From positions 1 to 45,697 of the forward strand of contig JAPKDQ010000012.1 of the NCBI GenBank assembly GCA_028822445.1: a stretch of 45,697 nt of DNA. The letters run 5' to 3'. Positions 1 through 45,697 of the stretch are shown piece after piece (the stretch's first letter is position 1; the number at the start of each line of letters is the position of its first letter). The notes beneath the pieces were generated by a model. The model ran no database searches. It was not told the origin of the DNA and saw nothing but the letters and a program-made list of their open reading frames with translations. The position numbers and the translations under genes were made by a program. Source of the stretch: Rhodospirillaceae bacterium (GTDB taxonomy: Bacteria; Pseudomonadota; Alphaproteobacteria; Rhodospirillales; Rhodospirillaceae).

Positions 1-18
1 TGCAAGTGCAAGTGCAAG
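1..18. repeat. Hexanucleotide tandem repeat (TGCAAG x3)
   Basis: Three direct copies of TGCAAG open the window, followed by a fourth degenerate copy (TGCACG). In the amine-oxidase frame they encode alternating Ala-Ser in the presumed signal peptide. Because six is a multiple of three, copy-number changes would alter signal length without shifting the frame. The array may extend further left. Confidence 0.5.
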
Positions 19-1411
19 TGCACGTGCCTCTGCGCAGGCGGTGAACCCGGATGTGATTGTTGTTGGCGCTGGTTTGTCTGGGCTCTACGCCGCAATGCTG
101 CTGACGGAAGCTGGGGCGACGGTACAGGTGATTGAAGGGCGGGAGCGCGTTGGCGGTCGTTTGTTCAGCGCCCGTAATGTGGAAGGTAATCCGGAATGGG
201 GAGGTGATTCTATTCTCGGCGGCTACGGGCGAATGCAAGATGTCTCGGCCAATGTTGGGGTCGAACTGGTCGACCATCAGGCACGAAGGGACTTATCGCC
301 AGAATCTCACAAAGACCCAACCAACACCGAACTAGCCCTTCGCGGAAAATTGATTCCTAAAGGCGATTGGCCAACCCACCCGCTCAACGTTATGCCCGAG
401 GGTGCCAAACACCGTTTTCCCGGGCGCGGATTTTTCCAGGCCATCATCGGTGAGAACAATCCACTAGAAGCCTTTGAAGATTGGCTTGATGCGGACAGCG
501 CGAAATTTGATCGCTCCATCTACGAAGTTTTCAAGGAAATCGGTTGGAGCGACGAAGCTATCGAGCTGAATTACAATACTAATGTGCAGTACGGCACCTC
601 TGCCCACGATATTTCATCGCTGATGTGGTTCTTCACTCAGGCTTGGTTCAAGTTACAGGGCGAGCTAGATCGCGTTGCCTTTAAAGCGCCCGGTGGCAAC
701 CAAGGCATTCCAGAAGCTATGGCCGCATCGTTGTCTGGTGAAGTGCACCTGGGTAAAGAAGTCATCGGTATTCGGAGTGAACCGGGGCAGGCCGAAGTGC
801 ACTGCTCTGATGGTAGTATCTATAAAGCTAAACGGGTGATCTGCTCTATGCCGATCCCGACCATGCGTTGGGTCAAGTTTGACCCCTTGTTGCCAGCCCT
901 CAAAGCGCAGGCCGTTGCTACAGTACCGGTACAGAAAATCACTAAGGTGATCATGGTCCCAAAGAAACCGTTCTGGGAAGAGGACGGTTTTAGCCCGGCC
1001 ATGTGGACGGATTCTGATAGCGGTGAAGTGCGAGCACTGCGCGAAGGAGAGGACGCCAATAGCATCACGTGCCTCATGGCTTGGGGCCGTGGTCATTTGG
1101 CCGACCGTCTTGATAGTTTTAGTGATGAAGAGGCCATGGCCCGCGTGATTGCCGATTACGAACGCATTCGTCCCGCAGCCAAAGGGTTGCTGCAACCGGC
1201 GGGCATTAAGTCGTGGCAGTCCGATCCGTTTGCGGCTGGTGATTGGGCCGTGTGGTCGCCTGGCACCGTAACATCAATGGTCAAAGCCTTGATTGATCCA
1301 GCCGATCGCATTCATTTCTGCGGTGAACATACGGCGACCTCAAATCGCGGTATGGAAGGCGCTATGGAATCCGGCGAGAGAGCCGCCTTCGAAGTTTTGG
1401 ACGTAATTTAA
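2..1411 (+). CDS. FAD-dependent amine oxidase family protein (5' end outside window)
   Basis: This is a flavin monoamine-oxidase-type oxidoreductase. A Rossmann FAD motif (VVGAGLSG) lies about 20 residues into the visible frame, followed by the acidic end of beta-2 and RVGGR. The C-terminus has the family's second flavin-contact block (FCGEHTATSNRGMEGAMESG). The frame stays open to the left edge through an Ala/Ser-rich stretch ending in AQA. The paralogue immediately downstream has a Tat signal peptide, so I infer that this stretch is the end of an export signal and that the real start is outside the window. A GTG at 41 would only be an internal start. The stop codon directly abuts the ATG of the paralogue, so the two are almost certainly co-transcribed. 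The substrate is unknown; an amine or amino acid is the family norm. Confidence 0.88.
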   Translation, partial: ASASASARASAQAVNPDVIVVGAGLSGLYAAMLLTEAGATVQVIEGRERVGGRLFSARNVEGNPEWGGDSILGGYGRMQDVSANVGVELVDHQARRDLSPESHKDPTNTELALRGKLIPKGDWPTHPLNVMPEGAKHRFPGRGFFQAIIGENNPLEAFEDWLDADSAKFDRSIYEVFKEIGWSDEAIELNYNTNVQYGTSAHDISSLMWFFTQAWFKLQGELDRVAFKAPGGNQGIPEAMAASLSGEVHLGKEVIGIRSEPGQAEVHCSDGSIYKAKRVICSMPIPTMRWVKFDPLLPALKAQAVATVPVQKITKVIMVPKKPFWEEDGFSPAMWTDSDSGEVRALREGEDANSITCLMAWGRGHLADRLDSFSDEEAMARVIADYERIRPAAKGLLQPAGIKSWQSDPFAAGDWAVWSPGTVTSMVKALIDPADRIHFCGEHTATSNRGMEGAMESGERAAFEVLDVI

Positions 1412-2830
1412 ATGACCCTTGCTCGCCGTACCTTTCTTGCCAGCTCCGCATCGCTGGCGGCCCCTAAAACCCTTCACGCGAAAACCGAAGCAGATGTCAT
1501 TGTTATTGGCGCAGGGTTGTCTGGGCTCTATGCCGCGCGTCTTTTGGCCGATGAAGGCGCGAAAGTTGTTGTAGTCGAAGGTCGAAACCGTGTGGGTGGC
1601 CGCCTCGAAAGTTACCGCCACCTTGAAGGCGCGCCGGAAGCGGGCGGTGATTCTATTCTTGGCGGTTATGGCCGGGTGCGGGATTTGGCCGATCAATTAG
1701 GCCTCACCGTCGTCAATCACCGACCGCGTGGGCGCTTATCGCAAACGGAAATTGCCCTCGGCGGCAGTGTTATTCCACGTGACCAATGGGCGGCGCACCC
1801 CCTCAATCATATGCCTAATAACGCTAAAACTTCTTTTCCGGGCCGGAGGTTTTTTGAATCCGTTGTCGCTACCAACAATCCGCTGGCATCTTTCGAGGAT
1901 TGGGCAGACCCGTCGAGCAAACCGCTCGACCGCTCGGTCTATGCATTCTTGAAGGATCAAGGGTGGAGCAATGCCACCATCGCGCAGAATTACGACATCA
2001 ACATTGGGCGCGGCACTTCGGCTCACGATTGCTCCATCCTCACTTGGTTTTTCCGCATTGGTTGGGACAAAGTCCAGCGCGATATTGAAAACGCCGCCTT
2101 TAAGGTTGTGGGAGGTAATCAATCTATCCCTGAAGCTATCGCCGCGCAGCTGCCCGGTGATGTGCATCTTAACAAAGCTGTCGCCGCGATCCATCAAGAT
2201 GCGACGGGCGTTGATGTGATTTGTGAAGATGGCACTACCTTCAGAGGTAAGCGCGTCATCAACTCCACGCCGCTACCGCCGCTGCGTTGGGTGAACTTTG
2301 ATCCGCTGTTGCCGGCACAAAAAGCCGCTGCCATCAAAGTGCTGCCGTCCATGAAGATCAATAAAGTCTTCCTCACAGCCAAAGAGCCGTTCTGGGATGA
2401 AGATGGCTTTGGTCCGGGGATGTGGACCGATACAGCCCTTGGGCAAGTCGCCGTGTTGCGCCAGTTGGAAAACAGCACGGCAATCACCGGGCTTATTTCT
2501 CGGTCACGCGGTTATATGGCCGAGAAGCTGGATACCCTCGGGCCTGAGGCCGCGCAGGCGCTTGTCATTTCTGAGTACGAGAAACTCCGCCCCGCTGCCA
2601 AAGGCAAACTCAAAGCAGTCGGCTATAAATCCTGGGCGAAAGACCGCTTTGCCGGTGGTACCTGGATGGAATGGAACCCGGGGCAGGTTCATGCCTATCA
2701 ACCCTATTTGGCCAGCGCCGCCGGACGCATTCATTTTTGTGGCGAGCACACCGCTCAATCAAACCGGGGCATGGAAGCAGCGGCAGAATCCGCCGAGCGC
2801 TGTGCCTTTGAAGTGCTGGATGTGCTGTAG
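1412..2830 (+). CDS. Tat-exported FAD-dependent amine oxidase (paralogue of preceding gene)
   Basis: This 472-residue flavin amine oxidase is a clear paralogue of the gene before it: the same GAGLSGLYAARLL nucleotide-binding motif (residues 33-45), the same EGRNRVGGR, and the same C-terminal CGEHTAQSNRGMEAAAESAE. It starts with a twin-arginine signal (RRTFLASSASLAA, arginines 5-6) and a likely cleavage after LHA near residue 23, so the protein should be exported folded with FAD bound. The ATG follows the preceding stop codon with no spacer, which suggests translational coupling. The two proteins differ most around residues 95-110, where the first copy carries an insertion. Function beyond FAD-dependent amine oxidation cannot be assigned. 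Confidence 0.92.
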   Translation: MTLARRTFLASSASLAAPKTLHAKTEADVIVIGAGLSGLYAARLLADEGAKVVVVEGRNRVGGRLESYRHLEGAPEAGGDSILGGYGRVRDLADQLGLTVVNHRPRGRLSQTEIALGGSVIPRDQWAAHPLNHMPNNAKTSFPGRRFFESVVATNNPLASFEDWADPSSKPLDRSVYAFLKDQGWSNATIAQNYDINIGRGTSAHDCSILTWFFRIGWDKVQRDIENAAFKVVGGNQSIPEAIAAQLPGDVHLNKAVAAIHQDATGVDVICEDGTTFRGKRVINSTPLPPLRWVNFDPLLPAQKAAAIKVLPSMKINKVFLTAKEPFWDEDGFGPGMWTDTALGQVAVLRQLENSTAITGLISRSRGYMAEKLDTLGPEAAQALVISEYEKLRPAAKGKLKAVGYKSWAKDRFAGGTWMEWNPGQVHAYQPYLASAAGRIHFCGEHTAQSNRGMEAAAESAERCAFEVLDVL

Positions 2831-2863
2831 GGCTATCCAAACACAAACGAGGTTTGTTTAGCC
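2831..2863. terminator. Imperfect inverted repeat after amine oxidase genes, possible terminator
   Basis: The segment begins GGCTA and ends TAGCC, with inner AAAC and GTTT arms around a GAG loop, so it can fold as an imperfect hairpin directly after the second amine oxidase stop. There is no clean T-run, so termination is only a possibility. Confidence 0.28.
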
Positions 2864-3118
2864 AGGTCGAATGGACGTAAGCGTTTCCTCTAGCGTCTGA
2901 GCACAGTTCCGTAATGGGTCCAGAAACCGATCGGCGGCACTCTCCAACGTTACGGCGGAGGGATGAAATTTGGTTGATAAGGCATAATCAATACCGCCGA
3001 TTACCTCGATGGGCACCGTGAGCGTCCCCCAATTGACGCCTGGTACTTTTGAAATGGCATACCCCTGATCACGCGGCTGCTTAAGGTCGCCCTTCCGTTT
3101 GTAAGAAATATGCTTATC
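2858..3118 (-). pseudogene. C-terminal remnant of an IclR-family regulator
   Basis: Read on the minus strand, this stretch is open for 86 codons, begins right after a stop (TAA) and has no plausible start. The translation includes DQGYAISKVPGVNWGTLTVP and, later, ADRFLDPLRNCAQTLEETL. This is the pattern of the last third of the IclR effector domain (GYA....GV..iavPi, then a final helix with a FL.PL motif, as in MhpR-type members). The helix-turn-helix and the first part of the effector domain are gone; the sequence upstream is occupied by the next gene's promoter region. I read it as the decayed 3' end of a regulator that may once have controlled the neighbouring catabolic genes. The family call is from recalled motifs only. 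Confidence 0.55.
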
Positions 3119-3167
3119 TTACGGTAGAGTTTAAGCGACACCTCTTCACTGGAATGAGAGACAGATC

Positions 3168-3494
3168 ATGACCGAAGGCGCCAACACCAAAGAAACACAC
3201 CGTAAGGACTTCGTTCCTTCTCAAACAGCAGACGTGTTTTTAAAGGATGCGGCTTTAGACAACGTTATGTCGACAGTTATCGCTTTGGGGAGTGAGTTTT
3301 GGGCGCTGCAAAAGCGTATGAATGTGGTTGAGGTTCTGCTTGAGAAAAATGGCTCTGTTTCTAAAGACATGATCGAAGCCTACCGCCCGACGGAAGGGCA
3401 GGGCGCAGCCTGGGAAGAACAGAGAGATCGTTTTATTAATCGTGTTTACGGGTTCTTGCAGAACACCGAGACCGATTCAAAGAACGCCGGGTAG
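3168..3494 (+). CDS. Hypothetical protein, 108 aa, paired with Tat methyltransferase
   Basis: I do not recognise this small protein. It is acidic to neutral, has no signal peptide or membrane segment, and looks mostly helical, with a middle region (residues 35-65) rich in Leu/Val/Met that could pack as a helical hairpin. The ATG is preceded by a purine-rich GAGAGACA. Its stop is ten bases before the ATG of the Tat-signal methyltransferase, with that gene's ribosome-binding site in the gap, so the two form an operon. A role as a partner or chaperone for that protein is possible but is only inferred from position. Length and ribosome-binding context support a real gene. Confidence 0.7.
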   Translation: MTEGANTKETHRKDFVPSQTADVFLKDAALDNVMSTVIALGSEFWALQKRMNVVEVLLEKNGSVSKDMIEAYRPTEGQGAAWEEQRDRFINRVYGFLQNTETDSKNAG

Positions 3495-3504
3495 GGAGGG
3501 CACC

Positions 3505-4704
3505 ATGATCGATCGTCGCACCCTTTTTGGAACCACCGCTGCCGTTGCCAGCGCTTTCACATCCTTATTTCGCAGTCGCAAGGCTACTGCTGCAGTGACC
3601 CCCAAGTCTCTGCCCAACGATATCGAACTCCGTGGCACCTACACGGAAGGGCGGCTAGAGCGGTTGCCAGAGATGGATATGGAAAGCCGACTTGAATTTA
3701 CTCAAGGCTTTCGCAATTGGTCCTTGCGTAATTTTGGCCGTAAGAGCTCCAGTCGGGTTAATGAACTCGTGCGGGAGGCCGGATTTGTCACAAGTCCGTC
3801 GCCACCCATCGATGACGTTTTGGCCGCCGTTGGTGATGATCCCACCGTCTGGACAAGCGTGCGCTGTAAAACCACGGCGCAGCAGATCATGTGGAATAAC
3901 TTGGTCGATGGCTTTACTGCAAACAAAGACGCTTATCTAGCTGAGCTTGACGCCGCAGATGCCTCTGGTCCTGGGATGTTAGAGCTCAACGCGGGTCTAG
4001 ATATACCCGACTATACCAAGCATGAAATACACATTCAGCCTGGCGGTTACATTGGCGACCCGCTCGGTGGCTACGTTTATCACTACGGCGTCAACGTCTT
4101 CACGCTGGATCTCTCGTCTGAAGATGTCTTCCATCGCGATTTAGCAGCCATTATCCCTGTCCCGGAGGATGGCAAGATGGAGCGCTTCTTGGATATCGGC
4201 ACAGGCGTGGCTCAGTTGCCGATGGCTGTGAAGGAACGGTTCCCAGAGGCAGATGTGTGGGGCATTGATGTGGGCGCGCCCATGCTGCGCTACGGACATA
4301 TGCGTGCTGCAGAGAACGGCTTAGATATCAACCTGTCTCAACGTCTGGCGGAAGACACTGGGTTTGAAGACAATAGCTTTGATGTCGTGACGGCCTACAT
4401 TCTGTTCCATGAAGTGCCTACGGAAGACACCAAGAAGATTCTGACCGAGGTGCGGCGCATTTTGCGTCCGGGTGGTGTTTTCTTCCCTGTCGACTTCCGG
4501 ACTTACACTCAAACTCGGCCATCAGCCTCAGGCCGCTTTAATCAGTGGTGGGATCATGTGCATAACAACGAAGTTTGGACCGAAGAGTACCGTGCTTCTG
4601 ACTTCATTCAGTTGATGACAGACGCGGGACTCACTGTGAACCAGGATGCGCCGACGTTGCAGAAACGTTTCTGGAACAGTGTTATGGCAATTAAGCCGGT
4701 ATAG
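3505..4704 (+). CDS. Class I SAM-dependent methyltransferase with Tat signal peptide
   Basis: The protein (399 residues from this ATG) has a twin-arginine motif at residues 4-5 (DRRTLFGTT), a hydrophobic stretch and an ATAA site near residue 30, then a long N-terminal region without recognisable motifs. From about residue 225 it carries a class I methyltransferase core: motif I FLDIGTGVAQLP, then GIDVGAPML, the DNSFDVVTAYILFHEVP block and LRPGGVFFPVDFR, in UbiE/Methyltransf_11 style. The start is chosen because GGGAGGG lies just upstream and because it puts the Arg pair at the N-terminus; a longer reading from 3442 overlaps the upstream gene and lacks a site. A Tat signal on a SAM-dependent enzyme is odd because SAM is cytoplasmic, so either export or the enzymatic role must be unusual. 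Confidence 0.85.
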   Translation: MIDRRTLFGTTAAVASAFTSLFRSRKATAAVTPKSLPNDIELRGTYTEGRLERLPEMDMESRLEFTQGFRNWSLRNFGRKSSSRVNELVREAGFVTSPSPPIDDVLAAVGDDPTVWTSVRCKTTAQQIMWNNLVDGFTANKDAYLAELDAADASGPGMLELNAGLDIPDYTKHEIHIQPGGYIGDPLGGYVYHYGVNVFTLDLSSEDVFHRDLAAIIPVPEDGKMERFLDIGTGVAQLPMAVKERFPEADVWGIDVGAPMLRYGHMRAAENGLDINLSQRLAEDTGFEDNSFDVVTAYILFHEVPTEDTKKILTEVRRILRPGGVFFPVDFRTYTQTRPSASGRFNQWWDHVHNNEVWTEEYRASDFIQLMTDAGLTVNQDAPTLQKRFWNSVMAIKPV

Positions 4705-4748
4705 GGCTGTCGTCTTTAACTACTGTGAGATTATCGTGGCGTGAGGGG

Positions 4749-5636
4749 CTAACCCTTTAGCCAAAACCCGCCTTTGTCACTCTCCACCTGTACTGCTGTG
4801 GGGGTGGGGAAGTGGGCTGGGATAAGCCAGCTTCCGCTGTCGGCGACGGTTTCTAAAACTGTCTGGCGCATATCTCCTGCCATCTTCGCGTCCCAGCAAA
4901 ATTGGGATGACCACTCCGGGTGCTCTACTTGTAGTGGGTGATGGATCACGTCGCCGATGACGTAGGCCGTCTGTGTTTTGCCTTGGCTGGTGCTATCCAG
5001 CTTCACTATCACGTGCCCGGGAGAATGACCGAAGGCGGGTAAGAGTGACACGCCAGGCTCAATCTCGTGGTTGGCGTCGACAATCTCTGATAGTCCTGCA
5101 TCCATCACTGGTTGCACGCTGTCTTGCCAAGATTTGTGATTGGCATCGGCATCTTGTTCCCAGAAGGCCATTTCCTTTCGTCCGAATAGGTATTTCGCAT
5201 TGGGGAATGTTGGCACCCAGCGGCCGTCTAACAGGCGTGTGTTCCAACCCACGTGGTCAGCATGCAGGTGCGTGCAAAGGACATGGGTGATTTCGTTTAC
5301 AGACAATCCTATTCCTTTGAGATCATCTAAAAATGGACCAGATCGCATATGCCACTCAGGCACCATGGGCCGGTGCTTGTCATTACCTAGGCAGGCGTCG
5401 ATCAAAATCACGGATGTCGGCGTGCGCACCACGATGCCATGAAACGCCATAATCAGTTTATGCTTAGGCTTATCAAAGAACCGTGTATCGCTATAGGTAC
5501 GGGTGTTCTTAATGGCGTCCAGCGTGGCCGACGGAATCAAATCCTCCGGGTCGCGAAACGGCCCTTCGAACTCAACAATGCGGTAGACCTCAAAGGGCCC
5601 ATCTGAAAAGACCGGTAGTGCAACTGCTGCAGCCAA
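4749..5636 (-). CDS. MBL-fold metallo-hydrolase
   Basis: This 295-residue metallo-beta-lactamase-fold hydrolase has the dinuclear metal motif HLHADH at residues 123-128, a further His in GHSPGH (204-208), an Asp in VIGDVIHHP (about 229) and a final His in IPAHFP. The layout resembles lactonase/AHL-lactonase-like members of the family, but the substrate cannot be read from the sequence. There is no signal peptide, so it should be cytoplasmic. It lies six bases downstream of the cupin gene on the same strand and lacks a strong Shine-Dalgarno of its own, which suggests coupled translation. The pairing with a cysteine-dioxygenase-like cupin is reminiscent of thiol/sulfur metabolism, but that is inference. 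Confidence 0.87.
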   Translation of the reverse strand: MAAAVALPVFSDGPFEVYRIVEFEGPFRDPEDLIPSATLDAIKNTRTYSDTRFFDKPKHKLIMAFHGIVVRTPTSVILIDACLGNDKHRPMVPEWHMRSGPFLDDLKGIGLSVNEITHVLCTHLHADHVGWNTRLLDGRWVPTFPNAKYLFGRKEMAFWEQDADANHKSWQDSVQPVMDAGLSEIVDANHEIEPGVSLLPAFGHSPGHVIVKLDSTSQGKTQTAYVIGDVIHHPLQVEHPEWSSQFCWDAKMAGDMRQTVLETVADSGSWLIPAHFPTPTAVQVESDKGGFWLKG

Positions 5637-5642
5637 TTTTAA

Positions 5643-6269
5643 TTATCCAAACGCGAAGGGGATTTGATCAGGGCCGTAATACTGCTCAACCGTGTTGTCT
5701 TTCTTATAGAAAATATTTTGCACGTATGTGCCGCAGCGTTGGCTGCGGACAATCACCGCTACCGTCGGGCCATGACCGTTGTACTCAGCATGAATGTCCC
5801 AGGGCTTGATGAAGTCGATGTAGCCGGGGCTGACATCCACCGTTTCTGTTTCTTCTACGACAGCTGTTTTTGGCAGTTCGCCTAGCTCACCGCCATCGGT
5901 GCGTTTGAAGCGCAGTACTTGTTCGCCGCCATCAACTACACCGTAAAGGGTCCATGACACACCGTGATCGTGGATTGTTGTTTTAGCATTTGCTTTCTTA
6001 ATCAGGCCATTTATGACGAAGCCGTAATCTGGATCTTCATAAAATAACAGGTTGGCATGTTTGCCTTCCAGGCCCAACTTGGCCGGGCTGGTCGGCCAGG
6101 TCTTAGTGTGTTCCGCTACGTCTGGGTCGCGCAGCATCTCTTTGAGGGGCTCACAGGCCTTTGGCCATACCTCATCAGCGCTGAGGCCTTGCTTAAATAA
6201 GCTGCGGACTGTTGAGACAAATGCTTCAACGGCGGGCAACATAGGAGGTCTTCTGGTATCATCGGGCAT
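5643..6269 (-). CDS. Cupin, cysteine-dioxygenase-like
   Basis: This 208-residue protein is a predicted non-haem iron double-stranded beta-helix (cupin) enzyme. The metal-binding His pair is in TTIHDHGVSWTLYGV (His100, His102), and a third His lies in WDIHAEYN (His160). This spacing is as in type I cysteine dioxygenases and related thiol dioxygenases, which oxidise thiols to sulfinates using molecular oxygen. The N-terminal 90 residues are helical, also as in that family. It is the first gene of a pair with the MBL-fold hydrolase. A second thiol-dioxygenase-like gene in the window (11127-11629) is broken, so this may be the surviving member of a family; the two are not close paralogues. The exact substrate is unknown. 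Confidence 0.72.
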   Translation of the reverse strand: MPDDTRRPPMLPAVEAFVSTVRSLFKQGLSADEVWPKACEPLKEMLRDPDVAEHTKTWPTSPAKLGLEGKHANLLFYEDPDYGFVINGLIKKANAKTTIHDHGVSWTLYGVVDGGEQVLRFKRTDGGELGELPKTAVVEETETVDVSPGYIDFIKPWDIHAEYNGHGPTVAVIVRSQRCGTYVQNIFYKKDNTVEQYYGPDQIPFAFG

Positions 6270-6399
6270 TCTAAGTTCTCTTTTGTGGAGGACGCAGGAT
6301 AAGGATATATATTAGCCAAACGGCCCTTAAAGCCCAAGGGGAAAAGTGGTGTTAAACGTATGGCGAGCCATCTAAGGGCTTATTACGTGGGCGCGCGGA

Positions 6400-6915
6400 C
6401 TATTCTGGTTCGCCGACCCATTTCTCTGGGCGGTGGCCGCTAATAGCTTCGTTGGGATCCCATTCGATTAAGTTGATCTTCTCGCCATCAGGGCCACGTA
6501 AGGCCATTTCCCGTTGCTTGATGTGACCCCTCACGCGGAGGCGTTTTGGCTCGCAGACGATAGTGTGCACATGATCTGTGGCGCGGCGAATAACCTCGTC
6601 GAGATCGCTGCAATAAAATACCATGCACATCTCACCGAGGTTACAACCGTCGCTTGAACGTTCAAGCGACGGCGGAGAGGGGTTCTTGACCTCAAATAGC
6701 CCGACCATCCCGTAGGCTGTAAAATCCGGCTGCTTGAGTATGCATACACGGGTGGTTACGCCGTTAGGCATGCCGATGAATTCGTGCATATTGCCGCCTT
6801 CGGCTGTTCCTTCTGAATAGGCCTCGGTTAGTCCTAAGACCTCACCATAAAACGCTTTGGATTGTTCTAAGTCGGACACCTGCAACGCCGCGCGCACCAT
6901 TTGGCTGAGTTTCAT
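6400..6915 (-). CDS. VOC family (glyoxalase/bleomycin resistance-like) protein
   Basis: This 171-residue protein has a vicinal-oxygen-chelate fold, with the family's opening MVRAALQVSDLEQSKAFYG and the closing LRGPDGEKINLIEW, which carries the usual metal-binding Glu position. VOC proteins include lyases, dioxygenases and epimerases, and the member type cannot be told. The start was chosen at 6915 because GAGG lies five bases upstream and the domain begins there; a longer reading from 7026 adds a low-complexity extension with no site. The coding sequence contains a 26-bp perfect palindrome (6647-6672). It is separated from the cupin gene by about 130 bases, so it may or may not share its transcript. 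Confidence 0.86.
   Translation of the reverse strand: MKLSQMVRAALQVSDLEQSKAFYGEVLGLTEAYSEGTAEGGNMHEFIGMPNGVTTRVCILKQPDFTAYGMVGLFEVKNPSPPSLERSSDGCNLGEMCMVFYCSDLDEVIRRATDHVHTIVCEPKRLRVRGHIKQREMALRGPDGEKINLIEWDPNEAISGHRPEKWVGEPE
6647..6672. repeat. 26-bp perfect palindrome inside VOC gene
   Basis: Thirteen bases (CCGTCGCTTGAAC) are followed immediately by their exact reverse complement, with no spacer. Symmetry breaks at the next base on each side. It encodes part of a loop (SLERSSDG) in the VOC protein. At the DNA level it could be a dimeric protein's binding site or a cruciform. In RNA it would form a strong hairpin with a tight tip. Confidence 0.9.
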
Positions 6916-7044
6916 GAATACCTCTATGTTATAAAGAATAGTTTCCACTCTGGCAGGCCCAGGTGAATAACGATAGGCTCTTAAAGCGGTGATCGCGTTA
7001 TGGCGCGAAACCGTAGAGAATTTCAAACATGGTTATGGTTTAAT

Positions 7045-7070
7045 AAGGCCTCGTTGAATAGCGAGGCTTT
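7045..7070 (+). promoter_or_regulatory. Leader hairpin upstream of TonB-dependent receptor
   Basis: AAGGCCTCG and CGAGGCTTT pair as a nine-base stem (one G-T) around an eight-base loop, ending 35 bases before the receptor ATG. It is followed by TATTCAATAAT, too poor in T for a sure terminator. It could be an attenuator or mRNA-stability element of the receptor's 5' leader, or a terminator for leftward readthrough. Confidence 0.35.
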
Positions 7071-7105
7071 ATTCAATAATATCAAGGACTAGTAAAAGAG
7101 TAGGT

Positions 7106-9247
7106 ATGTTAATTTTTAGTGCAGGCGCGGTTCCAGTTGTCGCGCTAGCGATATTGTTTAGTGGCGCCTGTGTTTTTATGGCATCGGCGCAGGAGGTGCC
7201 CTTACTAGACCCGCAAGTCCAAGCCCGAGATGGCGCGGATAACGGATCGGTTGTGGTCTACGATGCTGAGTATTTTGCCCCATACAATCCAATCACTGCC
7301 GAAGACATGCTCAACCGCATTCCAGGCACGGAAGGGTTGGTAGGAAATTTTGGGAATCAGCAAGAAGAACGCCGTGGTCTGCGCTCGAATACCGATCAAA
7401 TACTTATTGATGGCAAGCGGCTAACGGGTAAAGAAAATCAAAGCTCCAGCTTTCTAGAGAAACTCCCTGCCAAATCTGTAGAGCGTATTGAACTCATCAC
7501 AGGCAACGTGCGTGAGTTGGATACAGATGTTGGTGTGCGCGTTATTAATGTTGTGCTGAAAGAGGGTGCGGGACGCGCCAGTGGCGTCGCGCAAATTGGC
7601 ACCTTTGTGTTTTCCGATGGTGCCGTGACCCCCATGGGGAGTGTCGCCTACAGCGGGTCAGTGGGGAACCTATCCTACAATGCCTCGTCTCAACTTCGGC
7701 CAGCGCAATCTCCAACAGATGTGGTTGATATCATTCGCAGCCCTAGCGGAGGCCGTGTCAGCGTCATTGAGGAAGAACGGAATCAATCTCAAAGGCAGGT
7801 CGATGCACGAGGGACTCTGACCTATAATTGGGAAAGTGGTAAGACTGTACAACTCAACGGTCTCTTCACTTATTTTCCGCGCGACAATTTTGATATCACT
7901 ACAACCCTTCTCGATCCTGGCAGTGGTCCCTTGATCGAATCAGGTACGATCGTGGATAACATCAAGGGTGACAACACAACGTGGGAAATCAGTGGCGACT
8001 ACAGCCAGTCTCTCGGTAAATCTTTGAACTTTACGGGGCTGTTTATTTATTCAAACAGTAGCGTTGATCGCGAGAATGAGAATTTTGTCCAGGTTGCCGA
8101 AAACCGGACGCTGACAGGTGGCGACAATCGTAATCAAACCGCGGCAGAGAAAATTTTACGCGGAACGTTGAATTGGAATATTGCTAAGAAACACGATTTG
8201 GAACTAGGTGTGGAAGGCGCGGTCAATACGCTGGATAAAGACCTGGATTTCTTCTCCTTCGTGAACGGCGCACTGATCGATATTCCAATTATCAATAGCG
8301 ACCAGAAAATCACGGAAGACCGTATTGAAGGTTTTGTTACCCATAGCTTAAAACCCGCCACCGGACTTGAAATCGAAACAGGGTTGGCCGCCGAGTACTC
8401 GTCCTTAACTCAAATTGGTAGTGATGTTGGAACAGAACGCTCCTTTACCTTCGTCAAACCTAGCCTTGATATTTGGTACACCGTGGATCCGGCTACACAG
8501 GTTTGGTTCTCCGCGCGTCGTGATGTTGGGCAGTTAGATTTTGATGACTTTGTCGCCACCGTAAATCGCGAAGACAATGAAGTACTGTCTGGTAACCCGA
8601 AACTCGCACCAGAAAAATCCTGGGATTTTGAAGTAGGGGCGGAGCGTCGTTTAAATGATGGCGCTGGGGTCATCAACGGGCGCGTATTCTACCGCCGCGT
8701 TAATGATGTCAAAGACCTGGTTCCCTTTGGTCTAATGGATTCACAGCCGGGCAATCTGGGTAGTGGTGATCATTATGGTGGGGAAGTGGAAGGCAGTATC
8801 CGGTTCGGGCGCTTCACTAATGTGGATGCCGTGATTAGTGGGTCTTTCCTGATTCAGAATTCAAAAGTTGCCGATCCCTTTACGGGCGTGAACCGCCGCT
8901 TCGGCAATCAAACGAAATATGAATACAGCATGGAGGCCCGTCATGACGTAAAATTGCTGAGGCTCTCCTACGGCTTCGATTTTTCGAAGAAGGGGCCTAC
9001 TTTAGAGAGCGATATCTCTGAATTCGATGTGAAATCCCGAAGCCTTGATGCACGGATCTTTCTTGAACAGACCATTGCGGACGGCATAGTCTTGCGTCTG
9101 TTCTGGGCCAATATGCTCAAGATTAACAACAAACGTGTCCGGACGGTGTTCGACCCTAACCAGGCTAGCGGTACAATTGACCGTGTTGAGTTCCGTGACT
9201 CAGAGCGCGGCTGGATCGCTGGCTTTAGGCTCAGAACAACGTTCTAG
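7106..9247 (+). CDS. TonB-dependent outer-membrane receptor
   Basis: This 713-residue protein has an N-terminal signal peptide with likely cleavage after ASA (about residue 28). A plug domain follows (AEDMLNRIPGTEG, then QILIDGKRLTG and VERIELITGNV, the usual plug strands), then a long beta-barrel with many aromatic and acidic loop residues. The final residue is Phe (RLRTTF), as expected for BamA-dependent insertion. Such receptors import siderophores, vitamins or organic ligands using TonB energy; the ligand is not predictable here. A purine-rich AGAGTAGG precedes the ATG. Its stop codon overlaps that of the convergent hydrolase gene in a shared CTAG, so neither gene has room for a terminator. 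The neighbouring hydrolase and CoA-transferase genes suggest uptake of a carbon source. Confidence 0.93.
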   Translation: MLIFSAGAVPVVALAILFSGACVFMASAQEVPLLDPQVQARDGADNGSVVVYDAEYFAPYNPITAEDMLNRIPGTEGLVGNFGNQQEERRGLRSNTDQILIDGKRLTGKENQSSSFLEKLPAKSVERIELITGNVRELDTDVGVRVINVVLKEGAGRASGVAQIGTFVFSDGAVTPMGSVAYSGSVGNLSYNASSQLRPAQSPTDVVDIIRSPSGGRVSVIEEERNQSQRQVDARGTLTYNWESGKTVQLNGLFTYFPRDNFDITTTLLDPGSGPLIESGTIVDNIKGDNTTWEISGDYSQSLGKSLNFTGLFIYSNSSVDRENENFVQVAENRTLTGGDNRNQTAAEKILRGTLNWNIAKKHDLELGVEGAVNTLDKDLDFFSFVNGALIDIPIINSDQKITEDRIEGFVTHSLKPATGLEIETGLAAEYSSLTQIGSDVGTERSFTFVKPSLDIWYTVDPATQVWFSARRDVGQLDFDDFVATVNREDNEVLSGNPKLAPEKSWDFEVGAERRLNDGAGVINGRVFYRRVNDVKDLVPFGLMDSQPGNLGSGDHYGGEVEGSIRFGRFTNVDAVISGSFLIQNSKVADPFTGVNRRFGNQTKYEYSMEARHDVKLLRLSYGFDFSKKGPTLESDISEFDVKSRSLDARIFLEQTIADGIVLRLFWANMLKINNKRVRTVFDPNQASGTIDRVEFRDSERGWIAGFRLRTTF

Positions 9248-10905
9248 CTATTTAAAAAATCTACCATTGCCGATATAGGGGCTCGTTGGTAATCGGATTT
9301 TACCAGCGTCGCGTTTTGCATTAGCGACACAGCGTTTTCAGCGTGTCGTTCAAGGGTGTCGCCCGATGTCGCGACAACAAGAGCGGCCTTCTTTGTTTCT
9401 TTAAATAAGTTAGCAGAGTCAGTGTTGTAGGCGGCTCGCATATAGTCTCCATAGGTGAGGCCGCCCTTGAGCCAGGCCAATAAGTGGGCTTGCAAGGCAA
9501 CTGGTTCGATCTCTGGTTCGATATCGCGTACACCGGCTTTCGTGCAAGCGTACCAAGGCCAAAACAGTGCGGCATCTCTAAGCATGTGCCAGGCTGTTAA
9601 GAAATGCGTTCCATCCCAGCGCGCTTCAATAGGCGGTGCAGCGTGGGCTACGAGATCTTTCCTCAAGGCGGCGTCCGGTAGTTCAGATTGATTCAGTATC
9701 AGTCGACCGACAGAGTCCCCGGCTTGGCGGGCGACCTCTAAGGCGAGTGTGGCACCGCTAGACTCTCCATAGAGATTAAAATCGGTCACCCCGCAGATAT
9801 CCAGGACGGCTCGGATATCTTCTGCGAACATTTCGAGAGATGCTCCGGCGCTGGATAGAGGGTCTGAATCGCCGTTGCCCGCAATATCTATGGCTAGAAC
9901 TGGTCGGTCGACAGCCATGGCTTTGACCGGCTGTGCCAAAAGTGCAGACGTGCGCATGCCCCCATGGAGAAACACTAGGGGCTGGCCGGTGTTTGCACCA
10001 CCCCGCCTTACCATCCGTTGCCCACCGTCACAACTTACGTACGTGCTATAAGTTTTCTGTCTTGGGGCGGGGTCTTGCGCAGGACCAACGGGCTCACCGG
10101 CTTTGACCTTCGACAGTACGGTGCGAATAGCCTCGAGCTGGTTGGCCTCGGTCGTATCTACAAAACTAATGTTAGCGGGCAAGTTGTGAAGACTACGCTC
10201 GATCGCCGTATGTTCATCGGCTCCGACCGTCACAAAAAAAGTATCCACAGTAAGTTGATACAGGGCGTCGCGACTGTCGTGGCTGAAGGCAGCGCGGTAG
10301 CCGAGCCAGTAATCTGCGGCGTTCATTTTTGCGTGGACTACGTCATGCAAAAAGCTAGCGTCTTTCATTCCACCATGCACGCGGGTGGCTTTATGGGCTT
10401 CATACCAGGGCCAAAAAATGAGTTGGTCGCGGGTGTGTTGCCAGGCCCAGGCCAGATGCGCACCATCTGCCGTGGGTGTAAAGCTAGGCGCATAGTGGTC
10501 GGTGCGATCTTGCGCAATCTCAGGCGTACTGAGTGACAATCCATCTATTACCAACGCGGTCACGCGATCTGGTGCCCGCCTAGCTACTTCCACCGCGATA
10601 TTCGCACCCGTATGGGATCCGTATAGAGGTGCCTCTTTGATACCCAAAGCGTCGAGGGTTTCAATCACCGCGTCGGCGTAATCAGCCATCATCGGTGCTT
10701 TTTGAATCAGAGGTGTGGACTCCCCATAGCCAGGGGCATCCAGCGCGATCAAAGTGTAGGAGTCGGCTAAAGGCATCAGTTGCGGCAGTACAAAGGCCCC
10801 GGTTTGTGGGCTAACATGAAACAGGACAAAGGGCGGACCAGATCCGGCACGCCGGTAGTGGACCTCTCGGTCTCCAACACGAACGAAGTGGCGGGTGATG
10901 TCCAT
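9244..10905 (-). CDS. Tandem (two-domain) alpha/beta-hydrolase
   Basis: The 553 residues contain two complete alpha/beta-hydrolase domains, about 1-265 and 290-553, joined by a Pro-rich linker. The C-terminal domain has a normal nucleophile elbow GESSG with Ser382 and an oxyanion-type VFLHGG. The N-terminal domain has VLFHVSP and an elbow reading GSHTG, putting His98 where the nucleophile Ser, Asp or Cys should be. I recall the His-Thr-Gly elbow from other bacterial proteins of this superfamily, so it is probably a family trait rather than an error. The domains share features such as FWPWYEA/FWPWYAC, pointing to an internal duplication. There is no signal peptide. It may hydrolyse an ester or C-C bond in the pathway served by the nearby receptor; this is inferred. 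Confidence 0.88.
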   Translation of the reverse strand: MDITRHFVRVGDREVHYRRAGSGPPFVLFHVSPQTGAFVLPQLMPLADSYTLIALDAPGYGESTPLIQKAPMMADYADAVIETLDALGIKEAPLYGSHTGANIAVEVARRAPDRVTALVIDGLSLSTPEIAQDRTDHYAPSFTPTADGAHLAWAWQHTRDQLIFWPWYEAHKATRVHGGMKDASFLHDVVHAKMNAADYWLGYRAAFSHDSRDALYQLTVDTFFVTVGADEHTAIERSLHNLPANISFVDTTEANQLEAIRTVLSKVKAGEPVGPAQDPAPRQKTYSTYVSCDGGQRMVRRGGANTGQPLVFLHGGMRTSALLAQPVKAMAVDRPVLAIDIAGNGDSDPLSSAGASLEMFAEDIRAVLDICGVTDFNLYGESSGATLALEVARQAGDSVGRLILNQSELPDAALRKDLVAHAAPPIEARWDGTHFLTAWHMLRDAALFWPWYACTKAGVRDIEPEIEPVALQAHLLAWLKGGLTYGDYMRAAYNTDSANLFKETKKAALVVATSGDTLERHAENAVSLMQNATLVKSDYQRAPISAMVDFLNS

Positions 10906-10993
10906 GGAGCGTCCTCGCTGTATGCGCTGCGGTTACTATTGTTAGATGAGTTTCATTTTGACAGGAGTTGCATTTCGCGCAACCTCGCGCGTG

Positions 10994-11104
10994 CTAACTC
11001 AATTTCAGCACAACGGCTCCGGTAGCAATAGCCAAGGATGCTGTAACGCGCCGCTTGCTAATAAAATCAATGGTGTATGGGCCTGTTACGAGAAAAAGCG
11101 CATT
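10994..11104 (-). pseudogene. Possible C-terminal remnant of a membrane transporter
   Basis: On the minus strand 36 codons stay open between two stops, reading LVTGPYTIDFISKRR and then a 16-residue hydrophobic stretch ending VVLKLS. This looks like the last transmembrane helix of an inner-membrane permease (TauE/SafE- or LysE-like). It has no start. It sits between the broken dioxygenase gene and the hydrolase gene, so it may be further debris from the same decayed operon. The rest of the 10906-11126 gap shows nothing I can support. Confidence 0.25.
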
Positions 11105-11126
11105 TTATTTTGGTCTATGTGTTTGT

Positions 11127-11629
11127 CTATTTGTGGAGAGGAGTGTAGCCGCTGATGAATGGCTTGGGCGCTCCCATTTCTGGGTCATAAACTCGACGCT
11201 CCATGGCGCCGGTATCAGCCCGATAGATGTGAATAGAGACCGGCGCCTGATCGCTCTCCGCATTTTTTAACCCGGTGGATGTCGCCTTCTACCAGGAGCT
11301 CGTTGTCTGTCTTGGGTGTAAAGCGTGACTGTCTCCGCGCCACGCAGCATGCCTATGGCGCCCCACACCCGATGACCGTGAATCATTGGTTCCTGATTGA
11401 GCCTCTAGACAAATCTGACCACTGAGAAGTGGGCGCCCGGGTCTTTGTACAGCAGCTACTGGCAGTAGGTTGCAGGGTTAGAAGTCGCATAGGCACCAAG
11501 CAACCAGTCATCGGCTGTGACAAGTGCGCCAAACAGGTTGCCACAGACTGGTAGGAGGTCGGATTCGCTAGGCTTCATTTCCAACAGTGTTGTCATGCCC
11601 GCTATGAAGGTTTCAAACTTGCCGCTCAT
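11127..11629 (-). pseudogene. Broken thiol-dioxygenase (3-mercaptopropionate/cysteine dioxygenase-like) gene
   Basis: The minus strand starts with an ATG overlapping the CoA-transferase stop (ATGA) and reads an intact N-terminus ending NPATYCQ. It then meets TAG at 11456-11458 where the family has Tyr (QYLLY). After 16 more family-like codons (LLYKDPGAHFSVVRFV) a second TAG (11405-11407) stands where the family has Trp (FVW). The metal-site region follows (PMIHGHRVWGAIGMLRGAE, keeping the H-x-H). The frame then shifts near 11295 to GDIHRV, which holds the third His, and again in a run of six A's. The last frame gives YRADTGAMERRVYDPEMGAP and KPFISGY, the family's signature C-terminus. About 25 codons before GDIHRV also seem missing. 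This is a pseudogene, and its recognisable state suggests recent decay. Confidence 0.85.
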
Positions 11630-12786
11630 ACCTTGCATTCTAATTGCTCAAGCTCGGCAATGATGTCGTCGTGATCGCCGTTCAGGGCGGGCGGGCCTCG
11701 GCGGATCGGAAAGCTTTCGCCGGCGACTTCAATCGGGCTGGCAAAGGTTTCTGTTTTGACACCGTTTGGCAGAGTGAGCGGTTGCACCCATCCGAAGTGC
11801 TCGACCAGAGGGTCACGTAACGCGGCGGAGTAGGTGTTGATCGGTTCACAGGGAATGCCAAGGGGCCTGAAAGCTGTGATCCAGTACTGAATACTTTCTT
11901 TCTCAAGGATAGGCTGAAGAATAACCTTTAACTCCACTTGGTTCTTCGCACGGTCTCCTGTTGTCAGGAAGCGCGGGTCATCTTTCAAGCTTGGGTAGCC
12001 GATCACCTCACAGGCCGAGGCGAAGAGTTTGTCATTTCCTGCTGCTAGAACAATATGTCCGTCAGCGGCTGCGTAGGCTTCGTATGGTGAGTTTCTGGGG
12101 TGAGAAGAGCCCATGCGAACCGGGTCGTTGCCGGTGCCAAAATACTCACTGGTCTGAAGGGCAGAGAAAGACAAATTTGTGCCGTACATGGACATATCAA
12201 TGTGACCACCGACGCCGCCTGCCTCAACGCGACGCAGCAAAGATACGATGGCAAAGGCGGCGTATAGTCCAGCGCCAAAATCGGATACAGGAACCCCCGC
12301 TTTGACTGGCGTACGATCTGCGTCACCTGTGACACTCATAACCCCAGATGCGGCTTGTACCGTGATGTCGAACCCGCCGTCCTGGGCGCGCGGCCCGGTC
12401 TGACCGAAGGCTGAGATGGATGCATAAATTAGGTCCGGCTTTTCATCTTTGAATGTGTCGTATCCGAGACCAAGGCGGGCCATGACGCCGGGGCGGTTGT
12501 TTTCGACTACAGCATCGGCCGACAGGATGAGGCGGCGTGCCAGGGCAAGGCTATCTGTGTCCTTAAGATCGAGGGCGATGCTGCGCTTATTTCTGTTGAT
12601 TGAAGCGAAGTTCTCGCTGTAGCCGTCTGAGAATGGGGGCCAGGTGCGCAAGCTATCACCTTTCAGTGGTTCTACCTTGATCAGATCGGCGCCCATGTCA
12701 GCCAAGGTCATGCCGCAGAAAGGGCCTGCTGCGACGTGGCAAAATTCGATAACCCGAATACCTAAAAGAGGGAGGGGTGGAGACAC
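11626..12786 (-). CDS. CaiB/BaiF family (family III) CoA-transferase
   Basis: This 386-residue class III CoA-transferase moves CoA between carboxylic acids through an aspartyl-CoA intermediate. It has the N-terminal block VIEFCHVAAGPFCGMTLADM, the NRNKRSIALDLKD motif, and Asp169 in GVPVSDFGAG, the same position as the catalytic Asp of formyl-CoA transferase. It begins with GTG at 12786; that G is also the last base of the upstream gene's TAG, so the two overlap by one base. The broken dioxygenase gene overlaps its stop. The order SnoaL-like, CoA-transferase, dioxygenase suggests an operon for CoA-activation of an organic (perhaps thio-) acid; the acid is unknown. Confidence 0.92.
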   Translation of the reverse strand: MSPPLPLLGIRVIEFCHVAAGPFCGMTLADMGADLIKVEPLKGDSLRTWPPFSDGYSENFASINRNKRSIALDLKDTDSLALARRLILSADAVVENNRPGVMARLGLGYDTFKDEKPDLIYASISAFGQTGPRAQDGGFDITVQAASGVMSVTGDADRTPVKAGVPVSDFGAGLYAAFAIVSLLRRVEAGGVGGHIDMSMYGTNLSFSALQTSEYFGTGNDPVRMGSSHPRNSPYEAYAAADGHIVLAAGNDKLFASACEVIGYPSLKDDPRFLTTGDRAKNQVELKVILQPILEKESIQYWITAFRPLGIPCEPINTYSAALRDPLVEHFGWVQPLTLPNGVKTETFASPIEVAGESFPIRRGPPALNGDHDDIIAELEQLECKV

Positions 12787-13217
12787 TACGGCTCGTCCGT
12801 TATGGGTGGGATGCCCACCGGTACTGTGCCTTCATGGTGATGGACGATTAGCCACTTGCCGTCGATCCGCCTAAACACGTTTGAAATGCGCACGCGCCCC
12901 TCTGCTGCATTAGGTGGTTCGTAAGAGTAGTTTAGGTAGTAGCAGGCGAGGGCTGTATCCACCCAAACGGAAACTTCTGGCTCTTCAAGCCTTAGGCTTA
13001 AAGGGCCTCGGGCTTGCATCTGCTCTTGATCGTCTGCATGGAATTTTTTTCGTTCTTCAACACCTCGGATTAATTGGGGTGTGAAAACGTCCCAGACGGT
13101 TGCATCAGGGTGCATGTGTCCCTCGATTCCATCCGAATCATGCTCTTCAAAGGCCGTGAAAATGCCTTTGATAATGGCGGTAATCTCTTCTGCGATTTTA
13201 GTCTCTTCAACATCCAT
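12786..13217 (-). CDS. SnoaL-like / NTF2-like protein
   Basis: This 143-residue protein of the nuclear-transport-factor-2 fold starts with a helical pair (EITAIIKGIFTAFEEHD) and ends with the strand set VFRRIDGKWLIVHHHEG, typical of SnoaL/DUF4440-type proteins. These may be ketosteroid-isomerase-like enzymes, dehydratases or ligand-binding proteins. The ATG at 13217 has GGAGAA eight bases upstream; a longer reading from 13457 runs antisense into imuA and is rejected. It is the first gene of a minus-strand operon with the CoA-transferase, divergent from the SOS operon. Confidence 0.85.
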   Translation of the reverse strand: MDVEETKIAEEITAIIKGIFTAFEEHDSDGIEGHMHPDATVWDVFTPQLIRGVEERKKFHADDQEQMQARGPLSLRLEEPEVSVWVDTALACYYLNYSYEPPNAAEGRVRISNVFRRIDGKWLIVHHHEGTVPVGIPPITDEP

Positions 13218-13312
13218 CGTTCTTTCTCCTTGTTTTTGCCTAGCAAAATCGCGCTCTGCGTCAGGTTGGTCAAGCTGTCTCTGAAATTCTTCTTGACCTC
13301 CACAAAATAAAA

Positions 13313-13327
13313 GAACAAATAGAGAAC
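13313..13327 (+). promoter_or_regulatory. LexA (SOS) box, GAAC-N7-GAAC
   Basis: A perfect direct repeat GAAC-AAATAGA-GAAC matches the alphaproteobacterial LexA operator. It lies 49 bases before the chosen imuA start. It overlaps a plausible promoter: TTGACC at 13293-13298 upstream and CATAAT at 13327-13332 at its end. LexA binding should block the operon until DNA damage. Confidence 0.85.
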
Positions 13328-13375
13328 ATAATACAAGAATTATTGTTAAAAGATGGAGAGCCAAGAGAGGCGCTG

Positions 13376-14140
13376 ATGCAAGAAATCGCTCGTTACCGTT
13401 CAGAGCTTGATAGCTTGCGGAATCGGATACGAAACATTGAAGGTTTGCCGCGTGCAACTAACGCTGTCCTTTCGATGGGTCTTGAGGCTATTGATCAAGC
13501 TTTACCTTGGGGTGGCTTACCGCTGTCTTGTATCCATCATGTTGTCGGCGAATCAGAGTTTCTCCCGCACTCCGCTTTTACACCTTCAGCGAGCACTTTC
13601 GTTGCGATTTTAGCCGCGCGGCTGAAGGGGCGAGGAACCGTGCTGTGGTGTCTACCCCGCTACAAGGTGGCTGATGCCCTTTATGCCGCAGCTCTAGCGG
13701 TGCTCGGCCTTGAAGAAGAAGACCTAATTCTTGTCCGTGCGAAAGATGAAAGCGAAGCACTTTGGGCAATGGAAGAGGGGCTCTGTTGTCCTGATGTGGG
13801 TGCAGTTATTGGTTCTCTCTCTGCACCACTCAATTTAACAGCTGAGCGCCGCTTACAATTGGCTGCAGAGCGAGGCGAGACAACGGGTTTTCTGTTACAG
13901 CCTGGGACATTGGTGTCGTCTTCTAGTGCGGCCGTAACGCGTTGGCGGGTTGCTGCGGCTCCATCCGAGGAACCTCTTTGGGCTGGCCTTGGGCCGCCGC
14001 GCTGGTCGTTGACACTAGATCGGTGCCGTCAAGGTACTCCTCATTCATGGATTGTGGAATGGTGCGATGAGACGTGTAATCTCCGTTTGGCTACCCCGCT
14101 TTGCGACCGATCGGTTAACCCGGTTGAGGCCGCAGCATAA
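13376..14140 (+). CDS. imuA: ImuA, RecA-like mutagenesis cassette protein
   Basis: ImuA (254 residues from this ATG) is the RecA/SulA-related first member of the ImuA-ImuB-DnaE2 translesion synthesis module. Visible features are an N-terminal helix ending in RNIEG, LSMGLEAIDQALPWGGLP (typical of ImuA), the LWCLPRYKVADALYAAALA block and a C-terminal basic/aromatic segment (GLGPPRWSLTLDRCRQG) typical of the family. The ATG at 13376 is chosen because AGAGAGG stands five bases upstream; a TTG at 13343 would give 11 more residues but has no binding site. A LexA box precedes it. The 3' end overlaps imuB by 74 bases in another frame. ImuA is thought to bind RecA and ImuB and so couple the mutasome to damaged forks. 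Confidence 0.93.
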   Translation: MQEIARYRSELDSLRNRIRNIEGLPRATNAVLSMGLEAIDQALPWGGLPLSCIHHVVGESEFLPHSAFTPSASTFVAILAARLKGRGTVLWCLPRYKVADALYAAALAVLGLEEEDLILVRAKDESEALWAMEEGLCCPDVGAVIGSLSAPLNLTAERRLQLAAERGETTGFLLQPGTLVSSSSAAVTRWRVAAAPSEEPLWAGLGPPRWSLTLDRCRQGTPHSWIVEWCDETCNLRLATPLCDRSVNPVEAAA

Positions 14141-15773
14141 CGTTAGGCAAGCGCCTTACGCACATTGGCGGGCGCAGCCGTTCGTGACTACGTTACCTGA
14201 GGCGGGTGCCATCCGTATTGTCGCTGCAAATGCTGCGGCACAATCTGCAGGGGTCAACCCTGGTTCTTCTTTGACTGATGCTCGAGCTATTTCACCTTCT
14301 TTGAAGGTCGTTGAGGCAAATATCGCTGCGGATCGCGCGTGTCTTGATGGAATGCTTACGTGGACGCGGCGCTACACACCGTGGATTGCCATTGAAGGTG
14401 TAGATGAACACGGTGGCGCTGGCTTGTGGCTCGACGTCACTGGGTGCGCACACCTGTTTGGTGGCGAACGCGCTTTGATTGAAGATTTTGAGGTGCGCCT
14501 CAACCGCTTTGGTTTCATTAGTCGCTTTGGTGTTGCTGATACACCTGGTGCGGCTTGGGCTGCGGCACACTGTTTGGCCTCTCAGGGTGGTGCTGCGATT
14601 GTGCCAAGTGGGGAGCAGAGACCACACCTTGCTCGTCTCCCCATAACGGCGTTACGGTTATCTGCTAGGACTCTTGAGACGCTTAAACGATTAGGTATCT
14701 CTATAATTTCAGATTTGCTTGAGTTACCGCGAGCACCGTTAACACGCCGTTTTGGCAGCGAGGTATGTCTCCGCCTTGATCAATTGACTGGGCGGGTTGA
14801 TGAACCTTTGTCGCCTGAAGCCGAGCGATTGCCATATGTGGCGCGTGTAAATTTTGCCGAACCCATAGGCCGAACAGAAGATGTTGAAGCTGCTTTGCTT
14901 GACCTTTTGCAAATCCTTTGCACACGTCTCGAGAAAGACCGGAAAGGAATTCGGCGATTAAGCTTCGAGCTCTTTCGCGTTGATAATACAGCGGACCAGA
15001 TCAACGTTGGCACGGCCAAAGCTGTTCGCCGACCAGAGCACTTGTTTCGATTATTTCGGGAGAAGCTCTATAGGCTTGATGCGGGATTTGGCATCGAGTT
15101 TTTGATGCTCACGGTCACAGATACAGACACCATGGAGAGTCAGCAGGAGCGTATTCAGTCACTCGATGATTCTGAAATACCGAGTGTTGTGAATCCCGGA
15201 TGTGATCTGGCGCTTTTAGTTGACCGCCTAGAAGCGCGCATAGGGCACGGGCGCGTAGTGCGGCCCCAGAGGAGAGCAAGCCATATTCCTGAACGTGCTG
15301 TTGAGCTGGTTCCTGCTTTAGCTCTCAAAACTAAGAAAAACTTACCTGGGTATGCGCGTGAGGCGACTTTGTTACATGGTGATATTAGCTCTTTGCGGCC
15401 GGGCTCTCGACCTATCCACTTATTGCCAAAGCCTGAGCCAGTAAAGCCTATACAAGTAGAATCCAACGCCCCTTTGGCTAGGGCTGTTCCTTTGCCGGGG
15501 TTCTCATGGCGTCGGCAGACGTACTGTCTCGTAGCAGCAGAGGGACCAGAACGGATTGCGGGGACGTGGTGGCGGGGTGCTTTACCGCCTGACCGCAGTG
15601 GGGAAGAGCATTCTTATTTTACGCTTTGCGAAGACGGTGGCGCCATACGTGAGTATTGGCGGGTGGAAAGTGAAAGTGGCGCAAGGTTTTGGTTGTTTTA
15701 TATGCCGTTCCCTTTGCAGTGTTATAATAACGGCCACGAACCGAGGTGGTTTCTCCATGGGTTGTTTGCGTAG
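14067..15773 (+). CDS. imuB: ImuB, inactive Y-family polymerase-like mutasome subunit
   Basis: ImuB (568 residues from this ATG) resembles Y-family polymerases but opens with RRVISVWLPRFATDRL instead of the acidic DxD-type catalytic motif, as in all ImuB proteins. It is therefore an adaptor, not a polymerase. The GVDEHGGAGLWLDVTGC region and FGVADTPGAAWAAAH represent the palm, SARTLETLKRLGI the helix-hairpin region, and RPIHLLPKPEPV a conserved C-terminal block. It links ImuA, the beta clamp and DnaE2. The start at 14067 matches the conserved N-terminus and is preceded by GGAATGG. It overlaps imuA by 74 bases; dnaE2 follows after eight bases, so all three are translated from one SOS-induced transcript. 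Confidence 0.94.
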   Translation: MRRVISVWLPRFATDRLTRLRPQHNVRQAPYAHWRAQPFVTTLPEAGAIRIVAANAAAQSAGVNPGSSLTDARAISPSLKVVEANIAADRACLDGMLTWTRRYTPWIAIEGVDEHGGAGLWLDVTGCAHLFGGERALIEDFEVRLNRFGFISRFGVADTPGAAWAAAHCLASQGGAAIVPSGEQRPHLARLPITALRLSARTLETLKRLGISIISDLLELPRAPLTRRFGSEVCLRLDQLTGRVDEPLSPEAERLPYVARVNFAEPIGRTEDVEAALLDLLQILCTRLEKDRKGIRRLSFELFRVDNTADQINVGTAKAVRRPEHLFRLFREKLYRLDAGFGIEFLMLTVTDTDTMESQQERIQSLDDSEIPSVVNPGCDLALLVDRLEARIGHGRVVRPQRRASHIPERAVELVPALALKTKKNLPGYAREATLLHGDISSLRPGSRPIHLLPKPEPVKPIQVESNAPLARAVPLPGFSWRRQTYCLVAAEGPERIAGTWWRGALPPDRSGEEHSYFTLCEDGGAIREYWRVESESGARFWLFYMPFPLQCYNNGHEPRWFLHGLFA

Positions 15774-15781
15774 GCACCGGC

Positions 15782-18700
15782 ATGGCGATCGAACCACAAT
15801 ATGTAGACCTTCAGGTCACGAGTAACTTTAGTTTCTTGCGTGGTGCATCACACCCTGAAGAGCTTGCTCGTGCAGCCGCCGCACATGGTCATTCTGCGGT
15901 GGCTTTGACAGATCGTAATACATTAGCCGGGGTGGTGCGTAGTTATATGGTGTGTAAAGACGTTGGTGCGCGCTTTATTCCTGGTTGTCGGCTCGACTTG
16001 CTTGCAGAGCCAGCATGGCGGTGGGGGCCCGACGAGTACGATTGGCATCTTCCGCCTAAGGACCTGCGTGATCAGGGTGGCGCGAATAGCCATGAAGCAC
16101 CTAATGGTCCAAGTCTGTTGGTTTATCCGACTAACCGCAAAGCCTATGCCCGCTTGTGCCGTTTGTTGACGCTGGGTAAGCGGCGTGCACCAAAGCAACA
16201 GTGCTTTTTAACAATGGGTGACCTTGAGACTTACAGTGAAGGTCTCGTTGCAATTGCGCTTGTGCCAGAAGACGTGTTCCTAAAAGGGAAAAAACGAGAT
16301 GATTTTCTAGAAACGTTAAAGCAATTCAAAGGTATTTTTGGCGAAGCTATATCCGTAGCCGCCTGCGCCAATGCCACTGAAGAAGATGCGCGGCGCTTGT
16401 GGCAGGCCTCAGAATTTTCGAGGGCTGCGGGTGTGCCGTTGGTTGCCGTTAACGATGTCCATATGCATACCGTTGCGCGGCGTCCTTTACTGGATGTTCT
16501 GACTTGCATTAGGGCGCGCTGTACGGTTGATCAAGCTGGGATGCGGTTGCAAAAGAATGGCGAACGCCATCATAAACCTCCGCTAGAGATGGCCCGGCTC
16601 TTTAAGGCGCATAAAGGGGCGCTTGCGCGTACAATTGAGATTGCCGAGGCATGTACGTTCAGCCTGGAAGAGTTGCGTTATGAGTATCCTTCAGATCCTC
16701 CCCCAACTGGGGAAACAAACCAATCACAGTTAACGAGGATGGCTTGGGAAGGGGCTGCCTGGCGCTATGGAGGCAGTGTATCTGAAAAGGTAACATCGCA
16801 AATTCGTCATGAGCTAAGAGTAATCGATGATCTTGGATATGCGCCTTATTTCCTAACCGTCCACGACATCGTCAGCTATGCGCATCAGCGCGGCATTTTA
16901 TGTCAGGGGCGTGGGTCGGCTGCTAACTCAGCTGTTTGTTATTGTCTCGGTATTACGTCGGTGAATCCCGAGGATACAGAACTTTTATTTGAGCGGTTTG
17001 TCTCTGCTGCACGGAATGAACCGCCTGACATAGACGTTGATTTCGAGCACGAGCGCCGTGAAGAGGTTATTCAATATATCTATGACAAATATGGCCGCGA
17101 AAGAGCCGGCCTTACGGCGACAGTAATTACATACCGGACGCGGTCTGCCGTGCGTGATGTTGGTAAAGCTTTGGGGCTTTCTGAAGACGCGATTGCAGCG
17201 TTGCTTGGTACGGTCTGGAGGTCATCATCACAACGCATTCCAGAAGAGCAGGCCAAAGAGGCTGGGCTCAATCCTGATGATGCCCGCCTTAAGCTGACGC
17301 TGGATTTGGCCTCTCAACTTAAAGGGTTCCCGCGTCATTTATCTCAGCACGTTGGTGGGTTTGTTTTGACCAAGGAGCCGTTGTCCGAGATCGTTCCAAT
17401 TTCTAATGCGGCTATGGAAGACCGCACCGTCATTGAATGGGATAAAGGTGATATTCAGGCGCTCGGCATTCTAAAAGTGGACGTTCTAGCGCTTGGTATG
17501 CTGACGTGTATTCGAAAGGCATTTGATCTTATCGAAGACCAACATGACCGTACATTGAGCCTCGCGACGGTCCCTCAAGAAGATCCCGCAACGTACACCA
17601 TGCTTCAAGAAGCTGATACCGTTGGTGTGTTCCAAGTGGAAAGCCGTGCTCAGATGAGCATGCTGCCACGGCTTAAGCCCGCCACGCTGTATGATGTCGT
17701 TATTCAGGTTGCGATCGTGAGGCCTGGGCCAATCCAGGGAGACATGGTCCACCCTTATCTACGTCGCCGTCGCGGAGAAGAAAGCGTTGAGTATCCGTCC
17801 GACGCACTCAAAGGTGTTCTTGAGCGCACACTTGGTGTGCCCTTGTTTCAAGAACAAGCCATGAGCATAGCGATCGTTGGGGCTGGATTCACGCCTGATG
17901 AGGCGGACGCACTGCGTCGTGCAATGGGAGCATGGCGTCGGAGTGGAAAAATAGAGGTGTTACGTGAGAAATTTCAAAAAGGCATGCGAGAAAACGGTTA
18001 CACGCAGGTTTTTTCTGAGCGGTGCTTCAAGCAGATCGAGGGTTTTGGTGAGTATGGTTTTCCTGAAAGCCATGCTTTTAGTTTTGCTTTGCTGGCGTAC
18101 GTTTCGTCTTGGCTGAAGTGCCATTACCCGGCTGCGTTTACTTGTGCGCTTCTGAATAGCCAGCCTATGGGGTTTTATGCGCCGTCGCAGATTATCCAGG
18201 ATGCGCAGCGACATGGTGTAGAATTTCGGCCCGTTGATATCAACGTCAGTGATTGGGATTGTACGCTTGAGGTTGGAACGGCTGCTAAGGGCGTTGCGTT
18301 GCGTCTAGGGTTCCGCCAAGTAAAAGGCATCAAAAAACCTGATGTGCAATCGATTGTTGCAAGCAGGGGTGGTGGGTATCGTGACCCGTATGATGTTTGG
18401 CGTCGCTTTCCCGAACGCAGCACGACATTGATTGATACACTTGAAAAGCTGGCGAAAGCGGATGCATTTGCGTCTTTCGATGCCGATGGAGGCGCCTTAA
18501 GTCGTCGGCAAGCGCTATGGGCTGTTAAAGCGCTTAAGCAAGTGCCTCTTCCACTGTTTGCCTCCAAAGAGGGAGATAAGCCACCGCCATCTGGATTGCA
18601 GGGTGGGGCTGATGCGGTATTTGAGTTGCCGCCACCTTTGCCAGACCTTTCTCTGGGCGGGCAGGTGGTGGAAGACTATAAGGCCTTACGACTGACTCTC

Positions 18701-19138
18701 CGACAGCATCCCGTTTCTTTTTTACGAGAGTCTCTCACGCAGCGAGGCGCTGTTGCTGTAAACGAGCTTGGTAGCCTTCCTATGAATGCCAAAGTTGCCA
18801 TTGCTGGTTTATCGATTTGTCGACAACGCCCTAGGAGCGCGAAAGGTACGGTATTCATTACCTTGGAAGATGAGACGGGCGTTGTGAACCTTATCGTCTG
18901 GCCGAGTGCCTTTCAGGCTTTCCGGAAACAAATTTTGTGCTCGAGTCTACTCTATGCCGAGGGTGTCGTTCAGAAAGACGGAATCGTGATTCATGTTCTG
19001 GCCGAGAAACTGATCGACGCCAGCGAGTTGTTGTATGAATTGATGGATCTAGGACCTGCCGTTTCTGCGGTGAGCACCCGTGCTGACCCCATACGCCAGA
19101 ACAGGCGATCAACACCTATGCTACCAAAACGGTTTTAG
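15782..19138 (+). CDS. dnaE2: DnaE2, error-prone DNA polymerase III alpha subunit
   Basis: This C-family polymerase of 1118 residues, close to the usual DnaE2 length, carries out mutagenic lesion bypass. It has an N-terminal PHP domain (LQVTSNFSFLRGASHPEEL, then ALTDRNTLAG), the catalytic PDIDVDFEHERR around residues 416-427 (Asp418 and Asp420), the third-Asp block KVDVLALGML, a helix-hairpin-helix region and a C-terminal OB fold (GTVFITLEDETGVVNLIVW, about residues 1020-1045). It is too diverged and too short to be the replicative DnaE1. The start at 15782 puts the PHP domain at the normal place; a GTG at 15746 lies within imuB. It is the last gene of the LexA-controlled cassette. Confidence 0.96.
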   Translation: MAIEPQYVDLQVTSNFSFLRGASHPEELARAAAAHGHSAVALTDRNTLAGVVRSYMVCKDVGARFIPGCRLDLLAEPAWRWGPDEYDWHLPPKDLRDQGGANSHEAPNGPSLLVYPTNRKAYARLCRLLTLGKRRAPKQQCFLTMGDLETYSEGLVAIALVPEDVFLKGKKRDDFLETLKQFKGIFGEAISVAACANATEEDARRLWQASEFSRAAGVPLVAVNDVHMHTVARRPLLDVLTCIRARCTVDQAGMRLQKNGERHHKPPLEMARLFKAHKGALARTIEIAEACTFSLEELRYEYPSDPPPTGETNQSQLTRMAWEGAAWRYGGSVSEKVTSQIRHELRVIDDLGYAPYFLTVHDIVSYAHQRGILCQGRGSAANSAVCYCLGITSVNPEDTELLFERFVSAARNEPPDIDVDFEHERREEVIQYIYDKYGRERAGLTATVITYRTRSAVRDVGKALGLSEDAIAALLGTVWRSSSQRIPEEQAKEAGLNPDDARLKLTLDLASQLKGFPRHLSQHVGGFVLTKEPLSEIVPISNAAMEDRTVIEWDKGDIQALGILKVDVLALGMLTCIRKAFDLIEDQHDRTLSLATVPQEDPATYTMLQEADTVGVFQVESRAQMSMLPRLKPATLYDVVIQVAIVRPGPIQGDMVHPYLRRRRGEESVEYPSDALKGVLERTLGVPLFQEQAMSIAIVGAGFTPDEADALRRAMGAWRRSGKIEVLREKFQKGMRENGYTQVFSERCFKQIEGFGEYGFPESHAFSFALLAYVSSWLKCHYPAAFTCALLNSQPMGFYAPSQIIQDAQRHGVEFRPVDINVSDWDCTLEVGTAAKGVALRLGFRQVKGIKKPDVQSIVASRGGGYRDPYDVWRRFPERSTTLIDTLEKLAKADAFASFDADGGALSRRQALWAVKALKQVPLPLFASKEGDKPPPSGLQGGADAVFELPPPLPDLSLGGQVVEDYKALRLTLRQHPVSFLRESLTQRGAVAVNELGSLPMNAKVAIAGLSICRQRPRSAKGTVFITLEDETGVVNLIVWPSAFQAFRKQILCSSLLYAEGVVQKDGIVIHVLAEKLIDASELLYELMDLGPAVSAVSTRADPIRQNRRSTPMLPKRF

Positions 19139-19163
19139 ACGTTAACCAATGCGGATAAGAGTA

Positions 19164-19193
19164 TTGGTGGCCCGCTAATTATGCGCCCACCAA
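19164..19193 (+). terminator. Inverted repeat after dnaE2, possible terminator
   Basis: TTGGTGG and CCACCAA pair as a seven-base stem around a 16-base loop, 25 bases after the dnaE2 stop. It is followed by AAAGAG rather than a T-run, so it may be a 3'-end stabiliser or a factor-assisted site rather than an intrinsic terminator. The remaining 186 bases before the next gene are AT-rich and presumably hold its promoter. Confidence 0.3.
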
Positions 19194-19379
19194 AAGAGCC
19201 TATGGAATCCTCTTGAGGGTCGTCGAAATGTCTCAAAAGCACCTGTTTTGGTCACCGCGTGAATAGTTTTGCGGTATGGCCCTTGCTCATATCTGTTCCA
19301 TATGTCTCATTTAATTATATGAACACGGTGAGGCGCCTATCTTTTGTAAGTGGCGTAATAAATCAAAATTGGAAAAAAA

Positions 19380-20129
19380 ATGACTGATGTATTAGGCTGG
19401 AAAAAGAAATTTGGTGTGCTTGGCCCATCAACCAATACCGTCGTGCAGCCAGACTTTGATGATATGCGGGTTAATGGTGTCACAAACCACTACAGCCGCA
19501 TTCTTACGCCAAACTCACAGGCTATCAGCAACGAAACTTTCTTGGCCGGAACAACTAAGATCTCCGACGGGGTTCTGGATGCTGTGCGAAGTGTCATGAC
19601 CTGTTCGCCAGATTATCTGGTTATGGGTATGTCTGCAGTGACGTTCTATGATGGGATTGCCGGAGCGGATGCTTTTGTAAAAAAGGTTGAAGACGAATCC
19701 GGGATTAAAATTAGTGTCGGATCACACGCAACATCAGCTGCTCTTAACGCCTATGGCAATATCAAAAAGATTGCCTTTGTTTCACCATATTACCCTGTCG
19801 CTAATGCTGAGTTTAAGAGCTATTTTGATGAGTGTGGTTTTGATGTTGTGAAGGATATTTGTCTTCAATGCCCAAGCTGGACAGCCATCGCAGAAGTACC
19901 GGAAGACCGACTCCGGACACTGATCCGAGAAGAGCTTAATGGTGATGACGTTGATGCGATTGTTCAAGTTGGCACCAACCTGAGCATGGTTCGTCTTGCA
20001 GCAGAGGCGGAAGCTTGGTTGGGTAAGCCAGTCATTGCAATTAACACGGCGACCTATTGGCATGCGCTACGAGCGAATAACGTCAATGATCAGATGTCGG
20101 GTTTCGGCAGATTACTCTCTGATTTCTAG
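19380..20129 (+). CDS. Maleate isomerase / Asp-Glu racemase-fold protein lacking both catalytic Cys
   Basis: This 249-residue protein belongs to the Asp/Glu racemase superfamily, closest to maleate cis-trans isomerases and arylmalonate decarboxylases: GVLGPSTNTVVQPDF near the N-terminus, a first active-site loop VMGMSAVTF (residues 81-89) and a second loop QVGTNLSMVRL (196-206). In maleate isomerase each loop carries an essential Cys (ACTS and SCTNL); here Gly83 and Gly198 appear to take those places. Arylmalonate decarboxylase has lost only the first. The protein may therefore use a different mechanism or bind a dicarboxylate-like ligand without racemisation. GGA stands eight bases before the ATG. 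The NmrA-like gene follows after 56 bases in the same direction. Confidence 0.82.
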   Translation: MTDVLGWKKKFGVLGPSTNTVVQPDFDDMRVNGVTNHYSRILTPNSQAISNETFLAGTTKISDGVLDAVRSVMTCSPDYLVMGMSAVTFYDGIAGADAFVKKVEDESGIKISVGSHATSAALNAYGNIKKIAFVSPYYPVANAEFKSYFDECGFDVVKDICLQCPSWTAIAEVPEDRLRTLIREELNGDDVDAIVQVGTNLSMVRLAAEAEAWLGKPVIAINTATYWHALRANNVNDQMSGFGRLLSDF

Positions 20130-20185
20130 TCAAAATTTTTTTGATATCGGCTTTAGAAAAATTTTAAAAAATAGGAATAGCACCT

Positions 20186-21052
20186 ATGGCTATGTCAGTG
20201 TTGGTGACAGGCTCTCACGGGCGCACAGGTAAAACCGTTGTAAAGGCTCTCGCTGAGCGAGGCTCAAACGTTAGAGCTTTTATCCGTGATCCAGCGCAAG
20301 AATCTGAAATGAAAGCCATAGGCGCATCGTCTATCGCTGTTGGTGACATGGATGAACCGAATACAATTCTTGTTGCACTCGAAGGGTGCGACACCATCGT
20401 TCACATTGGTCCGCCAATGCACCCTGATGAAAAAGCCATGACGTGCCATTTCGTTGATGCAGCAAAAATCGCAGGCGTGTCGCGGTTCATTTATTATTCC
20501 GTCATGCATCCGCTCAGGCGGGAAGTTCGTCATCACCGTCTTAAGCTCGATACTGAAGAGATGCTTATCGAGTCAGGCCTGCCTTACTCCATTGTTCAGC
20601 CTATGCGATACATGCAACACTTGGAGCCAATTTGGTCCAAGGTGATGGCAGATGGCGTTCACGCGATGCCATTTAACACGCAGGTGAAATTTAACGTCGT
20701 TGACCTTCTCGACCTTGCTGAGGCAACAGCTAGAATTACCCTAGGTGAAGGCTGGTTATACGGAACCTATGAGTTTGCGGGCCCAGAGGCGCTGAGCCAA
20801 TCAGATATGGCAGAGATTATTTCGAAAGTAACAGGTAAGAATATTGAGGCTGCTCATTTCTCTATTGAAGCTTTGCAGAATAAAGCGCGAGCGAACGGAG
20901 CATCAGAAGACAGAGTTGATCAGATGACGATTATGAATCAACACTATAATTCGTTTGGATTTTTAGGGAATTCTAGAATCCTAGAACGAGTTTTGGAGCG
21001 GACACCGGGCACTTTTGAAAATTACGTGCGAAGGCTCTACACACAGAGCTGA
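20186..21052 (+). CDS. NmrA-like NAD(P)-binding reductase (atypical SDR)
   Basis: This 288-residue atypical short-chain dehydrogenase has the NADP-binding VTGSHGRTGKTV at residues 6-17 and an AFIRDPAQ basic pocket suited to NADPH. A SRFIYYSVMHPLR segment stands in place of the classical Ser-Tyr-Lys set, and the C-terminal half binds an unknown partner or substrate, as in NmrA/HSCARG/azoreductase-type proteins. Some family members are redox sensors rather than enzymes. The first ATG is used; a second ATG two codons later is equally possible. It probably shares a transcript with the racemase-fold gene and is followed by a hairpin about 100 bases downstream. Confidence 0.87.
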   Translation: MAMSVLVTGSHGRTGKTVVKALAERGSNVRAFIRDPAQESEMKAIGASSIAVGDMDEPNTILVALEGCDTIVHIGPPMHPDEKAMTCHFVDAAKIAGVSRFIYYSVMHPLRREVRHHRLKLDTEEMLIESGLPYSIVQPMRYMQHLEPIWSKVMADGVHAMPFNTQVKFNVVDLLDLAEATARITLGEGWLYGTYEFAGPEALSQSDMAEIISKVTGKNIEAAHFSIEALQNKARANGASEDRVDQMTIMNQHYNSFGFLGNSRILERVLERTPGTFENYVRRLYTQS

Positions 21053-21150
21053 AAAGCGATGATTGCGTCTTAGCACATTATTTTTTCTTAGAAACAACTT
21101 TAGACCCCACTAGAGGTTAGGCTACGCTACGCCCTGATAAGTGTGACGCC

Positions 21151-21178
21151 GGTGGGTTTGAGTTCACTCGGACCCACC
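21151..21178 (+). terminator. Stem-loop, probable terminator after NmrA-like gene
   Basis: GGTGGGT pairs with ACCCACC, and an inner GAG/CTC closes a TTCA tetraloop across a two-base internal mismatch. ATTTTAATTC follows. The shape fits an intrinsic terminator with a weak T-tract, 98 bases after the preceding stop codon. Confidence 0.55.
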
Positions 21179-21264
21179 ATTTTAATTCTCTTCTAGGCCA
21201 TATTCTGTCAACGTTATTGAATGCTGAGATACTCTTGTTTTAAGTGTTATTCTGATGGGGTGGA

Positions 21265-21939
21265 ATGATGACTGCTGATTATATTAATGATTTCAATAGT
21301 CCTTTTTTAATTAGGCCTCAGAGTAGTGCCCTTGTCGTCGTTGATTTGCAGTATGCGACGGGAAGCCTTGACCATGGTTTGGGAAAAATGTTGCGGGAGC
21401 AAGGCCGGCTAGAAGAGGCCGATTATCGTTTTTCGCGCATCAATAACCTTGTACTCCCGAATACACAGAGGCTTCTAAAAGCGTTTCGAGATGCTAGTGC
21501 TACAGTGGTCTATGTTACTTACGGAGCCGAACGCGAGGATTGCTCCGATGTGCCACTGCATATCAGACGCATTGTAAAAGCGACTAATAACATTGACGGG
21601 CATAAGGAACATGAGATTGTTAGCTCCATTGCGCCGAAGTCGGGAGAGATAGTTCTTAATAAAGTAACGATGGGCGCTTTTGGCTCTACCGGCATCGAAA
21701 GCCGTTTGCGTGCAATGGGTGTGACTGAGATCGTGACGGTTGGCGTTTCTACGAATAACTGTGTGGGTATGACTGCAATGGAAGCGTCTGACCGGGGTTT
21801 TGGTGTTGTCTTGGTTTCCGATGCTACAGGGACGTGCGACGAGGAATCTCAGGGGGCATTTGAAGCCATGTTTCTGCGCCTCTGGGGACGTGTTCTTTGT
21901 GCAGACGAGGTGATGACTGAATTAAATTTAAGCAGGTAG
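21265..21939 (+). CDS. Isochorismatase-like cysteine hydrolase
   Basis: This 224-residue cysteine hydrolase of the isochorismatase superfamily has an intact Asp-Lys-Cys triad: Asp27 in ALVVVDLQYATG, Lys133 in LNKVTMGAF and Cys166 in STNNCVGMTAMEA, preceded by the cis-peptide region typical of the fold. Members hydrolyse N-carbamoyl amides, nicotinamide, ureides or isochorismate. Here the context (a racemase-fold protein and an NmrA-like reductase upstream) suggests amide or ureide catabolism, but the substrate is not fixed by sequence. The start is the first of two adjacent ATGs. A strong bidirectional terminator separates it from the convergent receptor gene. Confidence 0.9.
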   Translation: MMTADYINDFNSPFLIRPQSSALVVVDLQYATGSLDHGLGKMLREQGRLEEADYRFSRINNLVLPNTQRLLKAFRDASATVVYVTYGAEREDCSDVPLHIRRIVKATNNIDGHKEHEIVSSIAPKSGEIVLNKVTMGAFGSTGIESRLRAMGVTEIVTVGVSTNNCVGMTAMEASDRGFGVVLVSDATGTCDEESQGAFEAMFLRLWGRVLCADEVMTELNLSR

Positions 21940-21973
21940 GGTTATCTGATCTCAGAAGTAGAATTAAAAAAAA

Positions 21974-21993
21974 GGGCGCCCCAAAAGGCGCCC
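21974..21993. terminator. Bidirectional intrinsic terminator
   Basis: GGGCGCC and GGCGCCC form a perfect seven-base GC stem around CCAAAA. A run of eight A's precedes it and a T-rich stretch (TTCTATTTTCTT) follows, so it can stop transcription from both the isochorismatase-like gene and the convergent receptor gene. Confidence 0.88.
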
Positions 21994-22017
21994 TTCTATT
22001 TTCTTGTTGTTGCTTAC

Positions 22018-24486
22018 CTACAAGCGGTAGCCGAAGCGAAGACCAAATTGAGCCTTGTCTGGCTCAAAAGTAATAATTGCTAGGTTACCAAGTGCGGAGA
22101 AGTCTCCAGAGCCCTGGCCACTTCGCACGGTGTCATCGTTGAAAATATTCTCACCGTACAAGAAGGCTGACCACGTTTCTGTATCTACGCCGATTCTGCC
22201 GTCAACATTTACGTACGAACCGAAGTAATGGAAAGCGTTCGAATCTTGGTTTCGTTTGCTTTGGTATTGGGCCGATAAATCAACGACCATATCCATGCTA
22301 TTCGTTATGGGCGTACTGTATGAAGCGGCAACTGTTAAAGAATGCTTCGGTGTACGTTCCAAGGCTTCGCCAGAGAAGTCAGTTGAGCATGAGCCTAGCC
22401 CATTTGGCAGCGATACTGGGGTACAGTTTCCAGCTAATGCAATTCCAAGAGCACTCGTCGTAGTGACAACAAAGTCCGTGTATTTGCTGTCAAGGTAAGT
22501 ATAGCCAAGTGACAGGTTTAATTCGTCGGTTGGATTGGCAGCCAATTCCATTTCTAACCCATAGACACGAGCTGAACCGGCATTTCTAACCACGAGATCG
22601 TTACCCTGAGCGTTGTTTGGGTTTGGTTCTAGCAATGTCACCTGCTTTCCCGAATAGTCCATGTAGAACCCTGTTACGTTTGCAACTACGCGTCCACCCG
22701 CAAACTTATTCTTTGACCCGATTTCATAGTTCCAGAGTTCTTCTGGAAAATACCGGCCATTCCCGGCGGCTGTGCCGGCAATTGTTGAGACCCCACCGGG
22801 CTTCACGCCTTTCGATACCGAGGCGTATAGCAGGTTGTTGTCGGTTGCCTGATATTCCAAGGAGAACTTCGGTGTGAAGAAGTCGTCGCTTGATTCAAGG
22901 AGTACAGTTCGGCCGACATTGACGCCAATTGGCTGGTTTCCACCTGGCCATGGTCCAATAAAGCCAACGGACCCTCGACCACCTTCAACATAACTCACGT
23001 CAAGCGTCTCGTCTGAATAACGAGCTTCAACTGATGCTGTTAGTTGATCAGAAATATCGTATTCGATAATCCCATATATTGAGACATGGTCCGTATTTCT
23101 ATATTCGGGTGACGCCGGTGGCACTGTTATTGCACCGATATTTTTTGCGGCTGAAGGTAGCAATCCAGGCAAACCAAACATCAAGGAGATTAAGTTGTTG
23201 TTCAATTGATCGACCCGCTCCTGCCAGTACTGGCCGCCAACCGACCAACGCAGCCCATCCGATGTCAGGTCACCGATACGGATTTCCTGTTGGAACTGTT
23301 TCGTCGTCGTGTCCATGTCAAACTGGAATAAAAAAGGAAGTGTTTCAGGGGCCAGACCAGCCGGGGCTGGAAGTACGCTAAAGCCCGGCCCTGTGCCAAA
23401 GAAGTCGACATCCTGATTCTGCGTGGCCTCTGCGCGGGTGTATCCCGTCCATGAGGTTAACGTGATGTTGTTGTCGAATTCATACTCAAGCACATTGTTT
23501 AGGATAAGAGAGTCGAGTGTTGATCCTTTAAAGGGCTTTCCAGTGATCGCATCTTGGCTCAAGAAAATCTTACCTGAAGATTTAATTTCTCCAGGTCGCG
23601 GTACATACGCTGTTGCTGGTAGTGGGGTTGGCCCAAAGGTGCCTGGTATCAAAATGCCTATTGCACTGCTTGGGAGGGGAATTGCGACACTGCTGTTTGT
23701 AGAGAGCGAGAGGAGCGTCTGAGCACGTGGAGCGTAATTATCTTCTGAGTATGAAACGCGCGTATTCATCGTCAAAGATTCAGATGGCGTAAAGCGAGCG
23801 GCAAAGGACACCCCTTGGCTTTGAAATCCGCCGAGCTCCTGGCCATCTAAAGAATTCTCGTAGTAACCGTCATGCTCGGCATAAGCGGCATTGATACCAA
23901 GGCTTACTTTGTCTGAGACTGGGCCACTTACCGCGCCGCGCATTTCCCATAGTCCGTAATCGCCAACGTCGACAGAAAAATTGCCTTCAACCTCGTCCCC
24001 AGGTTTTTTGGAGATGTAGTTAATTGCACCACCAAAAGCTACGCGTCCATATAGCGCGCTTTGTGGGCCTTTGACGACTTCAATTCTTTCAGGGTCAATT
24101 AGTCGTAGGTTGGCAAGCATGCCGCCACCGGCCGTAAGCATTGATTCTGAAGATACATCAATTCCGTCAATCATTATGCCGACGGGAGGGCGACCACGCG
24201 TCGCTGGAAGACCACGAATTTGTGGTCGGGTATCTTGAGGCACGAAGCCACTGTCGAACACGAGCCCTGGAGTGTATTTTGCCAAGTCTTCAAGGTTCTG
24301 GATGCGGTTGCGCACGATTGCTTCAGAATCAAATGCGGTAATCGACATAGGAATATCTTGCAGAGATTCCTCACGTTTTCGTGATGTGACGATTATTTCT
24401 TCGATCTGTGCTGATGCGTCTTGAACTGTGAAACCGACTGCGACAGAAGCTAGCAAGGCTGCACGCAGGATTCTCGTATTAGACAT
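22018..24486 (-). CDS. TonB-dependent outer-membrane receptor
   Basis: This 822-residue receptor has a signal peptide (cleavage after ASA, residue 26), a TonB box region EEIIVTSRKREESL (29-42), a plug domain (LEDLAKYTPGLVF, PQIRGLPATRGRPPVGIMID, then RIEVVKGPQSALYGRVAFGG) and a 22-strand-type barrel ending FGLRFGYRL. It is of the Fe-complex/vitamin receptor-like class common in sphingomonads and marine gammaproteobacteria, used for many organic ligands. It is not closely related to the receptor at 7106, which lacks this TonB box and has a shorter plug. The leader upstream is AT-rich and shared divergently with msrA. It may import the substrate of the neighbouring CoA-dependent pathway. Confidence 0.95.
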   Translation of the reverse strand: MSNTRILRAALLASVAVGFTVQDASAQIEEIIVTSRKREESLQDIPMSITAFDSEAIVRNRIQNLEDLAKYTPGLVFDSGFVPQDTRPQIRGLPATRGRPPVGIMIDGIDVSSESMLTAGGGMLANLRLIDPERIEVVKGPQSALYGRVAFGGAINYISKKPGDEVEGNFSVDVGDYGLWEMRGAVSGPVSDKVSLGINAAYAEHDGYYENSLDGQELGGFQSQGVSFAARFTPSESLTMNTRVSYSEDNYAPRAQTLLSLSTNSSVAIPLPSSAIGILIPGTFGPTPLPATAYVPRPGEIKSSGKIFLSQDAITGKPFKGSTLDSLILNNVLEYEFDNNITLTSWTGYTRAEATQNQDVDFFGTGPGFSVLPAPAGLAPETLPFLFQFDMDTTTKQFQQEIRIGDLTSDGLRWSVGGQYWQERVDQLNNNLISLMFGLPGLLPSAAKNIGAITVPPASPEYRNTDHVSIYGIIEYDISDQLTASVEARYSDETLDVSYVEGGRGSVGFIGPWPGGNQPIGVNVGRTVLLESSDDFFTPKFSLEYQATDNNLLYASVSKGVKPGGVSTIAGTAAGNGRYFPEELWNYEIGSKNKFAGGRVVANVTGFYMDYSGKQVTLLEPNPNNAQGNDLVVRNAGSARVYGLEMELAANPTDELNLSLGYTYLDSKYTDFVVTTTSALGIALAGNCTPVSLPNGLGSCSTDFSGEALERTPKHSLTVAASYSTPITNSMDMVVDLSAQYQSKRNQDSNAFHYFGSYVNVDGRIGVDTETWSAFLYGENIFNDDTVRSGQGSGDFSALGNLAIITFEPDKAQFGLRFGYRL

Positions 24487-24739
24487 TGTATTTGATTCCC
24501 CTAATTATCCCAAGCGAGAGAATAGTATTGCCTATTGCAGTTTAACTTTAATTATTGCCTTGAATTACAAGTTAAATATGTATGCCGTTCTATGAAAAAT
24601 TAGGCAATTTAGTTCCTAAGCGCTCACTTAATGGGCGCATTGGGGGCCTTTTGATCTAATTACTTTTTCTTTGTGGCTTATGTGCAACCTTATGCAGATC
24701 GATATTCATAAAAATTCCAATGCTTTTGGAGGCTAGGGC

Positions 24740-25390
24740 ATGTTTTTTACGTCACGCAAGAAATCGGAACTGCCAAGCACAGAAGATTCTCTGACGGGGC
24801 GCCAAGACGTCATGCCTGTTCCGAAGACTCATTTTGTTAGTGGAAACACGCTTCAGGCACCTTTTCCAGACGGTATTGAGACCGTGGTATTCGGTCTCGG
24901 CTGTTTCTGGGGCGCAGAACGCAAGTTCTGGGACTTGGATGGCGTCTATGCTACTGCTGTGGGGTATGCGGCCGGGCATACGCCAAACCCAACATACGAA
25001 GAAGTATGCTCAGGAATGACTGGGCATAATGAAGTCGTCCTCGTCGCATACTGCCCTGAACAGATTAGCTTCGCAGCCCTATTGAAAGTGTTCTGGGACT
25101 CCCATAACCCGACACAGGGCATGCGCCAGGGGAACGATAGCGGGACCCAGTATAGGTCCGGAATTTATATCGCGAGAGACGAGCATATTAAGCTCGCGGA
25201 GAAATCACGAGAGGCTTTCTCCTCCGTGTTGAGCGAAGCTGGATACGGGTCGATTACTACGGAAATCATAGCTATGCCTCCGTTCTATTATGCTGAAGGC
25301 TATCATCAGCAATATCTTGCCAAGAACCCGAACGGATATTGTGGCCTGGGCGGGACAAATGTTAGTTGTCCGGAAATTGCCGTGGTGTGA
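24740..25390 (+). CDS. msrA: Peptide-methionine (S)-S-oxide reductase MsrA
   Basis: MsrA reduces methionine-S-sulfoxide in proteins. This 216-residue form has the catalytic Cys55 in [14 protein letters not shown], the [18 protein letters not shown] and [19 protein letters not shown] blocks, and C-terminal Cys residues ([14 protein letters not shown]) that can act as resolving cysteines. It has about 45 extra N-terminal residues before the core but no export signal. GGAGG sits seven bases before the ATG. Its stop lies five bases from the convergent GntR regulator's stop, with no terminator between them. It is a housekeeping repair gene and not obviously tied to the neighbouring pathway. Confidence 0.95.
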
Positions 25391-25395
25391 TCATC

Positions 25396-26160
25396 TTAGT
25401 CGGCGTTTGAGGTTCTGAGCAGGTCGACGGAAAACGTAAAGCGCCCTGCCGGGTGTTCACTGATAGAAACTTCAAAAACACGACCGGCTTTATCCTTGTA
25501 GCACCTCACGATCACGAGTGTTGGGCTGCCGGGTTTTACCCCCATTGCCCACGCTTTTTTTTCCGTCATTGATCCCGCGAAGAGGGTCATGGTGACTTCC
25601 TCAGCGATAACGTTGAATTCTTTTTGAATCACCATAAAGACCGGGGTTGTATCTTCACCAATACGATCAACGAGTTCCCGGTGCTCAGGCCGAACAAAAA
25701 TATCGGTCCAACAAATTGGGGACTTTTCGTCGAGATACCGGATCGCTTCAATCTTGTGCCAAGATTCTCTGACTTTTCCACCGATGATTTTCGCTAGTTT
25801 AGCATCGAGTTCTATTGGGGACGCACTTTTAACTTTTAGCTGGGTATCGATGGAGTACTGCAGTAATTCGTCTATGGAATTCAGCTTTTGAATAAACATG
25901 GTCTTTGGGCTTTTCGAAACCACGGTCGTGCCCGAGCCTTGCCGGCGCAGGATCATGCCGTTGTCGATCATGCGCCGTAGGGCTTCACGCACCGTAAAGC
26001 GACTGACGTTGAAGCGAGTACAAAGTTCGAGTTCCGTAGGCATGCGTGCGCCAATCAGGTAAACGCCTGACTCGATCTCAGCCTGCAGAATATCGGCAAG
26101 CTTCCTATAGCGAGGCACCGAGGGGTTTTCTTGTGACGTCTTTGTTTCTCCAGTACTCAC
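25396..26160 (-). CDS. GntR family (HutC/UTRA type) transcriptional regulator
   Basis: This protein (254 residues from GTG 26160) has an N-terminal winged helix-turn-helix (YRKLADILQAEIESGVYLIG, then FNVSRFTVREALRRM and RRQGSGTTVV). A C-terminal UTRA ligand-binding domain ends in FEVSISEHPAGRFTFSVDLL, typical of the HutC subfamily. The GTG at 26160 is preferred since GGGAG lies eight bases upstream and the domain begins 15 residues later; a TTG at 26205 would run the gene into its own operator. It is divergent from the acyl-CoA dehydrogenase/CoA-transferase operon and probably represses it until an acid or CoA-ester inducer binds UTRA. Confidence 0.92.
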   Translation of the reverse strand: MSTGETKTSQENPSVPRYRKLADILQAEIESGVYLIGARMPTELELCTRFNVSRFTVREALRRMIDNGMILRRQGSGTTVVSKSPKTMFIQKLNSIDELLQYSIDTQLKVKSASPIELDAKLAKIIGGKVRESWHKIEAIRYLDEKSPICWTDIFVRPEHRELVDRIGEDTTPVFMVIQKEFNVIAEEVTMTLFAGSMTEKKAWAMGVKPGSPTLVIVRCYKDKAGRVFEVSISEHPAGRFTFSVDLLRTSNAD

Positions 26161-26200
26161 AACGTCCGCTCCCGCTTTGATTCCTAGACTTAAACGTCCG

Positions 26201-26217
26201 GACAAATAAAATTTGTC
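26201..26217. promoter_or_regulatory. Inverted repeat GACAAAT-AAA-ATTTGTC, likely GntR operator 1
   Basis: This is a perfect seven-base inverted repeat with a three-base spacer in the interval between the GntR gene and the acyl-CoA dehydrogenase operon. TGTACA follows directly (26218-26223). Symmetry, location and AT-rich centre fit a dimeric GntR/HutC site controlling both directions. Confidence 0.65.
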
Positions 26218-26250
26218 TGTACATCTTATCTTAGTTAAAGTGGCTGATTA

Positions 26251-26269
26251 GACAAGAAAAGTAATTGTC
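26251..26269. promoter_or_regulatory. Second GACAA-N9-TTGTC inverted repeat, likely GntR operator 2
   Basis: The same half-sites (GACAA and TTGTC) as in the 26201 repeat occur again 50 bases on, with the spacing between half-sites two bases longer. Two sites in one 200-base interval support cooperative control by the adjacent GntR regulator. Confidence 0.5.
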
Positions 26270-26368
26270 GGGTTCCAAGAAAAAGTCTGAATGTCCGGAT
26301 GGGCGTACCGTAGATTTCGGCATGCCTGCTTAAGAAAAGCAGTTTAAATATCACCCTAGGAGGCCGGA

Positions 26369-27535
26369 ATGGCGCCAAAAGACGAGAAATATCACGATAT
26401 GGATGAGACGCTGATACTGGACAGTATCCATAAGTGGCTTGAGAGAGATGTTGCTCCATATGCAATGGATCTCGAGCACTCGGATACTTATCCCGTCGAA
26501 ATGGTCGAGCAGATGAAGGATATGGGATTATTCGGGGCCACTGTGAGCCAAGAATGGGGTGGGCTTGGACTATCCGCGTCAACGTATTCTAAAGTGGTCA
26601 CTATGATATCGGAAGTTTGGATGTCATTGACCGGCATTTTTAACTCTCACCTCATGATGGCTACAGCAGTTGAGAAGTTCGGCACTGAAGAACAAAAGCA
26701 AAGGTTCTTGCCTCGTTTTGTGACGGGGGAGCTGCGAGGTGGGACGGGCCTAACGGAGCCCGATGCCGGAACTGACCTTCAAGGTATTCGCACAAAAGCG
26801 GTGCGTGACGGTGATCACTATATCATCAATGGAACCAAGACCTGGATAACGAACTCCATTGAAGGCAGTTGTTTTGCACTACTGACTAAAACGGATATTA
26901 AAGCTGATCCACCGCGGAAGGGCATGAGTTTGTTCATCGTGGAGAAAGGGGCCGGTTTTGAGATTTCAAAACGTTTTGAGAAGCTTGGTTATAAGGGTAT
27001 TGATTCCGGTGAAATGGTCTTCACAGATTTCCGCGTTCCAGTAGATAACTTAATCGGTGGTGAAGAGGGGCGTGGTTTCTACCAGACCGTTGGCGGCTTG
27101 GAGCTGGGGCGAATTAATGTCGCGTCGCGGTCGGTTGGCATAGCTAAGAGAGCGCTGGATGAGGCTGTGCGTTATAGCCAAGAACGGTCCACCTTTGGTA
27201 AGCCTATTTGCCAGCATCAAGCGATACAATTGAAACTGGCTGAAATGGCCACCCGTTATGAGTCATCGCGCTTGCTCCTAGAGCAAGCAGCTAACGCTTA
27301 TGATGAGGGACGCCGCTGCGACCTTGAGGCAGGTATGGCTAAATATAGCGCGTCGGAAGCCGCGATAGAGAATTCACTCGAGGCTATGCGCATTCATGGC
27401 GGGTATGGCTATTCGAAAGAATTCATAGTGGAGCGTCTCTATCGCGACGCACCCCTTATGGCCATCGGCGAAGGTACTAACGAAATGCAAAAAATAATCA
27501 TTGCAAGGCAGTTGATTGAACGGAACAAAATATGA
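26369..27535 (+). CDS. Acyl-CoA dehydrogenase
   Basis: This 388-residue FAD-dependent acyl-CoA dehydrogenase makes the alpha,beta double bond of an acyl-CoA. Signatures are GGTGLTEPDAGTDLQGIRT (flavin/substrate loop), FGKPICQHQAIQLKLAEMA and MRIHGGYGYSKEF, and the catalytic base Glu368 in IGEGTNEMQK, the same position as in short-chain acyl-CoA dehydrogenase. The ATG has a strong AGGAGG seven bases upstream. It is the first gene of an operon with two CoA-transferases (ATGA overlap with the first), and the GntR regulator diverges from it. The pathway would activate an acid by CoA transfer and oxidise it; the acid is not known. Confidence 0.94.
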   Translation: MAPKDEKYHDMDETLILDSIHKWLERDVAPYAMDLEHSDTYPVEMVEQMKDMGLFGATVSQEWGGLGLSASTYSKVVTMISEVWMSLTGIFNSHLMMATAVEKFGTEEQKQRFLPRFVTGELRGGTGLTEPDAGTDLQGIRTKAVRDGDHYIINGTKTWITNSIEGSCFALLTKTDIKADPPRKGMSLFIVEKGAGFEISKRFEKLGYKGIDSGEMVFTDFRVPVDNLIGGEEGRGFYQTVGGLELGRINVASRSVGIAKRALDEAVRYSQERSTFGKPICQHQAIQLKLAEMATRYESSRLLLEQAANAYDEGRRCDLEAGMAKYSASEAAIENSLEAMRIHGGYGYSKEFIVERLYRDAPLMAIGEGTNEMQKIIIARQLIERNKI

Positions 27536-28725
27536 TGTCTCTGCCACTAGAAGGCCTCCGTGTTCTTACGCTTGAGCAATATGGAGCCGGACCTTACTGC
27601 TCAATGTTTATGGCAGACATGGGCGCTGAAGTTATTAAGATTGAGAATCCATCGACTGGCGGAGACTTTGCGCGCTCGACGGGGCCGTACTTTCTGGGTA
27701 AAAACGACAGCGAGTACTTTCAGGCTTTTAATCTAAATAAACGCAGTTTGACGCTCGACCTCAAGTCTGAAAAAGGCCTTGAGGTCTTTCATAAGCTAGT
27801 TGAGACCGCCGACGCGGTGATCAACAATATGCGCGGGAACCAACCGGCCAAGCTTGGCTTGGATTACGCTGCCTTAAAAGCGATTAACCCGAAGGTTGTC
27901 TGTGGCCATATCTCTGCCTATGGGCGTGATAATTCTCGGGCGTCATGGCCTGGGTATGACTATTTAATGCAAGCTGAAGCTGGTTTTCTCTCGGTTACAG
28001 GTGAGCCTGACGGACCGCCTGCTCGGTTTGGGCTGTCCCTTATTGATTTCATGACCGGGACAATGTTGGCCTATGGCGTTACGGCGGTAATAACCAAGGC
28101 ACAAAAAACGGGGGAAGGTGGCGATGTCGACGTGAGCCTAATGGAGGCTGCCCTACATCAGCTGACCTACCCAGGTGTGTGGTACCTCAATGAGGGTTTG
28201 GTTACCGGCCGTGCTCCGCGTGGCGCGCACCCCTCTGTAACTCCAAGCCAACTCGTGAAGAGCAAGGATGGCTGGGTCTTTATCATGTGCCAGAATCCTA
28301 AGTTTTGGGACCTGTTGGTGGATGGGCTCGACCGAGATGATTTACGTGAGGACCCCCGGTTTTCTGATCTGGCCTCACGACTGGAAAACCGAGCGGCTCT
28401 CACCGAGGTGCTAGACGACGTCTTTTCTGAGAAAACAGCGGAAAGTTGGGTTGATAAATTCAAAGGCATTATACCAATTTCTCCCGTCTATGACATGGCA
28501 CAAGCGTTGGATAATCCGTTTGTGGAAGAGTTAAACATGATAACTGAAGTCGATCACCCAGACCGGCCGGGGATGCGTGTTCTCAATAACCCGATTAGGC
28601 TTAATGGTGAGCGTGTTCCGATTAAGAGTGCGCCGAAACTTGGTGCTGATACAGATGAAATTCTCAAAAATATTGGCTATGCAGATTCGGATATCTCGGC
28701 AATGCGAAATGAAGGCGCGATCTGA
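27532..28725 (+). CDS. CaiB/BaiF family (family III) CoA-transferase
   Basis: This 397-residue class III CoA-transferase has the N-terminal TLEQYGAGPYCSMFMADMG, LNKRSLTLDLKSEKG, and a catalytic Asp172 in LSLIDFMTG at the position of Asp169 in formyl-CoA transferase. ATGA overlap with the acyl-CoA dehydrogenase indicates coupling. A second, distinct CoA-transferase follows after 50 bases, so the two may form a heteromer, as in benzylsuccinate (BbsEF) or succinyl-CoA:malate (SmtAB) systems, or may act on two different acids. Both proteins keep the Asp, so neither looks like an inactive partner. Confidence 0.93.
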   Translation: MMSLPLEGLRVLTLEQYGAGPYCSMFMADMGAEVIKIENPSTGGDFARSTGPYFLGKNDSEYFQAFNLNKRSLTLDLKSEKGLEVFHKLVETADAVINNMRGNQPAKLGLDYAALKAINPKVVCGHISAYGRDNSRASWPGYDYLMQAEAGFLSVTGEPDGPPARFGLSLIDFMTGTMLAYGVTAVITKAQKTGEGGDVDVSLMEAALHQLTYPGVWYLNEGLVTGRAPRGAHPSVTPSQLVKSKDGWVFIMCQNPKFWDLLVDGLDRDDLREDPRFSDLASRLENRAALTEVLDDVFSEKTAESWVDKFKGIIPISPVYDMAQALDNPFVEELNMITEVDHPDRPGMRVLNNPIRLNGERVPIKSAPKLGADTDEILKNIGYADSDISAMRNEGAI

Positions 28726-28775
28726 TTACCCTGGCTCTACCAGACAATCCTGTAAGTAAATGATGAGTGCATCCA

Positions 28776-29855
28776 ATGAAACTTGATGGTGTTCGCGTAA
28801 TTGATTTATCCATGTACTTACCTGGGCCACACTTAACGTTGATGATGGCTGATCATGGTGCAGATGTTCTCCGAGTGGAGCCCCCGGGCGGCGAGCCTGC
28901 GCGCAAGTATGGTCCGTTCCAGGATGGGCATTCCGTCTGGTTTCGCAATACGCATCGAGGCAAGACGAGTATATGCCTCAATCTGAAAGATGATGACGAT
29001 AGAGAACGGTTACTTGAGCTTTGCGAGACTGCGGACGTGTTTGTTGAAGCTTTCCGGCCTGGCGTCGTTAAGCGCCTGGGTGTCGATTATGAGGCTGTCA
29101 AAGCGCGAAACCCAAAGATCATCTATTGTTCGGTCTCAGCATTTGGACAAACTGGTCCGCTTTCCGGTGATCCGACCCATGACATGGGAGCGCAGGCACT
29201 TACCGGACTTTTAGCTATAAATGATGGTGGTGATGGTAAGCCTGTTGTACCAGGCCTGCCTGGAGCAGATATGGGTTCTTCTCTCGTCGGTCTCTCTGGC
29301 ATTCTTATGGCGCTCTATCGAAGAGAACAAACGGGCGAGGGCGATTATGTTGATGCGAGTATGTATGACACGCTCCTATCCTGGACGGCGCATCTAACAG
29401 GCTCAGTTCTTGCTGATGGCATTGCTCCAACGACACGAGAAGGCCGCTCCATTGGCGGGGCAGCCTTTTACAATATATACGAAACAAGAGATGGCCGATA
29501 TATCGCACTGACTGGGCGTGAACCGAAGTTCGTTAAGAGCCTGCTGACTGAAATCGAGAGAACTGATTTAATGGACGTCTGTTGTCTTGATGACTGTGTT
29601 GCTCAAGAGCCGGCGAAAGCAGTGCTGCGAGAGACATTTAAGACAAGGACCCAGGCAGATTGGATGTCTATTCTCTCGGGTCTTGAATTGGCTTGGGCAC
29701 CGGTCTTGGATATGGTCGAAGCTTTCGGGCACGAACATGCCAAAGCCAGAGGGATGGTGGTATCCGATGACAAGGGCCTTAGGCACGTGGGCAATCCGAT
29801 TAAGTTCACTAATGAACCCGCTGAACTGCGTTTCGATGTTCCAGATATTGAATAA
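28776..29855 (+). CDS. CaiB/BaiF family (family III) CoA-transferase, second copy
   Basis: This 359-residue class III CoA-transferase is shorter than its upstream neighbour and only distantly related to it. It has the N-terminal VIDLSMYLPGPHLTLMMADH, RGKTSICLNLKDDDD, and Asp165 in LPGADMGSSLVG as the likely nucleophile. ATG 28776 is preferred, with GAGTG upstream; GTG 28767 is possible. With the dehydrogenase it forms a three-gene operon. Having two different CoA-transferases next to one dehydrogenase suggests a heteromeric enzyme or recycling of CoA between a substrate and a product acid. Confidence 0.92.
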   Translation: MKLDGVRVIDLSMYLPGPHLTLMMADHGADVLRVEPPGGEPARKYGPFQDGHSVWFRNTHRGKTSICLNLKDDDDRERLLELCETADVFVEAFRPGVVKRLGVDYEAVKARNPKIIYCSVSAFGQTGPLSGDPTHDMGAQALTGLLAINDGGDGKPVVPGLPGADMGSSLVGLSGILMALYRREQTGEGDYVDASMYDTLLSWTAHLTGSVLADGIAPTTREGRSIGGAAFYNIYETRDGRYIALTGREPKFVKSLLTEIERTDLMDVCCLDDCVAQEPAKAVLRETFKTRTQADWMSILSGLELAWAPVLDMVEAFGHEHAKARGMVVSDDKGLRHVGNPIKFTNEPAELRFDVPDIE

Positions 29856-29999
29856 GAAATTTATGAGGGCCCTCATGAACTCCATAGACAGAAATCCCTG
29901 AAGGTTGGCAGTATTTTCTTATTGCCAATTGTTGCGCTTGCCTAAGGGTTCCAGCAGTCATACAAACAATTTTAAAATTGGCGCTGTGGATGGAAAATA

Positions 30000-30746
30000 A
30001 TGGCGATTAACGAAACGTACCTATCGATCTTGGGGGCTTTACTCGATCGGAGGGGCGAAGAACTAGTCGGGTCAAATTGGACCCGCACGATGTGTTTATC
30101 GTATCCAGATCTTCTGGCACCGGCCGGAGCAATTTCTCGATTGTTTGGGGAAGACATTCTTGCGGGCCTAGAAGTGAGGAAAGACAGCGATCAAGTTAAG
30201 AAATATCATGGACTTCCCGATAGCTTCGGCCCTGTTTACGAAACTGAAAGCCTGTTTGAGGGCTTGCGCATTAAACCGGACTTTATTGACGTCAAGAAGT
30301 TGCGTGGGCCCGAAAAGATTGTGGATTTAAACGAGCGGTTGCCCAGTGAGTATCATGGTCAATATGATTTGGTTATTGACACCGGAACAATGGAGCATTG
30401 CTTTAATGTGGGAAACGCCTTCCGCTCCATGTGTGAGTTATCGAAATTAGGCGGTCATATAATAAGTCTATCGCCGATGACGATGATTAATCACGGTTTT
30501 TGGAATTTCAGCCCTACAGCTTATTTTGACGGGTTTTTGCAAAATGGTTTTGAAGTTAATTTTTTACAGGGAATGTTTCAGAGTGAAACAGGAATTAAAG
30601 CGATTGATTTCTCGAGTGGCCCGACAGAAAGAACTATGGCGCCGTCCGAAGTGACTTTAATTTGCATCGCTAAGAAAATTAAAGAGCAAGAATTTAAGTG
30701 GCCGGTCCAGTCTAAATACAGAGACCTTCTGTCTTCTGGTACCTGA
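30000..30746 (+). CDS. Methyltransferase-fold protein of glycan locus
   Basis: This 248-residue protein resembles a divergent class I SAM methyltransferase common in surface-polysaccharide loci. The region EYHGQYDLVIDTGTMEHCFN matches the motif II/III area with its acidic strand end, and RSMCELSKLGGHIISLSPMT the following helix and strand. A clear glycine-rich motif I (GxGxG) is not visible, so SAM binding is uncertain. There is no signal peptide or membrane helix. It starts the right-hand glycan region. The 144 bases before it contain a small inverted repeat (TTGGCA/TGCCAA, 29905-29928) but no clear terminator or promoter. Confidence 0.75.
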   Translation: MAINETYLSILGALLDRRGEELVGSNWTRTMCLSYPDLLAPAGAISRLFGEDILAGLEVRKDSDQVKKYHGLPDSFGPVYETESLFEGLRIKPDFIDVKKLRGPEKIVDLNERLPSEYHGQYDLVIDTGTMEHCFNVGNAFRSMCELSKLGGHIISLSPMTMINHGFWNFSPTAYFDGFLQNGFEVNFLQGMFQSETGIKAIDFSSGPTERTMAPSEVTLICIAKKIKEQEFKWPVQSKYRDLLSSGT

Positions 30747-30795
30747 GTTGTTTGTCTGACGTCGGCTTCTGAGTCGGTTTGAAAGAGGAAATTAT

Positions 30796-31704
30796 ATGGC
30801 CTTGAACGCATATTATGATACGCGCATAGCACCGGTTACCTTTGATTTCGTCTACTTCTTGATTAATGCAGAGTGTCATCGACAGGCCGCACGACTGCCA
30901 GAAATTGACTTAAACATAATTTGCGCCGGCTTTAGAAACCAAAGTCTGAGAGATCAGAAATACGCAGAATCCGAGAAGGCTTGGCGCGTCCACCATATTA
31001 TTGGTCAGATACCTCGGCTGCTGCCTACTGTCCGGGCGACGAAGTTTCAATATGACGAGATAAGCCATGTAAGCTTTCCAGCTTATCCTAAAACCTACCC
31101 GTTCTTAACCCAAGACAGTGCAGTGCGATCATACATGCCAACCGTCTTCCGTAGGATGCAAGAGGAAGGATGCCAAGTTCAACCCTTTGAGGCAACAACG
31201 CATGCAAAAAACCTGGTCAGAAATTATACAAGGGGACATCCCTATATAACGATATCTCTTCGCACGACAGAGTTTCAGCCAGAGAGAAACTCTAACCTTG
31301 ATGCATGGTATAATTTCAGCTTGGAAATGGGTGCTTCAGGAGTGAGGGTCCTCGTTATCCCGGATTTTGAAGATTCGTTTAACAATAGAGCTGCATGGAA
31401 ATATGATTGGGACCTGGTTGACTTTGCCGCCCATGACCTCGATTTGCGGTTAGCCTTGTACGAAGATGCTGTGGACAACTTTACCGTCAATAATGGTGTT
31501 GCGGCTTTACTGGTTTTCTCCAAGTGCCCGTTTAAAATGTTTAAGATGAGTGTTCCTGGAATAGAAACGACGAGTGCTGAGTACCTAAAGTCTAACTGGA
31601 ACGTAGACCCAGGAGAAACACCGAGTTTTTTACAAGGAGACCAAAGGTGGGTTTGGCAGGATGACGCGGTCGAAAACTTGATGGAGTTTGCAAGGGCTAC
31701 ATGA
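30796..31704 (+). CDS. Hypothetical protein of glycan locus
   Basis: I cannot assign a function to this 302-residue protein. It has no signal or membrane helix. It carries PYITISLRTTEFQPERNSN (about 154-172) followed by a VRVLVIPDFEDSF strand, which I recall from proteins of unknown function inside O-antigen/capsule clusters. The Rossmann-like alternation suggests a GT-B-like half or a sugar-binding fold. It has AGAGGA seven bases before the ATG and follows the previous gene by 49 bases. Position between methyltransferase-type genes and an SDR makes a role in glycan assembly likely. Confidence 0.68.
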   Translation: MALNAYYDTRIAPVTFDFVYFLINAECHRQAARLPEIDLNIICAGFRNQSLRDQKYAESEKAWRVHHIIGQIPRLLPTVRATKFQYDEISHVSFPAYPKTYPFLTQDSAVRSYMPTVFRRMQEEGCQVQPFEATTHAKNLVRNYTRGHPYITISLRTTEFQPERNSNLDAWYNFSLEMGASGVRVLVIPDFEDSFNNRAAWKYDWDLVDFAAHDLDLRLALYEDAVDNFTVNNGVAALLVFSKCPFKMFKMSVPGIETTSAEYLKSNWNVDPGETPSFLQGDQRWVWQDDAVENLMEFARAT

Positions 31705-31790
31705 CCGTAGTTGAAAAAATAATTTAGAGTTTCGGCCATAACACCGGTCTCTGCCCTAGCCGGTTATTTGCCACATGGAGTCATAGGAAG

Positions 31791-32588
31791 TTGCAATACG
31801 TCGTTATTGGTTCTGCGGGTTTTATTGGCACATATCTAAAGCATGCGTTGCAGGCGGATGGTGTGGACCGCACTGTTGTTGACCTTTCTGATAGTACAGC
31901 CTCGAAGAAACTTGGGGGTATCGTAGATGGCAAATCTTGTGTGTACTGTGCGAACGGCGGGTCGGGACAGAACGGCTTGGGTGCATCTGAAAACTTAAGG
32001 TTACTTGAACCTTTTTTGGCCGTAGCCGATAGATGTGCTCACGTTACGTATTTGTCGTCGGACATGGTCTACCCATACGATGTCACGGTAACTGAAGACC
32101 TGGTTCCTGATCCTGACACAGGATATGGAGAGATGCACGCGGCCCGGGAAGAGGCGCTTCTTGGTGCTGTTGGCAGCAGGTTAATGATAGCTAGGCTTGC
32201 GCAAGTTTATGGTCCTGGTGACACCCATAATGCTTACGGTCCATGCCGCATGCTTCGCGAGGCCTTGCTCGGTGGCCCTATAGTTGTTAAGGGGCGCGGC
32301 GAAGAGCGTAGAGACCATATTCAAATACAGGATGCTGTAACGTTACTGACGTCTCTAATAAGAAGTGAGGCGATGGGTATTTTTAATATCGCAACGGGAC
32401 AGGCGGTTTCTTTTGAAGATGTAGCAAAATACGTTCAGAGTATCGTGCCTTGCGACATAAACTATGAGCCGAGGAGGGTCCCGGTCAAACATCGGGATTT
32501 TGACGTTTCAAAATTAAGGGAAAGGTTCCCTGATTTTCGTCCGCAGACGATGAACCTGGATGACATGATTGAGTTGAATAATGGCTGA
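31791..32588 (+). CDS. NAD-dependent epimerase/reductase (extended SDR)
   Basis: This 265-residue SDR begins with the dinucleotide motif IGSAGFIGTYLKHAL. It shares the fold with RmlD/GalE-type nucleotide-sugar enzymes (VTYLSSDMVYPYD, then ARLAQVYGPGD). The usual YxxxK is replaced by YGEMH, so the Lys is missing; this may be a reductase variant or an inactive binding protein. The start is TTG at 31791, with GGAG ten bases upstream; no in-frame ATG is near. It overlaps the following methyltransferase gene by eight bases, showing an operon. It probably modifies a nucleotide-linked sugar. Confidence 0.8.
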   Translation: MQYVVIGSAGFIGTYLKHALQADGVDRTVVDLSDSTASKKLGGIVDGKSCVYCANGGSGQNGLGASENLRLLEPFLAVADRCAHVTYLSSDMVYPYDVTVTEDLVPDPDTGYGEMHAAREEALLGAVGSRLMIARLAQVYGPGDTHNAYGPCRMLREALLGGPIVVKGRGEERRDHIQIQDAVTLLTSLIRSEAMGIFNIATGQAVSFEDVAKYVQSIVPCDINYEPRRVPVKHRDFDVSKLRERFPDFRPQTMNLDDMIELNNG

Positions 32589-33246
32589 AAAACAGTACGA
32601 AGAATTTAAGGCCCGCTTTGAGGCGGAACAAACTGATCGATTAGGTTTGATGGTCAGTCACGCCTTTGAGGAAGACCCGAAGCGTGTTGGGTTTACTTTC
32701 GCACGCTACGGTTTCGTGGCTCAGATGTTCTCAGGGTTCTCATCAGTCCTGGAAGTTGGCTGCGGCGACGGACAAATTAGTCGTGTCGTCCGACAGGCTG
32801 TCGGTTCGTTGACGGCTGTAGACTTTGATGACCAATTCGTAGCTGATGCGCAAGAAAAGATGAATCCAAAGTGGCCGATAACTTATAGTCAGCATGACAT
32901 ATTAACAGACCCGGTGAACGGAATATTCGATGGGGCCTACAGTTTAGATGTTCTGGAACATATAGACAAATTGAACGAAGGTCTGTTTGTTAGAAACATT
33001 GCTAAGTCTCTGACTGACGATGGCAGCCTCATCATTGGCATGCCGTCTTTAGAGTCTCAAGTGTATGCCAGTCCGGTGAGTAAGGCGGGTCACATTAATT
33101 GCAAAACGCAGGATGATCTAACGAGCTTTCTCAAAGGCTACTTTCACAACGTTTTTCCTTTTGGCATGAATGATAGCACACTCCATACTGGCTACGGCGG
33201 GATGTGCCACTACCTTCTAGCGTTGTGTGTTCGCCCGAAAAGATAA
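32581..33246 (+). CDS. Class I SAM-dependent methyltransferase
   Basis: This 221-residue methyltransferase has a clear motif I (VLEVGCGDGQISRVV, about residues 57-71), followed by TAVDFDDQFVADA, a GAYSLDVLEHI motif and LIIGMPSLE. The N-terminus is short and there is no transmembrane segment. It may methylate a sugar of the surface glycan or a lipid carrier intermediate; the substrate is unknown. It overlaps the preceding SDR gene and ends the plus-strand part of the glycan locus. The convergent minus-strand operon ends 115 bases later. Confidence 0.9.
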   Translation: MAEKQYEEFKARFEAEQTDRLGLMVSHAFEEDPKRVGFTFARYGFVAQMFSGFSSVLEVGCGDGQISRVVRQAVGSLTAVDFDDQFVADAQEKMNPKWPITYSQHDILTDPVNGIFDGAYSLDVLEHIDKLNEGLFVRNIAKSLTDDGSLIIGMPSLESQVYASPVSKAGHINCKTQDDLTSFLKGYFHNVFPFGMNDSTLHTGYGGMCHYLLALCVRPKR

Positions 33247-33361
33247 GTTGAATAGTAGGCCGATCTGGAACCCTTAAAGCGATTGATGGGTGTTCTAATC
33301 TCCGGCGCATAAGTTCGCATTGCCGGCCTTTTGAAAAGGGTGGCTCCTGTGGAGGCAGAGC

Positions 33362-34012
33362 CTATTCAAAATAGATAAATGAATGGTCGCCTGTGTAGCC
33401 GGTCTTCTTAAACCACCAGCCCCATTCTTCGGGTGTATTGAACTGTTCACATGTTACCTGCCAATAAAGCAGGTTCGCCTTCTCTTCTTCAGTTCGATAG
33501 GATTCTACGCATAGATACTTTTCTTTGCCAACGCGTTCCATCTCACTTAGAGCAGGGTCAAGTTCATGGGTATATAAGTTATGAAGTGCGTTTATCGATA
33601 TCACGAGATCGAATTCATCGTCGTCATAAGGGAGTGAGGTTGCACTACCGTGATCTATTAGGTGCTTGACTTCGGGTTTGGCATTTTCAATGGCATAGGT
33701 TGAGACATCTATGCCCTTCACGTCAATGCCAGGGAGAACCTGTGTGAAGTCGAACATTAGAAAGCCTTTACCGCAACCCACGTCTAGGATTCGGTCGCCA
33801 GCCTTTAGCCCATAGTGCTCAATCATGACATCGGCGATTTTTGCCCACCGACCTTCCATGTATCGATACCCGCCATAATTGATGCGCCGGTCGCCGTCCC
33901 AGTAATCGTAACCCCACTTTTTCGCGAGTTCCGCCGCGACGGCCTTTGGATACTCCGGATCATTAACCCGAGCTAGGTAGTCGCGTGTCGTGCTCTTATG
34001 GAGGGGAGACAT
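33362..34012 (-). CDS. Class I SAM-dependent methyltransferase (last gene of operon)
   Basis: This methyltransferase (216 residues) has motif I RILDVGCGKGFLMFDF, then KGIDVSTYAIENA and the FDLVISINALHNL block. It is the most distal gene of the eleven-gene minus-strand unit. ATG 34012 is chosen; a TTG at 34030 would overlap the previous gene by 14 bases. The gap to the upstream stop is four bases, so it is co-translated. The N-terminal RDYLARVNDPEYPKAVAAEL resembles a substrate-recognition helix region of sugar O- or C-methyltransferases; this assignment is tentative. Confidence 0.9.
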   Translation of the reverse strand: MSPLHKSTTRDYLARVNDPEYPKAVAAELAKKWGYDYWDGDRRINYGGYRYMEGRWAKIADVMIEHYGLKAGDRILDVGCGKGFLMFDFTQVLPGIDVKGIDVSTYAIENAKPEVKHLIDHGSATSLPYDDDEFDLVISINALHNLYTHELDPALSEMERVGKEKYLCVESYRTEEEKANLLYWQVTCEQFNTPEEWGWWFKKTGYTGDHSFIYFE

Positions 34013-34016
34013 GAGG

Positions 34017-35051
34017 TCAAGGTAAGCCAACGATCGCTCCTTCGGTTAGCAGTTCATTTCCGAGCTTTAGGCGTTCCCGAATTAAGCCTTCAGCAGTTCG
34101 GTTCACGTTAACCTTTAGCATTGTCTCCAGCCTCTGGGGGCGAAGGACCGCTAAGACTATCGTTATCCATTTTACCTGAAGTATCGGACTTAGAAATTTG
34201 GCGCGCTGCTGCAATATATCGATTGGAATTGAGGACGCAATGGCCTTTTGCATTAGCGACATATGCTCAGTCGACACTCTAATTCTAGGCTGTAAAAAGA
34301 AGTCTGCGATTGCTTTCGCCGGATCATCCCAGCCTGCGAACTCAAAGTCATAAAACTTAGTGCCATCTGCGCTTGAGACCGCATTGTGAAAACCGAAGTC
34401 AGAAGGCGATAGGCAACAGTACTTCTCGTCCAGTTGATCGACTACCTCGCTATTGGAAATGGAGGTGGCTAACCTACTAGAAACGTCCAACCAGATTCTT
34501 TTTAGATTTGAAATCAATATATTAGAAGGCTTTCGAAATTCCTGGGGAAGGTGATGAGAAGACAAGTTAGCTATTCTTTGCTCGATGTTCTCGGCATGTT
34601 CGGTTAGTCCAAAAAACCCATCTGCAGCTCGGTTTTTAATGACTTGTCGTGCAGAGTTTTGATCAATGTTCAACAGAGCCAGGAATTCAGAAGCACGTTG
34701 TATGTCGGCCAGTGTGGGTTTGTTTTTAGCGCCGAAATTCCGTCCTTCGATATATTCCATGGCAACGACACGGAGGTCTGCATCGCAATTGAGCAGTTGT
34801 GGAACAAAGTCGCCCGCAACCGTATTCGCATACTCCAGGAATTCTGTTTCCGCGATGAACCGGTCGGAAAGCCCCAGTTTGGGAGGCCCGTAGAGTTTTA
34901 CTATTGCTCGGTTGGAGGAGTTTTCCCAGAGATAAACTTGGTTATTAGCTCCGCCCGATTGTGAAGTAATGATAGCGTCCCCGGACCCAAACTGGTTTTT
35001 ACCCCAGGCTTCTAGTTCGGGCGCTATGGCGGTCAAGTGTTGCTGAGCCAT
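34017..35051 (-). CDS. APH/choline-kinase-like phosphotransferase
   Basis: This 344-residue protein has the aminoglycoside-phosphotransferase/choline-kinase fold. It has an N-lobe with Lys52 in AIVKLYGPP, hinge AMEYIEGRNF, a catalytic loop reading CLSPSDFGFHNA (Asp218, Asn223) instead of the usual HGDxxxxN, and the metal Asp235 in FYDFEFAGWDDPAKAIADFF. It therefore should phosphorylate a small hydroxyl substrate, here probably a sugar or sugar-linked alcohol. It overlaps the HAD phosphatase gene upstream by 19 bases. A kinase next to a phosphatase suggests a phosphorylated intermediate made and removed within the pathway, or two separate steps. Confidence 0.85.
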   Translation of the reverse strand: MAQQHLTAIAPELEAWGKNQFGSGDAIITSQSGGANNQVYLWENSSNRAIVKLYGPPKLGLSDRFIAETEFLEYANTVAGDFVPQLLNCDADLRVVAMEYIEGRNFGAKNKPTLADIQRASEFLALLNIDQNSARQVIKNRAADGFFGLTEHAENIEQRIANLSSHHLPQEFRKPSNILISNLKRIWLDVSSRLATSISNSEVVDQLDEKYCCLSPSDFGFHNAVSSADGTKFYDFEFAGWDDPAKAIADFFLQPRIRVSTEHMSLMQKAIASSIPIDILQQRAKFLSPILQVKWITIVLAVLRPQRLETMLKVNVNRTAEGLIRERLKLGNELLTEGAIVGLP

Positions 35052-35644
35052 GTCAATTCATTCCAATGCTTGATCATCCGAATGTTCGGCGGGAGGTCGC
35101 TTTTGTGAGTGAGTCCGAGAGGAGAGAACCATAGTTTCTCGGTGGAGGGGGGGAAAGAGGCGTGGGTGAGAATATCCACCAGGTCATCTATGAAAAGGTC
35201 ACATTGAAGGAAGTCAATTAACGCGACTTTCTCATCTTTCGTCTCATTTAAATGAATGTCTCTTTCTGGGATGAGGGCATTCCCTTTAAAAACGAGATGT
35301 TTTTTGATCCATTGCCGTGCAGAGATATGCAAGTCGTGTTTTGGGCCGAGATAGGGGTGTTTGCTTCTATGGCTAATAATGACTGTCTTATGCCCAGCCT
35401 GTTGTATCGCGCCAATCATTTCAAGTGCTGCTGGAAATGGCTTCGCATGCACCATGCCAGGCCCGTATAGCTTTCCTTGGAATTCAGTCCATTCAGTCTC
35501 TCGATCCTGCTCGCGCAAGAAATCCCGTATACCTAGTTTTGTTTTCGGGGTTGTCTCTGGCAAGGAAGAGACGTCCTTCGCCAGTCGTTTGATTGCTTCG
35601 TCATAGCAGACGATAGTGTTGTCGAAATCTAAGCCGATAATCAT
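35033..35644 (-). CDS. HAD superfamily hydrolase (phosphatase)
   Basis: This 203-residue haloacid-dehalogenase-fold phosphatase has the nucleophile motif I GLDFDNTIVCYDEA (Asp6, Asp8), a motif II strand TVIISHRS, a Lys in the motif III region and the metal-site FIDDLVDIL. It is longer than GmhB and has an insertion between motifs I and II, so it is not a plain heptose-bisphosphatase. It is of a type found in glycan loci. Its ATG directly follows the transketolase C-subunit stop (TAAATG). In a heptose-like pathway it would remove the terminal phosphate before nucleotide activation; this is inferred from the surrounding genes. Confidence 0.85.
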   Translation of the reverse strand: MIIGLDFDNTIVCYDEAIKRLAKDVSSLPETTPKTKLGIRDFLREQDRETEWTEFQGKLYGPGMVHAKPFPAALEMIGAIQQAGHKTVIISHRSKHPYLGPKHDLHISARQWIKKHLVFKGNALIPERDIHLNETKDEKVALIDFLQCDLFIDDLVDILTHASFPPSTEKLWFSPLGLTHKSDLPPNIRMIKHWNELTWLSNT

Positions 35645-36586
35645 TTAACGGGTTGAGCCCGTAGCTCTTGATAGACATTCTTTCGCTGCAGTGACAATAC
35701 TGCCTGCATCAATGCCAAAATATTCTCTTGCATAGCTTTGTGAGCCGACTGTGTGCATGAACTCGTCTCGTGTTCCAAGGCACACGACCGGCACATGTAT
35801 GTCTTTTTGGGCGAGATGAGCAGAGACGTACTCACCAAAACCACCATTGGTTGAGTGCTCTTCCACAGTTAAGAGCGCACGAAAACGTTTGGTTAAGCTT
35901 GAAATCAGCTCGTGATCAACGGGTTTTACCGTATTTACCAGAACGACCTCTGCCGATACGCCATGGTCACCTCTTAAGGCATCAGCGGCTGCGATAGCCT
36001 CGGGTCCAATTGTGCCAACGGATAAAATACAGATGTCTACACCCTGACGCACGACAGCGGTTTTTCCAATCCCAACGGCTTCTGCTTGTGGAACCAGGTC
36101 CTTCTCGCCTTTTTTGCCGATACGAATATATGTTGGAACACCTGAGCCTACGGCCTCTCTCAAGACGACCCTCAGCGATGGCGCATCGTATGGCGTTAGT
36201 ACGCGAATATTTGGGATTGCGCGGAAAATAGAAAAATCTTCGAGCGAATGGTGGGTCGGACCAAGACTTGCATAGGATAGACCGGAACCAGTGCCGACGA
36301 TGACAACAGGCGCGTTATGGTACGCTACACCTATGCGAATTTGCTCAAGGCAGCGCGTCGTTGTGAACGGCGTAATGGTATATACTATGGGGTGAAGGCC
36401 ACTTAGGGCCATACCAGCTGCAACGCTCATCATATTGGCTTCGGCTATGCCGCAGTTCATGAATTGATCGGGACGACTACCTTTAAGGTTATCGAACAGT
36501 CGGTTACCAATGTCCCCGGATAAAAGAACTAACTTGGAGTCCTCTGCGGCCATGGCAGTAACTTCTGCTGCGAATGCATTTCTCAT
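35645..36586 (-). CDS. Transketolase, C-terminal subunit (pyrimidine-binding)
   Basis: This 313-residue protein is the second half of a split transketolase: LLSGDIGNRLFDNL, the catalytic Glu segment FMNCGIAEANMMSVAAGMA, the substrate loop SLGPTHHSLEDFSIFRAIPN, and the C-terminal transketolase domain (ALLTVEEHSTNGGFGEYVS). It binds the aminopyrimidine part of thiamine diphosphate and works only with the TPP-subunit encoded nine bases upstream. Split transketolases of this size are typical of specialised pathways rather than of the pentose-phosphate cycle, where one 660-residue chain is usual. Its placement inside a nucleotide-sugar operon suggests ketose chain extension for a special sugar. 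Confidence 0.93.
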   Translation of the reverse strand: MRNAFAAEVTAMAAEDSKLVLLSGDIGNRLFDNLKGSRPDQFMNCGIAEANMMSVAAGMALSGLHPIVYTITPFTTTRCLEQIRIGVAYHNAPVVIVGTGSGLSYASLGPTHHSLEDFSIFRAIPNIRVLTPYDAPSLRVVLREAVGSGVPTYIRIGKKGEKDLVPQAEAVGIGKTAVVRQGVDICILSVGTIGPEAIAAADALRGDHGVSAEVVLVNTVKPVDHELISSLTKRFRALLTVEEHSTNGGFGEYVSAHLAQKDIHVPVVCLGTRDEFMHTVGSQSYAREYFGIDAGSIVTAAKECLSRATGSTR

Positions 36587-36595
36587 AATTGAGCC

Positions 36596-37435
36596 CTAAG
36601 CCTCGATGCCAAGTTCTTTGGCAGCCAAGTCAACTTCCTCAGCTGTTGGAATTCGATAATGCCAATTGTTGTCATCTTCCATAAATGAAACACCGCGCCC
36701 TTTAACCGTATTAGCAATAATAGCTTTTGGTCGGGGATCATCTCTGTTTTTGGCTACCGCGTCAGCCATGTCTTGAAAATTATGACCATCGATCTCCGTG
36801 ACGCACCACCCAAAGGCACGCCATTTATCGGCTAAAGGGCTAAGGCCAAGCACTTCGTCGCTGCGGCCGGTCGCCTGCCATTTATTATAGTCGATAGCGA
36901 TGGTTAGGTTTGAAACCTTTTGAGCGGACGCTAGGAGCGCCGCTTCCCAATTGGAACCCTCATTGCACTCCCCATCGCTAAGGACGGCATAAACGGAGTA
37001 GGGTGTGCCCGAGATCCGTGATGCTAAGGCCATACCAAGGCCCATTGGTAGGCCATGTCCAAGGGATCCGGTGGCAGCCTCAATGCCGGGTAAGGCGTTC
37101 GGCGTTGGGGGGTGTTCACCAAAGAGAGATCCATTTTCTCCGTAGCCCTCGAGCGCAGATCTTTCAAAGAAACCCCGTTCAGCTAATACTTGAAACAAAG
37201 CAGGTGCCGCATGGCCCTTGCTTAGGATGAATCTATCGCGCGCCGGATCGGTTGGGTTCTTGGGATCAATGCTGACCAATTGCCAATAGAAGAAGACCAA
37301 GAGGTCCACGCACGAGAGGCAAGACCCCAGATGCGGCGTCCCCGATTCATGCGATGTCTTGATGATTCGGTGGCGGAGCGTCTGAGCAGTCGATGTCAGA
37401 GAGTCTAGGCCGTGTTGGATCGGTGCTTCTGGCAT
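36596..37435 (-). CDS. Transketolase, N-terminal (TPP-binding) subunit
   Basis: This 279-residue protein is the first half of a split transketolase. Features are the N-terminal SHESGTPHLGSCLSCVDLL with the active-site His, LSKGHAAPAL, GSLGHGLPMGLGMALA, and the diphosphate-binding motif VLSDGECNEGSNWEAA ending in DYNKW (first Gly of the usual GDG replaced by Ser). It carries the phosphate and metal site of thiamine diphosphate. Two-carbon ketol transfer by this pair could make sedoheptulose-type or longer ketose phosphates. It lies 17 bases after the SDR stop and pairs with the C-subunit gene after nine bases. Confidence 0.93.
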   Translation of the reverse strand: MPEAPIQHGLDSLTSTAQTLRHRIIKTSHESGTPHLGSCLSCVDLLVFFYWQLVSIDPKNPTDPARDRFILSKGHAAPALFQVLAERGFFERSALEGYGENGSLFGEHPPTPNALPGIEAATGSLGHGLPMGLGMALASRISGTPYSVYAVLSDGECNEGSNWEAALLASAQKVSNLTIAIDYNKWQATGRSDEVLGLSPLADKWRAFGWCVTEIDGHNFQDMADAVAKNRDDPRPKAIIANTVKGRGVSFMEDDNNWHYRIPTAEEVDLAAKELGIEA

Positions 37436-37452
37436 ACCGTATTATTTTTCCA

Positions 37453-38442
37453 CTAAGGGCGATGCACGTAATTTACTGGGTGCTTACTGAGTGTCTCTAA
37501 GTTGTCTTTAACCCAACCTATGCAATGCTCCAAGCCTGTTTCAAGGCTTATCTGATCTGTCCATCCGAGTTCAGATCTAATCTTGTCACTATTCAGCCAA
37601 TAGGCATTATCTTTGCCGACCCGGTCTGGAGCGACGTTGACGTTTTCCTCAAAAGCGGCGCCTAGAATCGCGCATATCATTTCAACGAGCTCACGAATGG
37701 ACACAATGCGCGGTGTTGAGATGTGATAGGTTGCTCCGACTGGTGCGTTTTGCGCAATAGACCATGTGGCGGGTGAGACATCATCCATATGGATGAACGA
37801 GCGGGTTGATACTCCACCACCATGCAGTTCCAGCTTTTCTCCGGTAAGAATCGACAGAATGGTTCTGGGTATTATTCGATAGAGTCGCTGGCCAGGACCA
37901 TAGACATTTGCCGCCCTGGTGCTGACGACGGGGAGATCAAATGCATCTCGATATATGTTGAGCGTCATGTCGCCTGCAGCGCGAGATACCGCATATGGCG
38001 TTGAGGGGGAAAAAGTTTGGTCTTCTGTGATCCAACCATCAGTGGAACCGTAAACTTCGGGCGTTGTCACGTGGACGTACTTGTCTAGAAAATCTAGGTG
38101 TCTCAGCTTCTCAGCAAGCTTTGCCGCTGAAACGACGTTTGTCACCATCCAGTCCTCTGGGTGATCCCAGCTTTGTCCGACCATGCTTTGGGCGGCGAAA
38201 TTCACGATGGTGGAGAAGCGTTCTTTGTTGATGAGCGTCATCAGAGCATCGAGGTCGTGATTGAGGTCTATTTTCTCAAAGCGAAAGCTGCCTTTTGCAG
38301 GTTTCCCTTTGTAAGGCAAATAGACGTCGTCAAGTTCGGCAGACCGGCTTGCCCCAATGGTATCGATACCTTGTTTCACGAGATATGAACTGAAGCTTGA
38401 CCCAGAAAAAGAGTTGCTGCCTAGGACAAGAACTTTACTCAT
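37453..38442 (-). CDS. NAD-dependent epimerase/dehydratase (GDP-mannose-dehydratase-like SDR)
   Basis: This 329-residue extended SDR has LVLGSNSFSGSSFSSYL at the N-terminus (a variant of GxxGxxG), HVTTPEVYGS and TPYAVSRAAGDM. The catalytic Tyr150 is present, but the usual Lys four residues later is Arg154 (YAVSR). The overall pattern (YGPGQRLYRIIP, SFIHMDDV) is that of nucleotide-sugar 4,6-dehydratases/epimerases. Start ATG 38442 is chosen because the fold begins there; a longer reading adds a basic tail overlapping the dehydrogenase gene. It likely acts on the nucleotide-activated sugar made by the same operon. Confidence 0.88.
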   Translation of the reverse strand: MSKVLVLGSNSFSGSSFSSYLVKQGIDTIGASRSAELDDVYLPYKGKPAKGSFRFEKIDLNHDLDALMTLINKERFSTIVNFAAQSMVGQSWDHPEDWMVTNVVSAAKLAEKLRHLDFLDKYVHVTTPEVYGSTDGWITEDQTFSPSTPYAVSRAAGDMTLNIYRDAFDLPVVSTRAANVYGPGQRLYRIIPRTILSILTGEKLELHGGGVSTRSFIHMDDVSPATWSIAQNAPVGATYHISTPRIVSIRELVEMICAILGAAFEENVNVAPDRVGKDNAYWLNSDKIRSELGWTDQISLETGLEHCIGWVKDNLETLSKHPVNYVHRP

Positions 38443-38476
38443 GCTGTTGGGGTCTCTTTTTGTTTGTATGTTGCGG

Positions 38477-39544
38477 TTACAGTGAGAAATCGACCAGACA
38501 GCGCCCGGCTGACTCACCATTTCGCATCTTCTTGATCAACCCATTAACCCCTGCAAGGGGCTCGATTTCAGTAATAAGGTCCGTCAGATCGACCGAACGG
38601 GAGTCTGCTAAGGCCATATAACGCGGGATGTCCCGGTGAGGAATTGCTTCGCCACCTGTCGTGCCTGTGATCGACTTCCCAAAGTGTAGTGGGAGGGTAT
38701 GAATTGCTGTGTCAGCGCCAGTTCTCGGGACACCAACGAGGATTGTACGTCCGTGATTTGCAGTTAGGCTGTACCCTTGAGAAATGATCCCAGGGTTTCC
38801 GGTGTTGTCGATGAAGACATCCAATGCTTCATGCTGGAATATCTCATTGAGACGAGCCCAGGGGTCACAGGTTGACCCATCAATTGTTTCAGTCGCGCCA
38901 CACGATTTGGCAAGTTCTAGCCTGTTGGCAAAGCGATCTACAGCAATAATGGAACGGGCACCTGCAAGGGCTGCACCCTGAACAATGTTGAGACCAATGC
39001 CTCCAGCGCCAAATACGACGACTGTTTCTCCCAAGCGGATGTTCGCCCGATTGTCTATGACACCGAACCCGGTAGTTACTGCGCATCCATAGAGCGCAGC
39101 CGTTTTTAAGTCGGTTTCGGCTGGAATGGCAGTCAGTCTATTCTCTGACACGATGGCAAAGTTGTTGAACGTGGTGACCCAGCCGGCATTAACGGTTTTG
39201 TCGCCCCATTGGTACTTGGGGGTTGCTGCTTCAATGCCTAATGACGGCCGCCAGTGTAAAACAACAGCATCACCAGGTTTAATGTGCTTCACGCCCGGGC
39301 CGATGCTAATGACATGCCCGGACCCTTCATGCCCTAGGAGATGAGGAAGCCATCTGTCCGGTCCTTTTACGCCGTCAATTTCGCCTAATTGGGAACCACA
39401 GATTCCGCTATATCGAAGCTCAACGAGAACTTGTCCGATCTCCAGGCTCTCCGGGAGTGTGATTTCCCCGATAACGAGGTCTGAATTTTGTTCGACTAAA
39501 ATTGCAGCTATCGCAGTTTTAGGCCCATCATCAATCATATTCAT
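38477..39544 (-). CDS. Zinc-type alcohol dehydrogenase family (MDR) protein
   Basis: This 355-residue medium-chain dehydrogenase has catalytic zinc ligands Cys49 (SGICGSQ) and His72-Glu73 (LLGHEGSGHV) and a Rossmann motif VVVFGAGGIGLNIVQGAA. The lobe that normally holds four cysteines for the structural zinc lacks them, so only the catalytic zinc is expected. ATG 39544 follows the GmhA-like stop by two bases; a longer start at 39595 would overlap it. In this operon it probably oxidises or reduces a hydroxyl of a sugar or sugar phosphate, giving a keto intermediate for the SDRs. The substrate is not known. Confidence 0.9.
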   Translation of the reverse strand: MNMIDDGPKTAIAAILVEQNSDLVIGEITLPESLEIGQVLVELRYSGICGSQLGEIDGVKGPDRWLPHLLGHEGSGHVISIGPGVKHIKPGDAVVLHWRPSLGIEAATPKYQWGDKTVNAGWVTTFNNFAIVSENRLTAIPAETDLKTAALYGCAVTTGFGVIDNRANIRLGETVVVFGAGGIGLNIVQGAALAGARSIIAVDRFANRLELAKSCGATETIDGSTCDPWARLNEIFQHEALDVFIDNTGNPGIISQGYSLTANHGRTILVGVPRTGADTAIHTLPLHFGKSITGTTGGEAIPHRDIPRYMALADSRSVDLTDLITEIEPLAGVNGLIKKMRNGESAGRCLVDFSL

Positions 39545-39546
39545 TC

Positions 39547-40155
39547 TTAGCCAATCTGCTTTGGAGCTATCTGCTCTCGCTTGGAATAGAGCCACTGCAT
39601 CAACAGGTGTCCAACTGTCATCTGCAAATCTTCAGATATTTGCATATCATCAATGGCCACGTGGATCGGGTGATCAGCGAGCGCCCGTGATTTACCTCCG
39701 GAATACCCGAGGATAGCATATGATTCGATGCCGCTAGCCTTGCAATGCTCAAGCGCCTTAATGACGTTTTGGGAGTTGCCACTGCCGGATAATGCAATCG
39801 CAATATCACCTGGTTGCGCCAGTACGGCCAGTTGATAGGAGAATATGCTCTCGTACCCTTCATCGTTGGCGAGGCATGTGGTGACCGACCCATTTGCTGG
39901 GAGTGCCGTTATTCTCAATCCACTACCGAATGTTTTAGAAATGCCATAGATCAAATCGTTGGCTAGGTGCATGGCGTTGCCAGCAGATCCACCATTGCCA
40001 AAGATGAAAACCTGTCGACCGTCTTTCCAGCAAGACAGAAGCGTATCTGCTAGCTTTTTAACTGTCTCTAGTGGCAATTGACCGGTCGCCTCTAACAGCC
40101 GCTCGAAGTAACTAGCCGCGAATGCTTGGAAGTCAGAGTTTTCTTTATCGTTCAT
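39547..40155 (-). CDS. SIS-domain sugar-phosphate isomerase, GmhA-like
   Basis: This 202-residue SIS protein resembles phosphoheptose isomerase (GmhA), which converts sedoheptulose-7-phosphate to heptose-7-phosphate. It has FIFGNGGSAGNAMHLANDL (residues 51-68), the TTCLANDEGYESIFS loop, SGSGNSQNV and a C-terminal helix with His183 aligned to the catalytic His180 of E. coli GmhA. The catalytic Glu65 of that enzyme appears as Asp67 (ANDL for AEEL). The substitution is conservative but unusual and could mean a changed substrate. It overlaps the SDR stop by one base (TAATG). Its natural partner would be the split transketolase in the same operon. Confidence 0.88.
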   Translation of the reverse strand: MNDKENSDFQAFAASYFERLLEATGQLPLETVKKLADTLLSCWKDGRQVFIFGNGGSAGNAMHLANDLIYGISKTFGSGLRITALPANGSVTTCLANDEGYESIFSYQLAVLAQPGDIAIALSGSGNSQNVIKALEHCKASGIESYAILGYSGGKSRALADHPIHVAIDDMQISEDLQMTVGHLLMQWLYSKREQIAPKQIG

Positions 40156-41090
40156 TAGAGTACGTTCTCACTCATCCATTTGAGGCAATAAAAACGGTCT
40201 TCGTTTTTCAATGCGCCAGACCGATAGGCTTCAGCGATCTCTGAAATTGCATTACTAACCGATTTCTTAGGCTTAAATCCGGCGGCTAAAATCTTATCGG
40301 AGTTTATCCGGTAGGAGCGTGGATCGTCCGACGGCTGAATATTTATAGTCGCAGGAATATGCTCAGAGATCTTTTCGGCGATAGTTTTGATTGACAGATT
40401 CTCAAACCCTGCATTGTATATGCCTAAGACGTCTGGGCGGTCGAGAAGGAATATGTACAGGTCTGTAATGTCGTCTACGTGAATATTGGGTCGCGTTTGC
40501 TCGCCGCCAAGAACAGTGATTGCACCCTTGGTTAAAGCTTGCATTGCAAGCATATTGACCGCTACGTCAAGACGCATGCGCGGGGACAAACCGCACACAG
40601 TAGCTGGCCGTACGATCTGCACTTTCATTTGTTCTGAGTAACTCATCAGAACTCGTTCAGCGACCATCTTAGTCTTATTGTATTCTGATAGAGGCACGAG
40701 TTCTAAGTCTTCAGTCACATGTTCTTCGTCTTTAAGGCCGTAGACACTGCCTGAAGACGCGTAAATGAAGCGCTTTACGCCCTGCCTAACAGCTTTATCT
40801 GCCAGGCGCATGGTCGCCAAGCACGAGACTTCCCAGGTTAGTTTAGGGTCGAGATCGCCACAGGGATCATTGGCGACAGAAGAGAGATGAATAATGGCGT
40901 CATACCCATGCAGGTCGAGGTCTTCGGGCTCGCGCACGTCAAATTGTCGTACTTCAAGATTGGGATGGTCCTGCAAGTCGTTACCGAACCACATAATATC
41001 GAGGGCAGTGACATGGTGTCCTGCATTGAGGAGTTTCGGTACTAAAACGTTGCCTTTGTATCCACAGGCTCCGGTAACAATAAGTTTCAT
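40155..41090 (-). CDS. NAD-dependent epimerase/dehydratase (extended SDR)
   Basis: This 311-residue extended SDR has the NAD motif IVTGACGYKGNVLV, IHLSSVANDP, YASSGSVYG and an intact YNKTK (Tyr/Lys pair), so it should be active. The C-terminal part resembles nucleotide-sugar epimerases such as GalE/HldD types. The start at 41090 forms an ATGA overlap with the nucleotidyltransferase stop and has GGAA upstream. Coupling to the nucleotidyltransferase suggests that its substrate is that enzyme's product. Confidence 0.91.
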   Translation of the reverse strand: MKLIVTGACGYKGNVLVPKLLNAGHHVTALDIMWFGNDLQDHPNLEVRQFDVREPEDLDLHGYDAIIHLSSVANDPCGDLDPKLTWEVSCLATMRLADKAVRQGVKRFIYASSGSVYGLKDEEHVTEDLELVPLSEYNKTKMVAERVLMSYSEQMKVQIVRPATVCGLSPRMRLDVAVNMLAMQALTKGAITVLGGEQTRPNIHVDDITDLYIFLLDRPDVLGIYNAGFENLSIKTIAEKISEHIPATINIQPSDDPRSYRINSDKILAAGFKPKKSVSNAISEIAEAYRSGALKNEDRFYCLKWMSENVL

Positions 41091-41809
41091 GGTGTGTTCC
41101 AACTAAAGTCCGCTTCGGCTTTGGCGATGGCTTCTACAGTCCCAATATCTCTGTGAAATGTTCCGTTAAAAAACGTATACCATTTAGCGAGTAGTGATGG
41201 CACTACATCAGCACAGAAATCTGCCGCCTCAGGGTGTGCGCAGAGCCATTCAAGCACATCAGATTCAAGCAGAAAAACAGCACCATTTGCGAGATTTCCG
41301 GGCGGGTGGCTGACTTTTTCGAAGACTGCCCTAACAACCCCAGCCTCATCCACTTTTACGATCCCACAGCTTTCAGGTCGATCTGTCTCGAAAGTCATCA
41401 TGGTGCCATAACAGCCTCTGGGTCGCGCCTCGTGGGCAGTAAAATATGCATCTGGATCAAAGACCGAGAGATTGTCGGCATGGGCGAAAAAAAATGTACC
41501 AGTGTCGCGAAAATACTCTTGATTGGCTCTTAGGGTTCCCGCTGTTCCCAAAAGTTGATCTTCGTGGACCAAGTCAATTTGATCGCGCCACTGGCTAGTC
41601 GCGCAATATTCTCTTACTTGCTCCGGTAGGTAGTGAGTGTTGACTAAAACCCGCTGCACGCCGGCATTGAGAAGCATGTCCAACCAATATTCCAATACTG
41701 GCTTGCCTTTAATCGGAATTAGGCACTTGGGTGTCGTATCGGTAAGTGGGCGTAGGCGCGTTCCTAGGCCACCAGAAAGCAAAAGGGCTCTACGTGGTGG
41801 CGTCGTCAT
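41087..41809 (-). CDS. Sugar-phosphate nucleotidyltransferase (HddC/GCD1-like)
   Basis: This 240-residue nucleotidyltransferase has the signature LLSGGLGTRLRPLTDTTPK and CLIPIKGKPVLEYWL, then FFAHADNLSVFDPD with the metal-binding Asp. It resembles the HddC (GDP-heptose) and mannose-1-phosphate guanylyltransferase class. It should join a sugar-1-phosphate to GTP or another NTP; the nucleotide cannot be read from sequence. It overlaps both neighbours by four bases. An additional cytidylyl-type domain is encoded in the preceding gene, so the operon has two nucleotidyl-transfer activities. Confidence 0.9.
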   Translation of the reverse strand: MTTPPRRALLLSGGLGTRLRPLTDTTPKCLIPIKGKPVLEYWLDMLLNAGVQRVLVNTHYLPEQVREYCATSQWRDQIDLVHEDQLLGTAGTLRANQEYFRDTGTFFFAHADNLSVFDPDAYFTAHEARPRGCYGTMMTFETDRPESCGIVKVDEAGVVRAVFEKVSHPPGNLANGAVFLLESDVLEWLCAHPEAADFCADVVPSLLAKWYTFFNGTFHRDIGTVEAIAKAEADFSWNTP

Positions 41810-43281
41810 AAGGCTAGAGAGTCGGTTAGTTCATTTCTCGTAATGGGTATATTCCCCAACCGTCCCGTCTGGATACCTGCTGCGATAGACCCGATGAAAG
41901 CGGCTTCCCATGTGGAGGCGCCGGCTGCAAGAGCAAGTGATGCGCCGGTAAGCATGGAATCCCCTGCGCCAGAAACGTCTTTTGGAGAGGGATTGAATGC
42001 TGGGAGGCGGTCTGTGCCTAGTTCATTCGGCGTTAAATTGGATGAAACCGCTAAGACGCCAGCGGCGCCCAGTTTGATAAAAACGTTTTTGCTTTCTGTA
42101 GCCAAAAGCAAATTCTGTCCCACCTTTGCCAAACCGCTGTTTTGATCCCTAAGTGACAACCGTGCTTCAAACTCCGTCGGTGTGAGTAGCTGTGTGTCTC
42201 TATACCGAGAGATGTCCCCAACTTGTGATGAGGACTGGCTATCCGCCACGATCATCGTATTGCGCATCTTTGCAAGCGCAGTCATTTTATCGATCAGCGG
42301 CTGAGGTAGTAGTCCGTAATTAAAGTCGGAGAATATTAGCAGGTCAATGTCGGCACATAAGCTTTCGAAGTGAGATAAGATTTCACCCTGATGCTTAAGA
42401 GATATCTCGTGCTGACGTACGTGGCTGACTCGAAGCATCGTCTTATCCTGTGCCCGAAATCTCTGCTTTAGTGTGGTGGGCCTGCTGCTATCAGTAATGA
42501 GAAATGCGTTAACCTTGTACTCCGGAAGCCATTTAGAAACGCGTGCGCCCATTGCATCATCGCCGATAGCAGATAAGAAGTGAACGTTCGCGCCAAGGCC
42601 TGCCGCATGTGCCGCAACGATTCCAGCGCCGCCAATGAATCGCTCTTCTGATTGCGGCGAGATAACAATAGATGGCTCTTCTTGCGACATACCGAGTGGC
42701 TCGCAGTTGATATATTCGTCGATGATTAGGTCGCCAACAACTACGACGGTGAGGTCAGAGAAAGACAGTATGCGTTGAGTTAATTGAGCCTTAGTTATTC
42801 CGTGACGATTAAGAAAGTCATAAGGAATATTGAGTTGAGTAGGCTTGGATGCTGCGTTGTCCTGGATCAGAAGCTCCGTGGCAGAGTAAGTCGACTCGCC
42901 AGATGCGAAGATGAGGCGGCCACCATACTCATTGACGATAGGTTCTTCGATGTTTGAGAGTGTCTCAAACTCCTTACCCTTGATTACAACTTTAGGCTTG
43001 AGTTCGCGTAAGCAGGATTCTAGGCCGTCATGAAGAATTATGACCCTATCGACGATGCCTAGCTCTCGTAAAGCTTCCGCGCGCTCTTCTGGAGGGGGGA
43101 TGTCTTTTGACGGTTGAATCGCTGTTACGCCAACAACGAGTAAATCGCCGCTTTCAGCCGCAAACTTCAGTACCCTCACATGTCCGGGGTGAAGAGTAAA
43201 AAAGTTACCGGATACAAAAACGACTGTCTCGGTTTTCGTCATTCTCAATCTACTGTCGTGTAAAAAGGACACTGTAGACAT
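41806..43281 (-). CDS. Nucleotidyltransferase-PfkB kinase fusion (HldE domains in reverse order)
   Basis: The 491-residue protein starts with a cytidylyltransferase-like domain (VFVSGNFFTLHPGHVRVL, with HPGH at residues 31-34, about residues 18-140). A ribokinase/PfkB sugar kinase domain follows (VVVVGDLIIDEYI near 180 and the catalytic Asp in DVSGAGDSMLTG, 435-446). E. coli HldE carries the same two activities in the opposite order. By analogy it should phosphorylate C1 of a heptose-like phosphate and nucleotidylate the result. It is the first gene of the operon. Start 43281 has GAGG very close; an ATG at 43242 is an alternative. The 162 bases upstream presumably carry the operon promoter. 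Confidence 0.87.
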   Translation of the reverse strand: MSTVSFLHDSRLRMTKTETVVFVSGNFFTLHPGHVRVLKFAAESGDLLVVGVTAIQPSKDIPPPEERAEALRELGIVDRVIILHDGLESCLRELKPKVVIKGKEFETLSNIEEPIVNEYGGRLIFASGESTYSATELLIQDNAASKPTQLNIPYDFLNRHGITKAQLTQRILSFSDLTVVVVGDLIIDEYINCEPLGMSQEEPSIVISPQSEERFIGGAGIVAAHAAGLGANVHFLSAIGDDAMGARVSKWLPEYKVNAFLITDSSRPTTLKQRFRAQDKTMLRVSHVRQHEISLKHQGEILSHFESLCADIDLLIFSDFNYGLLPQPLIDKMTALAKMRNTMIVADSQSSSQVGDISRYRDTQLLTPTEFEARLSLRDQNSGLAKVGQNLLLATESKNVFIKLGAAGVLAVSSNLTPNELGTDRLPAFNPSPKDVSGAGDSMLTGASLALAAGASTWEAAFIGSIAAGIQTGRLGNIPITRNELTDSLAL

Positions 43282-43443
43282 GTCCTCGAGAGAAAACTTT
43301 CATAGCCACAAGACCTAACAAGTCAAGTCTCAGCCTACATTCCATAAAGATTTGCCATGGATGATGGGTGAATACAATGCAGCCGTTCTTCGCATCCCAT
43401 CAATAAAGGCGGATATCTGCTAAAGGTTACTGAATGGTAAGGT

Positions 43444-45117
43444 TTAAATGGCTGGCTCGACGACCTGAATAGTCTGCCGTGCTGCAATATCTGTCAGTAT
43501 CTGAGTTATTCCGCTGGGCCAGACAACCTCGATTCGGTCGACTGATTCTTGCTGTCCAAGCCCAAACATGAGGATTGGATCATTTGTCGAGTTGTAGCCG
43601 TGCGCGCTAGTGTGCTCGCGTGCTTGGGATACTTCGCCAGAGGTAATTTTCACTTTTGCTCCGTATCCGTTGCTATTGCTGACTGATCCACGCAACGCCA
43701 CTTTTATCCATGCGTTGTCATTCCCACCGTTAATGAGCAGGTGGTTCTGTTGTGGAATATTTACTCGTTCACCGTCGCTGTAATACGTGCGATTGGTCAC
43801 AAACAGATCTGGAAAGCCGTCTTCATTGATATCTGCGGCGCCGACGCCGCTGCCAATGCCAAACCCTTCAGCGCCTGATCCCACTGTTATATCCGTGAAC
43901 GTATGGTCGCCGTTATTGCGATAGAGTTTGTTAGCTGCCGGTTCCCAAGCAATATAGAATTGTACAAAAGATGGCATTGAAATAATCACATCATTGATGA
44001 GGACGTTCGATAGACCACCGTTGTTGACGTAGATATCCAGCAGGCCATCGTTGTCAAAGTCGGCCATTGCACACCCACGCGCACCACCTGCATCACCTGT
44101 GCCTGAAGACAGAGTGATATCGTTAAATTTTACATCCCCGGTATCAGAGAGCTCGCTCAAAATAAGTCGGTTTGCTTGGTCTGCGTTTGGTAAATAGAAA
44201 TCGAAGTCGCCGTCGTTATCGATGTCGCCGACACAGGCGCCATTCGCATTGCCTGGATTAAGGAAGGCGAAGCCATTGGGTCCGCGCCGGCTTGTTGTAA
44301 TGTCGGTAAATGATCCGTTCTTATTATTTAGAAGTAGGATATTTGTGGCACCTTCGTTGGTGATTAGAAGGTCGACCCAACCGTCGTTGTTTACGTCGGT
44401 CCAGTTCGGTGCCCCTTGTGAGTTTGCTTCAAGAACTTTCCCCTGAATACCGACGCCGGATTCAAGGGTGACGTCAGAAAAAGTTCCATCACCATTATTT
44501 TTAAATAAAGCATTCTCCACGTGGGCATCAGCACATTTCCAGAATAGGTCTAGATCGCCATCATTGTCGTAATCGCCCCAAGCAAGACCTGCCCCGGTGT
44601 TTCCTATGCCTCCTATCCGCGCATCTTCTTCGTTGCCCGCGCGCATAAAACCTGCCGGTCGGGTAACATCTATAAAATTTGCGGTGCCAGTTTCGACGAA
44701 CATGTTCTTGTATACGGATGTGGGGACATAGTTTCCTCTGGGGTCTAGTCCTCCCGGTATGTTTGAAACCGCTAAATCTTGATCGCCGTCATTGTCGTAA
44801 TCGCCCCACGACGCGCCGCGGCTTATACTGCGTTTGTTTTCCACACCTCTGAGGTTAGCTACATTTTTAAATATCCCCGTTCCATCATTTTCCCAAAGAC
44901 GGTTGTTTATACCTTCTGCTAAGGCTTCTGCTGGAACATAGATATCTAAGTCGCCATCGTTGTCGTAGTCGGCAAAGGTTGGCCCTGTGCTATTTACTCC
45001 CATATCAGTCAACCCAGCCTCATCGCTCATGTTTTTGAACGTTATCAGGGATGGTTCACCAATCGCTGCTGTCGCGATGAGAAGGCTTGGCAGGAGAGTA
45101 AGTGACCAGTGTGGCAT
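43444..45117 (-). CDS. Secreted FG-GAP/VCBS repeat protein with ASPIC/UnbV domain
   Basis: This 557-residue protein has a signal peptide (SLTLLPSLLIATAAIGEP), then six or more FG-GAP/VCBS-type repeats marked by calcium-binding loops DYDNDGDLD, DYDNDGDQD, DVNNDGWVD, DIDNDGDFD, DFDNDGLLD and DINEDGFPD. These should form a beta-propeller. The last 80 residues (WIKVALRGSVSNSNGYGAKV, then FGLGQQESVDRIEVVWPSG) are a canonical ASPIC/UnbV domain. Such proteins are exported and often act in adhesion or as enzyme accessory domains; the function is otherwise unknown. The start at 45117 has GAGG four bases upstream, whereas a longer reading lacks a signal-like N-terminus. Confidence 0.92.
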   Translation of the reverse strand: MPHWSLTLLPSLLIATAAIGEPSLITFKNMSDEAGLTDMGVNSTGPTFADYDNDGDLDIYVPAEALAEGINNRLWENDGTGIFKNVANLRGVENKRSISRGASWGDYDNDGDQDLAVSNIPGGLDPRGNYVPTSVYKNMFVETGTANFIDVTRPAGFMRAGNEEDARIGGIGNTGAGLAWGDYDNDGDLDLFWKCADAHVENALFKNNGDGTFSDVTLESGVGIQGKVLEANSQGAPNWTDVNNDGWVDLLITNEGATNILLLNNKNGSFTDITTSRRGPNGFAFLNPGNANGACVGDIDNDGDFDFYLPNADQANRLILSELSDTGDVKFNDITLSSGTGDAGGARGCAMADFDNDGLLDIYVNNGGLSNVLINDVIISMPSFVQFYIAWEPAANKLYRNNGDHTFTDITVGSGAEGFGIGSGVGAADINEDGFPDLFVTNRTYYSDGERVNIPQQNHLLINGGNDNAWIKVALRGSVSNSNGYGAKVKITSGEVSQAREHTSAHGYNSTNDPILMFGLGQQESVDRIEVVWPSGITQILTDIAARQTIQVVEPAI

Positions 45118-45443
45118 GGGACCTCTTTCTATAGAATGTATTAGGAATTCATTTTGGGTGAAGGTGCAAATTTTCCAATGCTCGGATCTCAAACTAACCG
45201 CCATGAGAACAGGGTCACAGCAAGCCCATAAGATCGCGGTGACTTTACATTCGCTGAAACCTAATAAGAATCCGTGCTTGCAATTCGGCTCTTTCCCTCA
45301 ATGTTCTATCAGGACGCCGATAACCTTATTCTAATCTTACAGGATGCTCTCAGTTAGCCAAAGCTATCGCTATTCAGGCGTGCGTTCGAGAACCCCAGTA
45401 TTTCTTAGTTTTTAGACAAAACATGGTCGCTAAAGGTAAAGAA
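45118..45443. other. Intergenic region without recognisable genes
   Basis: No open frame with a ribosome-binding site and no clear repeat are visible in these 326 bases. The promoter of the minus-strand FG-GAP gene must lie in its left part. The right end runs into the terminator of the lysine-rich gene. Confidence 0.6.
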
Positions 45444-45473
45444 AAAGCCTGCCATGAGAACACGGCAGGCTTT
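45444..45473. terminator. Bidirectional intrinsic terminator
   Basis: AAAGCCTGCC and GGCAGGCTTT form a perfect ten-base stem around a ten-base loop. T-rich runs lie on the right (CTTTTTT) and, on the opposite strand, on the left. It terminates the minus-strand lysine-rich gene 27 bases after its stop and would also stop rightward transcription. Confidence 0.92.
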
Positions 45474-45500
45474 CTTTTTTCTTTTGGCTGATTACAGCTA

Positions 45501-45697
45501 TTAGCGCTTACGTGCAGCCGGACGACGCTTAGCTGCAGCCTTACGCTTAGGAGCTGCTTTCTTCTTAGCGGCTTTACGCTTAGGAGCTGCTTTCTTCTTA
45601 GCGGCTTTACGCTTAGGAGCGGCCTTCTTCTTGGCTACTTTTTTCTTAGCGGCTTTACGCTTAGGAGCGGCCTTCTTCTTGGCTACTTTTTTCTTAG
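45501..45697 (-). CDS. Lys/Ala/Pro-rich histone H1-like protein, C-terminal part (truncated at window edge)
   Basis: Sixty-five codons up to a TAA are visible on the minus strand, all in one frame, reading repeated KKKAAPKRKAA and KKKVAKKKAAPKRKAA units and ending KRRPAARKR. This composition is that of histone-H1-like or AlgP/HU-tail DNA-binding proteins, which bind and compact DNA. The start and any folded N-terminal domain lie outside the window. A perfect terminator follows. The gene body is built from tandem DNA repeats, so its length can vary by slippage while keeping the frame. Confidence 0.88.
   Translation of the reverse strand, partial: KKKVAKKKAAPKRKAAKKKVAKKKAAPKRKAAKKKAAPKRKAAKKKAAPKRKAAAKRRPAARKR
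45545..45697. repeat. In-frame tandem repeats (33-bp and 48-bp units) in lysine-rich gene
   Basis: Units begin at 45545, 45578, 45611 and 45659. The first two are near-identical 33-mers. The last two are 48-mers formed by a 15-base insertion, and the last is cut by the window edge. All unit lengths are multiples of three. This looks like repeat expansion by duplication of an 11-residue module, then of a 16-residue one. Confidence 0.9.

Follow-up and report, generated by a model that had tools for sequence, protein, structure and literature searches.

A Rhodospirillaceae operon related to the Bradyrhizobium bradyrhizose cluster and its possible ten-carbon sugar product

The window analysed here, a stretch of 45,697 nucleotides from a Rhodospirillaceae bacterium, carries an eleven-gene operon which, judged by protein comparison, is with good support a diverged homologue of the bradyrhizose cluster of Bradyrhizobium. 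As such a homologue, it probably (roughly 0.6) supplies a sugar precursor in nucleotide-activated form; the sugar would have ten carbons and a branch at C4, would probably be carbocyclic, and would be bradyrhizose or a close relative. We infer both the product and the order of reactions. An earlier note on this DNA had proposed that the genes are dedicated to making an unusual activated sugar of the higher-carbon type, and was right in kind.

Organization of the operon

The operon spans positions 33362-43281 on the minus strand, and its eleven open reading frames form one tight unit in which neighbours overlap or are separated by at most 17 bases. In four genomes of the same genus (L013-L016) all eleven genes are kept in identical order, which argues against a chance arrangement and confirms the unit as first described. 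Percentages in the list below are protein identities with the counterparts in the cluster of genome G507, introduced in the next section.

Gene 1: 41806..43281, minus; nucleotidyltransferase (HldE-C-like, HxGH motif) N-terminal to a PfkB/heptose-kinase-like domain (NT-PfkB); 47%
Gene 2: 41087..41809, minus; sugar-1-phosphate nucleotidyltransferase (NTP_transferase; ManC/HddC-like; NTPtr); 48%
Gene 3: 40155..41102, minus; NAD-dependent epimerase/dehydratase-type SDR (SDR1); 70%
Gene 4: 39547..40155, minus; GmhA-like phosphoheptose isomerase (SIS); 59%
Gene 5: 38477..39595, minus; zinc-dependent alcohol dehydrogenase (ADH); 42%
Gene 6: 37453..38520, minus; RmlB-like SDR (SDR2), homologue of ORS285 gdh; 58% to G507 gdh
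Gene 7: 36596..37435, minus; split transketolase N half (TKN), thiamine-diphosphate domain; 60%
Gene 8: 35645..36586, minus; split transketolase TKC, pyrimidine-binding and C-terminal domains; 51%
Gene 9: 35033..35644, minus; HAD-type phosphatase, motifs DxDNT, S, K and DD conserved; 40%
Gene 10: 34017..35051, minus; APH-fold small-molecule kinase, choline/ethanolamine/methylthioribose kinase-like fold; 29%
Gene 11: 33362..34030, minus; small class I SAM methyltransferase (MT); 59%
Facing SDR gene: 31791-32588, plus; possible accessory
Facing methyltransferase gene: 32581-33246, plus; possible accessory

Homologues of one or both facing genes (31791..33246) occur in several module loci, and the two are possibly accessories to the operon. 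Ten of the eleven operon proteins have Pfam matches; the exception is the HAD protein, which gave no match in Pfam and NCBIfam scans and shows HAD motifs and a predicted HAD fold. None of the ten operon proteins covered by the NCBIfam scan (all except the methyltransferase) reached a heptose-pathway equivalog cut-off. Gene 4 is the only SIS_2 match found in the host genome at an E threshold of 0.001, and gene 11 is strongly conserved across the module. The true start of gene 6 may be an inner ATG at 38442, since alignments with the loci of the four same-genus genomes begin only at residue 14-27. The previously reported kinase-nucleotidyltransferase fusion exists as gene 1, with the nucleotidyltransferase first and the PfkB domain second. 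Elsewhere in the genome, an open frame of 697 aa encodes an ordinary transketolase (28% identity). The Pfam scan revealed no recognisable glycosyltransferase, flippase, polymerase or ligase among the 40 window ORFs covered, and no Wzy_C, other assembly family or rfaL-type gene among them either, the window being the whole contig with the operon near its end.

Relationship to the Bradyrhizobium cluster

Bradyrhizose is a rare ten-carbon two-ring sugar and an O-antigen component in Bradyrhizobium; a gdh mutant of strain ORS285 lacked the O-antigen, and its bradyrhizose peaks were gone (PMC4743980). The gdh gene is part of a sugar cluster of eleven genes for which six photosynthetic Bradyrhizobium strains show synteny, with ORS285, ORS278 and BTAi1 among the cluster strains, and the cluster was assigned to the bradyrhizose O-antigen precursor (PMC4743980). 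This assignment stems from insertion mutants, for which the risk of polar effects was acknowledged, and the available part of the paper states that the genes for making bradyrhizose were unknown, with no pathway given there (PMC4743980).

The gene parts of four ORS285 primers (gdhF, gdhR, rfaLF, rfaLR) are found exactly in genome G507, where the gdhF and rfaLF forward sites are 45.8 kb apart; the distance between the gdh and rfaL sites in ORS285 is about 44 kb (PMC4743980). Both gdh primers match exactly within the G507 homologue of gene 6, and the eleven genes around this gdh pair one to one with the eleven of the window, at 29-70% protein identity. A gdhF site with at most one mismatch to the pattern used was present in 8/265 genomes of the genus of G507, and all eight, to which the module search was confined, contain all eleven genes. 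Since the kinase (29%), the HAD protein (40%) and the ADH (42%) are only weakly alike, the end sugar of the window operon may be different from bradyrhizose. Among the four facing genes at 30000-33246, a homologue next to the Bradyrhizobium cluster was found for the last one only, in one of the eight genomes (L207).

Recurrence of the module in other genomes

Recurrence of the gene set had been named beforehand as a refutation test, and the module was found together in other genomes, whole or partial, including distant groups such as Prochlorococcus, Herbaspirillum, Azospirillum and planctomycetes. A midpoint-rooted FastTree phylogeny of transketolases (136 tips, drawn from 143 loci that have a transketolase pair) places the window transketolase within a clade of module loci with a support of 1.00; how this part of the tree joins the rfb-type and FGGY-type pairs at deeper nodes has weak support and was not relied on. 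This window clade comprises 27 distinct loci including L038, with L034 being the same DNA as L017. Of these, 11/27 have the full eleven-gene set, and many of those that do not are cut contigs. Carriers of all eleven genes outside Bradyrhizobium include Herbaspirillum sp. Sphag64 and Pseudolabrys sp. Root1462 (loci L040 and L047). HAD was detected in 27/27 and APH in 26/27 loci, the exception (L035) being a truncated contig. Among the 16 loci flanked by 8 kb or more on both sides, NTPtr is missing from six, GmhA and ADH from four each, and NT-PfkB from three. Minimal sets of GmhA, fusion, transketolase and MT were found in L088 and L105 (both labelled as one Lachnospiraceae isolate), and some relatives carry extra C-methyltransferase-like or DegT genes.

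Context of the split transketolase and of the fusion gene

We read the transketolase pair as an enzyme that would add a C2 branch to a nucleotide-linked keto-sugar, and not, as the earlier note had proposed, as an enzyme that makes a C7/C8 ketose phosphate ahead of the isomerase step. This reading draws on related pairs beside rfbF-rfbG-rfbH, on E1-like or decarboxylase-like enzymes that replace the transketolase in some fusion loci, and on the tertiary alcohol at C4 implied by the ring closures of bradyrhizose (see below). Related split transketolases stand beside CDP-sugar genes in the order rfbF-rfbG-SDR-rfbH-TKN-TKC, and in a second arrangement as rfbF-rfbG-MT-(SDR-TKN fusion)-TKC. Among 16 loci with related pairs that we labelled rfb-type, 11 contain rfbF/rfbG/rfbH genes and none contains GmhA, which speaks against the proposed ketose phosphate role. 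Many relatives of the pair stand beside FGGY kinases and sugar transporters; the window-type pair itself has a nucleotide-sugar gene context, not a catabolic one.

Among the matches listed, mostly the best six candidates or fewer per genome, 62 full-length type-1 fusions were counted across 248 same-order genomes, excluding the partial matches G051, G086, G149, G228 and G258 and the window's own copy. At least 44/62 have a split transketolase within 20 kb (0.83 expected). For the remaining 18/62 no split transketolase is listed within that distance: one has a transketolase piece at the contig edge, nine have an E1-like pair and one a decarboxylase-like thiamine ORF at the locus, and at seven no thiamine enzyme was found among the matches listed. 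For type-2 fusions, 10/17 among the matches listed are near a split transketolase, and both of the two regions inspected among the other seven contain E1-like genes, in one case at the stretch edge. The nine E1-type fusion loci contain GmhA once and NTPtr twice, and neither MT nor ADH was found in any of them. HAD and APH are likewise absent from all nine, which makes a role of HAD as heptose 7-phosphatase doubtful. These loci have little else in common with the window, so that for GmhA the argument from enzyme exchange carries little weight; E1 loci that also contain GmhA are L175, L161 and L188.

Proposed route to a ten-carbon sugar

In bradyrhizose, C1 closes on OH-4 (furanose) or on OH-5 or OH-9 (pyranoses) (PMC9912281), so that C4 bears OH, C3, C5 and C9, i.e. 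a tertiary alcohol branch. On the proposed route, a heptose (C7), a two-carbon unit and a methyl group (C1) would add up to C10. GmhA would convert sedoheptulose 7-phosphate to heptose 7-phosphate, and the PfkB and nucleotidyltransferase domains (and gene 2) would yield NDP-heptose, the PfkB domain of gene 1 acting as 1-kinase. The gdh homologue SDR2, or SDR1, would create a ketone at C4, beside which the methyltransferase would add a C-methyl as the source of C10; bradyrhizose carries a C-methyl. The split transketolase would transfer a two-carbon hydroxyacetyl unit to C4, where a tertiary alcohol would remain, and the zinc dehydrogenase would oxidise the chain-end hydroxyl to a C7 aldehyde. 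An aldol reaction between C8 and C7 would close the ring C4-C9, and an SDR would reduce the last ketone. HAD and APH, which accompany the transketolase version of the module, would probably act after branching.

The action of RmlB-type enzymes normally costs the sugar its 6-hydroxyl; this counts against the route, since an inositol-like ring would keep that hydroxyl. SDR2 reads TTPEVYG and YAVSR at positions where the RmlB motifs differ and include an Asp. GMD-type enzymes also lack the Asp of RmlB, so that these motifs do not settle whether SDR2 is a 4,6-dehydratase. Tentatively, and as a possibility short of even odds, we suggest that split-transketolase branching of an NDP-keto-heptose and an aldol reaction build the inositol ring from C7 + C2 + C1 without a dehydroquinate-synthase-like cyclase, and that bradyrhizose-type sugars extend far beyond Bradyrhizobium, even to Prochlorococcus and planctomycetes.

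Alternative readings

Could the transketolase nevertheless supply a C7 or C8 ketose phosphate, from which GmhA, kinase, phosphatase and nucleotidyltransferase would form an NDP-heptose or NDP-octose in a lincosamide-like manner? The genes for GmhA, kinase, HAD and nucleotidyltransferase are all there, GmhA accompanies the transketolase in 12/16 well-covered window-clade loci versus 1/9 E1-type fusion loci, the minimal sets of L088 and L105 fit as well, and phosphate substrates are compatible with the transketolase sequence. We still regard this as unlikely, because transketolase pairs of the same subfamily occur in rfb-type loci without GmhA, E1-like or decarboxylase-like enzymes stand at 10/18 type-1 fusions more than 20 kb from a listed split transketolase, and the housekeeping transketolase would be expected to supply sedoheptulose 7-phosphate. 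In L175, L161 and L188 an acetyl-type E1 product could not feed GmhA, since it has no C1 hydroxyl. The likely product is C10 and not the C7/C8 sugar first suggested; the suggested order, transketolase before isomerase, is possible, since the E1 argument is direct only for E1 loci with GmhA.

A pathway of the same kind could also lead to a different C4-branched end product, of C9 or C10, that stays without a carbocycle and carries another decoration, in which case the host would lack bradyrhizose. We consider this somewhat unlikely, though less so than the ketose phosphate route. In its favour, divergence between homologues is greatest for genes 10, 9 and 5, several relatives have no nearby ADH, NTPtr or GmhA, some have the extra C-methyltransferase-like or DegT genes, and a single facing gene recurs by the Bradyrhizobium cluster (1/8). 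Against it, each of the eleven genes has its single counterpart in the Bradyrhizobium cluster, and 8 Bradyrhizobium genomes as well as 11/27 loci of the window clade, where many of the rest are cut contigs, hold the full set. That an ordinary pentose phosphate or sugar-catabolic transketolase came to lie beside polysaccharide genes by chance is highly improbable. It would fit the common FGGY-associated relatives, but 0/24 FGGY-type loci contain module genes above the score thresholds, HAD and APH are near-constant in the window clade, and the host has a separate full-length transketolase; on the FGGY loci and this separate enzyme we rejected a plain catabolic or housekeeping role.

By homology, an anonymous operon becomes a second and distant reference for the bradyrhizose cluster, and a carbon-by-carbon hypothesis for bradyrhizose is now available that can be tested in Bradyrhizobium. 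If a ketone is the acceptor of the transketolase pair, this would provide a worked case of a transketolase-made tertiary alcohol, a reaction that a 2025 review, in its available part, describes as proposed but lacking in vitro characterisation (PMC12247030). The homology also predicts that bacteria beyond Bradyrhizobium have surface sugars of the higher-carbon type that are bicyclic or branched. Among the papers listed on transketolase with octose, O-antigen, GmhA or exopolysaccharide, on octose with LmbR and on YerE, no title or abstract opening names the module.

Comparison with known systems

The ADP/GDP-heptose pathway (GmhA, HldE, GmhB, HddC) has isomerase, kinase, nucleotidyltransferase and HAD in common with the operon, which adds transketolase, ADH, APH, MT and two SDRs. 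In HldE the kinase comes first and the nucleotidyltransferase second, whereas the window fusion has the reverse order and misses the HldE equivalog cut-offs (197.8 vs 345 and 65.9 vs 181.5 bits). The canonical HldE/HddC heptose route alone was rejected because no equivalog cut-off was reached and the other enzyme types are steady companions.

The lincosamide octose route consists of LmbR, N, P, K and O, with LmbR being a transaldolase. Its isomerase-kinase-phosphatase-guanylyltransferase logic is shared with the operon, so that the parallel drawn earlier holds in outline; LmbR makes octulose 8-phosphate, whereas no transaldolase family is found among the eleven genes, and on this ground a lincosamide-type octose pathway was rejected.

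Canonical TktA is a single chain with a substrate-contact His/Asp motif, whereas the window has split genes and a replaced GEDG stretch; the residues of this stretch and the motif His are presumably the substrate contacts of transketolases. The closest solved structure to gene 8 is the split transketolase of Carboxydothermus hydrogenoformans (PDB 6yaj/6yak, E 1.3e-46), which reads THAGLTVGEDGASHQ where the window TKC reads TGSGLSYASLGPTHH, so that the motif His and Glu-Asp are lost. These changes of the C half are common to most catabolic (FGGY) relatives and therefore prove no new acceptor; for the same reason, a residue test for phosphate versus NDP-sugar acceptors failed.

C2 branching of keto-sugars is carried out by YerE and AviB1/AviB2 (alpha-KADH2) and has been proposed for the split transketolases of miharamycin and amipurimycin (PMC12247030, PMC4753412). 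A bioinformatic study yielded 13 putative ketone-acceptor transketolases, all from Streptomycetes and, according to the available part of the review, none characterised in vitro (PMC12247030). As in these systems, the window has a thiamine enzyme in a nucleotide-sugar cluster, with a split transketolase as proposed for miharamycin and amipurimycin, and E1-like pairs replace the transketolase in some loci with the window-type fusion gene. The window enzyme would differ from the YerE/AviB type in its acceptor, which is predicted to be an NDP-keto-heptose.

The bradyrhizose cluster has rfaL within about 45 kb; no rfaL-type gene was recognised among the 40 ORFs scanned in the window, which is a whole contig with the operon near its end. 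In the bradyrhizose cluster of Bradyrhizobium the ADH gene lies between TKC and HAD, compared to between GmhA and SDR2 in the window. Gene order is otherwise equal, and the two share all eleven families in one operon, with gdh corresponding to gene 6.

Gene content and surroundings of the operon

The host draft genome measures 2.85 Mb and is 98.9% complete, and the window represents its contig C18 in full. It contains a tight cluster in which neighbouring ORFs overlap or lie at most 17 bases apart:

33362-43281, minus strand, eleven-ORF operon

The gene list of the earlier note was borne out by Pfam and NCBIfam scans, which assigned a nucleotidyltransferase-PfkB fusion (NT-PfkB), an NTP_transferase (NTPtr), an SDR, a GmhA-type SIS protein, a zinc dehydrogenase (ADH), an RmlB-like SDR, two transketolase (TK) halves (TKN and TKC), an APH protein and a methyltransferase (MT). 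The HAD protein showed no match in either database and no significant match in a PDB sequence search; its DxDNT, Ser, Lys and Asp-Asp residues are kept in 20/20 aligned homologues, and its predicted structure (pLDDT 94) resembles HAD phosphatases, e.g. 5'(3')-deoxyribonucleotidases. The APH model (pLDDT 91) likewise resembles choline, ethanolamine and methylthioribose kinases. An ordinary transketolase is encoded elsewhere in the host genome, and no second SIS_2 match besides the GmhA-like gene was found there at E 0.001. The active-site stretch of the split TK reads TGSGLSYASLGPTHH, compared with THAGLTVGEDGASHQ in the solved split enzyme; it is non-canonical, yet most catabolic relatives likewise differ from the canonical form. 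Gene 11 (MT, 222 aa) is the most conserved of five aligned proteins (its alignment columns average 66% identity, those of the other four 40-58%, computed on differing sequence sets) and is also found in the small loci L055, L057, L088 and L105, both of which fit a central role.

Just upstream on the operon's strand lies an FG-GAP / ASPIC-UnbV gene (43444-45204), with 72-76% identical counterparts at the equal position in four same-genus loci (L013-L016). Four plus-strand genes face the operon (30000-33246: two without Pfam match, an SDR and a methyltransferase), each with homologues beside some module loci, e.g. L013, L014, L015, L018, L019 and L020. Elsewhere in the window (13343-19138), three consecutive ORFs, one without Pfam match, one of the impB/mucB/samB type and one of the DNA polymerase III alpha type, resemble the imuA-imuB-dnaE2 mutagenesis cassette. 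Of 40 window ORFs scanned with Pfam, none could be recognised as a glycosyltransferase, flippase, polymerase or ligase.

Recurrence of the module

Among 61 genomes (the host and 60 relatives), four of the same genus have the complete operon with its gene order unchanged, at 51-90% identity. A TKN-alignment scan of one genome per species contributed its best 80 loci, and the loci were searched with profiles for each of the eleven genes. The window's TK clade (support 1.00) comprises 27 distinct loci besides the window, 11 of which hold the full set; many others are cut contigs.

Module genes in window-clade loci (all 27 loci; the 16 loci with at least 8 kb on both sides)
HAD: 27; 16
APH: 26; 16
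SDR1: 22; 14
MT: 22; 15
ADH: 21; 12
SDR2: 20; 14
NT-PfkB: 19; 13
GmhA: 17; 12
NTPtr: 13; 10

At the bit-score thresholds used, these nine genes were absent from all 24 FGGY-type loci and, apart from NTPtr in one, from the 16 loci labelled rfb-type, 11 of which show rfbF, rfbG or rfbH. Going by their titles, the eleven-gene loci include Herbaspirillum sp. Sphag64, Pseudolabrys sp. Root1462, Bradyrhizobium sp. SRS-191 and Prochlorococcus sp. AG-347-M15; partial sets occur in Azospirillum and planctomycete loci. Draft genomes may be mistitled: L017, from the window's family, is the same DNA as L034, titled Alphaproteobacteria bacterium. On the Prochlorococcus contig (L061) the eleven families are rearranged. 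A same-genus contig end (L019 in G004, 6313-11394) holds genes 6-11, and its pieces of TK and gene 6 share 93-96% identity with their window counterparts; its TKN is broken over two frames, either through genuine decay or through misassembly.

Relationship to the bradyrhizose cluster

Available sections of PMC4743980 assign a gdh cluster of Bradyrhizobium ORS285 to bradyrhizose and provide its primers. Gene 6 of the SRS-191 module has one mismatch to the gene-specific part of each gdh primer, and the forward site occurs within one mismatch of the pattern in 8/265 genomes of the genus; all eleven genes were found in 8/8 of these (seven fetched regions and L050). In one of these eight Bradyrhizobium genomes, G507, all four ORS285 primers match without mismatch. 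There the gdh pair spans 381 bases and the rfaL pair 338, with forward sites 45.8 kb apart; the same sections give gdh fragments of 300-400 bp and a gdh-rfaL distance of ~44 kb. The G507 order is NT-PfkB, NTPtr, SDR1, GmhA, SDR2 (gdh), TKN, TKC, ADH, HAD, APH, MT, which equals that of the window except that the window ADH lies between GmhA and SDR2. Protein identities range from 29% (APH) to 70% (SDR1), those of APH, HAD and ADH being low.

Judged from the primer identity of G507 and the eleven shared families, the window operon is homologous to the cluster assigned to bradyrhizose. It is a distant, newly found relative of a known but little-described bradyrhizose-type cluster. The authors of the Bradyrhizobium mutants note, in the sections available, that polar effects are possible. 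The literature searched on bradyrhizose, octose and sugar-branching transketolase topics yielded no account of bradyrhizose biosynthesis; the operon gives a testable pathway.

Thiamine enzymes and the order of steps

From 248 genomes of the host's order, 62 full-length type-1 fusions, each from a different genome, were selected along with 17 type-2 fusions, which are more distant. A split TK lies within 20 kb of the type-1 fusion in 44/62 cases (median distance ~3.9 kb), whereas genome size and the number of TKs predict 0.83 such cases. The other 18 regions include nine with an E1alpha/E1beta-like pair, adjacent or several kb off, one with a decarboxylase-type thiamine ORF (motif-based, ~9 kb off) and one with a TK piece at a contig edge; no thiamine enzyme was found in the remaining seven, three of which are on contigs <7 kb. 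None of HAD, APH, MT and ADH was found in the nine E1-type loci, and GmhA is present in one (L175). GmhA and an E1 pair also occur together in type-2 locus L188 and in L161 of an Azospirillum oryzae plasmid.

L161 (11920-19408) combines the fusion, SIS, SDR and E1-like pair with two DegT aminotransferases and might represent an amino version of the module. The same-genus locus L032 (G001, 9442-19018) has most of the module, an E1-like pair and a diverged, apparently non-orthologous split TK (N half 36-37%), a combination indicating TK exchange.

The eleven-gene observation of the earlier note stands, and its interpretation, an unusual surface sugar for which TK supplies a C7 or C8 ketose phosphate, is partly supported and sharpened to a bradyrhizose-cluster homologue. 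The note's order, with TK before GmhA, would also fit the TK loci, where GmhA often accompanies TK (12/16 well-flanked window-clade loci). An E1 pair beside GmhA cannot follow it, because the acetyl-type product would lack the C1 hydroxyl that GmhA needs; extending this exclusion to TK loci is an analogy, not proof.

We propose instead that the fusion and an SDR would yield an activated keto-sugar (in loci with GmhA, a heptose), to which the thiamine enzyme would attach a branch, acetyl in the case of E1 and hydroxyacetyl in the case of TK. In the TK version, HAD and APH would serve post-branching steps. C1-C7 would come from the heptose, C9-C8 from the ketol and C10 from a methyl group; C10 is reportedly a C-methyl, from the 'consecutive quaternary carbons' of a synthesis paper. 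To close the ring, the zinc ADH would have to produce an aldehyde at C7, which would then undergo an aldol reaction with C8.

Comparison with known systems

The window fusion carries its nucleotidyltransferase first, opposite to the domain order of HldE. TylC3 and NovU are long C-methyltransferases, from which gene 11 differs in size. A TK pair on a Methylovirgula plasmid (N half 47% identical) comes after rfbF-rfbG-SDR-rfbH, and in an rfbF-rfbG locus of a Paenibacillus cellulosilyticus plasmid (L166, 6882-9712) an SDR-annotated gene includes TKN and is followed by TKC. The genomic context of this TK subfamily agrees with a putative branching of 4-keto sugars.

According to the available text of PMC9912281, bradyrhizose is a bicyclic monosaccharide of ten carbons, in which the C1 aldehyde forms a furanose by closing on OH-4 and pyranoses by closing on OH-5 or OH-9, so that C4 must bear OH, C3, C5 and C9; together with the description 'inositol-fused' in that of PMC9042403, this makes C4-C9 the second ring. 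As far as the accessible parts of PMC12247030 and PMC4753412 describe, thiamine enzymes acting on 4-keto sugars give just this arrangement, a tertiary alcohol at C4 that bears a carbon branch: YerE branches CDP-3,6-dideoxy-4-keto-glucose at C4, C4 branching is proposed for alpha-KADH2 (E1-like) pairs such as AviB1/AviB2, and hydroxyacetyl transfer to keto-sugars is proposed for split transketolases.
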